This document shows, in pieces, positions 1 to 64,000 of a stretch of 64,000 nt of DNA (position 1 is its first letter; the number at the start of each line of letters is the position of its first letter). The notes under the pieces were generated by a model that was not told the origin of the DNA, did no database searches, and saw only the letters and a program-made list of their open reading frames with translations. This DNA comes from Guptibacillus hwajinpoensis (GTDB taxonomy: Bacteria > Bacillota > Bacilli > Bacillales > Guptibacillaceae), in the NCBI RefSeq assembly GCF_020171785.1, contig NZ_JAIVAE010000006.1:62001-126000 (forward strand), given 5' to 3'. The position numbers and the translations under genes were made by a program.

Positions 1-986
1 AAGATGATCGCGTTCAAGGGTATATGAGTGCTTTTCCGGACGCTTTTGTAAACGTTTCCGATAAAGGCTTTGATGAAATGAAGGATAGCTTCCCTTCTTA
101 TAAAACTGAGCTTGTTTCAAAAGATGGCGCAATGTACGGCTTCCCGTTTGACGGTGGACCAACTGGCGTATTCTACCGCACTGATATTTTTGAAGAAGCT
201 GGCGTAAATGCAGAAGATATCAAGACGTGGGATGACTATATTGAAGCAGGTAAAACGATTAAAGAAAAAACAGATAAAGCGATGATCGGTTTGGATCTTA
301 ATGGCGATGACGGTCTTTACCGCATGATGCTCAATCAGCAGGGAACATTCTACTTTGATGATGAGAAGAACGTAGCGCTTACTTCTGAAGAATCAAAGAA
401 GGCAATGAAAGTCCAACAGACGCTTAATGAAGAAGGTCTTGTCAAAGAAACAGTTGGTTGGGACGCATGGATCAGTGCAATGACAAGCGGCGATGTGGCT
501 ACTGCTCCATCTGGTGCATGGTTATACGGTTCCATTACACAACAGGGCAAAGATACATCAGGTAATTGGGGATTAATTGAACTTCCGGCATTTGAAGAGG
601 GCGGAAATCGTGCATCGAACCTTGGTGGAAGTAACTACATGATTCCAAGTGCAAGTAACAATGCGGATCTAGCTTATGACTTTATGGAATTCTTCTCAAC
701 AAATAAAGATGTTCAATTATCAGCAATGGAAGGCGGCCTGTTCCCTTCATTGAACACAATCTACGATAACGAAGCATTTACAAAAGAAGTTGAGTTCTTT
801 AGCAATCAGCCAATCTGGAGTCTACTTGCTGACGAAATGGATAGCATTCCTGCTGTTAACTACACAGGAGACTATGCTGTAGCAAAAGATGAAGCTGTGA
901 AAGCACAGTCTGAAATCGCAAATGGCAAAGGCATTGAAGAAGCGTTAAAAGCATCAGAAGATCGTTTGAAAAACCGTATTCAATAA
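1..986 (+). CDS. Sugar ABC transporter substrate-binding protein (5'-truncated)
   Basis: C-terminal about 327 residues of an extracellular solute-binding protein of the MalE/oligosaccharide class; the signal peptide and N-terminus lie before the window and the frame is open from base 3. Visible family traits are the 'YGFPFDGGPTGVFYRTDIFEEAG' region (abridged: YGFPFDGG, FYRTDIF), the MTSGDVATAPSGAWL stretch of lobe two, and the LGGSNYMIPSAS segment. It captures sugar outside the membrane and delivers it to the two permeases that follow. Given the beta- and alpha-galactosidases downstream, galacto-oligosaccharides are the likely ligand; that is inference from context. A hairpin separates it from the permease genes. 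Confidence 0.9.
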   Translation, partial: DDRVQGYMSAFPDAFVNVSDKGFDEMKDSFPSYKTELVSKDGAMYGFPFDGGPTGVFYRTDIFEEAGVNAEDIKTWDDYIEAGKTIKEKTDKAMIGLDLNGDDGLYRMMLNQQGTFYFDDEKNVALTSEESKKAMKVQQTLNEEGLVKETVGWDAWISAMTSGDVATAPSGAWLYGSITQQGKDTSGNWGLIELPAFEEGGNRASNLGGSNYMIPSASNNADLAYDFMEFFSTNKDVQLSAMEGGLFPSLNTIYDNEAFTKEVEFFSNQPIWSLLADEMDSIPAVNYTGDYAVAKDEAVKAQSEIANGKGIEEALKASEDRLKNRIQ

Positions 987-1001
987 GCTACAGAAATCAT
1001 C

Positions 1002-1025
1002 AGGGGTTGATTCATTTCAACCCCT
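1002..1025 (+). promoter_or_regulatory. Intercistronic hairpin between binding protein and permeases
   Basis: Perfect 9-bp stem AGGGGTTGA / TCAACCCCT around a 6-nt loop, without a U-run. Such hairpins after binding-protein genes usually stabilise the upstream mRNA so the binding protein is made in excess over the permeases. The second ABC operon in this window (53.4 kb) has a hairpin in the same place. Confidence 0.6.
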
Positions 1026-1047
1026 ATCATGCTAAGGTGGGATATTC

Positions 1048-1899
1048 ATGAATCGAGCGAAACGTTTTCCATATTTATTCGCAGCTCCGGCCATTCTGCT
1101 TTTCCTAGCATTTACCGTCTATCCGATTATCGCGTCCTTCGTTCTTAGTTTTCAGGAACGAGTGGGTGGAGAATACGTTTTTGCAGGATTAAAAAACTAT
1201 ACGCGTCTCTGGAACGATGATATTTTCTGGACGGCGATGCAGAACACATTCATTATCTTTGTTGTTCAAGTCCCAGTTATGATCATTCTTGCAATGGTAC
1301 TAGCCAATGTATTGAACAACCAGCTGTTAAAGCTAAAAGGATTTTTCCGCGTTTCCTTCTTTCTACCGGCTGTCACGTCGCTTGTAGCCTACTCGATCTT
1401 GTTTTCGATCATGCTTCAAGAAGAGGGAATTATTAACACGGCATTAAGCTACATTGGAATCACTGCGATTCCTTGGTTGTCTGACCCATTTTGGGCGAAA
1501 GCTTCGATCATTATCGCCATGACTTGGAGGTGGACGGGATATAACATGGTTATTTTCCTTGCTGCGCTTCAGAACATTCCAGAAGATTTATACGAAGCGG
1601 CTTCTCTAGATGGCGCGAATAAGTTTAAGCAATTTTTCTATATTACCGTTCCACAACTAAAACCCGTTATTCTTTTTGCCGGTATCCTATCCACAATTGG
1701 AACGCTTCAGCTTTTCGATGAACCGTTCAACTTAACTGGTGGTGGACCAGCAGATTCAACGATGACCCTTGGACTTTATATTTATCAAAGTGGATTCGAA
1801 TACTTTGACTTTGGCTATGCTTCCGCCATTGCATACGCGGTTGTGGTCATGGTAGGTATTCTCTCCATTATCCAATTCAAGATAGCAGGTGATGAATAA
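1048..1899 (+). CDS. Sugar ABC transporter permease, MalF-type
   Basis: Integral membrane subunit of a carbohydrate importer, 283 residues with about six hydrophobic segments. The first is at residues 8-31, and the protein carries the cytoplasmic EAA loop (EDLYEAASLDGANKFKQF, about residues 178-195) that docks on the ATPase. Length fits the short MalF-like permeases of Gram-positive oligosaccharide systems. The start has an AAGGTGGG ribosome site 7 nt upstream. Its stop codon shares one base with the start of the next permease, so the two are translationally coupled. No ATPase gene is present in the operon. Confidence 0.93.
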   Translation: MNRAKRFPYLFAAPAILLFLAFTVYPIIASFVLSFQERVGGEYVFAGLKNYTRLWNDDIFWTAMQNTFIIFVVQVPVMIILAMVLANVLNNQLLKLKGFFRVSFFLPAVTSLVAYSILFSIMLQEEGIINTALSYIGITAIPWLSDPFWAKASIIIAMTWRWTGYNMVIFLAALQNIPEDLYEAASLDGANKFKQFFYITVPQLKPVILFAGILSTIGTLQLFDEPFNLTGGGPADSTMTLGLYIYQSGFEYFDFGYASAIAYAVVVMVGILSIIQFKIAGDE

Positions 1900-2798
1900 T
1901 GGCTAAGAACCTAGAGGTAATTGAACAGTCGACAAATAAACTCACCCTTGCTGAAAGGCAACAAAAGAAACCGAAGAAAAAGAAGAATAAGTTAAAAGCT
2001 GTTTGGATGTACACGCTTCTTAGTATTTTCTTAGTTGTTTCGATCTTCCCCTTCTACTGGATGTTTATCGGGGCAACGAACGATTCTAGTAAAATGTTCA
2101 CGAACCCGCCAACGCTTTTACCTGGCGATCAGTTTATGACGAACCTAACCAATCTAAATGAGTCAATTGGCATTTTCAGAGTTCTGTTTAACTCACTATT
2201 TGTATCCGGACTATACGTCGTCATTGCTCTTGCCGTCTGTGCGAGCGCAGCCTACGTTCTAGCGAAGTACAATTTCAAAGGGAAAAAATTTATCTTTACC
2301 GCATTCTTGCTTTCCATGATGATTCCTTACCAGGCAACATTGATTCCTTTGTTCCAAATGATGTCTGACTTTAATCTATTAAACACGTACTTCGCGGTTA
2401 TTGCACCGCAACTCTGTTTCCCATTTGCGATTTTCTTGTTAAGACAGAACTTCCTTGCTTTCCCAACGGAATTGATGGAGTCAGCGCGTCTTGACGGTGC
2501 GAGTGAAACACGCATCTTTATTTCAATTGTGATTCCGTCGATGCGACCAGCTCTAGCAGCTGCATCAATCTTCCTATTCATGACGCAGTGGAACAACTTT
2601 ATGTGGCCGCTCGTTGTGTTGAACACGAACGACATGTACACGTTCCCTGTTGCGCTTTCTAGCTTAATGGGACTCTCTTATATCGACTACGGTCAAGTGA
2701 TGATGGGCGTTACGTTAGCAACTGTTCCGATCATTGCATTCTTCTTAACACTACAAAAACAATTCATTTCAGGTATGCTCGGAAGCGCCTTGAAATAG
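1899..2798 (+). CDS. Sugar ABC transporter permease, MalG-type
   Basis: Second membrane subunit of the importer, 299 residues. A lysine-rich cytoplasmic N-terminus (residues 20-33) is followed by six predicted membrane segments, with the EAA loop ELMESARLDGASETRIF at about residues 192-208. It pairs with the MalF-type permease just upstream, to which it is joined by a one-base overlap of stop and start. Energy would have to come from a shared MsmX-like ATPase encoded elsewhere, as is common in Bacillus; this is inference from its absence here. The GH35 gene follows after 12 nt. Confidence 0.93.
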   Translation: MAKNLEVIEQSTNKLTLAERQQKKPKKKKNKLKAVWMYTLLSIFLVVSIFPFYWMFIGATNDSSKMFTNPPTLLPGDQFMTNLTNLNESIGIFRVLFNSLFVSGLYVVIALAVCASAAYVLAKYNFKGKKFIFTAFLLSMMIPYQATLIPLFQMMSDFNLLNTYFAVIAPQLCFPFAIFLLRQNFLAFPTELMESARLDGASETRIFISIVIPSMRPALAAASIFLFMTQWNNFMWPLVVLNTNDMYTFPVALSSLMGLSYIDYGQVMMGVTLATVPIIAFFLTLQKQFISGMLGSALK

Positions 2799-2810
2799 GA
2801 GGAAGCTGTT

Positions 2811-4529
2811 ATGCTAGAAGCGAGAAAGAACCAATTTTACCTAAACGACGAACCGTTTCAAATCCTTTCAGGAGGTCTCCATTACTTCAGGGTTGTCCCT
2901 GAGTATTGGAGAGATCGCCTTCAAAAGCTGAAGGCACTTGGGTTGAATACTGTCGAAACATATATTCCATGGAACTTTCATGAACCGAAGAAAGGTCAGT
3001 TTCGTTTTGAAGGAATGGCTGACGTGGAGCGGTTCATAGCTGAAGCAGAGGAAATCGGACTTTATGTGATTCTAAGGCCGTCTCCTTATATTTGCGCCGA
3101 GTGGGAAATGGGGGGTCTCCCTTCATGGTTACTAAAACAGGATGATATGGCGCTTCGCTGTAGTCATCCTGCTTTTCTAAACCACGTAGAAGATTATTTC
3201 AATGAGCTTCTTCCAAGACTAAAACCATTTTTACAACAAAATGGTGGACCGGTCATCGCGTTTCAAATTGAAAATGAGTATGGCGCTTATGGCAATGATC
3301 AAAACTACCTTGCGTTCCATAAAGCACAATATGAGAAACATGGCATTGATACGTTTTACTTCACTTCAGACGGCCCAGATTTCATTAAGCAAGGTTCAAT
3401 GGATAATGTCGTAACGACGCTAAATTTTGGGTCAAGACCAGAAGAAGCGTTTGCGGCTCTGGAAGCGATGAAACCTGATTCACCTAAAATGGTGGCAGAA
3501 TTCTGGATTGGCTGGTTTGATCATTGGAGCGGCGAACATCATACGCGTGATGCGAAGGAAGCAGCTGAGGTGTTCCAGAAGCTAATGGATATGGGGGCTT
3601 CCGTTAACTTCTATATGTTCCATGGTGGCACGAACTTTGGTTTCTATAATGGCGCCAATCATTATGAGAAGTATGCACCAACGATTACGAGCTATGACTA
3701 TGATTCTCTTCTAACAGAATGGGGAGATATCACAGACAAATATCTTGCCATGGCGGATGTGTTGAAAAGCGTAGCGGGCGTTTCGGTTGGAGATGTTTCG
3801 AAAGTTGAGAAGAAAAGCTATGGTGAAGTGCAGCTAACGGAGAGTGCCAGCTTATTCGATGTCCTACAAGATGTAGGCACGAAAGTAGAATATGTGACAC
3901 CACTTAGCATGGAAAAGCTTGATCAGAACTTTGGGTTTACGCTTTATCGTACGAAGATTCATGAGACAGGAACATTAGAGCTTGATACAACGCCCATCCG
4001 TGACAGAGCTTTTCTTTATGTGAATGGAAAACATGAAGCAACAGTTTCGGTAAACGATGAGACAAAATCGGTGATGATTCCTTTCCCAGATGAGGTAAAC
4101 ACATTTGAAATTCTTGTTGAAAACCTCGGTCGAGTGAATTACGGCAAGCACTTGTCTGATCAGAAAGGGATTGTGCAAAACCTCTGGTTAAACAATCAAT
4201 ATTGGTTCGACTGGGAAATGGTGAAGATTGAAGGTGATCGCCTTCCTAAGACGTACACAGCAGGCGAGCGTTATCCTAAATATCTGAAGGGCACATTCAA
4301 AGTTGATCAAGGCTATGATACATTTGTGGATTTGGAAGGGTTTACAAAAGGTAACGTGTATATTAACGGATTTAACCTTGGTCGCTACTGGCAGACGATG
4401 GGACCACAGGAGCGTCTCTACTTACCGGGACCACTTTTGAACGAAGGTGAAAATGAAATCGTTGTTCTCGAATTAGAGGGACATACGGCAAGTAGCGTCA
4501 CATTAATGAACGAACCTAAACTCGGATAA
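2811..4529 (+). CDS. Beta-galactosidase, glycoside hydrolase family 35
   Basis: Retaining beta-galactosidase that removes terminal beta-galactose; 572 residues, no signal peptide, so it acts on imported sugar in the cytoplasm. The GH35 N-terminal block (GGLHYFRVVPEYWRDRL, from residue 21) is present. The acid/base is E156 in QIENEYG, and the nucleophile is E230 in MVAEFWIGWFDHW. GGTNFGFYNGANH follows, and the C-terminal part is a jelly-roll region (VYINGFNLGRYW). An AGGAGG site lies close before the ATG. It is one of two unrelated beta-galactosidases in the operon (the other is GH42), suggesting different linkages or chain lengths. Confidence 0.93.
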   Translation: MLEARKNQFYLNDEPFQILSGGLHYFRVVPEYWRDRLQKLKALGLNTVETYIPWNFHEPKKGQFRFEGMADVERFIAEAEEIGLYVILRPSPYICAEWEMGGLPSWLLKQDDMALRCSHPAFLNHVEDYFNELLPRLKPFLQQNGGPVIAFQIENEYGAYGNDQNYLAFHKAQYEKHGIDTFYFTSDGPDFIKQGSMDNVVTTLNFGSRPEEAFAALEAMKPDSPKMVAEFWIGWFDHWSGEHHTRDAKEAAEVFQKLMDMGASVNFYMFHGGTNFGFYNGANHYEKYAPTITSYDYDSLLTEWGDITDKYLAMADVLKSVAGVSVGDVSKVEKKSYGEVQLTESASLFDVLQDVGTKVEYVTPLSMEKLDQNFGFTLYRTKIHETGTLELDTTPIRDRAFLYVNGKHEATVSVNDETKSVMIPFPDEVNTFEILVENLGRVNYGKHLSDQKGIVQNLWLNNQYWFDWEMVKIEGDRLPKTYTAGERYPKYLKGTFKVDQGYDTFVDLEGFTKGNVYINGFNLGRYWQTMGPQERLYLPGPLLNEGENEIVVLELEGHTASSVTLMNEPKLG

Positions 4530-4536
4530 AGGATCG

Positions 4537-6741
4537 ATGGCAATGAGCATTCTCGTTAATCAACAGCAGTTTCATCTAACAAATGGAAAAATCAGCTACA
4601 TCTTTCACGTTTTAAAAAATGGGCAGTTAGGTCATTTGTATTTCGGAAAAGCGCTTCGTGAGCGCGATTATCGTCATTTTCAGAGAACAAACAACCCAAC
4701 ACCGGCTAGCTGTCATACGTATGAGGACGATGCTGCTTTTTCGCTTGAAACGATTCAACAGGAGTATCCTGTCTATGGAAAAGGGGATTTTAGAGAGCCT
4801 GCCTTTATGGTATCCGGCGAGAAACCGATTGCGAACTTTGTATATAAATCCTATGAAGTGGTGAAAGGAAAACCTCGTTTAAAAGATTTGCCAGCAACGT
4901 ATGCAACCTCAGGTGAAGCAGAGACGCTCTTCGTTGTGTTGGAAGACTCGTATCAGCAGGTAGAGCTCGAACTTAGCTATACGATTTTTGAAAATGAAGC
5001 GGTGATTGCTCGTAACGCTCGCCTGATAAACAAAACGGATGTTGAAATTTCCATTGATCGAATGATGTCGCTGTCTGTTGATTTGCCTCATGCTGATATG
5101 GAAATGGTACACCTCTCGGGTACATGGGCACGCGAACGTCATGTGAAGACGCGAAAGTTAGAGCAGGGAATCCAGTCGATTTCGAGCATACGAGGAGCAA
5201 GTTCTCATCATCATAACCCGTTTCTTGCTTTAAAAACGCCAGATGCGACTGAGCATACGGGAGAAGTACTTGGTTTTCAGTTCGTCTATAGCGGAAATTT
5301 TCTAGCGCAAGCAGAAGTTGATCATTATGATGTGACGCGCGTGCAGATGGGAATTCATCCACTAGGTTTTCAATGGAAGCTTCGTTCGGGCGAATCATTC
5401 CAAACACCAGAAGCGCTCATGGTTTATTCGGATCAAGGGATGAACGGGATGAGCCAAACTTTTCATCGCCTGTATCGTCATCAGCTTATTCGCGAGCAGT
5501 GGAAGTATAAAGAGCGTCCTATCCTGATTAATAACTGGGAAGCGACCTATTTTGATTTTAATGAAGAGAAGCTGCTTCATTTTGCGAAGGAAGCGAAAGA
5601 ACTTGGGGTGGAACTCTTTGTTCTTGATGATGGCTGGTTTGGAAAAAGGAATAATGACCGATCGTCTCTTGGGGACTGGACGGTTGACTTAGAAAAGTTG
5701 CCAGATGGCATTGCTTCTCTTGCTAAAAAAGTAAAGAGCACTGGACTTCAATTTGGATTATGGTTTGAGCCGGAAATGATTAGTCCTGATAGTCATTTAT
5801 TCAGGGAGCATCCGGAATGGGCAATAGGTATTCCTGGTGAACACGTGACGCTAGGGCGCAATCAGCGGGTCCTTGATTATACGCGAGCGGAGGTGGTTGA
5901 CTACATTTTTGACCGAATGAAGGCGATCATTGAGGCGACAAACCTGGATTATATTAAGTGGGATATGAATCGAAACATTACGGAGGCCTACTCTGCAGGT
6001 TTAGAGCACCAGGGTGAGTTTTTCCATCGCTACATTCTAGGTGTCTATGACCTTTATGAGCGTTTAACATCAGAGTTTCCAAATGTATTGTTTGAATCGT
6101 GTGCTGGCGGCGGTGGACGTTTTGACCCGGCTCTTCTCTACTATGCACCACAAACTTGGGCAAGTGATGATACAGATGCAGTGGAGCGGTTGAAAATTCA
6201 GTATGGCACCTCCATGGCTTATCCGATTTATAGTATGGGGTCTCATGTCTCAGCCGTTCCAAATCACCAAACGCTTCGAGAAACACCGCTTTCCATGCGA
6301 GCGGATGTGGCTTACTTTGGGACATTTGGGTATGAGCTGGATCCTTCTAGCCTTTCTGATGAAGAGAAAGAAATTGTGAAAGCCCAAATTAAACGCTATC
6401 AGTCACTGCGTCACCTCGTTCGTGATGGAGAGTTTATCCGATTGCAAAGCCCGTTTGAAAGCAATGAAACGGCGTGGATGATCGTTTCAACAGATCAAAA
6501 AGAAGCGATTGTTGGCTGGTATAAAGCATCAAGTACGCCGAATCCACGCACTAATCAGTCTGTGAAATTAAGAGGATTAGACTCAGATTACGGTTACCAA
6601 GTTGACGGAGATACGTATTACGGAGATGAACTGATGCAGCATGGCCTTCCACTTCCAATTGAATTTAACGGAGCGAATGGCGAGCAAGCGGAGCGTGGTG
6701 GTGACTTTCAATCGAAAGTGTTTTACTTAAAAGCAGAATAA
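4537..6741 (+). CDS. Alpha-galactosidase, glycoside hydrolase family 36
   Basis: Retaining alpha-galactosidase of 734 residues, the usual length of bacterial GH36 enzymes such as RafA/AgaA/MelA. The N-terminal beta-supersandwich is followed by a TIM barrel. FVLDDGWFGKRNNDRSSLGDW is at residues 361-381, the nucleophile D476 is in YIKWDMNR, and the acid/base aspartate (D544 or D545) is in WASDDTDA after the CAGGGGRFDP motif. Substrates would be melibiose, raffinose or stachyose, giving galactose for GalK. It is cytoplasmic, as no signal peptide is seen. A second in-frame ATG two codons downstream is an alternative start; the weak site AAGGATCG favours neither clearly. Confidence 0.94.
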   Translation: MAMSILVNQQQFHLTNGKISYIFHVLKNGQLGHLYFGKALRERDYRHFQRTNNPTPASCHTYEDDAAFSLETIQQEYPVYGKGDFREPAFMVSGEKPIANFVYKSYEVVKGKPRLKDLPATYATSGEAETLFVVLEDSYQQVELELSYTIFENEAVIARNARLINKTDVEISIDRMMSLSVDLPHADMEMVHLSGTWARERHVKTRKLEQGIQSISSIRGASSHHHNPFLALKTPDATEHTGEVLGFQFVYSGNFLAQAEVDHYDVTRVQMGIHPLGFQWKLRSGESFQTPEALMVYSDQGMNGMSQTFHRLYRHQLIREQWKYKERPILINNWEATYFDFNEEKLLHFAKEAKELGVELFVLDDGWFGKRNNDRSSLGDWTVDLEKLPDGIASLAKKVKSTGLQFGLWFEPEMISPDSHLFREHPEWAIGIPGEHVTLGRNQRVLDYTRAEVVDYIFDRMKAIIEATNLDYIKWDMNRNITEAYSAGLEHQGEFFHRYILGVYDLYERLTSEFPNVLFESCAGGGGRFDPALLYYAPQTWASDDTDAVERLKIQYGTSMAYPIYSMGSHVSAVPNHQTLRETPLSMRADVAYFGTFGYELDPSSLSDEEKEIVKAQIKRYQSLRHLVRDGEFIRLQSPFESNETAWMIVSTDQKEAIVGWYKASSTPNPRTNQSVKLRGLDSDYGYQVDGDTYYGDELMQHGLPLPIEFNGANGEQAERGGDFQSKVFYLKAE

Positions 6742-6757
6742 AAAAAGGATGATAGCC

Positions 6758-7741
6758 ATGGCAACGATTAAGGACATCGCACAAAAAGTGAAATGTTCCA
6801 CATCGACCGTTTCACGCGTCCTCAATTATGATGAAACGTTATCTGTTTCAGATGATACAAAAAAGCGTATTTTTGAAGTGGCGGAAGAGCTTTCTTACAG
6901 TAAGAAGCGGGGAAAGAAGTCACTTACACCGAAGATCGCAATCATTCACTGGTATACGGAAAAGGAAGAGTTGAATGACCTGTATTACATGTCGATTCGA
7001 CTTGGAGTTGAGCAGCGCTGTCAGGAAGAGCGGCTTGAACTCGTAAAGATTTTTAAAGATAACTATGATGAGCTAGAAAAGGAAAACATTCAGGGCATGA
7101 TTGCCGTTGGTAAGTTTAGTAGCGAAGAAATTGCTTCATTAAATAAAGTAACCCCAAACATCGTTTTTGTTGACTATGATCCAGATAACGAACGTTACGA
7201 TGCCGTTGTCGTTGACTTTGAAAAGGCAACAAAAAAAGTACTCGACTATTTTACGAGTAAAGGTCATGAGCGAATTGGTTACATTGGTGGTAGAGAAACG
7301 TTCCGGGATGCTAGTGCTGAAATTGTGGATGAACGTGAAATTACGTTTAAACAATACATGAAAGAACGAGATGATAACTCTTACGTATTTACGGGTTCCT
7401 TTACGGTGGATGACGGCTATTCGCTTATGAATCGAGCGATTAAAGAGCTTGGTGAAGAGCTTCCCACCGCATTCTTTGTAGGGAACGACACGATGGCGAT
7501 TGGGTGCCTACGCGCTCTTCATGAAAATGGAGTAGCTGTCCCTGAGCGTGTTAGCTTGATTGGTGTAAACGACATTAGCGTTTCAAAATACGTTTATCCC
7601 GCGCTAAGCACTGTAAAAGTGTATACCGAATTAATGGGTGAAACGGCAGTGGGACTCTTAATGGAGCGTCTTCTGAGAAGAAAAGTAGCTAAAAAAGTAA
7701 CGATGTCGACAAAATTAAAACTGCGAAAAAGCAGTAAATAA
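6758..7741 (+). CDS. LacI-family transcriptional repressor of the galactoside operon
   Basis: The N-terminal LacI helix-turn-helix is intact (ATIKDIAQKVKCSTSTVSRVLN), followed by the hinge and a periplasmic-binding-protein-like sugar domain (FFVGNDTMAIGCLRAL, SLIGVNDISVSKYVYPALST). I place the start at the ATG at 6758 because the family begins MATIKDIA and an AAAAAAGGATGA ribosome site lies about 8 nt before it; an upstream ATG at 6749 is possible. It sits inside the operon between alpha-galactosidase and galK, resembling GanR/GalR-type regulators, and probably represses the operon until galactose or a galactoside binds. Its operator is not visible; it may lie before the window. Confidence 0.9.
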   Translation: MATIKDIAQKVKCSTSTVSRVLNYDETLSVSDDTKKRIFEVAEELSYSKKRGKKSLTPKIAIIHWYTEKEELNDLYYMSIRLGVEQRCQEERLELVKIFKDNYDELEKENIQGMIAVGKFSSEEIASLNKVTPNIVFVDYDPDNERYDAVVVDFEKATKKVLDYFTSKGHERIGYIGGRETFRDASAEIVDEREITFKQYMKERDDNSYVFTGSFTVDDGYSLMNRAIKELGEELPTAFFVGNDTMAIGCLRALHENGVAVPERVSLIGVNDISVSKYVYPALSTVKVYTELMGETAVGLLMERLLRRKVAKKVTMSTKLKLRKSSK

Positions 7742-7760
7742 ACGAGGCCGGGTGAAAAAA

Positions 7761-8939
7761 ATGAAATCGCTATATGCACAATTTCGAGAGGTATTCGGAG
7801 ACAGTGGTGAGATTAGAAGCTTCTTCTCACCAGGGCGTGTCAATTTAATTGGCGAACATACAGATTATAATGGGGGACACGTATTTCCGTGCTCACTGAG
7901 CATTGGAACCTATGCGGTCGCAAGAAAACGAGAGGATTCCCTGGTTCGTTTTTATTCCATGAATTTTGAAGATCAGGGCGTCATAACTGTCGATCTGAAC
8001 GAGCTCATCTATGATGAGAAAGATGACTGGGCGAACTATCCCAAAGGCGTTGTTTCCATTATGAAAGAATCAGGATATGCGGTGAGCGGATTTGACGTGC
8101 TTTACTTTGGTAATATTCCTAACGGCGCAGGGTTGTCTTCTTCAGCCTCAATCGAATTGGCTACAGCTGTCTTATTAAATGTACTGAATCAACTTGATCT
8201 TGAGATGGTTGACATGGTGAAAATGAGTCAGCGTGCGGAAAATGAGTTTGTTGGCGTAAACTGCGGAATTATGGATCAATTTGCAATTGGGATGGGGAAA
8301 GAAGATGCGGCAGTTCTTCTTGATTGCAACACGCTTGAATATAGCTATAGTCCCGTTGTGCTCGAGAATGCCTCTCTTGTAATTGCAAATACAAACAAAC
8401 GAAGAGGGTTAGCAGATTCAAAATACAATGAGCGCCGTTCTGAATGTGAACGTGCATTGAGTCAGCTTCAAGAGCACCTACAGATTGAGTCACTTGGTGA
8501 TCTGACAGTTGAAACATTTGAAGCAAATAAGCAGCACATTACTAATCCGATTGATCAGAAACGAGCGAAGCATGCGGTTTATGAAAACGTTCGTACGATT
8601 GAAGCGGCCAAACGATTGAAAGCTGGGGATTTTGACGCATTTGGACAGCTGATGAATGAGTCGCACGTATCCTTACGTGATGATTATGAGGTAACTGGTC
8701 TTGAGCTTGATGCTTTAGTTGAAGCGGCGTGGGCAGAAGAAGGTGTTATCGGCTCGCGTATGACAGGAGCAGGATTTGGTGGCTGCACAATTAGCATTGT
8801 AGAAAATCAATTTTTGGACTCGTTCCAAACAAATGTTGCAAAAACCTATAAAGAGAAAACGGGTTTAACAGCTGAATTTTACGTTGTGGAAATTGGTGCA
8901 GGAGCAAGAGAAATCAACCAGCTTTCAGAAGCGCTGTAA
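7761..8939 (+). CDS. galK: Galactokinase
   Basis: GHMP kinase that phosphorylates alpha-D-galactose with ATP, first committed step of the Leloir pathway. The galactokinase signature GRVNLIGEHTDYNGG is near the N-terminus, the ATP loop PNGAGLSSSASIE is near residue 120, and the C-terminal GSRMTGAGFGGCTI motif is present. Length, about 392 residues, fits bacterial GalK. An ATG at 7761 with GGGTGA just upstream is preferred over the GTG at 7752. It follows the repressor by a few bases and is followed directly by galT. Confidence 0.96.
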   Translation: MKSLYAQFREVFGDSGEIRSFFSPGRVNLIGEHTDYNGGHVFPCSLSIGTYAVARKREDSLVRFYSMNFEDQGVITVDLNELIYDEKDDWANYPKGVVSIMKESGYAVSGFDVLYFGNIPNGAGLSSSASIELATAVLLNVLNQLDLEMVDMVKMSQRAENEFVGVNCGIMDQFAIGMGKEDAAVLLDCNTLEYSYSPVVLENASLVIANTNKRRGLADSKYNERRSECERALSQLQEHLQIESLGDLTVETFEANKQHITNPIDQKRAKHAVYENVRTIEAAKRLKAGDFDAFGQLMNESHVSLRDDYEVTGLELDALVEAAWAEEGVIGSRMTGAGFGGCTISIVENQFLDSFQTNVAKTYKEKTGLTAEFYVVEIGAGAREINQLSEAL

Positions 8940-8964
8940 ATCTGGAGAGGAGTGGAGAGAAACC

Positions 8965-10497
8965 ATGACTAGCATAGACCAAGAGATTAACCGTCTCCTC
9001 CAATATGGATTGAAGAAGCATCTGATTCATGAGTGGGATTTGTCATATGTGAGAAATCAAATCCTTGAAGTGCTTCAGCTTGAAGAGATTGATTCAAGTG
9101 ATGTTCCTTCAAATATCCCTGACAGCCCCGTTACCATTTTAGATCGAATCTTAAATTGGGCTTATGAAAACGGAAGACTCGTTGAAAATACGGTCACTTA
9201 TCGTGATTTACTGGATACAAAAATAATGGGATGTTTAACGGAAAGGCCATCAGGCGTAATTGAAAAGTTTGAAAAAACGTATGAACAGGCAGGCCCTGAA
9301 GCTGCAACAGCTAACTTTTACGACTATTCAAAAGATGTGCACTATATTCGTACGGATCGCATTGCGAAAAACGAGGATTGGCTAACGAAAACGGAATATG
9401 GTGAAATGGAAATCACGATTAATCTTTCCAAACCCGAGAAGGATCCGAAAGCCATTGCGGCTGCGAAAACGATGAAGTCAAGCGGCTATCCTCAATGCTT
9501 ACTTTGTAAAGAGAACGTAGGATACGCGGGCCGAATTAACCATCCAGCCCGGCAAAATCTTCGCATGATTCCTGTCACGCTTGAAGAGAAACAGTGGTAT
9601 TTGCAGTATTCTCCATACGTTTATTACAACGAACATGCCATTGTTTTATACGGTGAACATGAACCAATGAAAATTTCGCGCGGTACGTTTGATCGACTGC
9701 TTGAATTTGTTGGGAAGTTCCCTCATTACTTTATCGGCTCAAATGCAGATCTGCCAATCGTTGGCGGTTCCATATTAAGTCATGATCATTTTCAAGGAGG
9801 AAAGCATGATTTTCCAATGGCGAAAGCCGAGGTGGAGCGAGATGTTGTCCTGCCCGCTTATCCGAATGTGAAAGCTGGCATTGTGAAGTGGCCGATGTCA
9901 GTGCTACGTCTTCAAAGCAATGATCGCGAAGAGTTAGGTGAACTTGCGGATGCCATTCTTCAGTTCTGGAAGGGATATAGCGATCAAAGCGCCGAGGTCC
10001 TTGCATTCACATATGATGAGCCACATAACACCATTACCCCAATCGCTCGTCGAAATGGTGATGATTATGAGCTTGATCTTGTCCTACGAAACAACCGCAC
10101 GACAGAAGAGCACCCGATGGGACTTTTTCATCCACATGCGGAAGTGCATCATATTAAGAAAGAAAACATCGGATTAATTGAAGTGATGGGACTGGCCGTG
10201 CTGCCAGGCAGGCTACAAGAAGAACTACATTTACTTGGCGAATCTCTCATAGGTGAACATCCGATAAAACAAATCGAACGTGATGAGCGGATTAACAAGC
10301 ATGTTGAATGGGCGAAAACCCTTCTTGAAAAATATCCGGACCTGGACGCCTCAAATGTACACAGCCGATTGCGTGATGAAGTCGGACTAATCTTCTCTGA
10401 TATTTTAAGTCATGCTGGTGTCTTCAAACGAACCGCATCTGGTCAGGTAGCGTTTGACCGATTTACGGACGCGCTTAACACTCATTTAAACCAATAA
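8965..10497 (+). CDS. galT: UDP-glucose--hexose-1-phosphate uridylyltransferase, class II
   Basis: Exchanges galactose-1-phosphate with UDP-glucose to give UDP-galactose and glucose-1-phosphate. At 510 residues it belongs to the longer Firmicutes class II GalT family, recognised by NLRMIPVTLEEKQWYLQYSPYVYYNEH and the catalytic histidine motif SHDHFQGGKH. The ATG at 8965, preceded by GGAGAGGAGTGGAGAGA, is the natural start; the reading frame is open further upstream inside galK but has no ribosome site there. A weak terminator-like hairpin follows the stop. Confidence 0.96.
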   Translation: MTSIDQEINRLLQYGLKKHLIHEWDLSYVRNQILEVLQLEEIDSSDVPSNIPDSPVTILDRILNWAYENGRLVENTVTYRDLLDTKIMGCLTERPSGVIEKFEKTYEQAGPEAATANFYDYSKDVHYIRTDRIAKNEDWLTKTEYGEMEITINLSKPEKDPKAIAAAKTMKSSGYPQCLLCKENVGYAGRINHPARQNLRMIPVTLEEKQWYLQYSPYVYYNEHAIVLYGEHEPMKISRGTFDRLLEFVGKFPHYFIGSNADLPIVGGSILSHDHFQGGKHDFPMAKAEVERDVVLPAYPNVKAGIVKWPMSVLRLQSNDREELGELADAILQFWKGYSDQSAEVLAFTYDEPHNTITPIARRNGDDYELDLVLRNNRTTEEHPMGLFHPHAEVHHIKKENIGLIEVMGLAVLPGRLQEELHLLGESLIGEHPIKQIERDERINKHVEWAKTLLEKYPDLDASNVHSRLRDEVGLIFSDILSHAGVFKRTASGQVAFDRFTDALNTHLNQ

Positions 10498-10527
10498 GAG
10501 CTTGCCGATTCTGGCGAGCTTCTTTTC
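10498..10527 (+). terminator. Weak terminator or attenuator after galT
   Basis: Stem AGCTTGCC / GGCGAGCT with one G-T pair and a 6-nt loop, followed by TCTTTTC. It lies between galT and the GH42 gene, which has no evident promoter of its own, so partial read-through into the rest of the operon is likely. Confidence 0.55.
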
Positions 10528-10569
10528 ACATTGAATCTAAACTACAAAACGGCAAAAGGAGCTAACTCA

Positions 10570-12579
10570 ATGTATGTAGGTGTCGATTATTACCCGGAAC
10601 AGTGGCCGAAAGAGCGCTGGACAGAAGACGTGCGATTAATGAAAGAACTAGGTGTGAATGTGGTGCGCATCGCTGAATTCGGTTGGCAGCTGATGGAGCC
10701 TAAAGAAGGGACATATGATTTCGCACTATATGATGAAGCGATTGATTTGATGACGAAGAACGGGATTAAGGTGGTGCTTGGAACACCGACAGCGACACCA
10801 CCTGCCTGGATGTGTGAAGCGTATCCAGAAATTTTACCTGTCGATCCGAATGGTACGGTTATTTCTTTTGGAGCAAGACGTCATTATACAGTAAATAGTG
10901 AAGTGTACCGTGAATTTTCAGCAAAAATCGTGGAAGAAATGGCGAAACGCTACGGTCAGCATGAGGGGATTATTGGTTGGCAGGTAGACAATGAATACGG
11001 CCATGAAAAATCAGATCGCAGCTATGGTGATGTCGATCAGCAGGCGTTCCAAGCGTGGCTAGAGCAAAAATATAAAACGCTAGAGGCGTTAAACGAAGCG
11101 TGGGGTACCGTGTTCTGGAGCCAAACGTATACAGCTTGGTCTCAAATTCCTGTGCCACGTAAAGTGTTCCAGGAGCATAATCCAAGCTTGCTTCTCGATT
11201 TTGATCGTTTTTGTGCAGATGCGTATACAACCTATAACAAGCTTCAAACCGACATTCTTCGAAAGCATATTCGCTCTGATCAGTGGATTACACATAACTT
11301 TGTGTACACCGATCAGGCCATTAATCAATGGGATATGTCAAAAGAGCTTGATTTTATTTCGTTCGATAACTACCCGGTGTGGGGCGGATTACCTGAGCCA
11401 ATTGCGCCAGCTGCAATTGCGCATCAGCATGATTTGTGTCGTTCTTCAAAAGACGGGAAAGGTTTCTGGGTGATGGAAGAACTTTCAGGAGCGCAAGGTT
11501 GGAGCCGCATCGGTTACTTGCCACGTCCTGGTCATATTAAGCTTTGGACGTATCAAGCGATTGCTCGCGGTGCTGAAGCGATTGTATACTTCCGCTGGCG
11601 CGCGGCTCGTTTTGGAACGGAAGAGTTTTGCCACGGTGTTCTTGACCATGATGGAAAACCAAAGCGCAAATACAATGAAGTAAAAGAAGTGATCGATTCC
11701 TTGAGCGTGTTTGGAGATGAGTGGATTGCATCGAAATATCGTGCGGATGTAGCGGTTTATTATGATGTTGAAAACGCCTGGGCGTGGGGCATTCAGCCAC
11801 AAAGCAATGCGTTTGAATACAAGCAAGAGTTCCTTCGTTTCTACAGTCCTGCCCATCGCATGAACGCAATGACGGACATCGTAACAAAAGAAAGCGATCT
11901 TGGCGGATATAAAGTGCTTGTTGTACCGGTTTATTTCTTAACGGATCCAGCAGTTAATGAGAAAATTTCACGCTTCGCGGAGCAAGGTGGATCCGTTATT
12001 CTTTCTTATCGCGCAGGGGTGAAAGAACAGAACAATTTTGTCGTAGAAGATACGCTTCCAGGCGCATTACGTGAGCTTGCGGGCGTTGAAATCAATGAGT
12101 ATGAATCGCTTCAGCTTGGTCAGAACAATGAGGTTGAAGGGGTGCAAGGAGCGATTAAAGGCGTGAACTCTGTCGCTTCCATCTGGTGCGATCTCGTTGA
12201 ACCAACAACGGCAGAAGTGCTAGCTGAATATCGCGACTGTTTCTATGAAAAAACAGCGGCGATTACGAAGAACAAGTATGGAAAAGGTACGGTGTACTAC
12301 ATCGGATCGGCTCTTGAAGAAGAGATGATGGATGCTCTTTATGCTGAAGTTTTCAAAGCAACTGATGTCACGACGATTCGTTCAAGTGAAAACGTAGAAG
12401 CAGTTACGCGTACTGGAAAAGATGGAGCGGTATTTTTATCCGTTGTAAACCATTCGACTGATCATGATGGTACGCTCTTGCTTCCAGATGGTACGTGGAA
12501 CGATGCCGTTTCACACGAGGAATATCGAGGAGAAATGACAGTGGCCCCGCTTGGTTCCTATGTGCTGAAGCTTAACTAG
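10570..12579 (+). CDS. Beta-galactosidase, glycoside hydrolase family 42
   Basis: Retaining beta-galactosidase of 669 residues with the family layout: TIM barrel, trimerisation domain, C-terminal beta domain. The start is MYVGVDYYPEQW, with AAAAGGAG upstream of the ATG at 10570; a longer open frame to 10531 lacks a ribosome site. The acid/base is E142 in QVDNEYGHE and the nucleophile is E303 in WVMEELSG. It resembles GanA/BgaB-type cytoplasmic enzymes that shorten imported galacto-oligosaccharides. With GH35 and GH36 it gives the operon three galactosidase folds. galE follows after 59 nt. Confidence 0.94.
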   Translation: MYVGVDYYPEQWPKERWTEDVRLMKELGVNVVRIAEFGWQLMEPKEGTYDFALYDEAIDLMTKNGIKVVLGTPTATPPAWMCEAYPEILPVDPNGTVISFGARRHYTVNSEVYREFSAKIVEEMAKRYGQHEGIIGWQVDNEYGHEKSDRSYGDVDQQAFQAWLEQKYKTLEALNEAWGTVFWSQTYTAWSQIPVPRKVFQEHNPSLLLDFDRFCADAYTTYNKLQTDILRKHIRSDQWITHNFVYTDQAINQWDMSKELDFISFDNYPVWGGLPEPIAPAAIAHQHDLCRSSKDGKGFWVMEELSGAQGWSRIGYLPRPGHIKLWTYQAIARGAEAIVYFRWRAARFGTEEFCHGVLDHDGKPKRKYNEVKEVIDSLSVFGDEWIASKYRADVAVYYDVENAWAWGIQPQSNAFEYKQEFLRFYSPAHRMNAMTDIVTKESDLGGYKVLVVPVYFLTDPAVNEKISRFAEQGGSVILSYRAGVKEQNNFVVEDTLPGALRELAGVEINEYESLQLGQNNEVEGVQGAIKGVNSVASIWCDLVEPTTAEVLAEYRDCFYEKTAAITKNKYGKGTVYYIGSALEEEMMDALYAEVFKATDVTTIRSSENVEAVTRTGKDGAVFLSVVNHSTDHDGTLLLPDGTWNDAVSHEEYRGEMTVAPLGSYVLKLN

Positions 12580-12638
12580 TATTTTCCGGGAAATATCGAT
12601 CGCATTCGACCATTAATGCTTTAATTGGAGGGGAAAAC

Positions 12639-13631
12639 ATGGCGATTTTAGTCACTGGTGGTGCCGGTTATATCGGGAGCCATACGGTTATGTATTTACA
12701 ACAGCAAAATGAAGATGTTGTCGTGCTTGATAATTTAACAAAAGGACATGAACAAGCTGTGCTTAACGTTCCTTTGTATAAAGGAGATTTAACAGATGGA
12801 AAAGTGATCGATCAAATTTTTGCCGATCATGAGATCGATTCTGTCATTCACTTTGCTGCGAGTTCACTTGTTGGAGAAAGCGTGACAAATCCGCTTGAAT
12901 ACTATCGAAACAACGTAGCGGGTTCGCAGGCGCTTGTATCAAAACTTGTTGAACATAATGTGAAATACATCGTGTTCTCATCGACGGCTGCCACTTATGG
13001 AAATCCAGAGCGAACGCCGATTGAGGAAGATGACGTGACAAATCCTACGAATCCGTATGGAGAAACGAAGCTTGCGATTGAGAAGATGCTGCGTTGGTGT
13101 GATGATGCTTACGGCTTAAAATCAACGTCGCTTCGCTACTTTAATGCAGCTGGTGCCGATCCAGAAGGGAATATTGGCGAAGATCATCAACCAGAATCGC
13201 ATCTCATTCCAATCGTCCTTCAGGCGGCGCTTGGTCAACGTGAGAAAGTCTCGATTTTCGGTGATGATTATGATACGAAAGATGGCACGTGTGTCCGTGA
13301 TTATATTCATGTCCTTGACCTTGCGCAGGCGCACTATCTGGCCTTGAAAAAGATGAAAAAAACGAATGAAAGCGGCATTTATAACCTTGGTAATGGCAAA
13401 GGATTTACGGTGAAAGAAGTGATTGATACGTGTCGTAATGTGACAGAGAAATCCATTGAAGCAGAAGTAGCGCCTCGTCGCGCTGGAGATCCAGCGACGT
13501 TAATTGCTTCTTCTTCCAAAGCGATGAATGAACTTGGGTGGAAGCCGGTCTATCCAGACCTTTCGCAAATTGTGGCGCACGCGTGGAGCTGGCATCAAAA
13601 TCATCCTGAAGGGTATGGAGATCAGTCATGA
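12639..13631 (+). CDS. galE: UDP-glucose 4-epimerase
   Basis: Short-chain dehydrogenase-type epimerase that interconverts UDP-galactose and UDP-glucose, closing the Leloir cycle. The NAD site GGAGYIGSH is at residues 7-15, the S/T region is SSTAATYG, and the catalytic Y140 and K144 are in NPYGETK. Length is 330 residues, typical. A GGAGGGGA ribosome site precedes the ATG. Its stop overlaps the start of the next gene by 4 nt (ATGA), which makes the M24-like protein a co-translated partner. Confidence 0.96.
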   Translation: MAILVTGGAGYIGSHTVMYLQQQNEDVVVLDNLTKGHEQAVLNVPLYKGDLTDGKVIDQIFADHEIDSVIHFAASSLVGESVTNPLEYYRNNVAGSQALVSKLVEHNVKYIVFSSTAATYGNPERTPIEEDDVTNPTNPYGETKLAIEKMLRWCDDAYGLKSTSLRYFNAAGADPEGNIGEDHQPESHLIPIVLQAALGQREKVSIFGDDYDTKDGTCVRDYIHVLDLAQAHYLALKKMKKTNESGIYNLGNGKGFTVKEVIDTCRNVTEKSIEAEVAPRRAGDPATLIASSSKAMNELGWKPVYPDLSQIVAHAWSWHQNHPEGYGDQS

Positions 13632-14707
13632 GTATTGAGAAGGTACGCTTATTTTTAGAAGAACACGGTTATGATGGGATCTTGCTTAGAAGGCGGAACA
13701 ATTTTTCCTGGATCACAGGCGGGAATACGAATTATATCGTTCAGACGATGGAAGCAGGCGTAGCGGACTGGATTATCACGCGTGATCAAGCGTACTTGGT
13801 GACGTCAAAAATGGAAGAGCGCCGTATTGTGGAAGAAGAATGTGCCGATCTGTCGTTTTCTTTTGAAGTGCTGTCTGATGATTGGTACAAGCCTGCTGAA
13901 GATTTAATTGAATCGGTAACGACTGGACTGCGGATGGCAGCTGACATGCCTTATGGCGACTGGGATGTAGTGGATGAAGAGCTTGGAAAGTATCGCTCGA
14001 TCTTGTCGGCTGATGAGCGTGAACGGTACCGTAATCTCTGTCAGAAAGCGGCCAAAGCGGTAGAAGAGACGTGCCGTGAAATTGTTCCAGGTCAAACGGA
14101 AAAAGAAATTGAAGCGCATCTTGCAGCAAAAATTCTTGCAGGTGGGATGTCGATTCAAGTGCTGCTCGTTGCAACAGATGAACGGATCTATCGCTATCGC
14201 CACCCAATTCCAACTGAGAAGAAGCTTGAGCGTCATGCGATGATTGTCATTTGTGCGGAAGAAGCAGGCCTTGTCGCAAACGTGACGCGACTCGTTTACT
14301 TTGACGAACAGCCAGAAGAATTGCGTCAGCATAGTGCTGCGGTTGCAAGGATTGATAGCGTGATGAATCATGCTACAAAAGTTGGAGCCACGGCTGGGGA
14401 AGTGATTCAAGCTGGTATTGAGGAGTACGCGAAGCAAGGCTTCCCGGAAGATTGGAAACTTCTTCATCAGGGCGGTTTAACCGGATTTAATTCGCGCGAA
14501 TTTCTCGCGAATCCGGAAACGCCAAACAAGATTGTCGTGAATCAAGCCTACGCATGGAATCCTTCTTTGCCTGGCGTAAAGTCAGAAGACACGGTGCTGC
14601 TCACTGAAGAGGGTCTTGAATTTATGACATATACAGGTGAATGGGTTTACCAGGATGTTGAGGTAGAAGGCGTTACGTACGTGCGGAATGCGGTGTTGGT
14701 GAGGTAG
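13628..14707 (+). CDS. M24-fold (creatinase/prolidase-like) protein with degenerate metal site
   Basis: 359 residues in two parts: a creatinase-type N-terminal domain (about 1-130) and a pita-bread C-terminal domain. The standard M24 metal ligands are two aspartates, a histidine and two glutamates. Here the aspartate positions appear as C209 and N218 in MIVICAEEAGLVANVTR. The first glutamate is replaced in QAYAWNPSLPG, and only E320 in KSEDTVLLTEEG, and perhaps H280 in LLHQGG, remain. Peptidase activity is therefore doubtful. It is translationally coupled to galE, implying a role in sugar metabolism that I cannot name. It ends just before a palindromic repeat. Confidence 0.72.
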   Translation: MSIEKVRLFLEEHGYDGILLRRRNNFSWITGGNTNYIVQTMEAGVADWIITRDQAYLVTSKMEERRIVEEECADLSFSFEVLSDDWYKPAEDLIESVTTGLRMAADMPYGDWDVVDEELGKYRSILSADERERYRNLCQKAAKAVEETCREIVPGQTEKEIEAHLAAKILAGGMSIQVLLVATDERIYRYRHPIPTEKKLERHAMIVICAEEAGLVANVTRLVYFDEQPEELRQHSAAVARIDSVMNHATKVGATAGEVIQAGIEEYAKQGFPEDWKLLHQGGLTGFNSREFLANPETPNKIVVNQAYAWNPSLPGVKSEDTVLLTEEGLEFMTYTGEWVYQDVEVEGVTYVRNAVLVR

Positions 14708-14718
14708 AGAAGTGAAAA

Positions 14719-14789
14719 GCGAAGGGGGTCAGGCTCGAGCCTGACCCCCTTCGCAAACAAAAAACCTCAAAAGTCCACCGACAGCGGAC
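14719..14789 (+). repeat. Dispersed palindrome, copy 1, with composite GTCCACC tail
   Basis: A perfect 36-nt palindrome (14719-14754) with outer arms GCGAAG / CTTCGC and core GGGGTCAGG / CCTGACCCC. It is followed after 19 nt by a GTCCACC...GCGGAC hairpin at 14773-14789. It lies between two convergent genes and probably doubles as their terminator. Copies 3 and 4 have the same two-part layout. Confidence 0.85.
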
Positions 14790-14795
14790 GCTCAT

Positions 14796-16355
14796 TCACT
14801 CCGCTTTCCGTTTCTTCCAATAAGCTCCACAAATCGCAAGAAGTGTTGAGAAGATCCAGCATTTGAAGAATGTCGCGATGGCGGAGGAACCAATAAAAAG
14901 AAATGGTGCGTCTGTCATGTCTTGAAATTCTCGAGCTGAGAAATCTAATTTAAATGTGAATCCAGTATTTAAACCAGCAGTTAGTAAAGACATCAGAAAA
15001 GCGTATAGTAAACCAAAGACGATAATCCGATGAAGCTGAATGGCGCCTCCCTGTTGGAGTCTGTATCCTGCCCATAGGAATAAACCAATGGGGATGAGCA
15101 ACCCGATGATCATGTAGAGTTTTAAGTTTCCTGGATTACTTGATAGGAAGCTAAAGATTGAGAAAGGATCATTTGTTTGAAATTTCAGCCCACCAAGTGC
15201 AGAATACATCACCTGCAGTTTCTCATCTAGTATGTTCATATCGAACGTAAGAGAAGAAAGGTTGAGCGCATTCCATAGAAGAAAACCGCCTTGAACCGCG
15301 ATGATTAGGAAATAGGTTGCAGGAAGATCGTCAAAGCTAAGAAAAGGGTTAGCGTCAGACATGAAACGATAGAGTAACAGAATAATCACTGCAGAGGAGA
15401 GGGCGATTCCGAATGTGATCGTTCTGATGCCTTCTTTTAGTGGAGAAGAAGTGAGTTGTTTTATCGCACCACTTCCATACAAACTACCAATAAACGAAAA
15501 GATTGTCCCCAGGAAAAATGCAGCAAAGAAAGCTTTTATGAACGGATAGTTGTTCTCGATTGCCAAACTTGCAACTATTCCGCTATCTTGTGCGGAAGCA
15601 TTGAATTGGAATCCCGCGATTAGAGCGATCAGTGCCGTTAACACGCCATAAACTAGTCCGATTAAGAGCGAAGATACCCAATAGTGTTGGAACGTTCCGG
15701 ATGCTCTACGCCCGTACAGATATCCGGCGATCAGTAGCGAAGTAAGGGGCAGTAAAAGCAGGATCAGCAGGCCAGACTGAAGCTCAAGGTCTCCTCCAAA
15801 TTGCTCACCAGCTTCAGTGGAATTGAAGGAAAGCGTGGAATTAAGAAGATGAGCTGCCATCCAATAATCGGTCATTCCAAAAAAGGGGTCGGTTAATGGT
15901 GGATTTTCAGTACCGTAGTTATAATAAAAATCGTTTACGACGCCTGCGGGCCCAACCTCGAGCTCATTTAAGGTTTGTTGAAAGGAAGCGGCTTGCTGCT
16001 GAAAGCCTTCTGATACCACAAAAGACATGATGCCAACCGCAAGAAAGGCAAGAAAGGCGCATAGTATGGCCAATCTTTTGTTGATACTGCTGAGATCAGG
16101 AATCGCATGAGAGGTCGCCATCTTTTCCTGTGTTCGTTCCGCTTTAAAAGGGACGAGGGGAAGTTGAAAAGAACCACACTGCATACAATATTGCTCGTGA
16201 TTGTTATTCTCTGTACCGCAATCTGAACAAAATTTTGGTTTGGCGCCCGATGTAACGCTTGGAGTCTCTGCATGAAGCTGAAAAGTCCCATCAATAGGAC
16301 AGTAATTGTCGCTAACCTCGTTGCCACATGTTGTACAGTACGTGATGATCACCAC
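14796..16355 (-). CDS. Zinc-ribbon multi-pass membrane protein
   Basis: 519 residues. The N-terminus has a cysteine pair C7/C10 with C19, then a full ribbon C43-x2-C46...C57-x2-C60, followed by a basic linker and about ten hydrophobic segments from residue 94 onward. I recognise no enzyme motif; Bacilli carry many such uncharacterised zinc-ribbon membrane proteins. The start is unusual: two consecutive GTG codons overlap the AGGAGGTG ribosome site of the leader and no in-frame ATG lies before the first cysteine pair, so the exact start is uncertain. It is the second gene of a two-gene operon with the 16.4-kb zinc-ribbon protein. Confidence 0.75.
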   Translation of the reverse strand: MVIITYCTTCGNEVSDNYCPIDGTFQLHAETPSVTSGAKPKFCSDCGTENNNHEQYCMQCGSFQLPLVPFKAERTQEKMATSHAIPDLSSINKRLAILCAFLAFLAVGIMSFVVSEGFQQQAASFQQTLNELEVGPAGVVNDFYYNYGTENPPLTDPFFGMTDYWMAAHLLNSTLSFNSTEAGEQFGGDLELQSGLLILLLLPLTSLLIAGYLYGRRASGTFQHYWVSSLLIGLVYGVLTALIALIAGFQFNASAQDSGIVASLAIENNYPFIKAFFAAFFLGTIFSFIGSLYGSGAIKQLTSSPLKEGIRTITFGIALSSAVIILLLYRFMSDANPFLSFDDLPATYFLIIAVQGGFLLWNALNLSSLTFDMNILDEKLQVMYSALGGLKFQTNDPFSIFSFLSSNPGNLKLYMIIGLLIPIGLFLWAGYRLQQGGAIQLHRIIVFGLLYAFLMSLLTAGLNTGFTFKLDFSAREFQDMTDAPFLFIGSSAIATFFKCWIFSTLLAICGAYWKKRKAE

Positions 16356-16358
16356 CTC

Positions 16359-16841
16359 CTAGCCGTTTTTTAAACCGCAACAGCCGCAGAATCGAGCAGA
16401 CTCAGGTACTTCTTCCTTACACATTTTACACGGTTGCGTCGCGAGCGCTTGAGGGGGTTCTGCTATCACAACTTTGCTTCCACAGCTTCCACAAAACGTA
16501 TCCTCTACTTGAATGGGGGCTCCGCATTCGCAAATGTGTTCACTTGATTCTTTTTTCAATTGATTGAGGGAACGATTCGCTTGATAAAGTTCCAGGTCGT
16601 ATGGAAGAAGGCGCTCAACTTGTTCTGTTAATTCAGAATGCTGGATTTCTCCTTTTCGTAAGAGTCGATAAGTAAGCTCTCCAAGCTGGTTGATGACTTT
16701 CATGCGATGTGAAGCCGCATCACTTGCATGCTTCTTTAACTGAGAAACTTCCTGTGCTGTTTGGAGTTTCGTTTTTCCTTGGTTTAGGCCATCTTGAAGT
16801 TTGGATAAACCTCCACCTATTTTCGTTTGTAGATCCGACAT
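16359..16841 (-). CDS. Double zinc-ribbon protein with coiled N-terminus
   Basis: 160 residues when started at the ATG at 16841, which has AGGAGG 8 nt upstream; an ATG two codons earlier sits too close to it. The N-terminal two thirds is helical and polar (LQTKIGGGLSKLQDGLNQGK onward) with no membrane segment. The last 55 residues hold two ribbons, CECGAPIQVEDTFCGSCG and CKMCKEEVPESARFCGCCG. Its TAG stop lies inside the ribosome site of the downstream membrane protein, so the pair is co-expressed. No function is known to me; the pairing suggests a partner or regulator of that membrane protein. Confidence 0.75.
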   Translation of the reverse strand: MSDLQTKIGGGLSKLQDGLNQGKTKLQTAQEVSQLKKHASDAASHRMKVINQLGELTYRLLRKGEIQHSELTEQVERLLPYDLELYQANRSLNQLKKESSEHICECGAPIQVEDTFCGSCGSKVVIAEPPQALATQPCKMCKEEVPESARFCGCCGLKNG

Positions 16842-16865
16842 GTCCATCTCCTCCTTGCTTCTATT

Positions 16866-16887
16866 CGCTCTTCATTAAAGAAGAGCG
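16866..16887. repeat. Inverted repeat in the divergent leader region
   Basis: Perfect 8-bp stem CGCTCTTC / GAAGAGCG around ATTAAA. It sits 25 nt upstream of the minus-strand zinc-ribbon gene, in the shared 176-bp region between divergent operons. It could be an operator or a 5' leader hairpin. Confidence 0.45.
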
Positions 16888-17017
16888 AGTGCTTTTCCCG
16901 ACCTTTTCATAGATATGATAAAAGTTCTAAATCATGTTATAAAAAAACGGTTTGGAATAGCAGTCATAATTAGAAATCTCTCCCATATGATTTGGAATAA
17001 TGGGCGGAGGTGGAAAG

Positions 17018-18418
17018 ATGAATTGGTGCAATCAGTGTAAGAGAAACGAAGCTGGAGCGTTTTGCGTTAAATGCGGCCAGAAAGTAGCAAGAACGAGGGA
17101 AACGCCATTAACGAAATCGAGAGGCCTTTTATGGGGAGCGATCATTGGAGTGATACTCCTTGTCTTGATTGGTAGTTTTCTAACGTTAAAATGGGTAACA
17201 TCTCCTGAGCGAACAGTTGACCGGTTTCGCGATGCGCTTTTGGAAGAGGATTACGAAGCGATCGGGAAGTTCATTCCTGACACAAATCCATTGCTTTCAC
17301 AGGAAGCTGAACTTGCGAGTTTTGTTTCGTTTATGAAAGATCATCCTGACCAACGTACGCTCCTTGTTCAAGATTTGGAGAGACAGGCTAGAAGTTTGAG
17401 CGATCATACGCTTATCAAACCGAACGAAAGCATGCTCCTTCAAATGACGTTAATGGAAGATGGGAAGGCTTTTTATCTATTTAAGGATTACGTAATCGCT
17501 CCTCCCCCGATCTATGTAGAGGTAGGAACACAATTCAATAAAACAACGCTTTTCATTAATAAAGAAGAGAGCGGAACGATTGGAGAAGATGGTAAAAAAA
17601 TCGGGCCATTTCTGCCAGGGAGCTATCATTTTGAAACAAAATTAGAAAATGAGGGGTACACGATGCGTGGGGAAGCGGAGGTGGAACTCGTGCCGTCTGA
17701 GGAAACCGTGCAGGTCGATTTGCCTGTTAATGGCGCGTTTGTGACGCCAGATTCGAACTACGAAGATGCTCGCTTATTTATAAATGGAAAAGACACTGGC
17801 ATCGCGGTAGGTGATACCGGAGAAATCGGTCCGTATCCAACGGACGGATCTGTTGTTATGCATGCAGAGAAAACGTTTGAAGCAGGCGTTGTGAAAAGCC
17901 CTTCCGTTCATTTTGAAGGAGAGGCTCCGTTCTTTTCGATCGACTATCGCGAACCTGTAGCGATTGAAAAGGAAGTCGCCGATCAGCCAGAAGTGGTGCA
18001 GAATCAAGATGAAACAGGTCTGATCATTTCAGCTGTTAATACGTACTTAAATGATTGGATCTTTGCCTATGAAAACCTTGAAACAGATTACTTTTCAAAC
18101 CTAACCCCGGAGCTTCACTCGTATTTTGAAGAACGCTTCCAGTCTGTCAGAGAAAATAATGCCGCTTTTACTGGAGAGGTTGTGGAAGCAGCCTTTGATC
18201 TCGACAGCCTATTTATTGATTCGTCTGGAAAAAAAGCAGAAATCGATGTTCTCGTTACGATGGACTCAGCCAATCATGATCAAGGAGAAACCAACGTGCA
18301 GACGGAAGTCACTTCAAGTGGTTTTCACTATAAACTAGTGAAAAACGGTGGGAAATGGTTGATTGATAGTCGAGAAGAAGTGGATTACGTTGATTTGACG
18401 AATGCTGTTGTTTATTAA
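17018..18418 (+). CDS. TcaA/YvbJ-like zinc-ribbon membrane-anchored protein
   Basis: About 466 residues. An N-terminal zinc ribbon (WCNQCKRNEAGAFCVKCG) is followed by a single membrane anchor (GLLWGAIIGVILLVLIGSFL) and a large extracellular part. That part has repeated beta domains (GTIGEDGKKIGPFLPGSYHF; TGIAVGDTGEIGPYPTDGS) and a C-terminal SnoaL/NTF2-like tail. This is the layout of TcaA of staphylococci, linked to teicoplanin response, and of Bacillus YvbJ. The ATG at 17018 with GGAGGTGG upstream is preferred over the ATG at 17000. It is divergent from the other two zinc-ribbon genes. A cell-envelope role is inferred from family. Confidence 0.78.
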   Translation: MNWCNQCKRNEAGAFCVKCGQKVARTRETPLTKSRGLLWGAIIGVILLVLIGSFLTLKWVTSPERTVDRFRDALLEEDYEAIGKFIPDTNPLLSQEAELASFVSFMKDHPDQRTLLVQDLERQARSLSDHTLIKPNESMLLQMTLMEDGKAFYLFKDYVIAPPPIYVEVGTQFNKTTLFINKEESGTIGEDGKKIGPFLPGSYHFETKLENEGYTMRGEAEVELVPSEETVQVDLPVNGAFVTPDSNYEDARLFINGKDTGIAVGDTGEIGPYPTDGSVVMHAEKTFEAGVVKSPSVHFEGEAPFFSIDYREPVAIEKEVADQPEVVQNQDETGLIISAVNTYLNDWIFAYENLETDYFSNLTPELHSYFEERFQSVRENNAAFTGEVVEAAFDLDSLFIDSSGKKAEIDVLVTMDSANHDQGETNVQTEVTSSGFHYKLVKNGGKWLIDSREEVDYVDLTNAVVY

Positions 18419-18433
18419 AGTGGTAGCGTGGCG

Positions 18434-18457
18434 GGGGTCAGGTTCGAATCTGACCCC
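18434..18457 (+). repeat. Dispersed palindrome, copy 2
   Basis: Core GGGGTCAGGTTC / GAATCTGACCCC, with one T for C that still allows a G-T pair. It lies 15 nt after the TcaA-like stop. Unlike copies 1, 3 and 4 it is not followed by the GTCCACC hairpin. Confidence 0.8.
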
Positions 18458-18491
18458 TATTACAAAAGTACTGATAATTTCAAAAAAACTA

Positions 18492-18521
18492 TTGCAATTA
18501 TGAATGCGTTTACAATATAAT
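18492..18521 (+). promoter_or_regulatory. Sigma-A promoter of the catabolic island
   Basis: TTGCAA (-35) and TATAAT (-10) separated by 18 nt, 58 nt upstream of the DUF4867 start. It is the strongest sigma-A-like promoter in the island and would drive DUF4867, the symporter and the GH31 gene. Confidence 0.7.
18501..18514 (+). promoter_or_regulatory. Putative cre (CcpA) site inside the promoter spacer
   Basis: TGAATGCGTTTACA matches the consensus TGWAARCGYTWNCW at 13 of 14 positions. It lies between the -35 and -10 boxes, where CcpA binding blocks RNA polymerase. This implies catabolite repression of the operon by preferred sugars. Confidence 0.68.
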
Positions 18522-18578
18522 GTGATAAAAGGTTATGATGTTTATATAAACATTACTACTTATATCGGAGGTACGGAT

Positions 18579-19244
18579 ATGATTGAAGTGTTACGAGAGC
18601 TAAATCCACATCTAGAAGTGAAGTCAGTAGATTCTGAAGCTTTTCGAGCATTTGGAAAGGTTCTTCCAGATTTCCCATATGAGAAGATAGCGGATTTGAT
18701 GAAGAAGACGGAGATTCCCGAACAGGGAAATCACTATGTTCCTTCGAGAGAAGAGCTAGAAGCGGAGTCGGTGAAAGCCTTCGTTGAAAACAGCTACTAT
18801 GGAGGGATGCCGGTACAGATTGGGTACTGTAACGGGAAAAATTCCGCTTTAGGTGGTCTTGAATTTCATAAGGGAAGTGAAATTAACGTTGCCATTACGG
18901 ATTTTGTACTCCTTCTAGGACATACGAAAGACATTACAAATCATACATACGATGTGAAGAATATTAAAGCGTTTTATATTCCAGAGGGTACCGCGATTGA
19001 AATGTTTCAAACAACCCTTCACCTTGCTCCATGTAAAGTGAGCGATGAAGGATTCAAATGTACAGTGATTTTGCCAGAAGGAACGAATACGCCGTTAGAA
19101 GATGCTCAAAAAGAACAAGATCCGCTCCTTTTTATGAAAAATAAATGGCTACTTGCTCATCCAGAGCATGAACGATTTATGTCACTTGGCGCTCACAACG
19201 GAATTGTCGGTGAAAATATAACAGTTGTTTACAGCAAGGGATAA
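18579..19244 (+). CDS. DUF4867 family protein (cupin-like), role in sugar catabolism unknown
   Basis: 221 residues, soluble, ATG at 18579 after CGGAGGTACGGAT; the longer open frame upstream includes the promoter and is not real. It resembles the DUF4867 family, with the conserved blocks GGLEFHKGSEINVAITDFVLLLG and FYIPEGTAIEMFQTTLHLAPC. The histidines, acid and beta-rich pattern suggest a cupin-like fold. As first gene of the operon, before a sugar symporter and a GH31 enzyme, it may handle the imported sugar, for instance as anomerase, isomerase or binding protein. That is speculation; no reaction is established from sequence. Confidence 0.75.
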   Translation: MIEVLRELNPHLEVKSVDSEAFRAFGKVLPDFPYEKIADLMKKTEIPEQGNHYVPSREELEAESVKAFVENSYYGGMPVQIGYCNGKNSALGGLEFHKGSEINVAITDFVLLLGHTKDITNHTYDVKNIKAFYIPEGTAIEMFQTTLHLAPCKVSDEGFKCTVILPEGTNTPLEDAQKEQDPLLFMKNKWLLAHPEHERFMSLGAHNGIVGENITVVYSKG

Positions 19245-19258
19245 AGGAGGACAACCTT

Positions 19259-21040
19259 ATGTCGGGTATCACATTCACATTAGTTTCATGCGTCTTCTTT
19301 ATGGCGCTCGTCGCGTGGGTTTCATACTTAAAAACAAGGAATTCAGTCAATGACTCAGATGGTTACTTTCTCGCAGGTCGAGGGTTAACGGGTGGATTTA
19401 TTGCAGGTTCTCTTTTGCTCACAAACCTATCTGCCGAACAGTTAATTGGCTTGAATGGACAAGCCTATCGAACGAACCTTTCCAACATGGCCTGGGAAGT
19501 GACAGCGGCATTTGCGATCGTCATTATGGCGCTTATCTTGCTACCTCGCTATCTTGGCGGTGCCTTTTCAACCTTACCTGAGTTTTTAAGTAAACGGTAT
19601 GATGAAAGCGTTCGCAGATACACAGTTATTTTATTCATGCTTGGTTATATGTTTGTGACGATTCCATCAGTCCTTTACTCTGGGGCACTTGCGATACTTC
19701 GTCTTTTCGATGTACCAGAGCTACTCGGCATTTCATTTGAATCGTCTGTCTGGCTCGTCATTTGGGTGATTGGCATTATCGGTGCTATTTATGCCATCTT
19801 TGGTGGGTTAAAAGCGGTAGCAGTATCCGATACGTTGAACGGAATAGGACTTCTCTTTATTGGCTTAATTGTTCCCATCCTCGGCTTTTTTGCCCTTGGA
19901 AACGGGGACATGTTAGAAGGAATCAAAACGATTACAACAGAAAATCCTGAGAAGTTAAATGCGATCGGATCGAGTACAGATTCTGTTCCGTTTTCTACTA
20001 TTTTTACCGGAATGATTTTTATGAATATGTTCTACTGGGGAACGAATCAGTACGTGATACAGCGAACGCTTGGTGCGAAGAACCTAGCAGAAGGTCAAAA
20101 AGGTGTACTACTTTCTGGATTTTATAAACTTACCGTACCATTTATGATGATGATTCCAGGAGTAATTGCTTTCCATCTCTATGGAAGCTCAATGGATCCA
20201 GTGGATCTCGCTTATCCAACGGTTGTGTCGAATTTGCTGCCGACATTTATGTCTGGACTCTTTCTAGCTGTGCTTCTCGGCGCCGTGTTCTCAAGTTTCA
20301 ACTCACTGTTAAACAGTGCGGCAACGATGTTTGCGCTTGATGTATACAAAGCTGGTATTAATAAAAACGCCACAGATCGCCAGCTGATCAATGTTAGTAA
20401 ATACTTTGGAAGCGTTCTCGCGCTTGTCTCTTTCTTTATTGCGCCAATGCTTATGAACGCACCGGATGGATTGTGGGATTTGATTCGCCGCTTTACAGGC
20501 TTCTTTAACATCCCGATTATTGCCATTGTTCTTGTTGGGATTGTTTCGAAACGCATCCCTGCACTTGGAGCGAAAATCGCGATTATTTTCCACGTGATTA
20601 CGTACTACATGCTTGTGTGGGGATTAAACCAGCTGTTTAACATTGAAATAACGATGAACTTTATTCATATTTCAGCCATCCTTTTCCTTATTGAGGTTAC
20701 GATCATGATGGTCGTTGGGCGCATTCGTCCTCTTCCTGAAGCGTATGAGTTCCGAGCGAATCCAAAGGTGGACATGGTGCCGTGGAAGTTTACGATTCCA
20801 GTTTCTGTTGTTCTCATTAGCCTTGTCGTGATGGTCTACATCCTCTTCTCACCAATTGGATTTGCCTACGCGGGTGGAATGGTTTCTGGATGGTTCTGGC
20901 CAGCGATCTTAGGAACGGCTGTCATTGGAGGAATTTGTTACCTTCTTGCCCTTAAATCATGGAATAAAAAATACTCTGGATTTGTTACTAGGAAGCATGA
21001 AGAAGCAGTTAACGCTGAAAAGAAATTTAGAAGCGCATAA
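19259..21040 (+). CDS. Sodium:solute symporter (SSS family)
   Basis: 593 residues with about 14 hydrophobic segments and SSS hallmarks: NDSDGYFLAGRGLTGGFIAGSLLLTNLSAEQLIGLNG near the N-terminus (abridged: YFLAGRGL, NLSAEQ), FGGLKAVAVSDTLNG, and GAVFSSFNSLLNSAATMFALDVY. These resemble the SGLT/sugar branch. It couples sodium entry to uptake of a sugar or glycoside. It starts with AAAGGAGG eight bases before the ATG, directly after DUF4867 and before the GH31 gene. If the pathway reading is right, its substrate is sulfoquinovose or sulfoquinovosyl glycerol; substrate is not shown by sequence. Confidence 0.92.
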   Translation: MSGITFTLVSCVFFMALVAWVSYLKTRNSVNDSDGYFLAGRGLTGGFIAGSLLLTNLSAEQLIGLNGQAYRTNLSNMAWEVTAAFAIVIMALILLPRYLGGAFSTLPEFLSKRYDESVRRYTVILFMLGYMFVTIPSVLYSGALAILRLFDVPELLGISFESSVWLVIWVIGIIGAIYAIFGGLKAVAVSDTLNGIGLLFIGLIVPILGFFALGNGDMLEGIKTITTENPEKLNAIGSSTDSVPFSTIFTGMIFMNMFYWGTNQYVIQRTLGAKNLAEGQKGVLLSGFYKLTVPFMMMIPGVIAFHLYGSSMDPVDLAYPTVVSNLLPTFMSGLFLAVLLGAVFSSFNSLLNSAATMFALDVYKAGINKNATDRQLINVSKYFGSVLALVSFFIAPMLMNAPDGLWDLIRRFTGFFNIPIIAIVLVGIVSKRIPALGAKIAIIFHVITYYMLVWGLNQLFNIEITMNFIHISAILFLIEVTIMMVVGRIRPLPEAYEFRANPKVDMVPWKFTIPVSVVLISLVVMVYILFSPIGFAYAGGMVSGWFWPAILGTAVIGGICYLLALKSWNKKYSGFVTRKHEEAVNAEKKFRSA

Positions 21041-21064
21041 ACGATAAATATGTAGGGGGAAATC

Positions 21065-23104
21065 ATGTTAAATACAAAAACGATCAAACCGAGTTTTGAA
21101 GTGAAGCAAAATGGAGAAGAATTTGACGTTCATCTGGACGGTCGCTTACTGTTTCGTCATTCACCAGCCCAACCATTTATTTTCGTTGGTAGCGGTGAAG
21201 AAACGATTGATATGTACAGAGGTAATTTTAAAATAAAAGATTATGTTGTGGAACGAGTAGCTCTTCGCTATGCAACAGTACGGTATGAAGGAGAGACGTG
21301 TCGCATCGGATTTCGCCACTTCTCTCACGATCACGAGCTGTTAACAATGGTATTAAAGCAAGACAAAGAAGGTCTGCGCGTATCGTTTGAGCTCGTAGAT
21401 CCTCTGTTTAATCGTTTCTGGTTACGCGTTGCCGCTGATGCCGATGAGAAAATTTATGGGTGTGGGGAACAGCTTTCCTATTTCAATTTAAGAGGAAAGA
21501 ACTTCCCACTCTGGACGTCTGAACCCGGTGTAGGACGGAATAAATCGACTTATACCACCTGGCAAGCCGATGTGAAAGATCAAGCTGGTGGCGACTATTA
21601 CAATACGAATTATCCTCAGCCAACCTATGTATCTACGAATAAATACTACTGCCATGTTGAGACGACGGCTTTCGCTGACTTCGATTTTCAGCGAGACGAT
21701 TTTCATGAGCTACACATTTGGGAAGCACCGGCTTCGATTTTGTTTGAAACAGGGCAGACGTATAAAGATCTCGTTGAAAAGCTAACTGCTCGTCTCGGTC
21801 GGCAACCAGAGCTTCCAGATTGGACGTTTGATGGCATCTGGCTCGGGATGCAGGGAGGAACGGAACGCGTACAAAATAAAATTGATCGCGCGATTGAAAA
21901 AGGAATGAAAATTGGCGCTGTTTGGTGCCAGGACTGGCAAGGTAAGCGTGTGACGTCATTTGGGAAACGCTTGATGTGGAACTGGAAATGGAATCCGGAG
22001 GAGTATCCTGAACTCGATCAAAAAGTGAAACAATGGAAGGAAAAAGGCATTCGTTTTATGGGATATATCAACCCTTATGTTGCAGTTGAAGGAGACCTGT
22101 ACCGTGAAGCCTATGACAATGGCTATCTTGCTACGGCGTTAGATGGCGGTGATTATGTGGTCGACTTCGGTGAATTCGATTGTGGCGTTGTTGATTTTAC
22201 AAACGAAGCGGCGTGTGAATGGTATGAAGACGTCATCCAAAAGAATATGATTGATTTTGGAATGGACGGATGGATGGCTGATTTTGGTGAATATTTGCCA
22301 ACAGACTTAAAGCTTCATAGCGGAGAACCAGCAACCAAAATGCACAACGCCTGGCCCGTCATGTGGGCAAAAGTGAATCATAACGCTGTTCAAAAAGCAG
22401 GACGCTGGGGCGATATTGTGTACTTTATGCGTGCTGGTTACTCAGGTAGTCAGGGGTACTGTCCATTACTATGGGCTGGCGATCAAAGTGTTGATTGGAG
22501 TCTCGACGATGGTCTTGCTTCCGTTATTCCAGCTACGCTATCTGCTGGGATGAGTGGAAATGGCGTTCATCATAGCGATATCGGTGGCTACACAAGTCTT
22601 CATGGCAACATGCGAAACAAAGAGCTACTGCTTCGCTGGGTTGATATGGCGGCATTTACACCTGTTATGCGAACGCACGAGGGAAATCGTCCTGATGATT
22701 GTTTCCAGTTTGATCAAGACGAAGAGACGCTCGAGCATTTTGTGAAAATGACAAACGTTTATACAGCACTGAAGCCTTATCTAAAAGCGTTAAGCAAAGA
22801 GAACGCTGAAAAAGGAATTCCGATTCAACGCCCGATGTTTATGGAGTATGAACATGATCTTGCTTCTTATAACATCCAATATCAATATATGCTAGGTTCA
22901 GAGATGGTGGTTGCACCGGTTTATGAAGAAGGAAAAGAAACATGGTCGGTGTACTTGCCTGAAGATGACTGGGTTCATTTATGGAGTGGTAAGGAAACAA
23001 GTGGAGGCCAGATTGAAGTGAACGCTCCGATTGGTGAAACGCCAGTCTTCTATCGCAAGCATTCGGACTATGCAGCTATTTTTCAACAAGCAGCACTTAA
23101 ATAA
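21065..23104 (+). CDS. yihQ: GH31 sulfoquinovosidase (YihQ-type alpha-glycosidase)
   Basis: Retaining GH31 enzyme of 679 residues, the length of E. coli YihQ. Nucleophile D406 is in WMADFGEY and acid/base D473 is in WAGDQSVDW. The residues that grip the sulfonate in YihQ are, as I recall, Q288, R301, W304 and Y508. All appear at a constant +1 offset: Q289 in CQDWQ, R302 and W305 in FGKRLMW, Y509 in DIGGYT. This set separates sulfoquinovosidases from ordinary alpha-glucosidases. It would release sulfoquinovose from sulfoquinovosyl glycerol derived from plant or algal sulfolipid. No signal peptide, so it acts in the cytoplasm after uptake. Confidence 0.85.
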   Translation: MLNTKTIKPSFEVKQNGEEFDVHLDGRLLFRHSPAQPFIFVGSGEETIDMYRGNFKIKDYVVERVALRYATVRYEGETCRIGFRHFSHDHELLTMVLKQDKEGLRVSFELVDPLFNRFWLRVAADADEKIYGCGEQLSYFNLRGKNFPLWTSEPGVGRNKSTYTTWQADVKDQAGGDYYNTNYPQPTYVSTNKYYCHVETTAFADFDFQRDDFHELHIWEAPASILFETGQTYKDLVEKLTARLGRQPELPDWTFDGIWLGMQGGTERVQNKIDRAIEKGMKIGAVWCQDWQGKRVTSFGKRLMWNWKWNPEEYPELDQKVKQWKEKGIRFMGYINPYVAVEGDLYREAYDNGYLATALDGGDYVVDFGEFDCGVVDFTNEAACEWYEDVIQKNMIDFGMDGWMADFGEYLPTDLKLHSGEPATKMHNAWPVMWAKVNHNAVQKAGRWGDIVYFMRAGYSGSQGYCPLLWAGDQSVDWSLDDGLASVIPATLSAGMSGNGVHHSDIGGYTSLHGNMRNKELLLRWVDMAAFTPVMRTHEGNRPDDCFQFDQDEETLEHFVKMTNVYTALKPYLKALSKENAEKGIPIQRPMFMEYEHDLASYNIQYQYMLGSEMVVAPVYEEGKETWSVYLPEDDWVHLWSGKETSGGQIEVNAPIGETPVFYRKHSDYAAIFQQAALK

Positions 23105-23197
23105 GCACGCGAAATAAAAGGTTACTACCTATTTTAAAACATAATAATGTATGATATAGTAAATGTAACAAATGGAGGAGAAAGGTTGTGACCAATC

Positions 23198-24541
23198 GTG
23201 CCAAAAACAAGCATTCTATACGTACCAATCGGAAGAAAGACGTTTGATCTAGAAGCGGGAGAGCTACAGCGAAAGAAAAGTTCGGAATTTCTGCATAGCG
23301 TGACCAAGAACGTGATTGAACCAGAGGAAATCATTACGTCTCCTGAAGATCTTGAGGCTTTTCTTGAAAACGTTAACAGCGATGATGTGATTGCAAGCAT
23401 CTATCAGAGCGTAACGTTTGCTGATGGTGAATTTGTTGAAGCGTTAATAAAAAAAGTGGAAGCGCCAGTGATTGTTTGGTCGGTACGTGAGCCAAGTGTA
23501 GGCGGAAGACTTCGCTTAAATTCGTTAACCGGCGGAAACAGCACAAGTCATGTGCTACGGTGTGCCAACCACCCATTTAGCTTTGTATTCGGAAATGGGG
23601 ATGAGGCGCAAGTACAAAAGAGAATTAAAGTTCAACTGAAAGTGCAAAAAGTAATTGAAGATCTGAAAGGTCTTACAATTGGTGTGATTGGAGAACATCC
23701 ACCAGGCTTTTTCTTCTCAGGAACGGATGAAGAAGCGCTTCAAAAACAACTTGGCGTAACGGTGAAAAACTTCGATTTAAACAAAGCATTTGAAGAATGC
23801 GTTAAGCTACCTCGTGAAAAATGGGAAGGCGCGATTGAACGAGCAGAGCAACAGGTGATTGGGCTAAATCGGAATGAAGAAACGGTACAGCGATTTGCTC
23901 AGTTTACGACGTATGTTCAGGAACAAATTGATGCAGAAGACGTATCAGCGCTTGCGATCCGCTGCTGGCCAGACTTTTTCAATGAGCTTGGTGCTGCGGC
24001 ATGTTCAACCCTTTCTCAATTTACTGAGGACGGCGTTGTGTCATCGTGTGAATCCGATATTCACGGTTCAGTATCGATGTTTATTCTGCAACAGCTAACA
24101 GGAAGTGCGCCGTATCTTGGCGATATGGTTCACGTCAATGAAGCAAGTAATTCGGTTGTGTTCTGGCATTGCGGTGCTGGCGCTTATTCGCTCGCCCATC
24201 CTGATCAAGGTGCACGCCCAGGCGTTCATCCAAACCGAAAGCTAGGCTTTACGATGGAATTTGGATTAAAACCAGGTCGCGTGACGATGTTCCGCGTTGG
24301 CTATACGCCAGAAGGATATCGCTTGCTTGTGATGCGAGGAAACGCACTCGATACGCCTCAGCGTTTCAATGGAACGTCTGTTGAAGTGGAACTTGAAACC
24401 GAAATCAATGACACGTTATATGGGTTAATGGAAGAAGGCTTCGAACCACACTACGCCATTATTTATGATGATGTAGCCGATGAGCTCGTTGAACTTGGAA
24501 AGCAGCTTGGTCTGAAGACGACGGTCTATACAAAGAACTGA
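23198..24541 (+). CDS. Fucose/arabinose-isomerase-like sugar isomerase, proposed sulfoquinovose isomerase
   Basis: 447 residues. The general layout of the L-fucose/L-arabinose isomerase fold is visible: an N-terminal Rossmann-like part (VPIGRKTFDLEAG), a middle domain, and a C-terminal half with likely metal-site residues in CESDIHG (E285, D287, H289) and WHCG (324-326). It starts at GTG 23198, since an in-frame stop lies three codons before, with a GGAGGAGAAAGG site somewhat far upstream. Between a sulfoquinovosidase and a PfkA-like kinase it would turn sulfoquinovose into sulfofructose. The fold is fairly clear; the substrate is inferred from neighbours. Confidence 0.72.
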   Translation: MPKTSILYVPIGRKTFDLEAGELQRKKSSEFLHSVTKNVIEPEEIITSPEDLEAFLENVNSDDVIASIYQSVTFADGEFVEALIKKVEAPVIVWSVREPSVGGRLRLNSLTGGNSTSHVLRCANHPFSFVFGNGDEAQVQKRIKVQLKVQKVIEDLKGLTIGVIGEHPPGFFFSGTDEEALQKQLGVTVKNFDLNKAFEECVKLPREKWEGAIERAEQQVIGLNRNEETVQRFAQFTTYVQEQIDAEDVSALAIRCWPDFFNELGAAACSTLSQFTEDGVVSSCESDIHGSVSMFILQQLTGSAPYLGDMVHVNEASNSVVFWHCGAGAYSLAHPDQGARPGVHPNRKLGFTMEFGLKPGRVTMFRVGYTPEGYRLLVMRGNALDTPQRFNGTSVEVELETEINDTLYGLMEEGFEPHYAIIYDDVADELVELGKQLGLKTTVYTKN

Positions 24542-24555
24542 AGGGAGACAGTTGC

Positions 24556-25719
24556 ATGAAAAAGGTCGCTATTGGTCAGGCCGGGGGACCTACGGCCGTA
24601 ATAAATGCTACCCTCGCAGGGTTTGTGAAAGAGATCGAACGCGATCATTCTCTGCTTTTTATACAAAATGGTTATGAAGGATTAGCGCATGGGATGTATT
24701 TAGATGGTGATGATGAGATGCTACGTCGCATCCATCTTCATCGAGACGTACCTGGGGCGTGTCTTGGATCAGGTCGGTTTCCACTAACAGATGAGCATAT
24801 TGAAAAAGGGGTGCACCTGCTACAGGCGCAGGGGGTCGATGTGCTTGTTTTTATCGGCGGTAACGGAACCATGGAAGCACTAGCGAAAGTAGAATTGGAA
24901 GCAAAGAGGCAAAATTTTTCCCTTCAAGTCATCGGACTTCCCAAAACGGTGGATAACGATCTCGGTGGTACAGATCATGCGCCTGGCTTTGGAAGTTCGG
25001 CTCGATATGTTGCTCAGGCGACGCGAGATATGAGCCGCGACCTCGCTTCTATGAAGAATTTTGAAAAAGTTCGTGTACTTGAAACGATGGGAAGAAACGC
25101 AGGGTGGCTGGCCGCGGCATCTGGGCTTCTTAAGGAGTATGAAGAAGAAGGGCCGCATTTTATTGGTATTCCAGAGCGACCAATTCAAGCAGAAATGCTT
25201 CTTGAAAATGTAAACACCGCATTAAATCGGTTTGGGTATGCCACGGTCGTTGTGAGTGAAGGCGTTTGTTTTGGAAAGACGGGTCAAGTAGCGCGAGGAA
25301 ATGTCGCTGGTAGAACAGTGCTTGGTGGAATTTCCAATGAGGTAGCTGGCTTTTTAAAAAGTGAGTTAAACGTTATGACAAGAGCTGAACTTCTAGGCAT
25401 GAACCAGCGAAGTTTTTCTGAAGTCGTTTCGGACGTTGATCGAGAAGAAGCTTATCGTGTGGGGAGCGTTGGAGGCGAATGGATTCGTGAAGGGGTTTCA
25501 AATGTGATGGTCTCCATTCAACGGAATGCTCACCATCGCTATTCAGTAAGGATGACCCCGATTGAACTTCGTAACGTAGTGGCTGCTGGAGAACGAGTGA
25601 TGCCTGAGGTGTTCATTGAAGATCAGAAAGCATATTATCAATGGCTAAAACCGCTTATCGGTGAAGATATTAGGTCGTACCCACCGCCATTACATAGGAC
25701 TGAAATGTATGTCGATTAA
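24556..25719 (+). CDS. PfkA-family sugar-phosphate kinase, proposed sulfofructose 1-kinase
   Basis: 387 residues of the 6-phosphofructokinase fold. Donor-site motifs are GGNGT at 101-105 and PKTVDND at 129-135, with catalytic D133, and METMGRNAGW follows. Lysine in PKT is typical of pyrophosphate-dependent enzymes, while the glycine kept in GGNGT is typical of ATP users, and the usual GGD aspartate is asparagine. The donor is therefore undecided. In this operon it would phosphorylate sulfofructose at C1, since C6 carries the sulfonate. It is not the housekeeping enzyme, which is normally about 320 residues. An AAGGGAGA site precedes the ATG; the GntR gene overlaps its 3' end by 11 nt. Confidence 0.75.
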   Translation: MKKVAIGQAGGPTAVINATLAGFVKEIERDHSLLFIQNGYEGLAHGMYLDGDDEMLRRIHLHRDVPGACLGSGRFPLTDEHIEKGVHLLQAQGVDVLVFIGGNGTMEALAKVELEAKRQNFSLQVIGLPKTVDNDLGGTDHAPGFGSSARYVAQATRDMSRDLASMKNFEKVRVLETMGRNAGWLAAASGLLKEYEEEGPHFIGIPERPIQAEMLLENVNTALNRFGYATVVVSEGVCFGKTGQVARGNVAGRTVLGGISNEVAGFLKSELNVMTRAELLGMNQRSFSEVVSDVDREEAYRVGSVGGEWIREGVSNVMVSIQRNAHHRYSVRMTPIELRNVVAAGERVMPEVFIEDQKAYYQWLKPLIGEDIRSYPPPLHRTEMYVD

Positions 25720-26431
25720 TCAGAACGGAGAGGCGCTTTATCTCCAAATAAAAGATGTTCTGATCGACCGCATTCAGAGTGGAACGTGGAAACCAAATAC
25801 GATCATTCCAACAGAGCAAGCGCTCATCAAGGAATTTGGTGTTAGCCGGACGACGATTCGTCAGGCCATTGCGATTCTCGTTCAAAATGGTTTGCTCGAA
25901 AAGAAACAGGGTCATGGCACGATCGTAAAGCCACATCAATTGGTAGGTAACCTTGGGCAGTTAAAAGGTTTTGCGGAAGAAGTAATGGAAAAAGGGCAGG
26001 TTCCTTCATCCAAATTGATACGAGCTGAATTTAAGGAAAACCTTTTTCATGAAAGTGAAATGCTTCAAGTGGCTGAAGGAGCTCCGATTCTTCTCGTTGA
26101 ACGCATACGGTTTGCGGATGAGACGCCTGTTGCCCTTGAACGAACGTGCTGGCCAGAGTCAATTGGAAAGATACTTATGCAGCATGATTTAAATAAAGCG
26201 AAATACTATGAAATTCTAGAAAACTATCAGGTTTATTTAAACAAAGCAAAAGAGCGAATTGCCGCGATTAACGCTACGATTGATGAAGCAGATTCATTGG
26301 CGATCCGGCCGGGTGAAGCATTACTTGAAATGACGCGTCTCAGCTATGGATTGAATGATCATCCAATCGAATATACAAAAACGAAATACAGAAGTGATCA
26401 GTACCATTACAATATTGAATTGAAACGATAG
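25709..26431 (+). CDS. GntR-family (HutC/UTRA) transcriptional regulator
   Basis: 240 residues. It has an N-terminal winged helix (ALYLQIKDVLIDRIQSGTW; EFGVSRTTIRQAIAILVQNGLL; KKQGHGTIV) and a C-terminal UTRA effector domain (LLVERIRFADETPVALERTCWP; DHPIEYTKTKYRSDQYHY). The ATG at 25709 overlaps the end of the kinase gene by 11 nt; the open frame continues upstream but the domain starts here. It is the local specific regulator of the island and would respond to a pathway intermediate such as a sugar phosphate. No operator palindrome was found with confidence. Confidence 0.9.
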   Translation: MSINQNGEALYLQIKDVLIDRIQSGTWKPNTIIPTEQALIKEFGVSRTTIRQAIAILVQNGLLEKKQGHGTIVKPHQLVGNLGQLKGFAEEVMEKGQVPSSKLIRAEFKENLFHESEMLQVAEGAPILLVERIRFADETPVALERTCWPESIGKILMQHDLNKAKYYEILENYQVYLNKAKERIAAINATIDEADSLAIRPGEALLEMTRLSYGLNDHPIEYTKTKYRSDQYHYNIELKR

Positions 26432-26446
26432 AAGGGAGAAATGATG

Positions 26447-27337
26447 ATGCCATTTATTAACGGAAAAACAATGCTGGATCATGCTTTTCAAAATGGATAT
26501 GGGGTAGGGGCATTTAGCGCACATAACGCAGAAACCGTGCTAGCGATTTTTGAAGCAGCTGCAGAGGAAAAGGCACCTATTATGATACAAGTGGGGCAGA
26601 AAGTAATTCAAACCCTGGGCATGGAAGCATTAAAAGGGTTGATCGATACGTATGAAAGAGAGTTTGATGTTCCTGTCGCGATTCACCTTGATCACAGCCG
26701 TCAGTTCGAGCAAACGATGCAAGCTGTGCAAATGGGCTTCCAATCCGTCATGTTTGATGGGTCTGGTTTATCTTTTGAAGAAAACACGGCAACCACGAAA
26801 AAAGTGGTCGATATTGCAAGAGCACTTGGGATTGGATCAGAAGGAGAAATCGGTAAAATCGGTGGCACGGAAGATGACATTACGGTTGATGAAAAGGATG
26901 CACTGATTACAACGACAGAAGAAGCCGTCGCTTTCGTAGAAGCAACAGATGTGGATTACCTCGCCGTATCGATTGGAACAGCACACGGAATTTATAAAGA
27001 AACGCCTAACCTTCGTTTCGAGCGATTAAAAGAAATTGTTGATGCAGTCAAGCGTCCAGTTGTCCTACACGGCGGATCCGATGTGCCGGATGAGCAGGTG
27101 CAACGAGCGATTTCACTAGGTATTGCGAAAATCAATGTGGACACTGAGCTTCGTCAGGCATTTACGAGAGGCGTTCAAGAAGCTTTTGCAGAAAACCCGG
27201 ATGATATTGTGCTCGCTAGTTCACTTGGTCTCGGTCGCTTACGCATGAAAGAAAAAGTTCAGGAAAAGATTCGCGTATTTGGTAGTCAGGGGAAAGCAGA
27301 AGAACTTTTGTCAGGTAAAAAGGTCGTAACGTTATAA
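26447..27337 (+). CDS. Class II fructose-bisphosphate-aldolase-family enzyme, proposed sulfofructose-1-phosphate aldolase
   Basis: About 296 residues of the zinc-dependent class II aldolase family. The metal ligands lie in HLDHSR, GTAHG and LHGGSD, and SEGEIGKIGG carries the conserved glutamate. Three ATGs occur in tandem; the third (26447) has the best spacing to GAAGGGAG and gives the family start MPF. In this operon it would split sulfofructose-1-phosphate into dihydroxyacetone phosphate and sulfolactaldehyde. E. coli uses an unrelated class I enzyme (YihT) for that step. A tagatose- or fructose-bisphosphate role is the alternative. Confidence 0.82.
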   Translation: MPFINGKTMLDHAFQNGYGVGAFSAHNAETVLAIFEAAAEEKAPIMIQVGQKVIQTLGMEALKGLIDTYEREFDVPVAIHLDHSRQFEQTMQAVQMGFQSVMFDGSGLSFEENTATTKKVVDIARALGIGSEGEIGKIGGTEDDITVDEKDALITTTEEAVAFVEATDVDYLAVSIGTAHGIYKETPNLRFERLKEIVDAVKRPVVLHGGSDVPDEQVQRAISLGIAKINVDTELRQAFTRGVQEAFAENPDDIVLASSLGLGRLRMKEKVQEKIRVFGSQGKAEELLSGKKVVTL

Positions 27338-27357
27338 AAGAGGAGGATGATGTTAAC

Positions 27358-28791
27358 GTGGCTACACAAACTTCAGTTCGAACTTATGGGCTATTCATCA
27401 ATGGGGAATGGCGAGAAAAAACAGCAACAGATGACGTGCTAAACAAGTATACCCAAGAAATAGCAGCGAAAACAGGTACAGCTGATGAACAGGATGTAAC
27501 CGATGCGGTGCAAGCGGCTAAGACAGCATTGAAAACCCCTTTTTCGCCTTACGATCGATACACGGTTTTGCTTAAGGCAGCCGCAACACTTCGAGCTCGT
27601 CAGGATGAGCTTGGAGAAGTGCTTGCTAAGGAAGTTGGAAAGCCTTTAGCGGAGTGTAAAGGTGAAGTAGGTCGTGCTGCTCTAACATTAGAAGTTTCGG
27701 CAGAAGAAGCAAAGCGAATTCACGGCGAAGGTATTCCGGTTGAAGCTGCGCCTGGGTCAGAACAGCGTCAGGCGTATACTAGACGCTTTCCAATTGGGGT
27801 TGTTGCAGCGATCACGCCATTTAACGTACCACTGAATCTTGTGTGCCACAAAATTGGCCCTGCACTTGCAGCTGGCAATAGCGTGGTATTAAAACCAGCT
27901 GAAGTGACGCCGGTTTGTGCGATTCTTTTAACGGAAATATTTGAAGAAGCGGGACTTCCAGCAGGACGCCTAAATTTGATTACGGGAGAGGGAGCAACGG
28001 TAGGCGAATGGCTTCTTTCGAATCAAGATGTGAACATGTTTACCTTCACTGGAAGTCCACGTGTTGGGCAACATATTCGTGAAAAAGCAGGATTGCGTAA
28101 AGTAGCGTTAGAGCTAGGAAACAATTCAGCGACGATTGTGCATCATGATGCCGACGTTGAAACAGCGGCAACGCAGTCAGCGCAAAAAAGTTTTAATAAT
28201 GCAGGGCAAGTTTGTATTTCAGTCCAACGCGTCTATGTCCATGAAGATATTTATGAGCCGTTTCTTGCAAAAATGAAGGAAGTAACAGAAGGACTTGTTT
28301 TAGGTGATCCAATGGACGCGGCGACTGATATTGGCCCGATGATTGCTGAACGTGAAGCAATTCGCGTCGAGAGCTGGGTACAAGAAGCAGTTGATCAGGG
28401 AGCTGTGATTGAAACGGGTGGAAAACGAGATGGCGTTTTCTATCAACCTACGATTCTCACGAATGTGAATGATGATATGAAGGTTTGTCGTCAAGAAGTC
28501 TTTGGTCCGGTCGTAGCGGTAAGCACGTACCGTTCAACAGATGACGTGATTGCGAGAGTGAATGATTCCGAGTATGGTCTTCAAGCTGGGCTCTTTACGA
28601 ATGATCTCGCGTTTACCTTAAAGGCGATCAATGAGGTTCATGTAGGTGGACTCATAATTAATGATACGTCAGGCTATCGTGTTGATCATATGCCATACGG
28701 TGGCGTGAAGAAAAGTGGAACGGGCAAAGAAGGTCCGCGCTATGCGATTGAAGAAATGACGGAAGAAAAAATTATCGTTTTTAACGGATGA
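27358..28791 (+). CDS. Aldehyde dehydrogenase, proposed sulfolactaldehyde dehydrogenase
   Basis: NAD(P)-dependent aldehyde dehydrogenase of 477 residues. The conserved asparagine motif is TPFNVPLN, the glycine-rich FTGSPRVG follows, general base E252 is in LELGNN, and catalytic C286 is in NAGQVCISVQR. It belongs with the lactaldehyde/succinate-semialdehyde-type group. GTG start with AGGAGG about 11 nt upstream. As last gene of the main operon it is placed to oxidise sulfolactaldehyde to sulfolactate. A terminator follows at once. The family is certain; the substrate comes from context. Confidence 0.88.
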   Translation: MATQTSVRTYGLFINGEWREKTATDDVLNKYTQEIAAKTGTADEQDVTDAVQAAKTALKTPFSPYDRYTVLLKAAATLRARQDELGEVLAKEVGKPLAECKGEVGRAALTLEVSAEEAKRIHGEGIPVEAAPGSEQRQAYTRRFPIGVVAAITPFNVPLNLVCHKIGPALAAGNSVVLKPAEVTPVCAILLTEIFEEAGLPAGRLNLITGEGATVGEWLLSNQDVNMFTFTGSPRVGQHIREKAGLRKVALELGNNSATIVHHDADVETAATQSAQKSFNNAGQVCISVQRVYVHEDIYEPFLAKMKEVTEGLVLGDPMDAATDIGPMIAEREAIRVESWVQEAVDQGAVIETGGKRDGVFYQPTILTNVNDDMKVCRQEVFGPVVAVSTYRSTDDVIARVNDSEYGLQAGLFTNDLAFTLKAINEVHVGGLIINDTSGYRVDHMPYGGVKKSGTGKEGPRYAIEEMTEEKIIVFNG

Positions 28792-28798
28792 GAGTAGA

Positions 28799-28833
28799 AA
28801 GGGGGCCGATGAATCGAATCGGTTCCCTTTTCA
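28799..28833 (+). terminator. Terminator after the aldehyde dehydrogenase gene
   Basis: 12-bp stem AAGGGGGCCGAT / ATCGGTTCCCTT with two G-T pairs and a 7-nt loop, running into TTTTCATCC. It closes the main operon before the AEC carrier gene. Confidence 0.75.
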
Positions 28834-28880
28834 TCCTCTAATAGGACGCTATAGCTTTTAGAAGCTGAAGGAGAATGAAG

Positions 28881-29789
28881 ATGTCGATCATAACCATACT
28901 GCTACCGATCTTTTTCGTATTTGGCGTCGGTTATCTTGCGCAGCGCTTTTTAAAATTAGAGACGAGGGTCCTCTCAAATCTCGCGTTATATGTGCTCGTG
29001 CCGCTTCTTGTTTTTCGAACGTTCTATGAACAAGAAATTGATTCGTCCTACGGGTATTTATCGATCTACATGCTTGGTTTGTGCTTTGCACTGATTGGGC
29101 TTGTCAGCATTTTATCGAAAATATACGGCTATACCGAATCAGAACGGTGCGGTTTGGTTTTGTCGAGCGCATTTATGAATAACGGAAATTATGGCACGCC
29201 GCTTGTCCTGTTTCTATTTGGAACGCTCGGAATGGAAACGGCGATTGTGTTAATGGTGCTACAGCAGTTGTTAATGAGCACGCTTGGGGTCTACTATGCG
29301 GCAAAAGGAAGTCCAGATCACGACGGAATTAAAGCAGCCCTTAGAGCAGTGAGAAAAATGCCGATGGTTTACGGTGCCATTGTTGGTCTTTTGTTTCAAT
29401 GGTTACAAATTCCGCTCGGCACGATCCGTGATGGCGTGGACTTGATAGCGGATGCAGCGATTCCCGTTATTATGGTGACGCTCGGCATGCAGCTTGCCAA
29501 TATACGGTTGCGTGCGATTGATTGGCAAAAGCTATCAACGGCGCTATCGCTTAAATTAATGATTGCGCCGCTTATTGCTGCTGGAATTGTTGTATTTATG
29601 CCTGTGGATCCATTGACAAAACAAATTATGATCATTATGGCGGCAACGCCGACTGCCGCCAATACGACGATGTACGCCATTCAATTTCATACGGAACCTC
29701 AAAACGTTTCGAGTGCAACGCTTGTATCTACTGTGTCGAGTTTAGCTACGATGCCAGTGGTGATTTATTTAGCGACGACGTTTGTGTGA
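28881..29789 (+). CDS. AEC-family (auxin efflux carrier type) transporter
   Basis: 302 residues with ten hydrophobic segments in two inverted halves, typical of AEC transporters that move organic anions. Markers are FVFGVGYLAQRFLK at the start, the LSSAFMNNGNYGTPLVLFLFG crossover in the first half, and TPTAANTTMYAIQF in the second. The ATG at 28881 has GAAGGAG 6 nt away, better than the ATG two codons earlier. Right after the proposed sulfolactate-forming dehydrogenase, it is a candidate for exporting sulfolactate or another anionic end product. This is inference; direction and substrate are unknown. Confidence 0.85.
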   Translation: MSIITILLPIFFVFGVGYLAQRFLKLETRVLSNLALYVLVPLLVFRTFYEQEIDSSYGYLSIYMLGLCFALIGLVSILSKIYGYTESERCGLVLSSAFMNNGNYGTPLVLFLFGTLGMETAIVLMVLQQLLMSTLGVYYAAKGSPDHDGIKAALRAVRKMPMVYGAIVGLLFQWLQIPLGTIRDGVDLIADAAIPVIMVTLGMQLANIRLRAIDWQKLSTALSLKLMIAPLIAAGIVVFMPVDPLTKQIMIIMAATPTAANTTMYAIQFHTEPQNVSSATLVSTVSSLATMPVVIYLATTFV

Positions 29790-29798
29790 ACAGCGGTT

Positions 29799-29834
29799 GT
29801 GAGAGGGGTCAGGCTCGAGCCTGGCCCCTCTCAC
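29799..29834 (+). repeat. Dispersed palindrome, copy 3
   Basis: 36-nt palindrome with outer arms GTGAGA / TCTCAC and core GGGGTCAGGCTC / GAGCCTGGCCCC, with one mismatch. The outer arms differ from copy 1 but still pair, so the stem is kept by compensating changes. A GTCCACC hairpin begins 20 nt further on. Confidence 0.85.
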
Positions 29835-29840
29835 AAACAA

Positions 29841-29884
29841 AAAAGGCGAAAGTGTCCACCCCAGGCGGACACTTTCGCCTTTTT
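29841..29884. terminator. Strong bidirectional terminator (GTCCACC hairpin)
   Basis: 13-bp perfect stem GGCGAAAGTGTCC / GGACACTTTCGCC, extended by AAAA/TTTT, followed by a T-run on both strands. It serves the AEC gene and the small minus-strand gene. Its apical part is the motif shared with repeats 1 and 4. Confidence 0.9.
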
Positions 29885-29885
29885 A

Positions 29886-30062
29886 TCATCCTATAAATGA
29901 AGCAATTAATAAGGCAAGAAAGACAAGCGAGATTAACGCAAGAAAGATTACGCCCATTTTGCGAATCGCTGGAGGAAAGCGATCGGTTAGCGGAACTCTT
30001 ATAAGAAAGATCATGATCGCAAGAGAAAGAATAAGTAATAAGAAGTAACCCAAGTATGACAC
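29886..30062 (-). CDS. Small two-helix membrane protein, 58 residues
   Basis: A short open frame that fills an otherwise empty 360-bp gap. It has two strongly hydrophobic segments (residues 4-21, YFLLLILSLAIMIFLI; residues 37-57, GVIFLALISLVFLALLIASF) joined by a charged loop PLTDRFPPAIRKM. The start is GTG 30062 overlapping an AGGTGG site, or TTG three codons later with better spacing. It has a strong terminator directly after the stop. Codon use and hydrophobic pattern look genuinely coding. I recognise no family. Confidence 0.62.
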   Translation of the reverse strand: MSYLGYFLLLILSLAIMIFLIRVPLTDRFPPAIRKMGVIFLALISLVFLALLIASFIG

Positions 30063-30105
30063 CACCTATTTCCGTTTTAAGTGATGTTCCCTAACAATAG
30101 GATGA

Positions 30106-30148
30106 TCAATCATGAAAGCCCGCTTAAGCAGCGGGCTTTCATGATTGA
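30106..30148. terminator. Long hairpin after the iron alcohol dehydrogenase
   Basis: Perfect 18-bp stem with a 7-nt loop (arms ATGAAAGCCCGC / GCGGGCTTTCAT plus TCAATC / GATTGA), two bases from the stop of the minus-strand dehydrogenase. No clean U-run, but it is likely its transcript end and stabiliser. Confidence 0.7.
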
Positions 30149-30150
30149 AT

Positions 30151-31353
30151 TTAAGGGTGCTGAATATTGGCATATGACGCTTCTACAACTTCGCCATTAA
30201 AAGCAGATTGATAGATCGCGCGAATATCGGCTTCGTAAAGAGGAAGCGGGCTTCTGGCAAGAAGTCTTTTCTGTTTCAGACCGTCTTCAGTGAGTGATTC
30301 AAGTGCTGAACTTGGAATATCAAAACCGCTAAGTGTACTTGGAATGCCGACATCCTTAACAAGTCTTTCTAATTGGCGAACGCATTCATAGGAAGCTTCC
30401 TCTTCTGAAAGAAATTGAGAGTTACCACCGAGCGCGTTCAATATATCCCCCATTCGCTTTGTACAGCTTTTTCGAATATATCCCATCACATATGGAAGCA
30501 ACACCGCATTGGATTCTCCATGAGCAATGTGAAACTGACCGCCAAGAGGATAGGCGAGAGCATGAACGCCGGCCACTCCTGCATTAAAGAAGGCAAGGCC
30601 GGCCATATAGCTTCCGTTACTCATATCGATACGTGCTTTCCGATCTTCTCCATTCGTAACGGCGCGTCTGATGGAGCGGCTAATTAGCCGGATTGCTTGT
30701 AAAGCAAGTCCATCCGTCGTCGGACTTGCGTTGACCGAGACGTACGCTTCAATCGCATGGGTAAGGGCATCAACACCTGTTGCCGCGGTAACCTTTGCCG
30801 GTACAGAAAGGGTGAGTTCTGGGTCAACAATCGCTGCATCTGCGAGTAGATAGTCGTGTGTAACGACATCTTTTGAGCTTTCAAGAGAGAGCACCGCGAT
30901 ATTGGTTACTTCAGAACCAGTTCCTGCTGTTGTAGGGATTAGTATTTTAGGGCGGCCTTTGTCCGTAATCTCTCGGTTTCCTGATAAATTGAGATAATCA
31001 CTGGCAGAACCGTCATGTGCCGATAAAACGGCCGTTAATTTGGCGAGATCTAATGCACTTCCTCCGCCTAGGCCGATAACGAGATCGAATGCCTTTTCTT
31101 TCGTATAGCTGACGAGTTCTTCACCAATGGCGAGAGGGGGTTCAGGAACAATATCTGTATAAATGTCGACTGTATACCCTGCATTCTCTAGGGGAATGCG
31201 TACGCGGTCAACGAGACCAATGTCATTTAAAACGGGATCAGTTACAACAAGAATACGCTCAGGCGAGTGCTTCTCTACCTCAGGTAAAAGCTGTTCAAGT
31301 GCCCCCCATCCGGTGTAACTGAGTGGCGTGAAAACAAGTTTTGAAAAAGACAT
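30151..31353 (-). CDS. Iron-containing alcohol dehydrogenase
   Basis: 400 residues of the group III metal alcohol dehydrogenase family. The NAD-binding part carries GLGGGSALDLAK and TTAGTGSEVT. The metal ligands are in the GVDALTHAIEAYVS and HALAYPLGGQFHIAHGESNAV segments. The start is placed at the ATG at 31353, preceded by AAGGAGG; the upstream open frame lacks support. It reduces an aldehyde or oxidises an alcohol with NAD(P). Next to the proposed sulfoquinovose genes, a role reducing sulfolactaldehyde to dihydroxypropanesulfonate is possible, but it is separately transcribed and could be unrelated. Confidence 0.9.
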   Translation of the reverse strand: MSFSKLVFTPLSYTGWGALEQLLPEVEKHSPERILVVTDPVLNDIGLVDRVRIPLENAGYTVDIYTDIVPEPPLAIGEELVSYTKEKAFDLVIGLGGGSALDLAKLTAVLSAHDGSASDYLNLSGNREITDKGRPKILIPTTAGTGSEVTNIAVLSLESSKDVVTHDYLLADAAIVDPELTLSVPAKVTAATGVDALTHAIEAYVSVNASPTTDGLALQAIRLISRSIRRAVTNGEDRKARIDMSNGSYMAGLAFFNAGVAGVHALAYPLGGQFHIAHGESNAVLLPYVMGYIRKSCTKRMGDILNALGGNSQFLSEEEASYECVRQLERLVKDVGIPSTLSGFDIPSSALESLTEDGLKQKRLLARSPLPLYEADIRAIYQSAFNGEVVEASYANIQHP

Positions 31354-31590
31354 ACGGTGTTGCCTCCTTTTGTTTAGATAAGCGTTATACGACAGAGGTT
31401 CGTGATTCAATAAAGAAAACCCTTCATTTAAAATGTGAAGAACTTCTCAATAGAAGACCAATTTTTATGATTGTGGAAAAAGATTTACTGAAATTTCTAG
31501 ATTAAATCGGATGAAAAAAGGTTATAAAAAGGTAATATAGGAGATTTGTATCTTCACCAGATCTGGTTTAAAGCGAAAGGGGAGAGTGAA

Positions 31591-32208
31591 GTGAAACCTT
31601 TATTGTTAACTGGTTTTGAACCTTTTCTTGAGCATCGTCATAACCCAACCGAGCAGATTGTGATGGAATTGGACGAAGAAACGATTGGTGGGTTTGAAAT
31701 TATTTCACGCGTGCTGCCTGTCGATTATGAACGAGCGGCAGAAATGCTGATTGAGTATGTTGAACAGTGTGATCCTGTAGCAGTGATTATGCTTGGACTT
31801 GCTGCGGATCGGACGAAAATTACACCAGAACGTATTGCGATAAATGTGAATGACAGTGTAGAAGATAACGCGGGACACGCCCCTGAAGACCAACCGATTG
31901 TTGAGGGAGGTCCGGCAGCTTATTTTTCCACGCTTCCCATTAAAAAAATGACGGACGCACTCATGCAAAATGGCATCCCTGCCGAAATTTCCAATACGGC
32001 TGGAACCTACCTTTGTAATAACGTCATGTATAGCGTGCTGTATGCGCTTGAACAAAAAGACCTTACGATTCCTGCAGGATTTGTTCATGTGCCACCTACT
32101 TTTGAGATGACGCTTCATCATTCAGCACACACCGGTTTTCCGTTTACGAGTATTCGAGATGCCATTAAAATTATGATTCACGCTCTAGAAGAGGATGTAC
32201 AAAACTAA
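31591..32208 (+). CDS. pcp: Pyroglutamyl-peptidase I (peptidase C15)
   Basis: 205 residues. Removes N-terminal pyroglutamate from peptides in the cytoplasm. The family start is LLLTGFEPF, and the catalytic triad is E80 (TPERIAINV), C142 (GTYLCNNVMY) and H166 (GFVHVPP), all present at family spacing. GTG start at 31591 preceded by GGGGAGAG; the open frame reaching back to 31546 has no start codon with a ribosome site. It stands alone, followed by a terminator, and divergent from the dehydrogenase across about 240 bp. Confidence 0.93.
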   Translation: MKPLLLTGFEPFLEHRHNPTEQIVMELDEETIGGFEIISRVLPVDYERAAEMLIEYVEQCDPVAVIMLGLAADRTKITPERIAINVNDSVEDNAGHAPEDQPIVEGGPAAYFSTLPIKKMTDALMQNGIPAEISNTAGTYLCNNVMYSVLYALEQKDLTIPAGFVHVPPTFEMTLHHSAHTGFPFTSIRDAIKIMIHALEEDVQN

Positions 32209-32218
32209 TATTATTCTT

Positions 32219-32249
32219 AAAAAGCTGAGCCCATTCGGTCAGCTTTTTT
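32219..32249 (+). terminator. Terminator after pcp
   Basis: Stem AAAAAGCTGA / TCAGCTTTTT, 10-nt loop, continuing into a T-run. Confidence 0.85.
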
Positions 32250-32303
32250 CCGATTTGAAACCCATTATAAACGCTACTCGTATAAAGAGTAGGGGGGTTA
32301 ACG

Positions 32304-32603
32304 ATGGCTATTTGTCAGCAATGTCAAACAAAATGGACTTGGAAAGAAACCTTTCGCGCTGTCCTTAATTTTAAAAAATACGATTGCTGTCCATCTTGTG
32401 GAAGTAAACAGTACCCTACTCGCAGGACAAGGAATAACCTGGCTGTGATTCCGAGTAGTGTTGCGGTACTCTGGCTACCGATGCTTGCATTTGATGTTTC
32501 GCTCTCGATTATTTTGCCGGTTGAGCTTGCAATGGCAGTTGTTACGATCGGTATTTTACCGTTCTTTTATCATGTTACGGATTGTGACGAGCCGATGTGG
32601 TAA
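32304..32603 (+). CDS. Small CXXC-CXXC zinc-ribbon membrane protein
   Basis: 99 residues. An N-terminal ribbon C4-x2-C7 ... C29-x2-C32, with the pattern CQQCQTKWTWKETF and CCPSCGSKQYPT, is followed by two hydrophobic segments (about 48-66 and 70-90). This is the 'cxxc_20_cxxc' type of small protein widespread in Bacilli, of unknown function. The start ATG has AGGGGGG seven bases upstream. It has its own short leader, between a terminator and xylulokinase. Confidence 0.8.
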   Translation: MAICQQCQTKWTWKETFRAVLNFKKYDCCPSCGSKQYPTRRTRNNLAVIPSSVAVLWLPMLAFDVSLSIILPVELAMAVVTIGILPFFYHVTDCDEPMW

Positions 32604-32649
32604 TGAACGTCACATTTCTAAAAATTTGAGTTGAAAGGAGCTTCTTCTT

Positions 32650-34134
32650 TTGAGCTATGTGATTGGAATTGATCTTGGAACAAGTGCAGTGAAAGTAATT
32701 GCGGTTGATCAAGAGGGACAAATATGTGCTGAATCCTCAAGGAGCTATCCACTCTATAATCCGAAGTTTGGCTATAGTGAACAAGATCCTGAGGATTGGG
32801 TTAATGAGACGATTGCTGCACTTCAGGACTTAATGTCTCAGCTCCCTTATTCTAATGTGGAAGGTATTAGCTTTTCAGGGCAAATGCACGGCCTCGTTTT
32901 ACTCGATGCAAAAAAGCATCCGCTTCGCCGAGCAATTTTGTGGAATGATACGCGTTCTACGAAACAGTGTCGAACGATTGAGGAACGAGTTGGAGAAAAG
33001 AGACTCTATGAAATCACGAAAAATCCATCCCTTGAAGGCATGACTCTTTCAAAATTATTATGGGTGAAGGAAAATGAACCTGATGTTTATAAAGAAGCGG
33101 AAGTCTTTCTTCTGCCAAAGGATTATGTGCGCTTCAAATTAACAGGCGACCTACATATGGACTACTCAGATGCAGCTGGTACGCTCCTATTAAACATACG
33201 AGAAAAAGCATGGAGTAAAGAAGTGGCTGAAAAAACGGGAATCAACCTTTCACTTTGCCCGCCATTAGTCGAATCTTCCGAGCAGACTGGTAAAGTGAAG
33301 GAAGATCTTGTGCGTGGACTTGATGGTGTGAAAGTGTATGCAGGAGGAGCAGATAATGCATGTGGCGCAGTTGGAGCAGGGATTTTAAAAAATGGGCGAA
33401 CCTTATGTAGTATTGGCACTTCTGGTGTGATTTTGTCATACGAAGAAAGCGCGAACCTGGAGTTTGAGGGGAACGTTCACTATTTTAATCATAGTCAACC
33501 AGATGCTTATTATACGATGGGGGTGACGCTTTCTGCCGGGCAAAGCTTAAGCTGGTTCCGAGAACAATTTGCTGAAGATGTTTCATTTGAAAAGTTACTT
33601 TCTTCTATCAATGAAATTCCACCTGGTGCAAACGGGCTGTTGTTTACTCCGTATTTAGCGGGAGAACGAACGCCGCATGCTGATGCTACGATACGCGGAA
33701 GTTTCATTGGGATGGATACGTTCCATTCGCGATCTCATTTTGTAAAAGCTATATTAGAAGGCATCACGTTTTCGTTGTATGAGTCGATTGTGAAGTTTCG
33801 AGAGAGCGGAAAGCGGATTGATGAAATTGTCTCGATTGGTGGCGGTGCAAAAAACAGAGACTGGCTTCAAATGCAGGCAGATATTTTTGATGCGACCATT
33901 ATTAAATATGAGACGGAAGAAGGCCCGGCCCTTGGAGCTTCTATGCTCGCAGCGTATGGATGCGGTTGGTTTCCGACTCTCGAATCTTGCAGTGTGAGAT
34001 TCTTAAAAGAGAAAGAACGATTTACTCCGAATAAGGAGAGAGTGGGGGCCTATCGTAGACTGTTTCCAATCTATCAATCGGTCTATACAAATACGAAGGA
34101 GTTAAGTGAAAAGTTAACTTCCTATCGACAATAA
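32650..34134 (+). CDS. xylB: Xylulokinase (FGGY family)
   Basis: 494 residues. Phosphorylates D-xylulose with ATP. The FGGY N-terminal block is IGIDLGTSAVKVIAVD, the xylulokinase-specific SFSGQMHGLVLLD is at residues 74-86, catalytic D235 is in GGADNACGAVGAG, and the C-terminal SIGGGAKNRDWLQMQADI motif is present. TTG start with AAAGGAG nine bases before it. No xylose isomerase or xylose transporter is nearby, so it is a solitary kinase gene; another ketose substrate cannot be excluded. It converges on the GGDEF gene through a shared terminator. Confidence 0.88.
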   Translation: MSYVIGIDLGTSAVKVIAVDQEGQICAESSRSYPLYNPKFGYSEQDPEDWVNETIAALQDLMSQLPYSNVEGISFSGQMHGLVLLDAKKHPLRRAILWNDTRSTKQCRTIEERVGEKRLYEITKNPSLEGMTLSKLLWVKENEPDVYKEAEVFLLPKDYVRFKLTGDLHMDYSDAAGTLLLNIREKAWSKEVAEKTGINLSLCPPLVESSEQTGKVKEDLVRGLDGVKVYAGGADNACGAVGAGILKNGRTLCSIGTSGVILSYEESANLEFEGNVHYFNHSQPDAYYTMGVTLSAGQSLSWFREQFAEDVSFEKLLSSINEIPPGANGLLFTPYLAGERTPHADATIRGSFIGMDTFHSRSHFVKAILEGITFSLYESIVKFRESGKRIDEIVSIGGGAKNRDWLQMQADIFDATIIKYETEEGPALGASMLAAYGCGWFPTLESCSVRFLKEKERFTPNKERVGAYRRLFPIYQSVYTNTKELSEKLTSYRQ

Positions 34135-34166
34135 AAATAAGCGAATGCCTCGGCATTCGCTTATTT
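34135..34166. terminator. Bidirectional terminator between xylB and the GGDEF/HD-GYP gene
   Basis: 15-bp perfect stem AAATAAGCGAATGCC / GGCATTCGCTTATTT with a 2-nt predicted loop, A-run on one side and T-run on the other. It touches the stop codon of the minus-strand gene. Confidence 0.88.
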
Positions 34167-35994
34167 AAATCGTAATCTGAATCGGATTTTCATTAAGAGC
34201 GGGATTCTCATTAATGACTTTGATAAATTCATGGACGAGTTCGGGATCAAACTGAGTACCTGCACATTTTTCTAACTCATCCATCGCTTCGCTGATCGAT
34301 TTTGTTTTTTGGTAAGGACGTTCGGTTGTCATGGCATCAAACGAATCAATAATCGTTAACATGCGTACAAGTTTTGGGAGCTCTTTACCGCTTAATCCAT
34401 AAGGATAACCTTTTCCATCAAAACGTTCGTGGTGCAGTTCGACGAGTGGGAGGAGGTCGTGGAGTTGGCGATTTGTCGACACAATTTCCTTGCCCCAGGT
34501 AACGTGCTTCTGAACCATTTCCCATTCGTCTTTCGTCAGCTTGCCTTTTTTGTTGATAATTTCACGAGGAATTTCAAGCTTTCCGATATCGTGAATTAAG
34601 GCACCCATTACGAGGGTTTTCTGATCATTTGCATTCAAATTCAAATGATTGCTGAACTCAATTGCATACTCATGAACTCGTTTACTATGTTTGTACGTAT
34701 AAACATCTTTGGATAGAAAAATTTTCAATTGTTGCTCTAGAAGTTCCATTTCTTTATGGTTGTAAAACGTTTTGGAAAGAACGTGATTCGCATCATAAAT
34801 ACAAACGTTGTTTTTCCCTTTGGTTTTAGAAAAATACATCGCTTGATCTGCCTTCTCAAGAACTTCCGACGAATCATACATGTCCCGATCGTATTGAATA
34901 ACTCCTGCTGAGAAAGATAAGCAGCCGTGTGGAAGAACTTCAACACCTTCAAAATAGTGGTCGTTTACTTCTTTTCGAAGATGGTTAATGATGTGATACG
35001 CTTCCCGCTCTGTTTTTCCGGGCATTAATAGCGCAAATTCTTCTCCACCATATCGAGCGGCTGTAAACACGTCTTTCGCATACCTTTTTAGTTCGGCACC
35101 GAAGTGTTTTAACAGTCTGTCGCCCTGTAAATGACCGTGCTGATCATTGTATTTTTTGAAATCATCAAGATCGATTAACCCGATGGATAAAGGCTGTCCT
35201 GTGGCTTTTGCGGATTTTATTTCGTCCTCTAAAAGTGACTTGAAATAACCGTGATTGTATAGCTCAGTGAGATGATCGATATCTGCTTTCTGTGAAACTT
35301 CTTGATAAAGTTCAAAATACTGTTTAAACGAAACGGATAGCACGACAGCTACGGATAAAAACAATAGCATGCCAAGAATGACCTGTTGTTGCATTAATAA
35401 AACGAGAATCAAGGAAAGACCAAGCGTAATGAAATAACTTGATATCGTTTCTTTCAACATACCTTGCACAATTTGATATAAGTTTTCCGATGCGGATAAA
35501 AGGAAGAAAACTCCGATTAAGAGTACATTTAAACTAAAGTACACGACCAAAGAAAACATATAAGAGGCAACGTTGAAGAATGTTAGCATACCGCTTAATT
35601 CACCGGAGAGCTTAAGAACTTCATATGCACCGATGATCATGATGCTATAAATCGCAAAGTTAAATAGGTGTTTCCACCAGACAACGTTTTTGTTGTATAA
35701 AGCATAGATGATCGAAGTGACAAGCAAAAGGGATAGCGTCAAGTGGAGACCAAATACAAATAGGACTGCCAGGTAGATCGCTGAATCCATCGATAACGAG
35801 TTACCGCTTGGTGGCAACAGAATCGTATAATGATTCAATAATAAGATTGCCGCTATGAACGTGAAGGCCAGACTCCAGTTAATTGAATGAAATGTCAGTA
35901 AGTACTGAGTGAGGAAGAGTGAACTTCCTGCGATAGAAATGAGTGCAAGATATACGCTTACAACATTAGTTGATTTCTGAAAGGTGCCCTTCAT
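34165..35994 (-). CDS. Membrane-bound GGDEF plus HD-GYP cyclic-di-GMP protein
   Basis: 609 residues. Seven or so membrane segments occupy residues 12-225. A GGDEF domain with GGEEF at 316-320 follows, then an HD-GYP phosphodiesterase domain with HDIGK at 468-472 and HHERFDGKGYP at 521-531. Both active sites look intact, so it could make and break cyclic-di-GMP. The RxxD inhibitory site normally found before GGDEF is absent (the position reads KDVF). It is last in a minus-strand operon with a DUF5317 protein and a 33-residue peptide. The N-terminal membrane module is a likely sensor for an unknown signal. Confidence 0.9.
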   Translation of the reverse strand: MKGTFQKSTNVVSVYLALISIAGSSLFLTQYLLTFHSINWSLAFTFIAAILLLNHYTILLPPSGNSLSMDSAIYLAVLFVFGLHLTLSLLLVTSIIYALYNKNVVWWKHLFNFAIYSIMIIGAYEVLKLSGELSGMLTFFNVASYMFSLVVYFSLNVLLIGVFFLLSASENLYQIVQGMLKETISSYFITLGLSLILVLLMQQQVILGMLLFLSVAVVLSVSFKQYFELYQEVSQKADIDHLTELYNHGYFKSLLEDEIKSAKATGQPLSIGLIDLDDFKKYNDQHGHLQGDRLLKHFGAELKRYAKDVFTAARYGGEEFALLMPGKTEREAYHIINHLRKEVNDHYFEGVEVLPHGCLSFSAGVIQYDRDMYDSSEVLEKADQAMYFSKTKGKNNVCIYDANHVLSKTFYNHKEMELLEQQLKIFLSKDVYTYKHSKRVHEYAIEFSNHLNLNANDQKTLVMGALIHDIGKLEIPREIINKKGKLTKDEWEMVQKHVTWGKEIVSTNRQLHDLLPLVELHHERFDGKGYPYGLSGKELPKLVRMLTIIDSFDAMTTERPYQKTKSISEAMDELEKCAGTQFDPELVHEFIKVINENPALNENPIQITI

Positions 35995-36054
35995 GTCTCG
36001 ATCACTCTCATTTAAATTTAGTTTTTTAGGAGAAGCAGCGCCTCTCCTTTGTGA

Positions 36055-36156
36055 TTAAACCAATTTAAATCCAGAAGTTAGTGCGATAACAGCAGTAGTA
36101 ATAATTGCAATATTCATAAGTATGCCTGTTAGCTTAATTCCCTCTTTCCTTTCCAT
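36055..36156 (-). CDS. 33-residue hydrophobic membrane peptide
   Basis: A short gene with an almost perfect ribosome site, AAAGGAGGTG, 7 nt before ATG 36156. The product has a charged start (MERKEGIKLTG) followed by one membrane segment (ILMNIAIITTAVIALTSG) and ends FKLV. It lies 16 nt after the DUF5317 gene and 60 nt before the GGDEF/HD-GYP gene. No family is known to me. It may be a small regulator, or a signal peptide for one of the two membrane neighbours. The longer open frame to 36264 is antisense-free but lacks a start site. Confidence 0.65.
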   Translation of the reverse strand: MERKEGIKLTGILMNIAIITTAVIALTSGFKLV

Positions 36157-36172
36157 TAATGTCCACCTCCTT

Positions 36173-36763
36173 TCAAGTCCCTTTTTGAGGCGCTGGCGTT
36201 TGGATGAGGGTATCTGGATGTTTGGTCTTAACCATAACGCGCTGGATGAAAATAAAAATACCAATATTCATAATAACGTCACCAATACTAATGACTTGAT
36301 CTTTTGGATAAGGATCCGTAATTGGAATCACGTCACCGAGAAACCAGAGGGCAGTGCGATCGGTCAGCACAGCATGTTTTCCATAAAGACCATTTTTGAT
36401 AGCTTCTGCATAAGCAGGATCAAGAATATTCGCTGATTCGAGAGATACAGGCATTCTTCCTCCGTTTAGAGCCATTACGATGAAATTTAATAGCACACCG
36501 ATGAAAAGAATCATGATCCCAATGTTCATTTTTCGATTTAACCAAAGAAATGTTAGTCCGACGATGTAAATCAGCATAAAGAGCGGTGCGCTTAGTTTTC
36601 CAATCCATGCGTAGGTCGATTGAAAGGAAAAGATAAGCACCTCAATGACAAGCAGCAATGGAAAGATCCATCCAGCTCGAAATGAGAGATAAGCAAAGCC
36701 TTTTAAACTTCCTTTTCTTAAATACCCGACAAGAATTGCTAGTAAAATGCCGTCAAAAACCAT
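36173..36763 (-). CDS. DUF5317 family membrane protein
   Basis: 196 residues from ATG 36763, which has GGGTGA five bases upstream; a GTG three codons earlier is possible. There are five hydrophobic segments, with the conserved patterns GYLRKGSLKGFAYLSFRAGW, NGGRMPVSLESANILD, LWFLGDVIPI and SIGDVIMNIGIFIFIQ. These resemble the DUF5317 family, whose function is unknown. It is the first gene of the operon leading to the cyclic-di-GMP protein, an arrangement that suggests a shared membrane signalling role. A short C-terminal proline-rich tail ends the protein. Confidence 0.78.
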   Translation of the reverse strand: MVFDGILLAILVGYLRKGSLKGFAYLSFRAGWIFPLLLVIEVLIFSFQSTYAWIGKLSAPLFMLIYIVGLTFLWLNRKMNIGIMILFIGVLLNFIVMALNGGRMPVSLESANILDPAYAEAIKNGLYGKHAVLTDRTALWFLGDVIPITDPYPKDQVISIGDVIMNIGIFIFIQRVMVKTKHPDTLIQTPAPQKGT

Positions 36764-36920
36764 TGAAGTCACCCGATTTGTGTCATTTTATTATTAGTTT
36801 AGCAGAGGGTTGGATGATTAGGAAGAATTTTCTTAAAAATGACAATACTCGCTTTAAAATTTATTTGTCCTTCACTAAGAAAACTTGGAGATTTTTTCAC
36901 ATTTTTCGTTCAATTCCTTC

Positions 36921-36949
36921 TTACAAAAGGATTCGTGGTAGGATATAAG
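36921..36949 (+). promoter_or_regulatory. Sigma-A-like promoter before the ROK kinase
   Basis: TTACAA and TATAAG separated by 17 nt, 24 nt before the ATG and upstream of the GGGAGG ribosome site. It lies in the 210-bp divergent region shared with the DUF5317 operon. Confidence 0.5.
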
Positions 36950-36973
36950 AAAGAATGATAGGGAGGTAGAGAA

Positions 36974-37900
36974 ATGGAAAACGTGTATATCGGAGTAGAC
37001 CTTGGTGGGACAAATCTTCGTGTTGGGATTGTCGATGAGAACGGACGAATTCTGCAAGTGAAACAAATAGCGACACAAGCCGATCAGGGTTACGAATTGA
37101 TTATTGAGCGAATGACCAATTTAATAAAAAAAGTGAAAAAAGCGTATTCAGCGGTTTCCATTGGGATTGGTTCACCAGGACCTTTAAATCCATTTGATGG
37201 AATCGTGGTGTCCCCACCTAATCTCCCTGGATGGAAAGATGTGCCGATTACCGCAATGATTCAAGAAGCAATCGGCATCCCGACGTATCTCGTCAATGAC
37301 GCTGATGCCGCTGCGCTTGGTGAAGCATTATATGGCGGGGGAAAGGGTCGAGAAAGTACTTTTTACATAACAGTTAGCACAGGGGTTGGCGGAGGCTACG
37401 TGCAAAATAATCGCCTTATGCAAGGCGAACATGGTTATAGCGCGGAGATTGGTAATATGATTATCCAGCCTGGTGGTCAGAAGCATGCGAATATGAACGC
37501 TGGATCCCTTGAAGCGCTTGCTTCAGGTACATCAATTGCACGAGAAGGACAGGCGCGACTTGGCAAAACTTTAGGAGCAGAAGATGTGTTTCAACTTGCT
37601 AAAGAAGACAATGAGGAAGCGGTCAAGATTATTGATGAAGCAGTGGATGCACTTGCGATCGGAATCGCGAATCTTGTTCATACTGTTGATCCGTCAATCT
37701 TTATTCTCGGCGGAGGCGTGATGCAGGCAAAAGACATGATCTTACCGATGTTACGAAAGAAAGTCGATGTTTATGTGTACGAAGGACTCCAAGGGAAAAT
37801 CGCAATTGAACCGGTTCAACTCCATGATAAAGCTGGCATTATTGGGGCGGCGATGCATGGACGGCAGAAATTTGATGATGAAAAGCTAAAAAGAGAGTAG
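36974..37900 (+). CDS. ROK-family sugar kinase (glucokinase-like)
   Basis: 308 residues. It phosphorylates a hexose with ATP. Motifs are IGVDLGGTNLRVGIVD (ATP), SIGIGSPGPLNP, LVNDADAAALGE (catalytic aspartate) and STGVGGGYV. The zinc site usual in ROK kinases (EIGH followed by a CxCGxxGC cluster) is missing: here the segment reads SAEIGNMIIQPGG with no cysteines, then GSLEALASGT. It is followed after 10 nt by mannose-6-phosphate isomerase, so glucose, mannose or fructose could be the substrate. It has its own promoter. Confidence 0.85.
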   Translation: MENVYIGVDLGGTNLRVGIVDENGRILQVKQIATQADQGYELIIERMTNLIKKVKKAYSAVSIGIGSPGPLNPFDGIVVSPPNLPGWKDVPITAMIQEAIGIPTYLVNDADAAALGEALYGGGKGRESTFYITVSTGVGGGYVQNNRLMQGEHGYSAEIGNMIIQPGGQKHANMNAGSLEALASGTSIAREGQARLGKTLGAEDVFQLAKEDNEEAVKIIDEAVDALAIGIANLVHTVDPSIFILGGGVMQAKDMILPMLRKKVDVYVYEGLQGKIAIEPVQLHDKAGIIGAAMHGRQKFDDEKLKRE

Positions 37901-37910
37901 GAGGAAGAAC

Positions 37911-38873
37911 ATGTATCAACACGAACCACTTTTTCTAACACCCGAATTTAAGGATCGTCTTTGGGGTGGGACGAAGCTACGAGATGTTTTTGGGTATACG
38001 ATTCCAACTGAAACGACTGGTGAATGCTGGGGAATTTCAGCTCACCAAAACGGCGCAAGTGAAGTGCGTAATGGTCCGCTTGCTGGAAAGAAATTAAATG
38101 AAGTTTGGGAAAATTATCGAGAACTATTTGGTCATGAAGAGGGCGAACACTTTCCACTTTTAGTGAAAATTCTCGATGCTGATCAGGATCTTTCCGTTCA
38201 AGTTCACCCTGATGATTCGTATGCGAGAGAAGTCGAGGGAGAGGCTTACGGAAAAACAGAATGTTGGTATATCATTGATTGCGATCCGGGATCTGAATTA
38301 ATTTTTGGGCATCACGCTCAGTCAAAAGAATCGTTCAAAGAGATGATTGCAGCTGGGGATTGGGATAACTTGCTGCGCCGCATTTCAATTGAACCAGGTG
38401 AATTTTATTTTGTACCAAGTGGAACCATCCATGCGATCGGTGCAGGAACGATGATTCTTGAAACCCAGCAAAGTTCAGATACAACGTACCGCGTGTATGA
38501 TTATGATCGAACCGATGCGAATGGAAATACACGCGAGCTTCATATTGAACGTTCGATTGACGTCTCTACGATTCCTCATGAAGATCCGCCGTTTTCTCCC
38601 GTTGTGACAGAAGAAGACGGTTTGAAGCAGATCGAGCTTGTATCTTCAGAATATTTTACGGTTTATAAGTGGGAGCTTGATGGAGCTTATTTTCTTCCAG
38701 AGAACCATCCTTATTTGCTTGTAAGTGTCCTTAGTGGAGAAGGGATGATTCGCTCTAACGATTCTTCTCATAACATTAAGCAGGGGGATCATTTGATTAT
38801 TCCAACAACAATGAAAACATGCAAATTAGAAGGCGATCTTGAAATGATCGTTTCAAAAAGCGAAAAAGCATAG
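37911..38873 (+). CDS. manA: Mannose-6-phosphate isomerase, class I
   Basis: 320 residues, the length of Bacillus ManA/Pmi. Interconverts mannose-6-phosphate and fructose-6-phosphate. The zinc ligands lie in SVQVHPDD and GKTECWYI and in the VPSGTIHAIG segment, and ETQQSSDTTYRVYDYDR is conserved. AGGAGGAA precedes the ATG. It is co-transcribed with the ROK kinase and ends at a good terminator, making a two-gene hexose entry unit. Confidence 0.93.
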   Translation: MYQHEPLFLTPEFKDRLWGGTKLRDVFGYTIPTETTGECWGISAHQNGASEVRNGPLAGKKLNEVWENYRELFGHEEGEHFPLLVKILDADQDLSVQVHPDDSYAREVEGEAYGKTECWYIIDCDPGSELIFGHHAQSKESFKEMIAAGDWDNLLRRISIEPGEFYFVPSGTIHAIGAGTMILETQQSSDTTYRVYDYDRTDANGNTRELHIERSIDVSTIPHEDPPFSPVVTEEDGLKQIELVSSEYFTVYKWELDGAYFLPENHPYLLVSVLSGEGMIRSNDSSHNIKQGDHLIIPTTMKTCKLEGDLEMIVSKSEKA

Positions 38874-38878
38874 GTTGT

Positions 38879-38909
38879 AGCCAGCTCTAAATAGGAGCTG
38901 GCTTTTGTT
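38879..38909 (+). terminator. Terminator after manA
   Basis: Perfect 9-bp stem AGCCAGCTC / GAGCTGGCT, 7-nt loop, then TTTTGTTATTT. Confidence 0.88.
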
Positions 38910-38940
38910 ATTTTTATCCTTTTCCTGAAAAAGCTCATTT

Positions 38941-38970
38941 TTGTTCGAGCCCCTAAATATCCTGTATAAT
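38941..38970 (+). promoter_or_regulatory. Promoter of the ABC exporter operon
   Basis: TTGTTC (-35) and TATAAT (-10) with 18 nt between, about 40 nt upstream of the first exporter gene. Confidence 0.55.
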
Positions 38971-39011
38971 GTAAAAATAAGAGAAAAGGAAGGACAATGA
39001 GGGAGGATGCC

Positions 39012-40748
39012 ATGCGAAAAATAGTAACCTTTATTAAACCTTACAAAGTGGCGGCGATTGTAGCGGCCCTTTTAATGCTTGTTGAATTGGCCGTCGAGCT
39101 CTGGTTGCCACTGTTCATGGCAGATATTATTGATAACGGAATTGCAAAAGAAAACCTGAGTGTGATTACTGAATTAGGGATTTGGATGATCGTTCTTACC
39201 GCTATTTCTTTTGTCGCCTCCATTATTAACACGTATCTTGCTTCTTACGTTAGTCAGCATTTTGGATATGATTTACGAAAAGCGCTTTTTGAAAAAGTAC
39301 AGTCGTTTGCTTTTGCAGACTTTAATCGCTTTCCAACATCTTCTTTGTTAACGAGGCTAACCAATGATGTCAATCAAGTGCAACTTGTCGTTTTTATGGG
39401 CCTCCGCATCATGGTCCGTGCCCCATTGCTTGTTGTTGGTGGTGTCGTTATGGCTTTTGTTGTGGATGTTCAGCTCGCTCTACTATTAACCGCTGCGATT
39501 CCACTCGTCATTGTCTTTCTTTTTTTTGTCATGAAAAAAGGCGTTCCACTTTTCAGCTCAGTTCAGGAAAAGCTAGACCGAGTTAACGGCGTGATGAGAG
39601 AAAATTTAGTCGGCGTGAGACTTATTAAAGCTTACCTTCGAAGTAAGCATGAACAGCAGAGATTTAAGCAGGTCAATGAAAACTTAATGAGTCAAACGGT
39701 AACGTCACTTCGTTTAATTGAACTTGCTACGCCGGTTCTCTTAATTCTTATGAATGTTGCGATTGTTGCTGTGCTCTGGTTTGGGGGCGTGAAAGTTGTT
39801 GCTGGCACAGCGCAGGTTGGTGAAATTTCAGCAATCATTACATATGGGACGCGAATTACAGTGGCGCTTACAATGTTTTCGTTTATTCTTATGCTTCTCT
39901 CACGAGCAAGAGCTTCTGCTTATCGGATGCAGGAAGTGTTGCAGACAGAGACGTATGTTGAAAAAGAATCAGGCGTTAAGATAGCGCCATTAGAAAAGCT
40001 TGAATTTCAGCACGTGAGCTTCCGCTATCCGAATTCAGAAGAAGATGTTCTCAGAGATCTTAGTTTCATAGCAGAAAAAGGTCAGTTGGTTGGGGTGATG
40101 GGAGCCACGGGATCTGGAAAATCTTCCATGATTCAGTTAATTCCAAGGTTGTATGAACCGACTGAAGGAAACGTTTTATTCAATGGTGTTAACGAAACAG
40201 CCATTGCCTTGGATGAACTCAGAAGTCGAATTGGCGTTGTTCCGCAGGAAGTGGTTCTTTTTAGTGGCACCATTGGTGATAATATTCGCTGGGGAAAAGA
40301 GGATGCAAGCAGAGAAGAAGTGGAAAGAGCGGCTAAAGCAGCTCAAATTCATTCGTTTATTCTGACGCTTCCAAATCAGTACGATACAATTCTCGGACAA
40401 AAAGGAATCAACCTTTCTGGAGGCCAGAAACAGCGTTTATCCATTGCCAGAGCTCTCATTCGAAATCCGGAGATATTAATTCTCGATGACAGTACAAGTG
40501 CGCTTGATCTGAAAACTGAGGCACAGTTGCAACAAGCACTTAAGGATCAGGAAAGTATGATTTTATTAATTGCTCAGAAAATCAGTTCAATTAAAGAAGC
40601 AGATAAAATCATTCTTCTCGAAGATGGAGCGATTATCGGAGAAGGAACCCATGATCATCTTCTTGAAAAAAGTGATGTTTATCGCGAGATCTACATTTCT
40701 CAGTACGGAGAGGAGGCGGCCCATGAGCTCAAACAAAAAACCCTCTAA
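39012..40748 (+). CDS. ABC exporter half-transporter, BmrC/YheI-like (degenerate site)
   Basis: 578 residues: six membrane segments, then an ATPase domain. Walker A is GATGSGKSS, the signature is LSGGQKQR, and Walker B is ILILDDSTSALD. The catalytic glutamate after Walker B is aspartate and the switch histidine is glutamine (LIAQKISS), the degenerate-site pattern of BmrC in the heterodimeric multidrug exporter BmrCD. ATG 39012 gives the family start MRKIVTFIKPYK and has GGGAGG five bases upstream; an ATG at 38997 is an alternative. The partner subunit overlaps its 3' end by 26 nt. Confidence 0.9.
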   Translation: MRKIVTFIKPYKVAAIVAALLMLVELAVELWLPLFMADIIDNGIAKENLSVITELGIWMIVLTAISFVASIINTYLASYVSQHFGYDLRKALFEKVQSFAFADFNRFPTSSLLTRLTNDVNQVQLVVFMGLRIMVRAPLLVVGGVVMAFVVDVQLALLLTAAIPLVIVFLFFVMKKGVPLFSSVQEKLDRVNGVMRENLVGVRLIKAYLRSKHEQQRFKQVNENLMSQTVTSLRLIELATPVLLILMNVAIVAVLWFGGVKVVAGTAQVGEISAIITYGTRITVALTMFSFILMLLSRARASAYRMQEVLQTETYVEKESGVKIAPLEKLEFQHVSFRYPNSEEDVLRDLSFIAEKGQLVGVMGATGSGKSSMIQLIPRLYEPTEGNVLFNGVNETAIALDELRSRIGVVPQEVVLFSGTIGDNIRWGKEDASREEVERAAKAAQIHSFILTLPNQYDTILGQKGINLSGGQKQRLSIARALIRNPEILILDDSTSALDLKTEAQLQQALKDQESMILLIAQKISSIKEADKIILLEDGAIIGEGTHDHLLEKSDVYREIYISQYGEEAAHELKQKTL

Positions 40749-42480
40749 ACGAAAACGACCGGATGATTTGAAGGGCACGGTTGCGCGAATTTGGCGCTAT
40801 TTATCCCTCCAAAAAGGCTGGCTTTTTCTTGTCATTGTGATGGTCGTGTTTAGCTCAGGATTTAGTTTGCTTGGTCCTTATTTAACAAGCGTGGCGATTG
40901 ATAACTATCTTGTGCCAGGAAAGTTAGAAGGTCTACCGTGGATTCTTGGTTTGCTTGTATCCGTTTATGTGTTGCAATCAGCAGCCACCTTTTTTCAGAA
41001 TTTCTGGATGATCGGCATTGCACAGAAAACGGTTTATCGCATGAGGAAAGATTTGTTTCATCATCTTCATCGCCTGCCCATTCCTTTTTTTGATAAGAAA
41101 ACGCATGGGGAACTTATGAGCCGACTAACAAACGATATTGAAAATGTTAGTCGAACGTTAAATAGTTCGGTCATTCAGATCTTCTCTAGTGTACTTACTT
41201 TGATTGGTACAGTAGGACTGATGTTGTGGTTAAGTCCGCTTTTAACGTTAATCACGTTCACGATCATTCCCCTTATGTTTCTCGGGATGAAGTGGATTAC
41301 GAATCGAACGGGGCATTATTTTAAAGAACAGCAGCGAAACCTTGGAGAAATGAATAGCGTCATTGAGGAGACGCTATCAGGGCAGCAAATTATTAAATCT
41401 TTTTCTCAAGAAAAACGTGTCTTAACGCAATTGGATGAAAAAAATGAAGCGCTACGAACATCGGGATTCTGGGCAATGACGTATTCAGGATTTATTCCGA
41501 AATTGATGAACGTACTGAATAACGTCAGTTTCTTGCTGATTGCGGCGGCTGGTGGTTTGCTGTCACTTCAAGGTTTGGTTTCAATTGGTGTCATTGTAGC
41601 GTTCATTCAGTATTCGCGTCTATTCACAAGACCGTTGAATGATCTGGCAAACCAATTTAATACGATACTATCCGCTGTAGCTGGTGCGGAGCGCGTCTTT
41701 ACCATTTTGGATGAAAAAGAAGAGCGGCCAGATGAAGGGGATGCTGTGTCACTCCAACAGGTGAAAGGGAAAGTGGCGTTTCGGAACGTATCGTTTGGTT
41801 ATGAAAAAGATGGTGCAACGCTTACGAATCTCTCGTTTGAAGCAAAAGCAGGGGAATCGGTTGCGATTATTGGCCCAACAGGAGCAGGGAAAACAACAAT
41901 CGTGAACTTGCTTATGCGCTTCTACGAACTGAATGAGGGCACAATTGAAGTGGATGATCACGACGTTACGAAAGTGAAGCGGGAAAGCCTGAGACAAAAC
42001 ATGGGTTTTGTTCTTCAAGATACCTTTTTGTTTAACGGAACCGTTCGCGAAAACATTCGCTATGGACGCCTGGATGCAACAGATGAAGAAGTAGAAGAAG
42101 CAGCGCGAGTAGCCAATGCGCACACGTTTATTTCACGTTTATCAGAAGGATATGATACAGTGCTGAATCAAGACGGGGGAGGGATTAGTTTCGGTCAAAG
42201 ACAGCTTCTTTCCATCGCAAGAGCAGTACTCGCCGATCCTGCGATTTTGATTCTTGATGAAGCAACAAGCAGCATTGATACACGAACAGAAATTCAAATT
42301 CAAAAAGCACTATGGGCTTTAATGGAGGGACGTACAAGTTTCATTATCGCGCACCGATTGAATACGATCCAACGAGCGGATCAAATTATCGCCCTCGATC
42401 AAGGGAAGATTATTGAAAAAGGCACGCATGAAGAATTGTTAGAGCAAAAAGGTTATTTGTGGGGTCAGGTCGGAACCTGA
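40723..42480 (+). CDS. ABC exporter half-transporter, BmrD/YheH-like (catalytic partner)
   Basis: 585 residues from ATG 40723, which follows GGAGAGGAGG. A lysine-rich start is followed by six membrane segments and an ATPase domain with Walker A GPTGAGKTT, a changed signature ISFGQRQ, Walker B LILDEATSSID and switch IAHRL. The complete Walker B glutamate here complements the degenerate site of the preceding subunit, as in heterodimeric drug or lipid exporters. The last six codons and the TGA stop lie inside a copy of the dispersed palindrome, so the native C-terminus may have been replaced by the repeat. Confidence 0.9.
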   Translation: MSSNKKPSKRKRPDDLKGTVARIWRYLSLQKGWLFLVIVMVVFSSGFSLLGPYLTSVAIDNYLVPGKLEGLPWILGLLVSVYVLQSAATFFQNFWMIGIAQKTVYRMRKDLFHHLHRLPIPFFDKKTHGELMSRLTNDIENVSRTLNSSVIQIFSSVLTLIGTVGLMLWLSPLLTLITFTIIPLMFLGMKWITNRTGHYFKEQQRNLGEMNSVIEETLSGQQIIKSFSQEKRVLTQLDEKNEALRTSGFWAMTYSGFIPKLMNVLNNVSFLLIAAAGGLLSLQGLVSIGVIVAFIQYSRLFTRPLNDLANQFNTILSAVAGAERVFTILDEKEERPDEGDAVSLQQVKGKVAFRNVSFGYEKDGATLTNLSFEAKAGESVAIIGPTGAGKTTIVNLLMRFYELNEGTIEVDDHDVTKVKRESLRQNMGFVLQDTFLFNGTVRENIRYGRLDATDEEVEEAARVANAHTFISRLSEGYDTVLNQDGGGISFGQRQLLSIARAVLADPAILILDEATSSIDTRTEIQIQKALWALMEGRTSFIIAHRLNTIQRADQIIALDQGKIIEKGTHEELLEQKGYLWGQVGT

Positions 42481-42484
42481 CCCC
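42461..42484 (+). repeat. Dispersed palindrome, copy 4 (overlaps a coding end)
   Basis: GGGGTCAGGT, loop CGGA, ACCTGACCCC. It supplies the terminal codons and TGA stop of the exporter gene. The GTCCACC hairpin starts 25 nt later, and an A-rich spacer separates the two as in copies 1 and 3. Confidence 0.85.
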
Positions 42485-42499
42485 CTCCAAAGACAAAAC

Positions 42500-42538
42500 A
42501 AAGCGATTGTCCACCACAGGTGGACAGTCGCTTTTTTT
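42500..42538 (+). terminator. Terminator of the ABC exporter operon (GTCCACC hairpin)
   Basis: 16-bp stem AAAGCGATTGTCCACC / GGTGGACAGTCGCTTT with one G-T pair and an ACA loop, followed by seven T. Confidence 0.9.
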
Positions 42539-42650
42539 GCGAAGATACAGCAGATTACAGAAATCATATTGCAAGGGAGAAATGAGTATGAGTAAACTAA
42601 GTACAAGAAGAAAATAAGGAAAATGTTGTTAATCGCTGGGGGTGTGGAAC

Positions 42651-43952
42651 GTGAATGAGCAAGAAAGAGAAGAGTTGTTTCTTCTTGAGCTAAGGCGGCT
42701 CAGGTCAAAAAATTACATCACTGATCAAACTTTTGAGGTCGTGTCTAGCGCTTATGAAAAAATGATTCATTCTTCTATTGAATGGGTTGACGCACCTGTA
42801 GAGCAAGAGGAAGTCCTTGCTCCACCAGAAAGGGTTCCAGCTAAGCCGGCGCCAGTAAAAGAAAAGAAAGTGAAATCCACGCAGGAGCTTAGAGATCGGA
42901 ATTTAACGTGGATCTTAATTATTGGCGTTGTGTTTCTGCTACTGGGGGCACTTGTTCTTGCTACAAGTACGTGGGATGTGATGACTTCAATTATGAAGAC
43001 CGCTCTTATTGGAGGAATTGCAGCTGTGTTTTTTGGTATCAGCTGGCTGAGTGGTCATAAGCTCCGTATCGAAAAAACGGCTTTTTCATTTTTAGTTTTA
43101 GGAAGTCTTTTTCTTCCGATCGTTGTTTTTTCAGCAGGATACTTTCAGCTCTTTGGGGAATGGCTATCCGTCAGTGGCGCGGGAAATGAAGTACTTGGTT
43201 TGATTGGTGTCTTCCTTTGTTTACCGCTTTATTTCATACAGGCCAACCGTCAGCACTCACGGTTATTTGTTTGGTTTTCATTTGTGACGCTGAGCATCGG
43301 CGCTGCTTTCTTTATTCAAGTTTTTCAGCCAACAGTGGATTTGTTTTATCTTGGAATCGTGTTGTTTAACGGATTGCTGCTACTCTTTTATGCACGCGCA
43401 AAAAAAAGAGAGAAGCTTGTACTTTTTACAAAAGAACTACCCATTTATGCTCAAGGCAATCTCATTCTCTCAACCTTGCTCCTTCTGTTCTTTTACGAAA
43501 GCGAAGTTTTTTATAGTTTCAATGTCATTGTGACAGCATTTCTGTATCTAGCCATGATCTATATTGGCAAACAAAAAGACTATCATTTTGTGTTTACGTT
43601 TTTGCTCATATATGGAATCTATCAGCTAATCGAGCATTCTGTCCTTGAGTCGGCCGACGTTATGCTTTATGCGCTTGTAGGGTTTATTTTTATTGGACTA
43701 CAGTCGGTCGATCGTCTTCAAAATCCATATATGAAAAAAGTGTTTCAGTTAACGAGTGGCGTCGTATCGCTCTCTGCCTTTATCTTTATTACGTATAAAG
43801 GATTAATCTTACGTTATGATGATCCGTCATGGCTTCTTGTGCTCGGTTATGTGATCATTAGCATCAATTATATCGCTCTTGCGAATGTAACGCGTTACCG
43901 GATCTTTGGATTTCTGGCGCCATTATTTCTTGCTGTAGCTGGACTTTATTAA
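42651..43952 (+). CDS. N-terminal part of a large membrane protein split by an in-frame TAA
   Basis: 434 residues from GTG 42651, with GGGGGTG upstream. A soluble N-terminal region of about 80 residues (ELRRLRSKNYITDQTFEVV) and a proline/lysine linker are followed by about eleven closely spaced membrane segments. It resembles the DUF2157-type large membrane proteins of Bacillus, but I cannot name the family with certainty. The frame ends at TAA 43950-43952 in the middle of a run of membrane helices, and the next codon opens a 694-residue frame in the same phase. The intact gene would encode about 1,130 residues. Confidence 0.75.
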   Translation: MNEQEREELFLLELRRLRSKNYITDQTFEVVSSAYEKMIHSSIEWVDAPVEQEEVLAPPERVPAKPAPVKEKKVKSTQELRDRNLTWILIIGVVFLLLGALVLATSTWDVMTSIMKTALIGGIAAVFFGISWLSGHKLRIEKTAFSFLVLGSLFLPIVVFSAGYFQLFGEWLSVSGAGNEVLGLIGVFLCLPLYFIQANRQHSRLFVWFSFVTLSIGAAFFIQVFQPTVDLFYLGIVLFNGLLLLFYARAKKREKLVLFTKELPIYAQGNLILSTLLLLFFYESEVFYSFNVIVTAFLYLAMIYIGKQKDYHFVFTFLLIYGIYQLIEHSVLESADVMLYALVGFIFIGLQSVDRLQNPYMKKVFQLTSGVVSLSAFIFITYKGLILRYDDPSWLLVLGYVIISINYIALANVTRYRIFGFLAPLFLAVAGLY

Positions 43953-46037
43953 ATGGGCTTATTGTATACGGAGCCCTCAACCGAAACGGTGATGCTTCAT
44001 ATGTTTGCAACAGGATTCCTCTTATATGCAGGTGGTTTCTATTGGAATGAGTGGGATGTAACGAAAAGAATGCAGACGGGAGCACTCTTTATTTCGTTTG
44101 GCCCCATCCTTTTGTCGCTTTTACTTGGACTCGTTAGCAGTCGATGGTGGTTGGAAAGTAGCTTATTACTCGTACTTTGCTTTTTGTATTTATCAATCTA
44201 TCAAAAAGGGAAGTGGAAATGGCTTCGCTTTACTGGCGCATTGCTCAATCCGATCACGTGGGGTGTTGCCTTACTCGCGCTTTACTCTCCATTTGCGAGA
44301 AATGATTTCTATGAAAATACCTTTGGACTACCTTTTCATACAGCCATCGTAGCGGTTTTGGTCGTCGGGCTACACTATTTTTGGCGTAAAAAAGATGCGG
44401 AAGTATTGGAAGAGATGGCCTTTTGGACGGGTGTTAGTTTTTATGGATTGTCGTTACTTCTCTTGCTTGCAGCGGCGGTAAATGAATTGTTTGTTCGCTC
44501 TGGGTTATTGCTTGGTGCAGTTGGGATGCTTTATCTTATTTTCAAGCGCACCAAGGAAGAGACGCTTTGGCCACTGCTAAGTTTTTTCACACTAGGAACC
44601 TATCTTTCGATTGCAGAAGCTCTCCCTATTCAAGGAATGTTTCTGTGGATTCCTGGGGCAGTTCTTCTGATCCTGATTGCCGATACGCTTGGAAAAAAAG
44701 ATAACGTAATCCAGCGTGCTTATTTCTATTTGGGTCATCTTTATTTACCCGCCGCTCTCTTTTATACCGTTTCTGAACATGGAAACGAGCCGGTATTATA
44801 CGTTATCGCGCTTGTCGTTTATGTTTATTCCATGCTGACGAGGAAAATCGAATGGCAAATTCGCACCTTTTTATATGCAGGTTTTACGGTTCTTCCTTTG
44901 CTTTATATAGCGATCATTGATTCGTTAGAAATGCAAAACAAGGCGTATACGTATATAGGGTTTGTACCGAGTTTAGTTATGTTTGGTTTATGGTTCGTTC
45001 TTGGTGAGATATGGAGTGAACGAGTGAAATGGTACGCGGTGCCGTTTGCCGTGTTTGGACTTTTTCCTTTTATCAATACGTACGAGGAAATTCAGTTAAT
45101 CCCTTTAGCTGTTGGTCTCTTTTATGCTGCTCTGCTTCTTTACGTGATGCATCAATCCGGTTGGCAGCTGTTCGCGATTGTTCCACTACTTTTTGTGCAA
45201 TCGATGATCTTTCTTTTACCAATCGAGACTGTGGAGATTCAAACGTTGGTATACGTTGGAGCAGCTGTCGTTTTGTTAGCGACTGGATCCTTGATTCATC
45301 ATAAACTCTATTCCCTTCGTGGAAAGCGAATGCATGAAAAGCATATTGATTGGTATGCTGTTATTGCCTTTCTATTCGTGCTCAACCTTTATCAAGACCT
45401 GACGCTCGTCTCTCTTTGGGCGGATGAACTAAGAGCTCTCTTTATCGTTGCTTTTTTCTTTTTACAAATAAAAAGGGTTCCAGCTGGAATTCCTGCAAAA
45501 GTGATAAAAACTGCTGCGGCACTCTCGCTATTTGTCCCGTATTACACGCTTCTTCATCACATTGAAATCAATGAATATATTATGACGGAAGTATATGTAT
45601 TACCGTGGCTTGCGGTCAGTATTTATTTATCAAAGAAAACATGGGATCAAAGTAGACAAATCATGAATGTTATCGAATGGGGCGTGCTTTTGATTGTAGC
45701 GGTCATACTTGTATTCGATGCGCTTATGAGTAACACCATTTATGATGCGCTCATTGCTGGAGGGCTTTCCCTTGCTTCAGTCCTTGCAGGCTTTTTCTAT
45801 CGAATCAAATCTTACTTCTTGATCGGTTGTAGCGTGTTGCTTTTAAATCTTCTATTGCAAACGAGACCTTACTGGGGCAACATGCCGTGGTGGGCTTACC
45901 TCTTAATCGCAGGCGCGACTTTGATTTCTGTCGCCAGTTTCTACGAGTGGCAGAAACAGAATAAAAACGAAGAAGGAGAGACACTGTTACAAGTGAAGAA
46001 ACAACAGCTTTTAGCGAAATGGAAGCTATGGCGTTAA
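43953..46037 (+). CDS. C-terminal part of the same split membrane protein
   Basis: 694 residues with some twenty hydrophobic segments and short charged loops, ending in a basic cytoplasmic tail (LQVKKQQLLAKWKLWR). It begins with the ATG directly after the TAA of the preceding frame, in the same phase, and has no ribosome site, so it is unlikely to be an independent gene. It is not translated efficiently unless there is read-through or re-initiation. A terminator follows. A sequencing error at the TAA is the main alternative to a recent nonsense mutation. Confidence 0.7.
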   Translation: MGLLYTEPSTETVMLHMFATGFLLYAGGFYWNEWDVTKRMQTGALFISFGPILLSLLLGLVSSRWWLESSLLLVLCFLYLSIYQKGKWKWLRFTGALLNPITWGVALLALYSPFARNDFYENTFGLPFHTAIVAVLVVGLHYFWRKKDAEVLEEMAFWTGVSFYGLSLLLLLAAAVNELFVRSGLLLGAVGMLYLIFKRTKEETLWPLLSFFTLGTYLSIAEALPIQGMFLWIPGAVLLILIADTLGKKDNVIQRAYFYLGHLYLPAALFYTVSEHGNEPVLYVIALVVYVYSMLTRKIEWQIRTFLYAGFTVLPLLYIAIIDSLEMQNKAYTYIGFVPSLVMFGLWFVLGEIWSERVKWYAVPFAVFGLFPFINTYEEIQLIPLAVGLFYAALLLYVMHQSGWQLFAIVPLLFVQSMIFLLPIETVEIQTLVYVGAAVVLLATGSLIHHKLYSLRGKRMHEKHIDWYAVIAFLFVLNLYQDLTLVSLWADELRALFIVAFFFLQIKRVPAGIPAKVIKTAAALSLFVPYYTLLHHIEINEYIMTEVYVLPWLAVSIYLSKKTWDQSRQIMNVIEWGVLLIVAVILVFDALMSNTIYDALIAGGLSLASVLAGFFYRIKSYFLIGCSVLLLNLLLQTRPYWGNMPWWAYLLIAGATLISVASFYEWQKQNKNEEGETLLQVKKQQLLAKWKLWR

Positions 46038-46046
46038 AGGAAAAAG

Positions 46047-46095
46047 CTGTCTCGCTGAACGAGGGTCGATCATCGTTCGGCGGACAGTCTTTTTT
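46047..46095 (+). terminator. Terminator after the split membrane-protein gene
   Basis: Imperfect stem CTGTC..TGAACGA / TCGTTCG..GACAG, followed by a T-run. Confidence 0.7.
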
Positions 46096-46113
46096 GCTTT
46101 TCATAAAAACAAG

Positions 46114-46144
46114 TTGATTCCGTTTGGAGCGTTCGATATATAAT
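46114..46144 (+). promoter_or_regulatory. Promoter of the three-component sensing operon
   Basis: TTGATT and TATAAT with 19 nt between. The leader that follows contains a GTCCTC/GAGGAC hairpin (46157-46173) and then palindrome copy 5 before the ribosome site. Confidence 0.5.
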
Positions 46145-46187
46145 GACATAAGGAAAGTCCTCTGAGGGAGGACAAGTGTCTTTTGAG

Positions 46188-46211
46188 GGGGTCAGGCGCG
46201 AGCCTGACCCC
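46188..46211 (+). repeat. Dispersed palindrome, copy 5 (in a 5' leader)
   Basis: GGGGTCAGGC, loop GCGA, GCCTGACCCC. It is the only copy upstream of a gene: it ends 11 nt before the AGGAGG ribosome site of the sugar-sensor gene, so its hairpin could influence translation. GCGA is a stable tetraloop. Confidence 0.82.
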
Positions 46212-46233
46212 ACTAAAAAAAGGAGGTAAATCA

Positions 46234-47232
46234 ATGGCGCGCTGGATATACGTGATTGGTGGTTTGCTAGTAACGGTAACCTTTTCTTTTTTTTTATTCT
46301 ATTCTGTAAGGGCTTTCAATTTAACCCCAGACCGTCCTTCTGCTTCTTATAAAGCTCCGGATTATCGCTTCGTCCTTGTTACGGAAGAGGTTGATAATGA
46401 TTACTGGCGACTTGTCGAAAAAGGAGCACGCGCTGCAGCTAAGAAGCATCATGTGTCATTACAGTATACAGGCCCCAAACAAGCTAACCTTGATGAACAT
46501 ATGAAAATGATTGAAATGGCGGCTGCATCAAAAGTGGATGGCATCATCGCGCAGGGATTGAATCAGAAGGTATCACCTCCGATTATTAATCGCGTATCAG
46601 AAAAAGGGATTCCTTTTTTAACTATCGATACGGATGCTCCTGAAAGTAAGCGCGTGGCGTACGTTGGAACGGATAATTATTATGCTGGGTTTCTAGCAGG
46701 ACAAGCGTTACTAAAAGATACAGAAGATGAAATAAAGGTTGGCATCATTACGGGCCGTTATGATTCAGCAAATCAAAAGCTTCGGGTCGAGGGATTTAAA
46801 GATGCAATTAAAGGTAGCGATCGCGTGAACGTCGTTGCTATTGCTGAATCACAAATTACACGAATCCAAGCAGCTGAAAAAACGTATGAGATGATAAAAG
46901 ATTACCCTGACGTTAATGCCTTTTACGGAACGAGTGCCCTTGATGCGATCGGCATCGTTCAAGTTCTTGAAAGCATTGGCATGACGGATCGCGTTTATGT
47001 GATTGGGTTTGATATTCTCCCGGAAACCCTTCAACTTCTTAAAGATGGAAAGCTTGAAGCGACTGTTGAACAAAAACCATATGAGATGGGATACGACGCC
47101 GTAGAATTGATGATTCAAGTGCTTGAAGGTGATAAGGTTTCTACCTATCACCACACGATGACAGATGTAGTGCGGCAGAAAGACTTGATCGAAACAGAAA
47201 CAATGACGCCGGGAGGGATGAAACAACAATGA
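46234..47232 (+). CDS. Membrane-anchored periplasmic-binding-type sugar sensor
   Basis: 332 residues from ATG 46234, behind AAAGGAGG; the open frame before it contains the palindrome. One N-terminal membrane anchor (residues 5-25) without a lipobox cysteine is followed by a RbsB-type sugar-binding domain (RFVLVTEEVDNDYWRLVEKGA; DGIIAQGLN; VYVIGFDILPETLQLLKDGK; ATVEQKPYEMGYDAVEL). Its stop overlaps the start of the histidine kinase by 4 nt. The order binding protein, LytS-type kinase, YesN-type regulator is that of the XylFII-LytS-YesN three-component systems, so it presumably presents a sugar to the kinase rather than to a transporter. Confidence 0.87.
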   Translation: MARWIYVIGGLLVTVTFSFFLFYSVRAFNLTPDRPSASYKAPDYRFVLVTEEVDNDYWRLVEKGARAAAKKHHVSLQYTGPKQANLDEHMKMIEMAAASKVDGIIAQGLNQKVSPPIINRVSEKGIPFLTIDTDAPESKRVAYVGTDNYYAGFLAGQALLKDTEDEIKVGIITGRYDSANQKLRVEGFKDAIKGSDRVNVVAIAESQITRIQAAEKTYEMIKDYPDVNAFYGTSALDAIGIVQVLESIGMTDRVYVIGFDILPETLQLLKDGKLEATVEQKPYEMGYDAVELMIQVLEGDKVSTYHHTMTDVVRQKDLIETETMTPGGMKQQ

Positions 47233-48677
47233 AAATTCAAGCGAGATTTATTCTCTTTTTTACATTGCTTGTTATTTTGATGAACGGTGTCGCGTTTTAC
47301 TTGTTTCATAGCAGTCAGCGTACGATTGATGATTATCACACGAGTTTTGAGCGGTTTATCGTCTTAAATGAAATCTCGCAACAAACCAATACGGTCTATG
47401 AAGCGATGAATACGTATTTAACGGCACGAACGCAAACAGAATTAACCGCTTATGCGACTGAACGAAAAATTCTTTCGCAAGAAAAGGAAGATCTCCTCGA
47501 TATAGTGAAAAATGAAGGAAACGATCAAATCGTTACAAATTATGAAAACATGATCGAAAGCTTTTTACTTGAATGCGACATTACCGTACAGGCTTTTCAG
47601 AGGCAGGAAATTAATCAATATTCAGGTCACTTAAACGAAGCGGCGCAAATCTCTACCTTTATTCAGGAAACCACCTTAACGCTTATTAATTCTGAATTAA
47701 CGGATTACCGCACGTTTTACAATGAAATGGATCAAAAAAGTTCCTACCTTCAGTGGATGGGGATTTCGTTATTCGTTTCCATGATTATCTTTAGCTTCTT
47801 AATGGCCTTCTGGTTTTCGCGTGGCATTACAAAACCGATTCATGAACTTGCGGCTGCAGCTAAAAAACTAGCAAGGGGAGATTTTACGGCAAATAAAGTT
47901 GTCGTAAAATCGAGAAGTGAACTGCAGTTATTGGCAGAAACCTTTTACCGCATGCAGGAAAATATACAAGGATTAATTATTGAAATGAAGCAAAAATCAG
48001 AGCTCGATCAGCTTTTAAAGGAAATGGAGTTAAAAAGTCTTCAAAGTCAGATGAATCCTCACTTTCTTTTTAATACCCTTAATACGATTTCAAGACGTGC
48101 TTATATTGAAGGGGCTGAACAAACGAGTGAGCTTATTGAATCGGTAGCCGCTCTTCTACGTTACAATCTTGGAAATTTAGCAAAAGACGTGACATTAAAA
48201 GATGAATTAACGATTGTGAGAGAATATTTTTTTATTCAGAAGTCGCGGTTTGGTGAACGAGTGAAATTTGATGTGATCGCAGACGAGAACGTGCTCGACT
48301 GCAAGATCCCTGTGCTAACGCTTCAGCCAATTGTAGAAAATGCCTTTATACACGGTGTGGAAACGTATGAAGAGGGTGGCGAAATTATGATTCGCATTTA
48401 TGCGGAACAAGACGATGTCATTATCGAGGTGGCGGATAACGGAGTAGGAATGGAAACGACAAGGTTGTCACAATTATTTTCCAATGATGAACATTCGCTT
48501 ATTGGAAATAGACAGGGTCATTCTACGGGTCTTGGCATGCAAAATGTGAAGAAACGAATTGAATTGTTCTCCCAGCAGGCCGGTTCCATGACCGTTCATT
48601 CTTCTAAAGAAGTTGGAACAACGGTTCGACTGAATTTACCTTATAGAAAACAAAAAGGAGATGAACAATTTGCTTAA
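47229..48677 (+). CDS. LytS/YesM-type sensor histidine kinase
   Basis: 482 residues. Membrane segments at about 7-25 and 175-197 flank an extracellular helical domain. A HAMP linker follows, then the His_kinase domain with H278 in QMNPHFLFNTLN, and an ATPase domain with VENAFIHG, DNGVGM and GLGMQNVKKR. It starts inside the stop of the sugar-sensor gene and ends 8 bp inside the response-regulator gene. It would be activated by the ligand-bound sensor protein and phosphorylate the AraC-type regulator. Confidence 0.93.
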   Translation: MKIQARFILFFTLLVILMNGVAFYLFHSSQRTIDDYHTSFERFIVLNEISQQTNTVYEAMNTYLTARTQTELTAYATERKILSQEKEDLLDIVKNEGNDQIVTNYENMIESFLLECDITVQAFQRQEINQYSGHLNEAAQISTFIQETTLTLINSELTDYRTFYNEMDQKSSYLQWMGISLFVSMIIFSFLMAFWFSRGITKPIHELAAAAKKLARGDFTANKVVVKSRSELQLLAETFYRMQENIQGLIIEMKQKSELDQLLKEMELKSLQSQMNPHFLFNTLNTISRRAYIEGAEQTSELIESVAALLRYNLGNLAKDVTLKDELTIVREYFFIQKSRFGERVKFDVIADENVLDCKIPVLTLQPIVENAFIHGVETYEEGGEIMIRIYAEQDDVIIEVADNGVGMETTRLSQLFSNDEHSLIGNRQGHSTGLGMQNVKKRIELFSQQAGSMTVHSSKEVGTTVRLNLPYRKQKGDEQFA

Positions 48678-50223
48678 AATCATGATTGTCGATGACGAGC
48701 AGCTGGAGCGGGATGCAATCGAAATGATGATAACACGAGAATATGGCGATCAGGTAAAACTAGTAAAAGCGAAAAATGGGAGAGAAGCCATTTCGTTTGT
48801 AGGCGAATTTCATCCGCATATTGTTTTTATGGACATTAAAATGCCGGGGATTGATGGGATAGCGGCAGTTCGAACGATTAAGCGCAACCATCCGAACATT
48901 CGATTTATTATGCTTTCTGCTTTTGACACATTTAACTATGCAAGGGACGTGATGCAGCAAGGGGTGAAAGAATATTTGTTAAAGCCAGGACGTAAGAGTG
49001 AAATTCTAGCTGCCCTTTCACGTGTCTCTACAGAACTTGAAATAGAGCGAGAAGAAGCTGCCAAAAAAGACCATGTTCAAGCACAGCTTGCAAAAGCCGT
49101 TCACTTACTAGAAGGTGAGTGGATGAATGCGATCTTAATGAATCAAGTAACAGAGTTCAGTCCTGCTGAATGGAGCGAACTGCTTGGCTTTCAAACGACA
49201 GCAGGTTATGCCCTTGTTTTTAAGTTTCCAAACAAACAGGATTGCTTCAATGAAATGGTTCAGTGGATCAAAAAGAAAGTAAAAAGCGCCTTTCCTGCTG
49301 AAGCTTTAATCGGAGTAAGAGATGAATTCTATTTACCCTGCTTTCTTTTTAGTGACAGCCTTCAGGAGAAAGACAAGCGGCTAAAAGCGAAATTACAGCC
49401 TATGTTACGAAACCTTCTTCATGAATTCTATCAGCATTTTGGCGTAGCGGTTTGTATTGGGGTGGGGAGGCCATATAAGGAAGCCGAGCAATTTGTCGCA
49501 TCTTATCGAGAAGCCCTTCATACTGTTCGCGATCTAGATGTTGAACAAGATGTCACTTATGCCTTTTATCATGAAGGGAAAAGTGCTAACGTACCTAGAC
49601 AAGATCGCACACAGGAGCAGGAGTCGATTGTGATCAATGCGATCAACAATGGTGACTTCACAAGAGCGATGAAAGAACTTGATGTGTATGTTGAAATGAT
49701 TTCAGTTGAACCAGCTTCCACTTATGTTCAAAAACTGAATGAACTCTTTCTTGTCGCTGAACGTATTCTTCAAAACAATGGAATCGTCTTATCTTCTTAT
49801 GTATACCTCCGTGCGGAAAATGAGTATGAAGCTACCAATCTAGCGCGAGAAAAGCTCCGGAAGTTAAGTGTGTATGTCCAGGAATGGCGTGCGCTCCACG
49901 GCGGGGATCGTCTTGAACAGGTCAAGCAATACATTCGAGCTCATTTTCATAAACAGCTCACCCTTGAAGAAGCAGCGGAGCACGTTGAGCTTAGCCCTTA
50001 TTACGTCAGTAAATTATTTAAAGATAAGAGCGGCATAACATTCATTGATTACGTTACAGAAGTTCGGATTGATGAAGCAAAACGAGAGATGCTGGATGCC
50101 TCCAAAAGTTTAAAAGAGATTTGTTTCAACGTCGGATATAAAGATCCGAATTATTTCAGTCGAGTATTTAAGCGAAAAGTCGGTTTGTCGCCTTCGCAAT
50201 ATCGTAACAAGTTGTTGGTATGA
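48670..50223 (+). CDS. AraC-type response regulator (YesN-like)
   Basis: About 517 residues: receiver domain (IMIVDDEQ; phosphorylated aspartate in VFMDIKMPG; LLKPG), a long middle region, and two AraC helix-turn-helix motifs at the C-terminus (LTLEEAAEHVELSPYYVSKLF and LKEICFNVGYKDPNYFSRVFKR). I prefer TTG 48670 as start because AAGGAG lies nine bases before it; the ATG at 48661 abuts the same site. It likely activates the sugar ABC operon at 52.1 kb, whose upstream region carries direct repeats. Confidence 0.92.
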   Translation: MLKIMIVDDEQLERDAIEMMITREYGDQVKLVKAKNGREAISFVGEFHPHIVFMDIKMPGIDGIAAVRTIKRNHPNIRFIMLSAFDTFNYARDVMQQGVKEYLLKPGRKSEILAALSRVSTELEIEREEAAKKDHVQAQLAKAVHLLEGEWMNAILMNQVTEFSPAEWSELLGFQTTAGYALVFKFPNKQDCFNEMVQWIKKKVKSAFPAEALIGVRDEFYLPCFLFSDSLQEKDKRLKAKLQPMLRNLLHEFYQHFGVAVCIGVGRPYKEAEQFVASYREALHTVRDLDVEQDVTYAFYHEGKSANVPRQDRTQEQESIVINAINNGDFTRAMKELDVYVEMISVEPASTYVQKLNELFLVAERILQNNGIVLSSYVYLRAENEYEATNLAREKLRKLSVYVQEWRALHGGDRLEQVKQYIRAHFHKQLTLEEAAEHVELSPYYVSKLFKDKSGITFIDYVTEVRIDEAKREMLDASKSLKEICFNVGYKDPNYFSRVFKRKVGLSPSQYRNKLLV

Positions 50224-50390
50224 AACTAGGATCAAAAGGGGAGTCGCTGCTTATCGTCTTCCTATCAAGCTATTGACGGTTTCTTGTCATTACCCATTTA
50301 CCTATTTCCTTCTCCACCCTTCTAAAGTTATACTGTCTTGAGACGCAATTATGGGACGCAACATCCCTTAAACAGAGAGGAATTATCATC

Positions 50391-51197
50391 ATGCTTGATT
50401 ATAAGCTTTACAAAAACAAGGTCAGTGGCAGTGAAACGATCGTCTTGCTACATGGTCTCGGAGGAAACTACGGGATCTTCTGTCACCAAATAGGCACATA
50501 CAAAAAGAAGTATCATGTGTTAGCGATCAACTTACCAGGTCATGGCCAATCACCAAGTACGTCTAGCTATGGGAAACCTTTTACGAGTGAACTAATTGCT
50601 AATGAAATTCTCGCTCTTCTCGATCAACTAAAGATTACGAAAGCCCATTTAGTGGGCATTTCACTAGGTTCAGTTGCGGTACATCACTTGCTACAACAGG
50701 CACCTGAACGTGTTCAAAGTGCTGTGCTTGGTGGAGCGATTACCCGATTCAATCCCTTAGCTTCCTTTTTGCTGATGGCTGGAAATGCAGTGAAATCTTT
50801 TATTCCATATATGTGGTTATATAAATTGTTTGCTTATGTCATGATGCCAAAATCGAATCACGCGCGTTCACGAAAACTCTTTATTAGAGAAGCCCTGAAA
50901 ATGAATCGAAGCGATTTTCTTGCATGGTATAAACTGGCTCCTCACGTAAAAGAAACTTACATGGATGTCCAAGAAAATAGTGGAAACATCCCGAAACTAT
51001 ACATTTCAGGTGAACAGGATCACCTTTTTCTGAAGCCTTTGCTAGAAGATACTAGAAGTGATGAACAGGCAAATCATCTCATTTTAGAGCAATGCGGTCA
51101 CGTTTGTAATGTTGAAAAACCTCGAGAATTTAATGTTGCTTCCATGGCGTTTTTCAAGAGAAATCGTGCACAAACAAGCATTTCTCCTGCTTTATAA
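50391..51197 (+). CDS. Alpha/beta-hydrolase fold protein
   Basis: 268 residues. The oxyanion region is LLHGLGGNYG, nucleophile S91 is in GISLGS, the acid is near GEQDH and the histidine is in QCGHVCNVEKP, so the catalytic triad looks complete. It is a soluble cytoplasmic esterase, lipase or peptidase-like enzyme of unknown substrate. An AGAGAGGAATT site precedes the ATG. It is monocistronic, with a good terminator, and separate from the sensing operon before it. Confidence 0.87.
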   Translation: MLDYKLYKNKVSGSETIVLLHGLGGNYGIFCHQIGTYKKKYHVLAINLPGHGQSPSTSSYGKPFTSELIANEILALLDQLKITKAHLVGISLGSVAVHHLLQQAPERVQSAVLGGAITRFNPLASFLLMAGNAVKSFIPYMWLYKLFAYVMMPKSNHARSRKLFIREALKMNRSDFLAWYKLAPHVKETYMDVQENSGNIPKLYISGEQDHLFLKPLLEDTRSDEQANHLILEQCGHVCNVEKPREFNVASMAFFKRNRAQTSISPAL

Positions 51198-51238
51198 CTA
51201 TAAAAAATGACTTACTGCGAAGATGATTCTTCAATAAA

Positions 51239-51269
51239 AAACGCCCAGCCAATAGGTGGCTGGGCGTTT
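51239..51269. terminator. Terminator after the hydrolase gene
   Basis: Perfect 13-bp stem AAACGCCCAGCCA / TGGCTGGGCGTTT with a 5-nt loop. It lies between convergent genes and can serve both. Confidence 0.88.
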
Positions 51270-51304
51270 AGCTATTCATTGAAAGAATAGAATCCTATCT
51301 TTGT

Positions 51305-51907
51305 TTATCTACGCACCTCCCCATCTTTCAATATACCCTCCTGTACATACCGCTGAATCGAATGGAGTTCTTTCATCACTCGCGCCTTCTCTCGTTCATC
51401 TTTCCACCAGTTGTTTCGCTGTCCTGATTCGCGATCGTCACTACAAAAGCTATAAGAGATCCAATCTGGCATATACGTTGTAAGGGTGAGGTGGCATCTT
51501 TTCATATGATAGGGAGAGCTGACGATTAGGAGTCGATGAATCTGATTAAGACCGATGGAGCGTTGTAGCACCATAAGCGAGGCGAGTACATTCTCTGTTG
51601 TATTTGCAGCTTCCAGCTCCAGAAGGATATCTTCAGATGGGACACCAAGTTCGACTAACCGATCTCTCATCCATATGGCTTCAGGTTCTTCATTTTCTCC
51701 CCATCTTGCTGCGGAACCAGATACGAGAATTTTAGGGGCGCGTTTATCATGATAGAGGTTTGCTGCTTTAATGACGCGGTGAATTGTTTTGGCACCAAAC
51801 ACGAGAATACATTCCCCGGTTTGCTGATCATCTATGGTGTCATGAAACATTAACGTTGTAATTTCTTCTCTTGAGAGAGTGTCTGGATTTAATTCGGATA
51901 ACTTCAC
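51305..51907 (-). CDS. YdcF/DUF218-family protein
   Basis: 200 residues, no membrane segment. DUF218 motifs are LVFGAKTIHRVIKAANLY, ILVSGSAARWGENEEPEAIWMRDRLVELGVP (abridged) and LLELEAANTTENV, followed by RLLIVSSPYHMKRC. The family includes SanA/ElyC envelope proteins and the cytosolic YdcF; this one looks cytosolic, and its reaction is unknown. GTG start at 51907 with GAGGTGA upstream; the intervening ATG runs into a stop. It is divergent from the ABC operon at 52.1 kb. Confidence 0.88.
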   Translation of the reverse strand: MKLSELNPDTLSREEITTLMFHDTIDDQQTGECILVFGAKTIHRVIKAANLYHDKRAPKILVSGSAARWGENEEPEAIWMRDRLVELGVPSEDILLELEAANTTENVLASLMVLQRSIGLNQIHRLLIVSSPYHMKRCHLTLTTYMPDWISYSFCSDDRESGQRNNWWKDEREKARVMKELHSIQRYVQEGILKDGEVRR

Positions 51908-52009
51908 TTCATTTTCACCTCAATCGAACAGAAATATCTGCTTACCTTATCATTCTCTCTTTGCATGAGAAGACCCTTCTTTCATTTGTCTTGTACTAGC
52001 TTATGAAAC

Positions 52010-52040
52010 AACCACAAAAAAGTGAAGGTAACCACAAAAA
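52010..52040 (+). promoter_or_regulatory. Direct repeats, likely response-regulator binding site
   Basis: AACCACAAAAA occurs at 52010-52020 and again at 52030-52040, exactly 20 nt apart, about two helical turns. Tandem repeats of this spacing are typical of AraC-type activators, and the AraC-type response regulator is encoded 1.8 kb upstream. Confidence 0.55.
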
Positions 52041-52042
52041 TA

Positions 52043-52056
52043 TGAAGACGCTTACA
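52043..52056 (+). promoter_or_regulatory. Putative cre (CcpA) site before the second sugar ABC operon
   Basis: TGAAGACGCTTACA matches TGWAARCGYTWNCW at 13 of 14 positions. It lies directly after the direct repeats and about 64 nt before the binding-protein start. Confidence 0.6.
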
Positions 52057-52119
52057 TAATTTTGTGAGGATTTATTTTGATAGAGTAAGAGTAACAAAAG
52101 ATATGGGGGGATCGATCGT

Positions 52120-53412
52120 ATGAAGGGAAGGCTTAAATCATTTACCGGTTGGTTTTTAATTCTAGTGTTAGCTCTGGTACCACTCTCTGCTTGTTCGAGT
52201 TCTGGGGAAACAAACGGCAATAGCGAGTCAAATAATGAAGAAACACTTGATATTTTCAGCTGGTGGACAGGTGCTGGGGAAGAAGATGGATTGAATGCGC
52301 TTATTGATTTATTTAAAGAAGAATACCCTGATATTGAAGTGGAAAATGCGGCCGTTGCTGGCGGAGCAGGAACGAATGCAAAGGCAGTACTTGCAAGTCG
52401 CATGCAGGGTGATGATCCTCCTGCAACGTTTCAAGTTCATGGTGGTTCTGAGTTAAATGACGGTTGGGTTGCAGCGGGAAAAATGGAAACGCTTAACGAT
52501 CTTTACGAGTCGGAAGGTTGGGAAGATAAGTTTCCAGAAGATTTAGTTGATCTTGTTAGTAAAGACGGGGATATTTACTCCGTTCCAGTGAATATACATC
52601 GTGGAAACGTTCTCTGGTATAACACGAGCGTTTTCGAAGAAAATGGCGTTGAGCCGCCGACTACATTCGAAGAGTTTTTTACTGCAGCGGACCAGCTACA
52701 GGAAGCTGGCGTTACACCGCTTGCCCTAGGTGACAAAGAGCCCTGGACAGCAACGCATCTCTTTGAAACAGCGCTCCTTGGAACGCTTGGTGCGGATGAT
52801 TACAAAAAGCTTTTTACTGGGGAACTATCATTTAATGATCCAAAAGTAAAAGAAGCCACTGAGAATTTCAAAAAAATGCTGAGCTACGTAAACGAAGACC
52901 ATAGCTCTCGTAACTGGCAAGATGCTTCTCAGCTCGTCGCAGATGGAGAAGCCGCGATGAACGTCATGGGAGATTGGGCGAAGGGTTACTTTGTGAATGA
53001 TCTTAATTTGAAGGTGAAAGAGGACTTTGGTTGGGTGGCAACGCCAGGTACTGAAGAGATGTTTATGGTAATTACGGATACGTTTGGTTTGCCAAAGGGT
53101 GTAGCAAATCCTGAAGACGTTAAGAAATTCTTATCTGTTCTTGGCTCTGTTGAAGGGCAGGATGCATTTAATCCATTAAAAGGTTCCATTCCAGCTCGTG
53201 TAGATGCTGATCTATCAAACTATGATGAATATGGAAAAGAAACGATTGAAGATTTCAAGAGTGCAAGTCTCGCACCGAGTCTTGCGCACGGATCAGCTGC
53301 ACCTGAAGGTTTTGTTACGAAAGTAAACCAGGCGATTAATATTTTTGTAACGCAACAAGATGTTGATCAATTAATTGGTTCCCTTGAAGATGCTTCGGGT
53401 GATCTTAAGTAA
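52120..53412 (+). CDS. Sugar ABC transporter substrate-binding lipoprotein
   Basis: 430 residues. The lipoprotein signal peptide has lipobox LSAC, after which the mature protein starts CSSSGETNG. The binding domain belongs to the extracellular solute-binding family (LDIFSWWTGAGEEDGLNALIDLF; FQVHGGSELNDGWV; YSVPVNIHRGNVLWYNTSVFEENG, abridged; VADGEAAMNVMGDWAKGYF). The early part and IHRGNVLWYN resemble glucose/mannose-type binding proteins. It begins a three-gene importer operon and is followed by a hairpin that separates it from the permeases. Sugar specificity is not deducible. Confidence 0.93.
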   Translation: MKGRLKSFTGWFLILVLALVPLSACSSSGETNGNSESNNEETLDIFSWWTGAGEEDGLNALIDLFKEEYPDIEVENAAVAGGAGTNAKAVLASRMQGDDPPATFQVHGGSELNDGWVAAGKMETLNDLYESEGWEDKFPEDLVDLVSKDGDIYSVPVNIHRGNVLWYNTSVFEENGVEPPTTFEEFFTAADQLQEAGVTPLALGDKEPWTATHLFETALLGTLGADDYKKLFTGELSFNDPKVKEATENFKKMLSYVNEDHSSRNWQDASQLVADGEAAMNVMGDWAKGYFVNDLNLKVKEDFGWVATPGTEEMFMVITDTFGLPKGVANPEDVKKFLSVLGSVEGQDAFNPLKGSIPARVDADLSNYDEYGKETIEDFKSASLAPSLAHGSAAPEGFVTKVNQAINIFVTQQDVDQLIGSLEDASGDLK

Positions 53413-53419
53413 ATTGAGC

Positions 53420-53449
53420 AAGGGAGAAGAATGGCTCTTCTCCCTTTTT
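53420..53449 (+). terminator. Partial terminator between binding protein and permeases
   Basis: Perfect 11-bp stem AAGGGAGAAGA / TCTTCTCCCTT, loop ATGGC, followed by TTT. The permease genes have no other promoter, so it probably acts as an attenuator that sets a high ratio of binding protein to permease. Confidence 0.75.
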
Positions 53450-53469
53450 GAATGGTAAGGGGGATGATG

Positions 53470-54429
53470 ATGAAGACAGAAACTGAGATGAGATCGGTCA
53501 CTGTATCAACGCGAAAAAAACGGTCGCTTACAAAAGATCACATGCTTGCGATTGGCTTTCTTATTCCATCGATTCTTTTAGTTGGTGTTTTCGTTTATGG
53601 CTTTATCGGATGGACCGGCTACGTATCATTAAGCAATTGGAATTCGCTTGTCCCAGATTTTTCTTTTGTCGGATTGAAAAATTATCTTTATCTGTTTAGT
53701 GATTTTCGCTTTCAAGCTGACTTGCGAAATACCTTCTTTTTTACAATTATATTTATTTTAGCGGTGATCGTGGTGGGTCAGTTTCTGGCTGTTCTTTTAG
53801 ACCAAAAGATCCAGCAAGAGTCGCTGTTTCGAAACATTTTTTTCTTTCCAATGGCGCTTTCTTTTGTCGTCACAGGGGTGGTCTGGCAGTGGCTATTGAA
53901 TCCTTCCACAGGGGTGAATTTGTTCCTTGCAAAGCTCGGTCTTGATTCAAAGTGGTATACGGATACAACGATTTTCCCTGCGATTGGATGGGGGAAAATC
54001 GAATTTGGTATCCCGATTGCAATGATTGCGGTTGTCATCGCGGCCGTCTGGCAAATGACCGGTTTTTCAGTAGCTATGTATCTTGCCGGTTTAAGAGGTG
54101 TTCCGGAAGAAGTAAGGGAAGCGGCTCGGATGGATGGTGCAAATGAGTTTCAGGTGTATTGGAAAATTATTATGCCAATTCTTCGTCCAATTACTGTTAG
54201 CGTGATTATTATTATGGCGCACATTTCGCTTAAAATTTTCGATTTAATTTATGCGATGACGGGGCCGGGTGCAAACTTTGTCACAGACGTACCTGGTGTG
54301 TATATGTATGAAACGACGTTCAGAGGAAATTATTACGCGAACGGCGCAGCGATTGCTGTCGTCATGCTTTTAGCGGTTGCGATCTTTATCGTTCCTTACC
54401 TCTGGTCGAGTCGGAAGGGGGAAGCCTAG
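53470..54429 (+). CDS. Sugar ABC transporter permease, MalF-type
   Basis: 319 residues from the third of three tandem ATGs, which has AAGGGGG six bases upstream. Six membrane segments (first about 26-48), EAA loop VPEEVREAARMDGANEFQVYW. It works with the following permease and the lipoprotein before it. Its TAG stop shares one base with the GTG start of the next gene, so translation is coupled. Again no ATPase gene is in the operon. Confidence 0.93.
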   Translation: MKTETEMRSVTVSTRKKRSLTKDHMLAIGFLIPSILLVGVFVYGFIGWTGYVSLSNWNSLVPDFSFVGLKNYLYLFSDFRFQADLRNTFFFTIIFILAVIVVGQFLAVLLDQKIQQESLFRNIFFFPMALSFVVTGVVWQWLLNPSTGVNLFLAKLGLDSKWYTDTTIFPAIGWGKIEFGIPIAMIAVVIAAVWQMTGFSVAMYLAGLRGVPEEVREAARMDGANEFQVYWKIIMPILRPITVSVIIIMAHISLKIFDLIYAMTGPGANFVTDVPGVYMYETTFRGNYYANGAAIAVVMLLAVAIFIVPYLWSSRKGEA

Positions 54430-55250
54430 TGGCTATAAGATCGTTCACACGTCCCATTCTCTACTTTCTACTTATTGCCCTTTCTTGCTTTTACCTTATG
54501 CCGGTTTACGTGATGATTATTACGAGTTTGAAGCCGCTTGAAGAAGTGACATTAAGTCAAATGTGGCAGCTGCCAACATCTTTCGATTTTAGTAGCTATT
54601 CCGAAGCATTTACGAAGCTCGCACCGAATTTATTAAATAGTTTTTATCTTGTCATACCGGCTACGCTTCTTTCAGCTCTTTTAGGTTCACTGAACGGATA
54701 TGTTCTTTCTAAATGGAAATTCAAAGGCGCCAATACGCTGTTTACTGTCATTTTATTTGGGATGTTCATCCCTTATCAAAGTATCCTTATCCCGCTCATT
54801 CAGTTTCTGAGAGAAATTGGATTGTATAATTCGATCGCAGGACTTGTGTTTGTTCACGTTGTGTATGGCATTCCGATTACAACACTCATGTTTCGAAACT
54901 TCTATGCAAGCATTCCTGATTCAATGATTGAATCCGCGAAAATCGATGGTGCGGGATTTCTAGGGGTCTACCGTTTTATTATGATTCCCCTATCGATTAC
55001 AGGCTTTGTGGTTGTAGCGATCTGGCAGTTTACGAACATATGGAATGAATTCTTATTTGCTGTAACGATCACGACATCGGATCAGCAGCCCGTCATGGTT
55101 GCGCTACAGAATTTATCCGGAAGTCAAATTGTGCAATGGAACGTCCAAATGGCCGGAGCGCTTTTAGCCGCACTTCCTACTCTTCTCGTTTATATTTTTC
55201 TCGGAAAGTTTTTTGTGAAAGGATTACTTGCAGGGTCAGTAAAAGGATAG
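54429..55250 (+). CDS. Sugar ABC transporter permease, MalG-type
   Basis: 273 residues with six membrane segments, starting at a GTG that overlaps the previous stop by one base. The EAA loop is IPDSMIESAKIDGAGFLGVYRF, and the family C-terminus is FVKGLLAGSVKG. It completes the membrane part of the second importer. Terminator 7 nt after the stop. Confidence 0.93.
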   Translation: MAIRSFTRPILYFLLIALSCFYLMPVYVMIITSLKPLEEVTLSQMWQLPTSFDFSSYSEAFTKLAPNLLNSFYLVIPATLLSALLGSLNGYVLSKWKFKGANTLFTVILFGMFIPYQSILIPLIQFLREIGLYNSIAGLVFVHVVYGIPITTLMFRNFYASIPDSMIESAKIDGAGFLGVYRFIMIPLSITGFVVVAIWQFTNIWNEFLFAVTITTSDQQPVMVALQNLSGSQIVQWNVQMAGALLAALPTLLVYIFLGKFFVKGLLAGSVKG

Positions 55251-55256
55251 CGACTG

Positions 55257-55283
55257 AAAGAGCAGCTTATGCTGTTCTTTTTT
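55257..55283 (+). terminator. Terminator of the second sugar ABC operon
   Basis: Stem AAAGAGCAGC / GCTGTTCTTT with one G-T pair, loop TTAT, then TTTGTTG. Confidence 0.85.
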
Positions 55284-55342
55284 GTTGTCAAAACAGAAGT
55301 TCTTTCTACAAATAGAGGAATTTCGCCTTTTTATCTAAAAAT

Positions 55343-55372
55343 TTGTTAGAATAGTTAGAAAAATGTTAAAAT
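55343..55372 (+). promoter_or_regulatory. Promoter of the ATP-grasp operon
   Basis: TTGTTA and TAAAAT separated by 18 nt, 38 nt before the ATG at 55410. Confidence 0.5.
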
Positions 55373-55409
55373 TAATATGTGAACGTACTTAAATGGAGGG
55401 GGAGTGCCG

Positions 55410-56855
55410 ATGTTTCATTCTTATCATGTAGATGGTTACTTTGACGAAATGCTTCAGAAAGGCAAGGAGCCGAGAGGACATTGCAAACCGTTCCATGAAA
55501 AATTAAACGAAGTAGCGCCTGAAGAATTGCAATCGCGCTATGAGTTGGCGCAGAGTGATTTTCTCAGGCAGGGCATAACATTTACAGTTTATAGTGATAA
55601 CGAAGGAACGGAACGAACGATGCCGTTTGATTTTGTTCCAAAAATTATTCCTCCAGATGAATGGCAGGAGCTTGAGCGTGGCCTCATGCAGCGCTTCGAT
55701 GCTTTGAATGCATTTTTAGATGATGTCTATCACGAACAACACATCCTAAAAGACGGCATTATTCCACGTGATCTCGTCGTGAATTGTCAGCATTTCTTTC
55801 AGCAAGTAGCAGGGATCGATCTTCCAAGAAGGCAGCACATTTTTATGGCGGGCATTGATTTAATTCGAGACGATAACGGCGAGTATCGCGTTTTAGAAGA
55901 TAACCTTCGGAACCCCTCGGGCCTCTCCTATGTTTTTCAAAATCGTTATGTCATGAGAAAAGTGTATCCTGAATTTTTTAATCAATATTCTGTTCAGTCT
56001 CTTGAACAGCAGTTTTCCTATCTTCATTCCGCTATGGCTTCACTTGCTCCAGAAGGCAGTTCATCACCGACCATTGTCCTATTAACACCTGGCGTTCATA
56101 ATTCAGCTTACTATGATCATTCTTTTATCGCTCAGCGAACTGGTATTGAGCTTGTTGAGGGAAGAGATCTTGTTGTAAGGGAACGACAAGTCTATATGAA
56201 AACCGCTCGAGGGTTAAAAAAAGTGGATGTTATTTATCGACGGATCGATGATGAGTTTCTGGATCCACTTGAATTTCGTGAAGATTCCTTACTTGGCGTG
56301 CCAGGCTTGATCGACGTCTACCGTGCAGGAAATGTATCGATTTTAAATGGAATTGGCAACGGGGTTGCTGATGATAAAGCGATCTATCATTTTGTCCCTG
56401 ACATGATTCGTTATTACTTAAAGGAAGAGCCACTAGTCAAAAATGTTGATACATATCTTTTACGATATGACGATCAGCTAGAATATGTCCTTGATCATTT
56501 GTCAGAGCTAGTCGTAAAACATACGAACGCTTCAGGTGGCTACAATATGCTAATTGGCCCTCATGCTTCTGAGGAAGAGATTGAAGCCTATCGACAACAA
56601 ATTCTTAAAAACCCATCTGAATTTATCGCTCAGCCAACAATCAAGCTATCTCGCTTGCCGGCTTTTAAAGAAGACCGCTTTGCCGCTTGTCACGTTGACC
56701 TTCGCGTTTTTATTTTTGGAGGAGAAAAGACGCACGTTTTCCCAGGAGGTTTAACACGTGTCGCGCTAAAAGAAGGTTCCCTTGTCGTCAATTCGTCACA
56801 AGGTGGAGGCGCGAAAGATACATGGGTGCTTGAAGAAAATCCAGTACATATTTAG
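55410..56855 (+). CDS. Circularly permuted ATP-grasp protein (DUF404/DUF407 type)
   Basis: 481 residues. Conserved blocks are FDFVPKIIPPDEWQELERGL, GIDLIRDDNGEYRVLEDNLRNPSG, YRRIDDEFLDPL, and the C-terminal TRVALKEGSLVVNSSQGGGAKDTW (abridged), all marks of the circularly permuted ATP-grasp family. Such enzymes are predicted to form an amide or peptide bond with ATP; the substrate is unknown. ATG 55410 follows GGAGGGGGAG. It leads a three-gene operon with an alpha-E protein and a transglutaminase-like protein, a set conserved across many bacteria. Confidence 0.9.
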   Translation: MFHSYHVDGYFDEMLQKGKEPRGHCKPFHEKLNEVAPEELQSRYELAQSDFLRQGITFTVYSDNEGTERTMPFDFVPKIIPPDEWQELERGLMQRFDALNAFLDDVYHEQHILKDGIIPRDLVVNCQHFFQQVAGIDLPRRQHIFMAGIDLIRDDNGEYRVLEDNLRNPSGLSYVFQNRYVMRKVYPEFFNQYSVQSLEQQFSYLHSAMASLAPEGSSSPTIVLLTPGVHNSAYYDHSFIAQRTGIELVEGRDLVVRERQVYMKTARGLKKVDVIYRRIDDEFLDPLEFREDSLLGVPGLIDVYRAGNVSILNGIGNGVADDKAIYHFVPDMIRYYLKEEPLVKNVDTYLLRYDDQLEYVLDHLSELVVKHTNASGGYNMLIGPHASEEEIEAYRQQILKNPSEFIAQPTIKLSRLPAFKEDRFAACHVDLRVFIFGGEKTHVFPGGLTRVALKEGSLVVNSSQGGGAKDTWVLEENPVHI

Positions 56856-56875
56856 AAGAGGGGGGAGCACTTTCG

Positions 56876-57841
56876 ATGCTAAGCAGAGTAGCTGATTCAT
56901 TGTATTGGTTAGCCAGGAATGTGGAGAGAGCAGAAAATAATTCGCGATTAATAGCAGTAAAGTTAACGAGCCGTCTTGAAAATGCTAATCCGATTGATGA
57001 AACGAATCAAAACTGGTACGAGCTCATTGAAATTAGCGGTTTTCAAGAGGTGTTTGATGAAGAATATCAACATCCAATCGATCGAAATGTGATGGACTTT
57101 TTATTGTTCTCATTAAAAAATCCAAATTCTATTCTAAATACCATTACGATCGCAAGAGAAAATGCTAGAGCCGTTCGAGAAATTATTCCGAATGAATTAT
57201 GGGAGAGCATCAATTCGTTTTATTTAAAATTAAAGAAGCAGAGTCATACCCCCTGGACAATGGAAGAAATTAGTGACATTTGTGAGTTTGTAAAAAAGGA
57301 TTCTCTTCTCTTTCAAGGAATTGTTGAAGCAACAATGCCACGAGGGGATGCTTACCTTTTCATGGAAATGGGTAAACACCTGGAAAGGGCTGAAAAAGCC
57401 GCTCGCATCCTAGATGTGTATTATCATAAAAATTTAGAGTGCTATCAGAATAAAGAAATTGTCGAGTATCATCATTGGTGGTCTGTTCTTCAGTCAGTCA
57501 GTGGACACGAAGCTTATATTAAAACGTATCGTCCGTTAATTAAAAGTCGGAATGTAGCTGAGTTCTTCATTCTAAATGCTGAGTTTCCTAGGTCAATGAT
57601 GTACTGTATCCAAAAAGTACGTAACGCCTTCGTAGCGCTCGAAGATGGTCATGTTGAACATTATTCAGAGTCACTTGCACAGGAGCTCGAACATCTTTCC
57701 AATGATCTTTACGATTTTTCGATTGAAGAAATTCTCAATCAAGGTGCCCATGCGTTTCTTCAAAGTTTTCAACACCGCTGTATGACGATTGGCATGCACA
57801 TTACGAAAACCTATTATCTGGGGGAAGTTGTGATACCATGA
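56876..57841 (+). CDS. Alpha-E domain protein (DUF403)
   Basis: 321 residues, all-helical. The family start is MLSRVADSLYWLARNVERAEN, and ARENARAVREIIPNELWESIN and FLILNAEFPRSMMYC (from EFFILNAEFPRSMMYC) follow. Its biochemical role is unknown; it always travels with the circularly permuted ATP-grasp protein. GAGGGGGGAG lies 8 nt before the ATG. The stop overlaps the next start by 4 nt. Confidence 0.9.
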   Translation: MLSRVADSLYWLARNVERAENNSRLIAVKLTSRLENANPIDETNQNWYELIEISGFQEVFDEEYQHPIDRNVMDFLLFSLKNPNSILNTITIARENARAVREIIPNELWESINSFYLKLKKQSHTPWTMEEISDICEFVKKDSLLFQGIVEATMPRGDAYLFMEMGKHLERAEKAARILDVYYHKNLECYQNKEIVEYHHWWSVLQSVSGHEAYIKTYRPLIKSRNVAEFFILNAEFPRSMMYCIQKVRNAFVALEDGHVEHYSESLAQELEHLSNDLYDFSIEEILNQGAHAFLQSFQHRCMTIGMHITKTYYLGEVVIP

Positions 57842-58704
57842 AATACGAAGTTACCCAAACGAACACTTATGAATATGAGTTGCCAGTAAGGCAGAGCATC
57901 AATCAGTTCAGATTGCGTCCGCTGCATGATGTGCAACAAACGCTTCATGACTACCAAGTCCGTATCCAACCTGAAAGCAAGACTTATGGTCATACCGATT
58001 ATTGGGGGAACTATGTCGAGACGTTCTATCTTTGGGGCGAGCATCAAGATCTTGAAATTGAAACCGTTTCAACGGTTGAAGTGCATCCGCTAGCCTTAGA
58101 TGTTACGTTACCATTGACAGATCAGCAGCGAACGGAACTTCACTCAGATTCATTTAAACAGGCGTATACCGAATATATGATTGAGACGGATTATACGACG
58201 ATATCAAAGCATGTAATGGAAGAAGAAACGCGAGAACTCTGGGCAAATGCGCAAGATGAGCTTGATTTTGCAGTGAAGTTAAATGAACATATTTACAACA
58301 CAATGGAGTATGTGTCTGGAGCAACGAACGTAGAGACAACAGCTGAGAAAATCTTAACTCATCGTACGGGCGTTTGTCAGGATTACACCCATTTAATGCT
58401 TGCTCTTTGCCGGCACCGTGGGATTCCAGCACGCTATGTGAGCGGATACATTTACATTGGAGAAAACTCCGCTTATCGTGGCGATGCAGCAACTCACGCC
58501 TGGCTTGAGGTGAAAGTTCCGGGGTTAGCCTGGATTGGACTCGATCCAACGAATAATGCGATTGCTAGAGAGCAGCATATTCGTATAGCAGTCGGACGAG
58601 ACTATCGCGATATTTCTCCGTTAAAAGGGGTTTATATCGGCGGTGCTCAAACGCTTAACGTAAGTGTCGGAGTGAAAAATTTAGAAGAGCGGGTCAGCGG
58701 GTAA
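57838..58704 (+). CDS. Transglutaminase-like cysteine protease/amidase family protein
   Basis: 288 residues. An N-terminal beta domain typical of the family (QTNTYEYELPVRQSINQFRLRP) is followed by a transglutaminase core. Catalytic C180 is in TGVCQDYTH, H220 in DAATHAWLEV and D236 in GLDPTNN; all three are intact. It is translationally coupled to the alpha-E gene. It may cleave or transfer amide bonds in the product of the ATP-grasp enzyme. No signal peptide, so the system acts inside the cell. Confidence 0.91.
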   Translation: MKYEVTQTNTYEYELPVRQSINQFRLRPLHDVQQTLHDYQVRIQPESKTYGHTDYWGNYVETFYLWGEHQDLEIETVSTVEVHPLALDVTLPLTDQQRTELHSDSFKQAYTEYMIETDYTTISKHVMEEETRELWANAQDELDFAVKLNEHIYNTMEYVSGATNVETTAEKILTHRTGVCQDYTHLMLALCRHRGIPARYVSGYIYIGENSAYRGDAATHAWLEVKVPGLAWIGLDPTNNAIAREQHIRIAVGRDYRDISPLKGVYIGGAQTLNVSVGVKNLEERVSG

Positions 58705-58722
58705 GAAGCTGCCCGTTTTTTT
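58690..58722 (+). terminator. Terminator of the ATP-grasp operon
   Basis: CGGG(T)CAGC / GCTGCCCG followed by seven T. The left arm overlaps the last codons of the gene. Confidence 0.82.
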
Positions 58723-58802
58723 ATGATAATGACATTCTTTTGAGAAGAAGCATTCAAGTAAGAAAGTGTGACGCTAAACTTATAGAAAAGAGGCGTAAAT
58801 AG

Positions 58803-59996
58803 ATGATTATTTCACCTCCACTTGCTCAATCAATTGTAGAGGAAACAGAAGGAATCATTAGTCGTAACATTAATTTTATGGACGGCGAAGGAAAGATTAT
58901 TGCCAGTACGGACCCAAATCGTATTGGGCACTTTCATGAAGGAGCCTACAATGTTTTGCAACAGCAAAGAAGTTTAGTGATCGAAGAGGATAATGAGTTA
59001 GAAGGGACAAGAAAAGGAATAAATTTACCCGTTTTCTTGCATGACCAGATTATTGGTGTGATCGGCATTACTGGAGAACCTGAAGAAATCAAGCAGATGG
59101 GTGAGGTTATTCAAAAAATGACTGAGATTCTTGTTAAGGAAGCCTATCTGGATGAGCAACTTGAGCTAGAAGATCGAGCAAAAGAAGCGTTTATTGATGA
59201 ATGGATTGATGGTAAGTGGGACAACGATAAATTATTTGCCTCAAGAGGCTGGATTCTTGGCATTAATGTTCACATCCCAAGAGTGGCAGTTATTCTTGAT
59301 ATGATTGGAATGAATGATTTAATATATGAAAAGCTATCAAGCTATCAAGCTGATGTTAAAGGAGAACTTGAGATTCAACGTTTTCGTCGTGCTATTCTTC
59401 AGGAAATTCAATCGAGGTTCCCACCTAATAGTCAGCATGTGATTATCCCAACAGGAAGTACTCGATATACACTGTTACTTTCTGTTAATGATCAGGTTCC
59501 TGAATCGAATCGTAAGCGTAAGATTCAATTTCGTTTGGAACAAATCCAACAGGCGATTGAATCAACTTATCCTTTTACAATGGCAGCCGGTATTGGAAGG
59601 ATGTATAACACGCCAAGAGAAATTTCAAAATCTGTACAAGAATCAGAGAAAGCCTTGCTTCATTCCCGAAAGCAAAGTAATTTATTTTTCTATGATCAGC
59701 TAGGTATTGAATCTTTCTTGTATGATCTTTCGCCAGAAGTGAGATTAGATTTTGTTGAGCGTATTCTTCCTTTAGAAAGAGTGGAGAAAAAAGATCAATT
59801 GATTCAAACACTTGAAACATTCTACAAAGCAAACGGCTCCATCCAAAAAGCATCTAGTGAATTATTTATTCATAAGAACACTCTCCAATACCGCTTAAAG
59901 AAAATAAGTGAATGGACTGGATATGACCCACGAAACTATGAGGATTCTGTTCTTCTACAAGTGGCTCTTGCTTTTTATAAATCAAACCCTGTGTAG
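58803..59996 (+). CDS. CdaR-type sugar-diacid/glycerate-responsive regulator
   Basis: 397 residues. The N-terminal diacid-recognition domain (SPPLAQSIVEETEGIISRNINFMDGEGKIIAST, abridged; FHEGAYNVLQQQRS; GINLPVFLHDQIIGVIGITG) is followed by a middle GGDEF-like region without catalytic residues and a PucR-type helix-turn-helix (FYKANGSIQKASSELFIHKNTLQYRLKKI, abridged). In E. coli CdaR responds to glycerate-type compounds and controls glycerate kinase. Here it precedes a phosphorylase, a glycerate kinase and a symporter, so it probably activates them when glycerate appears. Confidence 0.9.
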   Translation: MIISPPLAQSIVEETEGIISRNINFMDGEGKIIASTDPNRIGHFHEGAYNVLQQQRSLVIEEDNELEGTRKGINLPVFLHDQIIGVIGITGEPEEIKQMGEVIQKMTEILVKEAYLDEQLELEDRAKEAFIDEWIDGKWDNDKLFASRGWILGINVHIPRVAVILDMIGMNDLIYEKLSSYQADVKGELEIQRFRRAILQEIQSRFPPNSQHVIIPTGSTRYTLLLSVNDQVPESNRKRKIQFRLEQIQQAIESTYPFTMAAGIGRMYNTPREISKSVQESEKALLHSRKQSNLFFYDQLGIESFLYDLSPEVRLDFVERILPLERVEKKDQLIQTLETFYKANGSIQKASSELFIHKNTLQYRLKKISEWTGYDPRNYEDSVLLQVALAFYKSNPV

Positions 59997-60019
59997 GCAC
60001 CTTCTCGAAGGTGTCTTTT
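59997..60019 (+). terminator. Terminator after the CdaR-type gene
   Basis: GCACCTTC / GAAGGTGT stem ending in CTTTTG. It separates the regulator from the catabolic operon. Confidence 0.7.
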
Positions 60020-60135
60020 GTTATGTATACCAAAACAAAAGATAAATTAGCTTTTATTTTGGTTTTTCGTAACATAGAATGCTTTCGAAACCTTTAATAC
60101 ACTAATAGTAGAATAACAACCGGGAGGCAGGACAT

Positions 60136-61860
60136 ATGGAAACGACAGTGAAGAAAAGCATAGTGAATAAATTAGGACAGCTCTACGGAGAGCAACGAGC
60201 GCTTTCTGTGACCTCAGAAGTAATGGATTTAATTGAAACGTATAAGCAGAAGCAAATCGAGCCTGAGAAAAAATGGGTTGATGAAAAAGATATTATGATG
60301 ATCACATATGGTGATTCTATTAAAGAAGAAGGAGAGGCCCCTCTTAAAACGCTTCGAAAATTTTTATCGGATCATCTTACAAATGAAATTAATGCCGTGC
60401 ATATTCTTCCTTTTTATCCTTACTCCAGTGATGATGGCTTTTCTGTAATGGATTATAGAACGATAAATGAAGAGCTTGGTAGCTGGGATGACATTCGAGC
60501 ACTTTCTCATCAATCAGACTTAATGTTTGACGCGGTTATTAATCATATTTCAAGTAAAAGCAAATGGTTTAAAGAGTATTTGAAAGGTAACGAGGCGTAT
60601 CAGGATTACTTCGTTGAAGCCGATCCTGAGGCTGACTATAGCAAAGTGACGCGCCCGCGAGCGCTTCCTCTATTAACAACAGTTGAAACGAGTAATGGAG
60701 AGAAGCACATTTGGACGACGTTTAGTGAAGATCAAATTGACTTAAATTATGAGAGTGATCGTGTGCTTCTTGAAATACTTGATATTCTTCTCACCTATGT
60801 TGAGAAAGGAGCCCGTTTTTTAAGATTAGATGCGATAGGCTTTATGTGGAAGAAGCTCGGCACGACATCGATCCACCTGGAAGAAACGCATTTGCTAGTA
60901 CAGGTTATGAGAGAAGTGCTTGAGGAAGCGGCACCAGGCACCATCGTTATAACAGAAACCAACGTTCCTCATAAAGATAACATCAGTTATTTTGGAAACG
61001 GTTCAAATGAAGCACATCTTGTTTATCAATTCCCTTTACCTCCATTAACGCTTCATTCGTTTCAAACAGGAGAGGCATCGGAGTTGACGCAATGGGCAAA
61101 ATCACTTGAACCGACTACAGACTCAACGACGTATTTTAACTTTCTTGCTTCTCATGATGGAATAGGAGTTCGACCAGTTGAAGGTATTCTAACAACGTCT
61201 GAAGTACAGAGAATGGCGGATAAAGTACAAGCAAATGGCGGATACGTATCTTATAAAGATAATGGAGACGGTACTAAGAGCCCATATGAATTGAACATCA
61301 ATTATTTGGATGCGATTTCAACTAACGGTGAATCGAATGAGAAGAAATCAAAGCGTTTTATTGCAGCTCAATCTGTACTGCTTTCATTGATGGGTGTTCC
61401 TGGTATTTACATTCATAGTTTACTAGGATCTCAAAACGATCAGGATGGCGTCAAAGAAACAGGACGTTATCGTTCGATTAATCGCGAGAAGTTAACAAGA
61501 TCAAGTCTGGAAAAAGAGCTTCAAACAGAAGGAAGTTTACGGAATCTAGTGTTCAATGACCTTAAGACACTAATCCGAATTCGCAAATCAAATAAAGCTT
61601 TTCACCCAAATGCTTCTCAACAAGTTTTAGAATTGGATCGTCGCGTATTCTCTGTTGTTCGAACGAATGAACACACAGGAGACAGAGTGGTAGCGATTAC
61701 AAATGTTTCAGATGACACCGTTACGCTTAAACGAGAAATACTGGATTCTTATTTTGATGGTACTGCTTTCGATCTCATTTCCAAATGTGAAATTTCTTCA
61801 GATATAACGTTATCTCCTTATAAAGTGCTTTGGTTGCGCTCATCGGAGGTGAGTTCATGA
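60136..61860 (+). CDS. GH13 sucrose-phosphorylase-like enzyme, proposed glucosylglycerate phosphorylase
   Basis: 574 residues of the GH13 subfamily 18 phosphorylases. The layout includes HILPFYPYSSDDGFSVMDY and FDAVINHISS, with nucleophile D232 in RFLRLDAIGF, acid/base E274 in VITETNVPH, and D341 in ASHDGIG. The family splits a glucoside with phosphate to glucose-1-phosphate. The next gene, overlapping by 4 nt, is glycerate kinase and the regulator is CdaR-like. Glucosylglycerate (products glucose-1-phosphate and D-glycerate) is therefore the best substrate guess; sucrose is the alternative. GGGAGG precedes the ATG. Confidence 0.85.
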   Translation: METTVKKSIVNKLGQLYGEQRALSVTSEVMDLIETYKQKQIEPEKKWVDEKDIMMITYGDSIKEEGEAPLKTLRKFLSDHLTNEINAVHILPFYPYSSDDGFSVMDYRTINEELGSWDDIRALSHQSDLMFDAVINHISSKSKWFKEYLKGNEAYQDYFVEADPEADYSKVTRPRALPLLTTVETSNGEKHIWTTFSEDQIDLNYESDRVLLEILDILLTYVEKGARFLRLDAIGFMWKKLGTTSIHLEETHLLVQVMREVLEEAAPGTIVITETNVPHKDNISYFGNGSNEAHLVYQFPLPPLTLHSFQTGEASELTQWAKSLEPTTDSTTYFNFLASHDGIGVRPVEGILTTSEVQRMADKVQANGGYVSYKDNGDGTKSPYELNINYLDAISTNGESNEKKSKRFIAAQSVLLSLMGVPGIYIHSLLGSQNDQDGVKETGRYRSINREKLTRSSLEKELQTEGSLRNLVFNDLKTLIRIRKSNKAFHPNASQQVLELDRRVFSVVRTNEHTGDRVVAITNVSDDTVTLKREILDSYFDGTAFDLISKCEISSDITLSPYKVLWLRSSEVSS

Positions 61861-62996
61861 GAATCGTGATAGCTCCTGATTCTTTTAAAGGGTCCATGAG
61901 CAGTCTTACCGCGGCTCAAGCTATTAATTGTGGGATAAAGGAAGTCTTTCCTGATGCAGAAACAATTCTTGTTCCGATGGCTGATGGAGGAGAAGGCACG
62001 GTTGAAGCATTAGCGAACATTCTTAATGGACAAGAGGTCACGGTTGATGGCATCAGTGATCCGCTCGGTCGCCCAATCAGGGCTGCATATAGTTGGGTAG
62101 AATCTACATCTACTGCGATTATTGAAACAGCCTCTGCATCTGGTCTTCCGCTGCTTGAAGAAAGTGAACTAGATCCAGATCATGCATCTACTTATGGAAC
62201 AGGAGAGTTAATCAAACACGCTCTCGATAAGAAAGCTCGAAAAATCATACTCGGTTTGGGTGGTAGTGCAACTGTAGACGCAGGAACGGGTTGTTTTGAA
62301 GCATTAGGTGTGCAATTTCGCGATCAGAAAGGTGAGAGAATAAAGGCGAATGGAGCTACACTGGCTCATATTTCTACTATTGATCTGACATCATTAGATT
62401 CTCGTCTGAAAGATGTGGAAGTGGTGGTAGCGTCTGACGTAACAAATCCTTTACTTGGAGAGGAAGGCGCTATTTCTGTGTTCGGACCACAAAAAGGTGT
62501 TAGTGATATAACTAGATTTGAAGCTGGAATGAATAATTATGCAAATAGAGTGAGTGAAAAAATCGGCATGAATTTGGAGAACAGCGAGGGGAGCGGAGCA
62601 GCTGGCGGGTTTGGTTTTAGCTTACTAGCTTTCTTAGATCCCATTTTTATGAGCGGATTCTCTTTAATAGCTGAACATAGCTGTCTTAAAGAACAAATGA
62701 AGTCAAGTCATTTGGTGATTACAGGGGAAGGAAAGTTAGATTCCCAAACGTTATATGGGAAAGTACCTTCAGGTATTTCTGAGCTAGCTAAATCTGTTAA
62801 CGTTCCTGCAATCGCTTTCGCTGGGACTTCAACAATTATAGAAGATAAAGAGAAAGGCATCATGACCGTTCTACCTATTATTGATGAACCAATGGAATTG
62901 AAGGAAGCAATAAGACGAGGACCTGATTTATTATATCGTGCTAGCAAGCGCTTTATGACGCTATACCAATGGATTAGTGAAGAAAAGGGGGAATAG
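61857..62996 (+). CDS. Glycerate kinase
   Basis: 379 residues of the GarK/GlxK family that phosphorylates D-glycerate with ATP. Family motifs are IVIAPDSFKGSMSS at the start, VPMADGGEGT, GLGGSATVDAGTG, SEGSGAAGGFGF and ITGEGKLDSQT. The ATG at 61857 overlaps the phosphorylase stop (ATGA) and has GGAGGTGA upstream; the open frame reaches back to 61830 without need. It consumes the glycerate expected from the preceding enzyme and feeds lower glycolysis. The symporter gene starts after 3 nt. Confidence 0.94.
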   Translation: MRIVIAPDSFKGSMSSLTAAQAINCGIKEVFPDAETILVPMADGGEGTVEALANILNGQEVTVDGISDPLGRPIRAAYSWVESTSTAIIETASASGLPLLEESELDPDHASTYGTGELIKHALDKKARKIILGLGGSATVDAGTGCFEALGVQFRDQKGERIKANGATLAHISTIDLTSLDSRLKDVEVVVASDVTNPLLGEEGAISVFGPQKGVSDITRFEAGMNNYANRVSEKIGMNLENSEGSGAAGGFGFSLLAFLDPIFMSGFSLIAEHSCLKEQMKSSHLVITGEGKLDSQTLYGKVPSGISELAKSVNVPAIAFAGTSTIIEDKEKGIMTVLPIIDEPMELKEAIRRGPDLLYRASKRFMTLYQWISEEKGE

Positions 62997-62999
62997 AAG

Positions 63000-64000
63000 A
63001 TGAGTCAATTTACAATGCTGGATTACATTGTGCTTGTAGTTTATATTCTGGGGATTGCATGGTTTGGAGCGCGTTTCGGTAAAAAGCAAAACACGACAAA
63101 AGACTACTTTCTTGGAGGAAGAAGCATCCCATGGTGGGCAATTGGACTTTCAGTTATGGCGACACAAGCGAGTGCGATTACTTTTATAGGCGCTCCTGGT
63201 TGGGGGTATGAAGGTGGACTAGAGCGCATCAATACGTTTATTAACGTACCTCTTGCAATGGCTTTTCTTATCGCAACAATTGTCCCATTTTTCTATCGAG
63301 CAGAAGTTTATACAGCTTATGAGTATTTGGAGAGACGTTTTGGAGCAGGCACACGAACATTGTCTGCAGCCCTTTTTCTAGTAGCTCGAGGACTTGCGAC
63401 TGGGGTTGTTCTATATGCACCTGCATTAGTATTATCTGTCGTAACAGGATGGGACATTAAGCTAACGATTATTTTAATGGCTGTGATCGCGGTATCCTAT
63501 ACGGTGCTTGGTGGAATCAGTGCGGTTATCTGGACTGACGTCATTCAAATGTTTGTCTTATGGTTAGGAGCTGCAATTAGTATCGTTGTTATTTTAGTGA
63601 AAGTTCCGGGCGGAATGAGTAGTATTCTTGGCAGCGCTTCAGATGCTGGTATGCTTGAATCACTCAATTTCTCGTTTGATCTTTCTGTTGAATATAGTGT
63701 TTGGGCAGGTGTGATTGGTGGTTTCTTCCTTCATGCTGCTTACTTTGGAACAGATCAAAGTCAAATTCAGCGTGTTTTAACAAGTAAGTCAATACGTGAA
63801 AGTAAGCTTTCACTCGTTCTAAGCGGGGTTCTTTTAATTCCGCAAATGCTACTTTTCCTATTTATCGGTATACTTTTGTTTGCATTCTATCAAACGTTTG
63901 GTGATCCGAATATTGATAACTTGAATGAGCTATTTCCACTATTCGTTGTAAATCAGTTACCGGCAGGAATTTCGGGTCTGATCATTGCGGGGGTTTTCGC
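63000..64000 (+). CDS. Sodium:solute symporter (SSS family), 3'-truncated
   Basis: First 333 residues of a gene that runs past the window end without a stop. Starts at ATG 63000 after AAGGGGGAA. SSS features are TTKDYFLGGRSIPWWAIGLSVMATQASAITFIGAPG (abridged) near the N-terminus, SYTVLGGISAVIWTDVIQMF, and repeated hydrophobic segments. It belongs to the same family as the symporter at 19.3 kb but is clearly divergent in sequence. As last visible gene of the glycerate kinase operon it probably imports glucosylglycerate or a related solute with sodium; substrate is inferred. Confidence 0.92.
   Translation, partial: MSQFTMLDYIVLVVYILGIAWFGARFGKKQNTTKDYFLGGRSIPWWAIGLSVMATQASAITFIGAPGWGYEGGLERINTFINVPLAMAFLIATIVPFFYRAEVYTAYEYLERRFGAGTRTLSAALFLVARGLATGVVLYAPALVLSVVTGWDIKLTIILMAVIAVSYTVLGGISAVIWTDVIQMFVLWLGAAISIVVILVKVPGGMSSILGSASDAGMLESLNFSFDLSVEYSVWAGVIGGFFLHAAYFGTDQSQIQRVLTSKSIRESKLSLVLSGVLLIPQMLLFLFIGILLFAFYQTFGDPNIDNLNELFPLFVVNQLPAGISGLIIAGVF

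Follow-up and report, generated by a model that had tools for sequence, protein, structure and literature searches.

Positions 18492–29789 of the window (the whole 64,000-nucleotide stretch of DNA that was analysed) are occupied by a nine-gene operon, all of it on one strand (Table 1). A preliminary description had placed a GH31 enzyme, an isomerase-fold protein, a PfkA-like kinase, a class II aldolase, and an aldehyde dehydrogenase here; family profile matches found every one of these features in its place, but the description had passed over the DUF4867 protein (SqvB) encoded by the first gene, the SSS symporter, the GntR regulator, the AEC transporter, and the kinship of the kinase with pyrophosphate (PPi)-dependent PFKs. 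The coordinate 18492, from which it started, is that of the -35 box, and a conserved ribosome-binding site favours 18579 over an ATG at 18504 as the probable start of the first gene. The start of the GntR regulator gene overlaps the end of the SqiK gene.

Table 1. Features of the operon and its immediate flanks (window coordinates).
Feature	Position	Strand	Evidence
Operon promoter TTGCAA-18-TATAAT	18492..18521	+	Promoter scan, upstream alignment
Dyad ATGTTTATATAAACAT, candidate operator	18538..18553		Exact core at 18540
SqvB/SftX, DUF4867 cupin, putative SQ ring-opening enzyme/mutarotase	18579..19244	+	PF16161, 258 bits
SSS-family sodium:solute symporter, probable SQ/SQ-glycerol importer (judged by position)	19259..21040	+	PF00474; NF007790 over cut-off
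GH31 sulfoquinovosidase, YihQ type	21065..23104	+	NF007746, 1031.9 bits; aligned YihQ residues
SqvD/SftI, predicted sulfoquinovose isomerase	23198..24541	+	NF048012, 810.7 bits (cut-off 700)
SqiK, predicted PFK-family sulfofructose 1-kinase (G104, K130)	24556..25719	+	PF00365; NF010675, 334 bits; PfkA/PPi-PFK alignment
GntR/HutC-like regulator, UTRA domain	25715..26431	+	PF00392 and PF07702
SqiA, predicted class II (Zn) sulfofructose-1-phosphate aldolase	26441..27337	+	PF01116; PDB matches; motifs
SlaB/GabD-type sulfolactaldehyde dehydrogenase, predicted	27358..28791	+	PF00171; residue positions
AEC-family transporter, probable sulfolactate exporter (judged by position)	28875..29789	+	PF03547
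Terminator-like hairpin 3' of the operon	29841..29883		20-pair stem, T-rich tail

The operon promoter matches the consensus at 10 of 12 positions, although matches of this quality occur at least as often in shuffled sequences as in the stretch; its TTGC and TATAAT elements are unchanged in all ten aligned upstream regions. The dyad arms, GTTT and AAAC, are likewise invariant in ten of ten sequences (alignment A2), with a variable centre. A scan of 30 upstream regions revealed a near-perfect dyad in seven of them (the window, L038, L039, L040, L045, L067, and L072) and none in more distant relatives; one genome also has the dyad in front of the operon at its second locus (L081/L086). Since L041–L044 retain the arms only and the distant relatives lack the dyad, support for an operator is limited to the close group. 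The dyad is a candidate operator for the GntR protein, which may control the operon, perhaps through this site downstream of the promoter.

The GH31 protein matches E. coli YihQ (PDB 5aed) with a phmmer E-value of 9.9e-273, and the alignment runs without gaps at a constant offset of one (query 213–315 to chain 212–314, and likewise in the blocks from 316 to 521). Q289, R302, W305, D406, D473, and Y509 are therefore homologous to YihQ Q288, R301, W304, D405, D472, and Y508, which bears out the correspondence that the preliminary description had drawn, including the homology of the R, W, and Y positions. Following the YihQ literature, we take Q288, R301, W304, and Y508 to bind the sulfonate and D405 and D472 to be catalytic. 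The 5aee chain has N in place of D472 of 5aed, which supports the acid/base position, and Q263 aligns with a further Q, YihQ 262. No signal peptide was recognised by eye, and the enzyme would hydrolyse an SQ glycoside inside the cell, releasing alpha-SQ.

Could the island instead serve an ordinary alpha-glucoside or another hexose, with the GH31 protein as a plain alpha-glucosidase? The NCBIfam model matched by this protein does carry the name alpha-glucosidase, and the GH31, PFK, and class II aldolase families each contain ordinary sugar enzymes. However, the R/W block is absent in three divergent GH31 proteins of our residue survey, whereas the YihQ Q/R/W/Y set is complete here, and the SqvD score, the SlaB residues, and the synteny with a characterised locus described below also speak against this explanation. 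It is very improbable, and a generic alpha-glucosidase island was rejected on the residue survey.

SqvD, of the FucI family, reaches 30.0 bits with PF02952 (cut-off 29.3) and passes the curated sulfoquinovose-isomerase equivalog; no PDB relative was detected by phmmer at E 0.001. It would convert open-chain SQ to sulfofructose (SF). Sulfosugars besides SQ are catabolised in nature, according to PMC12421959, so that another 6-sulfo-sugar such as sulfofucose might be the actual substrate. The equivalog match and the YihQ residue set of the GH31 protein argue against this, as does the characterisation on SQ of the corresponding B. urumqiensis enzymes, mentioned in the review PMC9594981, and we give this alternative little credence.

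SqiK matches PF00365 with 172 bits, but its best curated match, over the cut-off, is NF010675/PRK14072 (diphosphate-fructose-6-phosphate phosphotransferase), and its best PDB matches are the PPi-PFKs 3hno and 3k2q. This kinship suggests that the same operon could work with a kinase step driven by pyrophosphate rather than ATP, and K130 is, by a rule that we assume to hold, the PPi-type residue at its position. By the same assumed rule, Asp at position 104 marks a PPi-dependent PFK and Gly is of the ATP type; the Asp is absent from SqiK, G104 being invariant in 12 aligned congeneric SqiKs. In contrast, D occupies this position (GGND) in the PPi-type relatives that these searches returned and is retained in four clostridial SqvD loci, and the GGND sequences form one group apart from the window SqiK in a tree without support values. 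The review PMC9594981 also terms SqiK a kinase. A PPi-driven SqiK is thus unlikely and was rejected on account of G104; judged by its sequence, SqiK is a member of the pyrophosphate-PFK subfamily with an ATP-type residue. It would phosphorylate O1 of SF, with the sulfonate standing in for the 6-phosphate of fructose-6-phosphate.

SqiA (PF01116, 325 bits) retains the metal-ligand motifs HLDHS, GTAHG, and LHGGS, and its best PDB matches are 8q57–8q5a, with E of about 1e-122. It is predicted to split SF-1-phosphate into DHAP, which would enter glycolysis, and sulfolactaldehyde. The latter would be oxidised to sulfolactate by SlaB, in which F155-N156-V157, H164, and N280 stand at the positions given for B. 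megaterium SlaB (PMC10599462) and correspond to the sulfonate-site residues proposed for the Bacillus enzymes; the same paper assigns SLA dehydrogenases to PF00171. The nucleophile, by motif, is C286.

For SSS and AEC proteins, family alone does not predict the substrate; the symporter may bring in SQ or SQ-glycerol, and the AEC protein may export sulfolactate. A sulfolactate-cleaving branch was sought, but the SuyB family (PF04295) has no match in the genome, while 5 of 14 control genomes yielded matches. Sulfolactate is therefore probably exported and not cleaved.

SqvB probably assists SQ ring opening ahead of SqvD; mutarotase activity of a DUF4867 protein was not found in published work. 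The window holds, besides SqvB, a degenerate M24 gene (13628–14707) 8.5 kb from SqvD in a separate operon; it is the last gene of a galactose (Leloir) operon beside the island. SqvB and degenerate M24 did not occur together in any of 70 fetched SqvD loci, although these genomes are related, so that Fisher values overstate the exclusion. We tentatively suggest, as a reading somewhat short of even odds, that the degenerate M24 (pita-bread) family without peptidase metal ligands is a family of aldose mutarotases or ring-opening enzymes, the 13628–14707 protein serving galactose and others replacing SqvB near SqvD in other bacteria. Given such a swap, SqvB would on this reading be the SQ ring-opener feeding SqvD.

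In the window's genus, the M24 family never accompanies a strong galactose-mutarotase gene. Several observations weigh against the M24 proposal. Two genomes (G006 and G010) have the M24 protein together with a weak PF01263 gene, and a third (G012) has an M24 copy with an internal deletion and no PF01263 match. Three GalM genes all lie outside the galactose operon, and a scan of SqvD loci for GalM-like genes matched only L066 and L089, both with SqvB. Both SqvB and M24 are missing from 11 SqvD loci (3 of 41 and 8 of 29). Only 2 of the 17 M24 loci (L065 and L090) encode a GH31 protein in which the YihQ residues are complete, so the sugar need not be SQ at many of them. Some M24 relatives adjoin EcsB, HlyD, or MreB-like genes, and the motifs are not universal among the wider relatives, with HQGG in 34 of 36 and the WNP motif in 29 of 36. 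If correct, the proposal would provide a role for DUF4867/SqvB, explain galactose operons without galM, and define a new mutarotase family at present matched only to peptidase models.

Amino acid identities to the Alkalicoccus urumqiensis (L078) proteins are 41% for SqvB, 62% for YihQ, 61% for SqvD, 45% for SqiK, 65% for both GntR and SqiA, 59% for SlaB, and 46% for AEC. The complete nine-gene order, with AEC last, recurs in 21 of 46 related loci. Of 14 genomes from the genus, 12 (counting that of the window) encode a SqiK with at least 76% identity, each time beside SqvD, GntR, and SqiA. The dN/dS values of the nine genes, 0.013–0.117 against L038 and L040, show purifying selection, most genes being saturated in the three more distant loci; SqiK and SqvB evolve faster, but by this check not through positive selection.

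The sulfo-EMP2 set, as listed in PMC9594981, comprises SqvB, SqvD (PF02952), SqiK (PF00365), SqiA (PF01116), and an SLA dehydrogenase, and the operon of Alkalicoccus (Bacillus) urumqiensis was described by Liu et al. 2021, as related in PMC9594981 and PMC12890257. SqvD, a PF00365 kinase, a PF01116 aldolase, and an SLA dehydrogenase of the aerobic Bacilli type are all encoded in the window. Because these families equal the published set and the locus is syntenic with that of B. urumqiensis, the operon of this Pseudalkalibacillus-type bacterium almost certainly encodes sulfo-EMP2, predicted to convert SQ to DHAP and sulfolactate. Breakdown by sulfo-TAL or sulfo-TK, the kinase and aldolase serving another purpose, is scarcely credible: SqvB and SqvD are indeed common to these routes (PMC9594981), but no transaldolase or transketolase family match was obtained among the nine operon genes, and the aldolase is also present in 38 of 41 SqvD loci of the SqiK scan, in which the kinase is present by construction. 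A new variant of sulfoglycolysis was rejected as well; on family content and synteny, the route is one already published in a related bacterium. This settles in favour of the known set the preliminary description's question of whether its second, Gram-positive sulfo-EMP route was the same or new, and its isomerase, kinase, aldolase, and dehydrogenase downstream of GH31 correspond to SqvD, SqiK, SqiA, and SlaB by family matches. Pseudalkalibacillus would join the carriers of sulfo-EMP2, and sequence alone sufficed to place the cluster in the right pathway.

The E. coli sulfo-EMP system (YihQ/S/V/T) shares the YihQ-type GH31 and the same intermediates, but no homologues of YihS, YihV, or YihT are found by Pfam among the operon's isomerase, kinase, and aldolase, which come from unrelated families, as had been noted earlier, and sulfolactate, not DHPS, is the expected product. 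YihQ is often part of the sulfo-TAL and sulfo-TK systems as well, whereas a transaldolase or transketolase replaces SqiK and SqiA there. The closest correspondence is with the A. urumqiensis sulfo-EMP2 locus: in the window, an SSS symporter gene separates SqvB from YihQ, while no SSS match was obtained in the fetched urumqiensis stretch, which carries sugar ABC-transporter-like genes past AEC on the opposite strand, but the order SqvB, YihQ, SqvD, SqiK, GntR, SqiA, SlaB, AEC is otherwise the same in both.

Nine tightly spaced genes make up the sulfoquinovose (SQ) island, and candidate control elements were located on both sides of it. TTGC, TATAAT and the GTTT/AAAC arms of the dyad showed no variation in 10 of 10 aligned upstream regions (the window and nine relatives). 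Since consensus promoter matches were not enriched in the window relative to shuffled sequences (24 observed, 25.0 expected), the case for the promoter rests on conservation. The inverted repeat upstream of the operon recurs in similar form at the related loci L038 and L040-L042 and is absent from L043-L045 and L067. For the adjoining alcohol dehydrogenase, the closest models were those of lactaldehyde reductase, with scores under their cut-offs; the gene was left out of the operon because just 3 of the 46 related loci have it.

Features of the SQ island and its surroundings in the window
Feature	Position	Strand	Description
Degenerate M24 gene	13628-14707		last gene of the galactose operon
Inverted repeat	18433-18458		GGGGTCAGG...CTGACCCC, between TcaA-like gene and operon
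Promoter			TTGCAA-18-TATAAT, 5' of operon
Dyad			ATGTTTATATAAACAT, 5' of operon
Operon	18492-29789	+	nine genes
Operon genes 1-5		+	DUF4867 (SqvB), SSS symporter, GH31, fucose-isomerase-family protein (SqvD), PFK (SqiK); Pfam, NCBIfam
SqvB	18579-19244	+	
SqiK	24556-25719	+	
Operon genes 6-9		+	GntR/UTRA regulator, class II aldolase (SqiA), aldehyde dehydrogenase (SlaB), AEC transporter; Pfam, NCBIfam
Hairpin	29841-29883		strong, 3' of operon
Alcohol dehydrogenase	30151-31410	-	iron-containing, adjoining the island

By phmmer, the GH31 protein groups with the E. coli sulfoquinovosidase YihQ (5aed; E 9.9e-273, 910 bits) and with the related chains 8r56, 6pnr and 5ohs; the next GH31 enzymes scored far lower (165 bits). 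The preliminary description had claimed a YihQ sulfonate-binding signature at an offset of one, and alignment to YihQ bears this out: the offset is one throughout, so that Q289, R302, W305, D406, D473 and Y509 correspond to Q288, R301, W304, D405, D472 and Y508, positions whose functional meaning in YihQ we assume. Q, R, W and Y are all retained in 37 of 44 GH31 proteins of the scanned loci. Three others (L126, L146, L149) have Q at the position of YihQ R301, and their substrate may differ; these YihQ-like proteins are encoded near SqvD. The L089 protein has E at the Q289 position, and the R/W block is missing from three divergent proteins (L133, L135, L136).

As regards the phosphoryl donor of SqiK, the protein scored above the cut-off of the pyrophosphate (PPi)-dependent PFK subfamily model, and the nearest solved structures are PPi-PFKs. 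At the positions that we take to be 103, 104, 124 and 249 of E. coli PfkA, it carries N103, G104, K130 and M282. Gly at PFK residue 104 goes with ATP use and Asp with PPi use; G104 is kept without exception in 12 congeneric SqiK proteins. On a midpoint-rooted tree of 72 PFK sequences, drawn without support values, GGND sequences form one group and GGNG sequences several others. GGND kinases occur in four clostridial SqvD-containing loci (L090, L123, L124, L125), a lead towards a possible PPi-using sulfofructose kinase there; neither of the two titles listed by a literature search concerns such an enzyme. In L090 there is also a YihQ whose residue set is complete, together with an aldolase and an ABC importer; the SqvD relative of this locus scored 536 bits, under the SQ-isomerase cut-off. 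No YihQ was found in the fetched stretches of L123, L124 and L125, so that their sugar may be other than SQ; L090 is the only one of the four loci with a YihQ.

A second locus was observed in 4 of 14 congeneric genomes (L084-L087; also L069, L075, L081), comprising genes for a Gfo/Idh/MocA protein, a GntR regulator with 77% identity, an ABC sugar importer and another SqiK at about 50% identity. The Gfo/Idh/MocA protein is possibly a GH188 NAD-dependent sulfoquinovosidase; a GH188 gene is named for Salibacterium qingdaonense (compare L055) in the available part of PMC10755693.

The structure of a DUF4867 protein has been reported; in the available part of that publication, mutarotase and kinase activities were not detectable and the function was left open (PMC11968277). 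In the fetched SqvD loci, SqvB and the degenerate M24 protein are mutually exclusive. Among 41 loci of the SqiK scan (5 of 46, without SqvD, being excluded), 35 had SqvB, 3 M24, none both and 3 neither; the 29 loci of the SqvD search, sharing no near-identical stretch with the former, gave 7, 14, 0 and 8, respectively. These loci are 5.6-21 kb long, and more distant genes would therefore escape. The full YihQ residue set was present in only 2 of 17 M24 loci (L065, L090). Relatives of the window M24 were also seen near SqvD at loci without SqvB. HQGG and Q...WNP...G.K.E.T are common to the window M24 and all 17 M24s of SqvD loci. Aligned to P. furiosus prolidase, whose metal-ligand positions we assumed, the window protein is without at least three of five ligands; its predicted structure (mean pLDDT 93.5) matched prolidases, creatinase and ectoine hydrolase.

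In the window, M24 is preceded by genes for SBP, two permeases, GH35, GH36, LacI, galK, galT, GH42 and galE; GalM is absent from this galactose operon, and PF01263 had no match in the window's genome. Of the 14 genomes of the genus, 12 have galK, 9 have M24 and 3 a strong GalM (E below 1e-80). No genome combines M24 with a strong GalM, an exclusion qualified by weak PF01263 genes in G006 and G010, and the two galK-less genomes have neither. In G009, G005 and G007 the operon finishes at galE, M24 is absent and GalM is encoded elsewhere. Compared with one of these GalMs, the other two show 66% and 57% identity, and on the galK tree the three genomes do not form a clade. A further caveat is G012, which has an internal deletion in M24 and no PF01263 match. 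In two wider, partly overlapping samples, 42 of 338 genomes carry the family in one and 51 of 398 in the other. Among 40 regions fetched from these matches, M24 was labelled in 36, 12 of them with galK, and GalM in none of the 40. Neighbours of ten sampled proteins included ROK regulators, TRAP-type transporters, a mannitol-dehydrogenase-family protein and a KduI/IolB protein, as well as EcsB, HlyD and MreB. No title on M24 in such a role was among the literature matches listed, most subscription journals lying outside the search, and term look-ups in the publications checked found no mention of peptidase or M24.

With 810.7 bits, the window isomerase clears the cut-off of 700 set for the curated SQ-isomerase model. 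The structures nearest to SqiA, 8q57-8q5a, are labelled ketose- or tagatose-bisphosphate aldolases in the match table, and we take them to be class II SFP aldolases. All nine genes occur in identical order in 21 of 46 loci of the SqiK scan. SqiK of at least 76% identity is present in 12 of 14 genomes of the genus, the window's counted, with SqvD, GntR and SqiA adjoining in every one; among named relatives, Pseudalkalibacillus spartinae comes closest (SqiK 97%), which makes its genus the very likely source of the window. Values of dN/dS were 0.013-0.117 for all nine genes against loci L038 and L040, and mostly saturated against three more distant loci. Within the genus, protein divergence of SqiK and SqvB is several-fold faster than that of SqvD and SqiA; despite this, both are still under purifying selection. 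PF04295 (SuyB family) had no match in the window's genome, while it was matched in 5 of 14 control genomes. SlaB carries F155-N156-V157, H164 and N280, the residues named for B. megaterium SlaB in the available part of PMC10599462.

According to the accessible part of PMC9594981, with which that of PMC12890257 is consistent, the sulfo-EMP2 set comprises SqvB (PF16161), SqvD (PF02952), SqiK (PF00365) and SqiA (PF01116), sulfolactaldehyde is oxidised in aerobic Bacilli, and the pathway was characterised for Bacillus urumqiensis. The locus of this species recovered by the genome scan (L078) is syntenic with the window, except for the symporter. The initial proposal of a sulfoquinovose island was thus correct, its gene families and gene order being equal to those of published sulfo-EMP2. 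Judged by sequence, the island is this already explained system, carried by a further genus.
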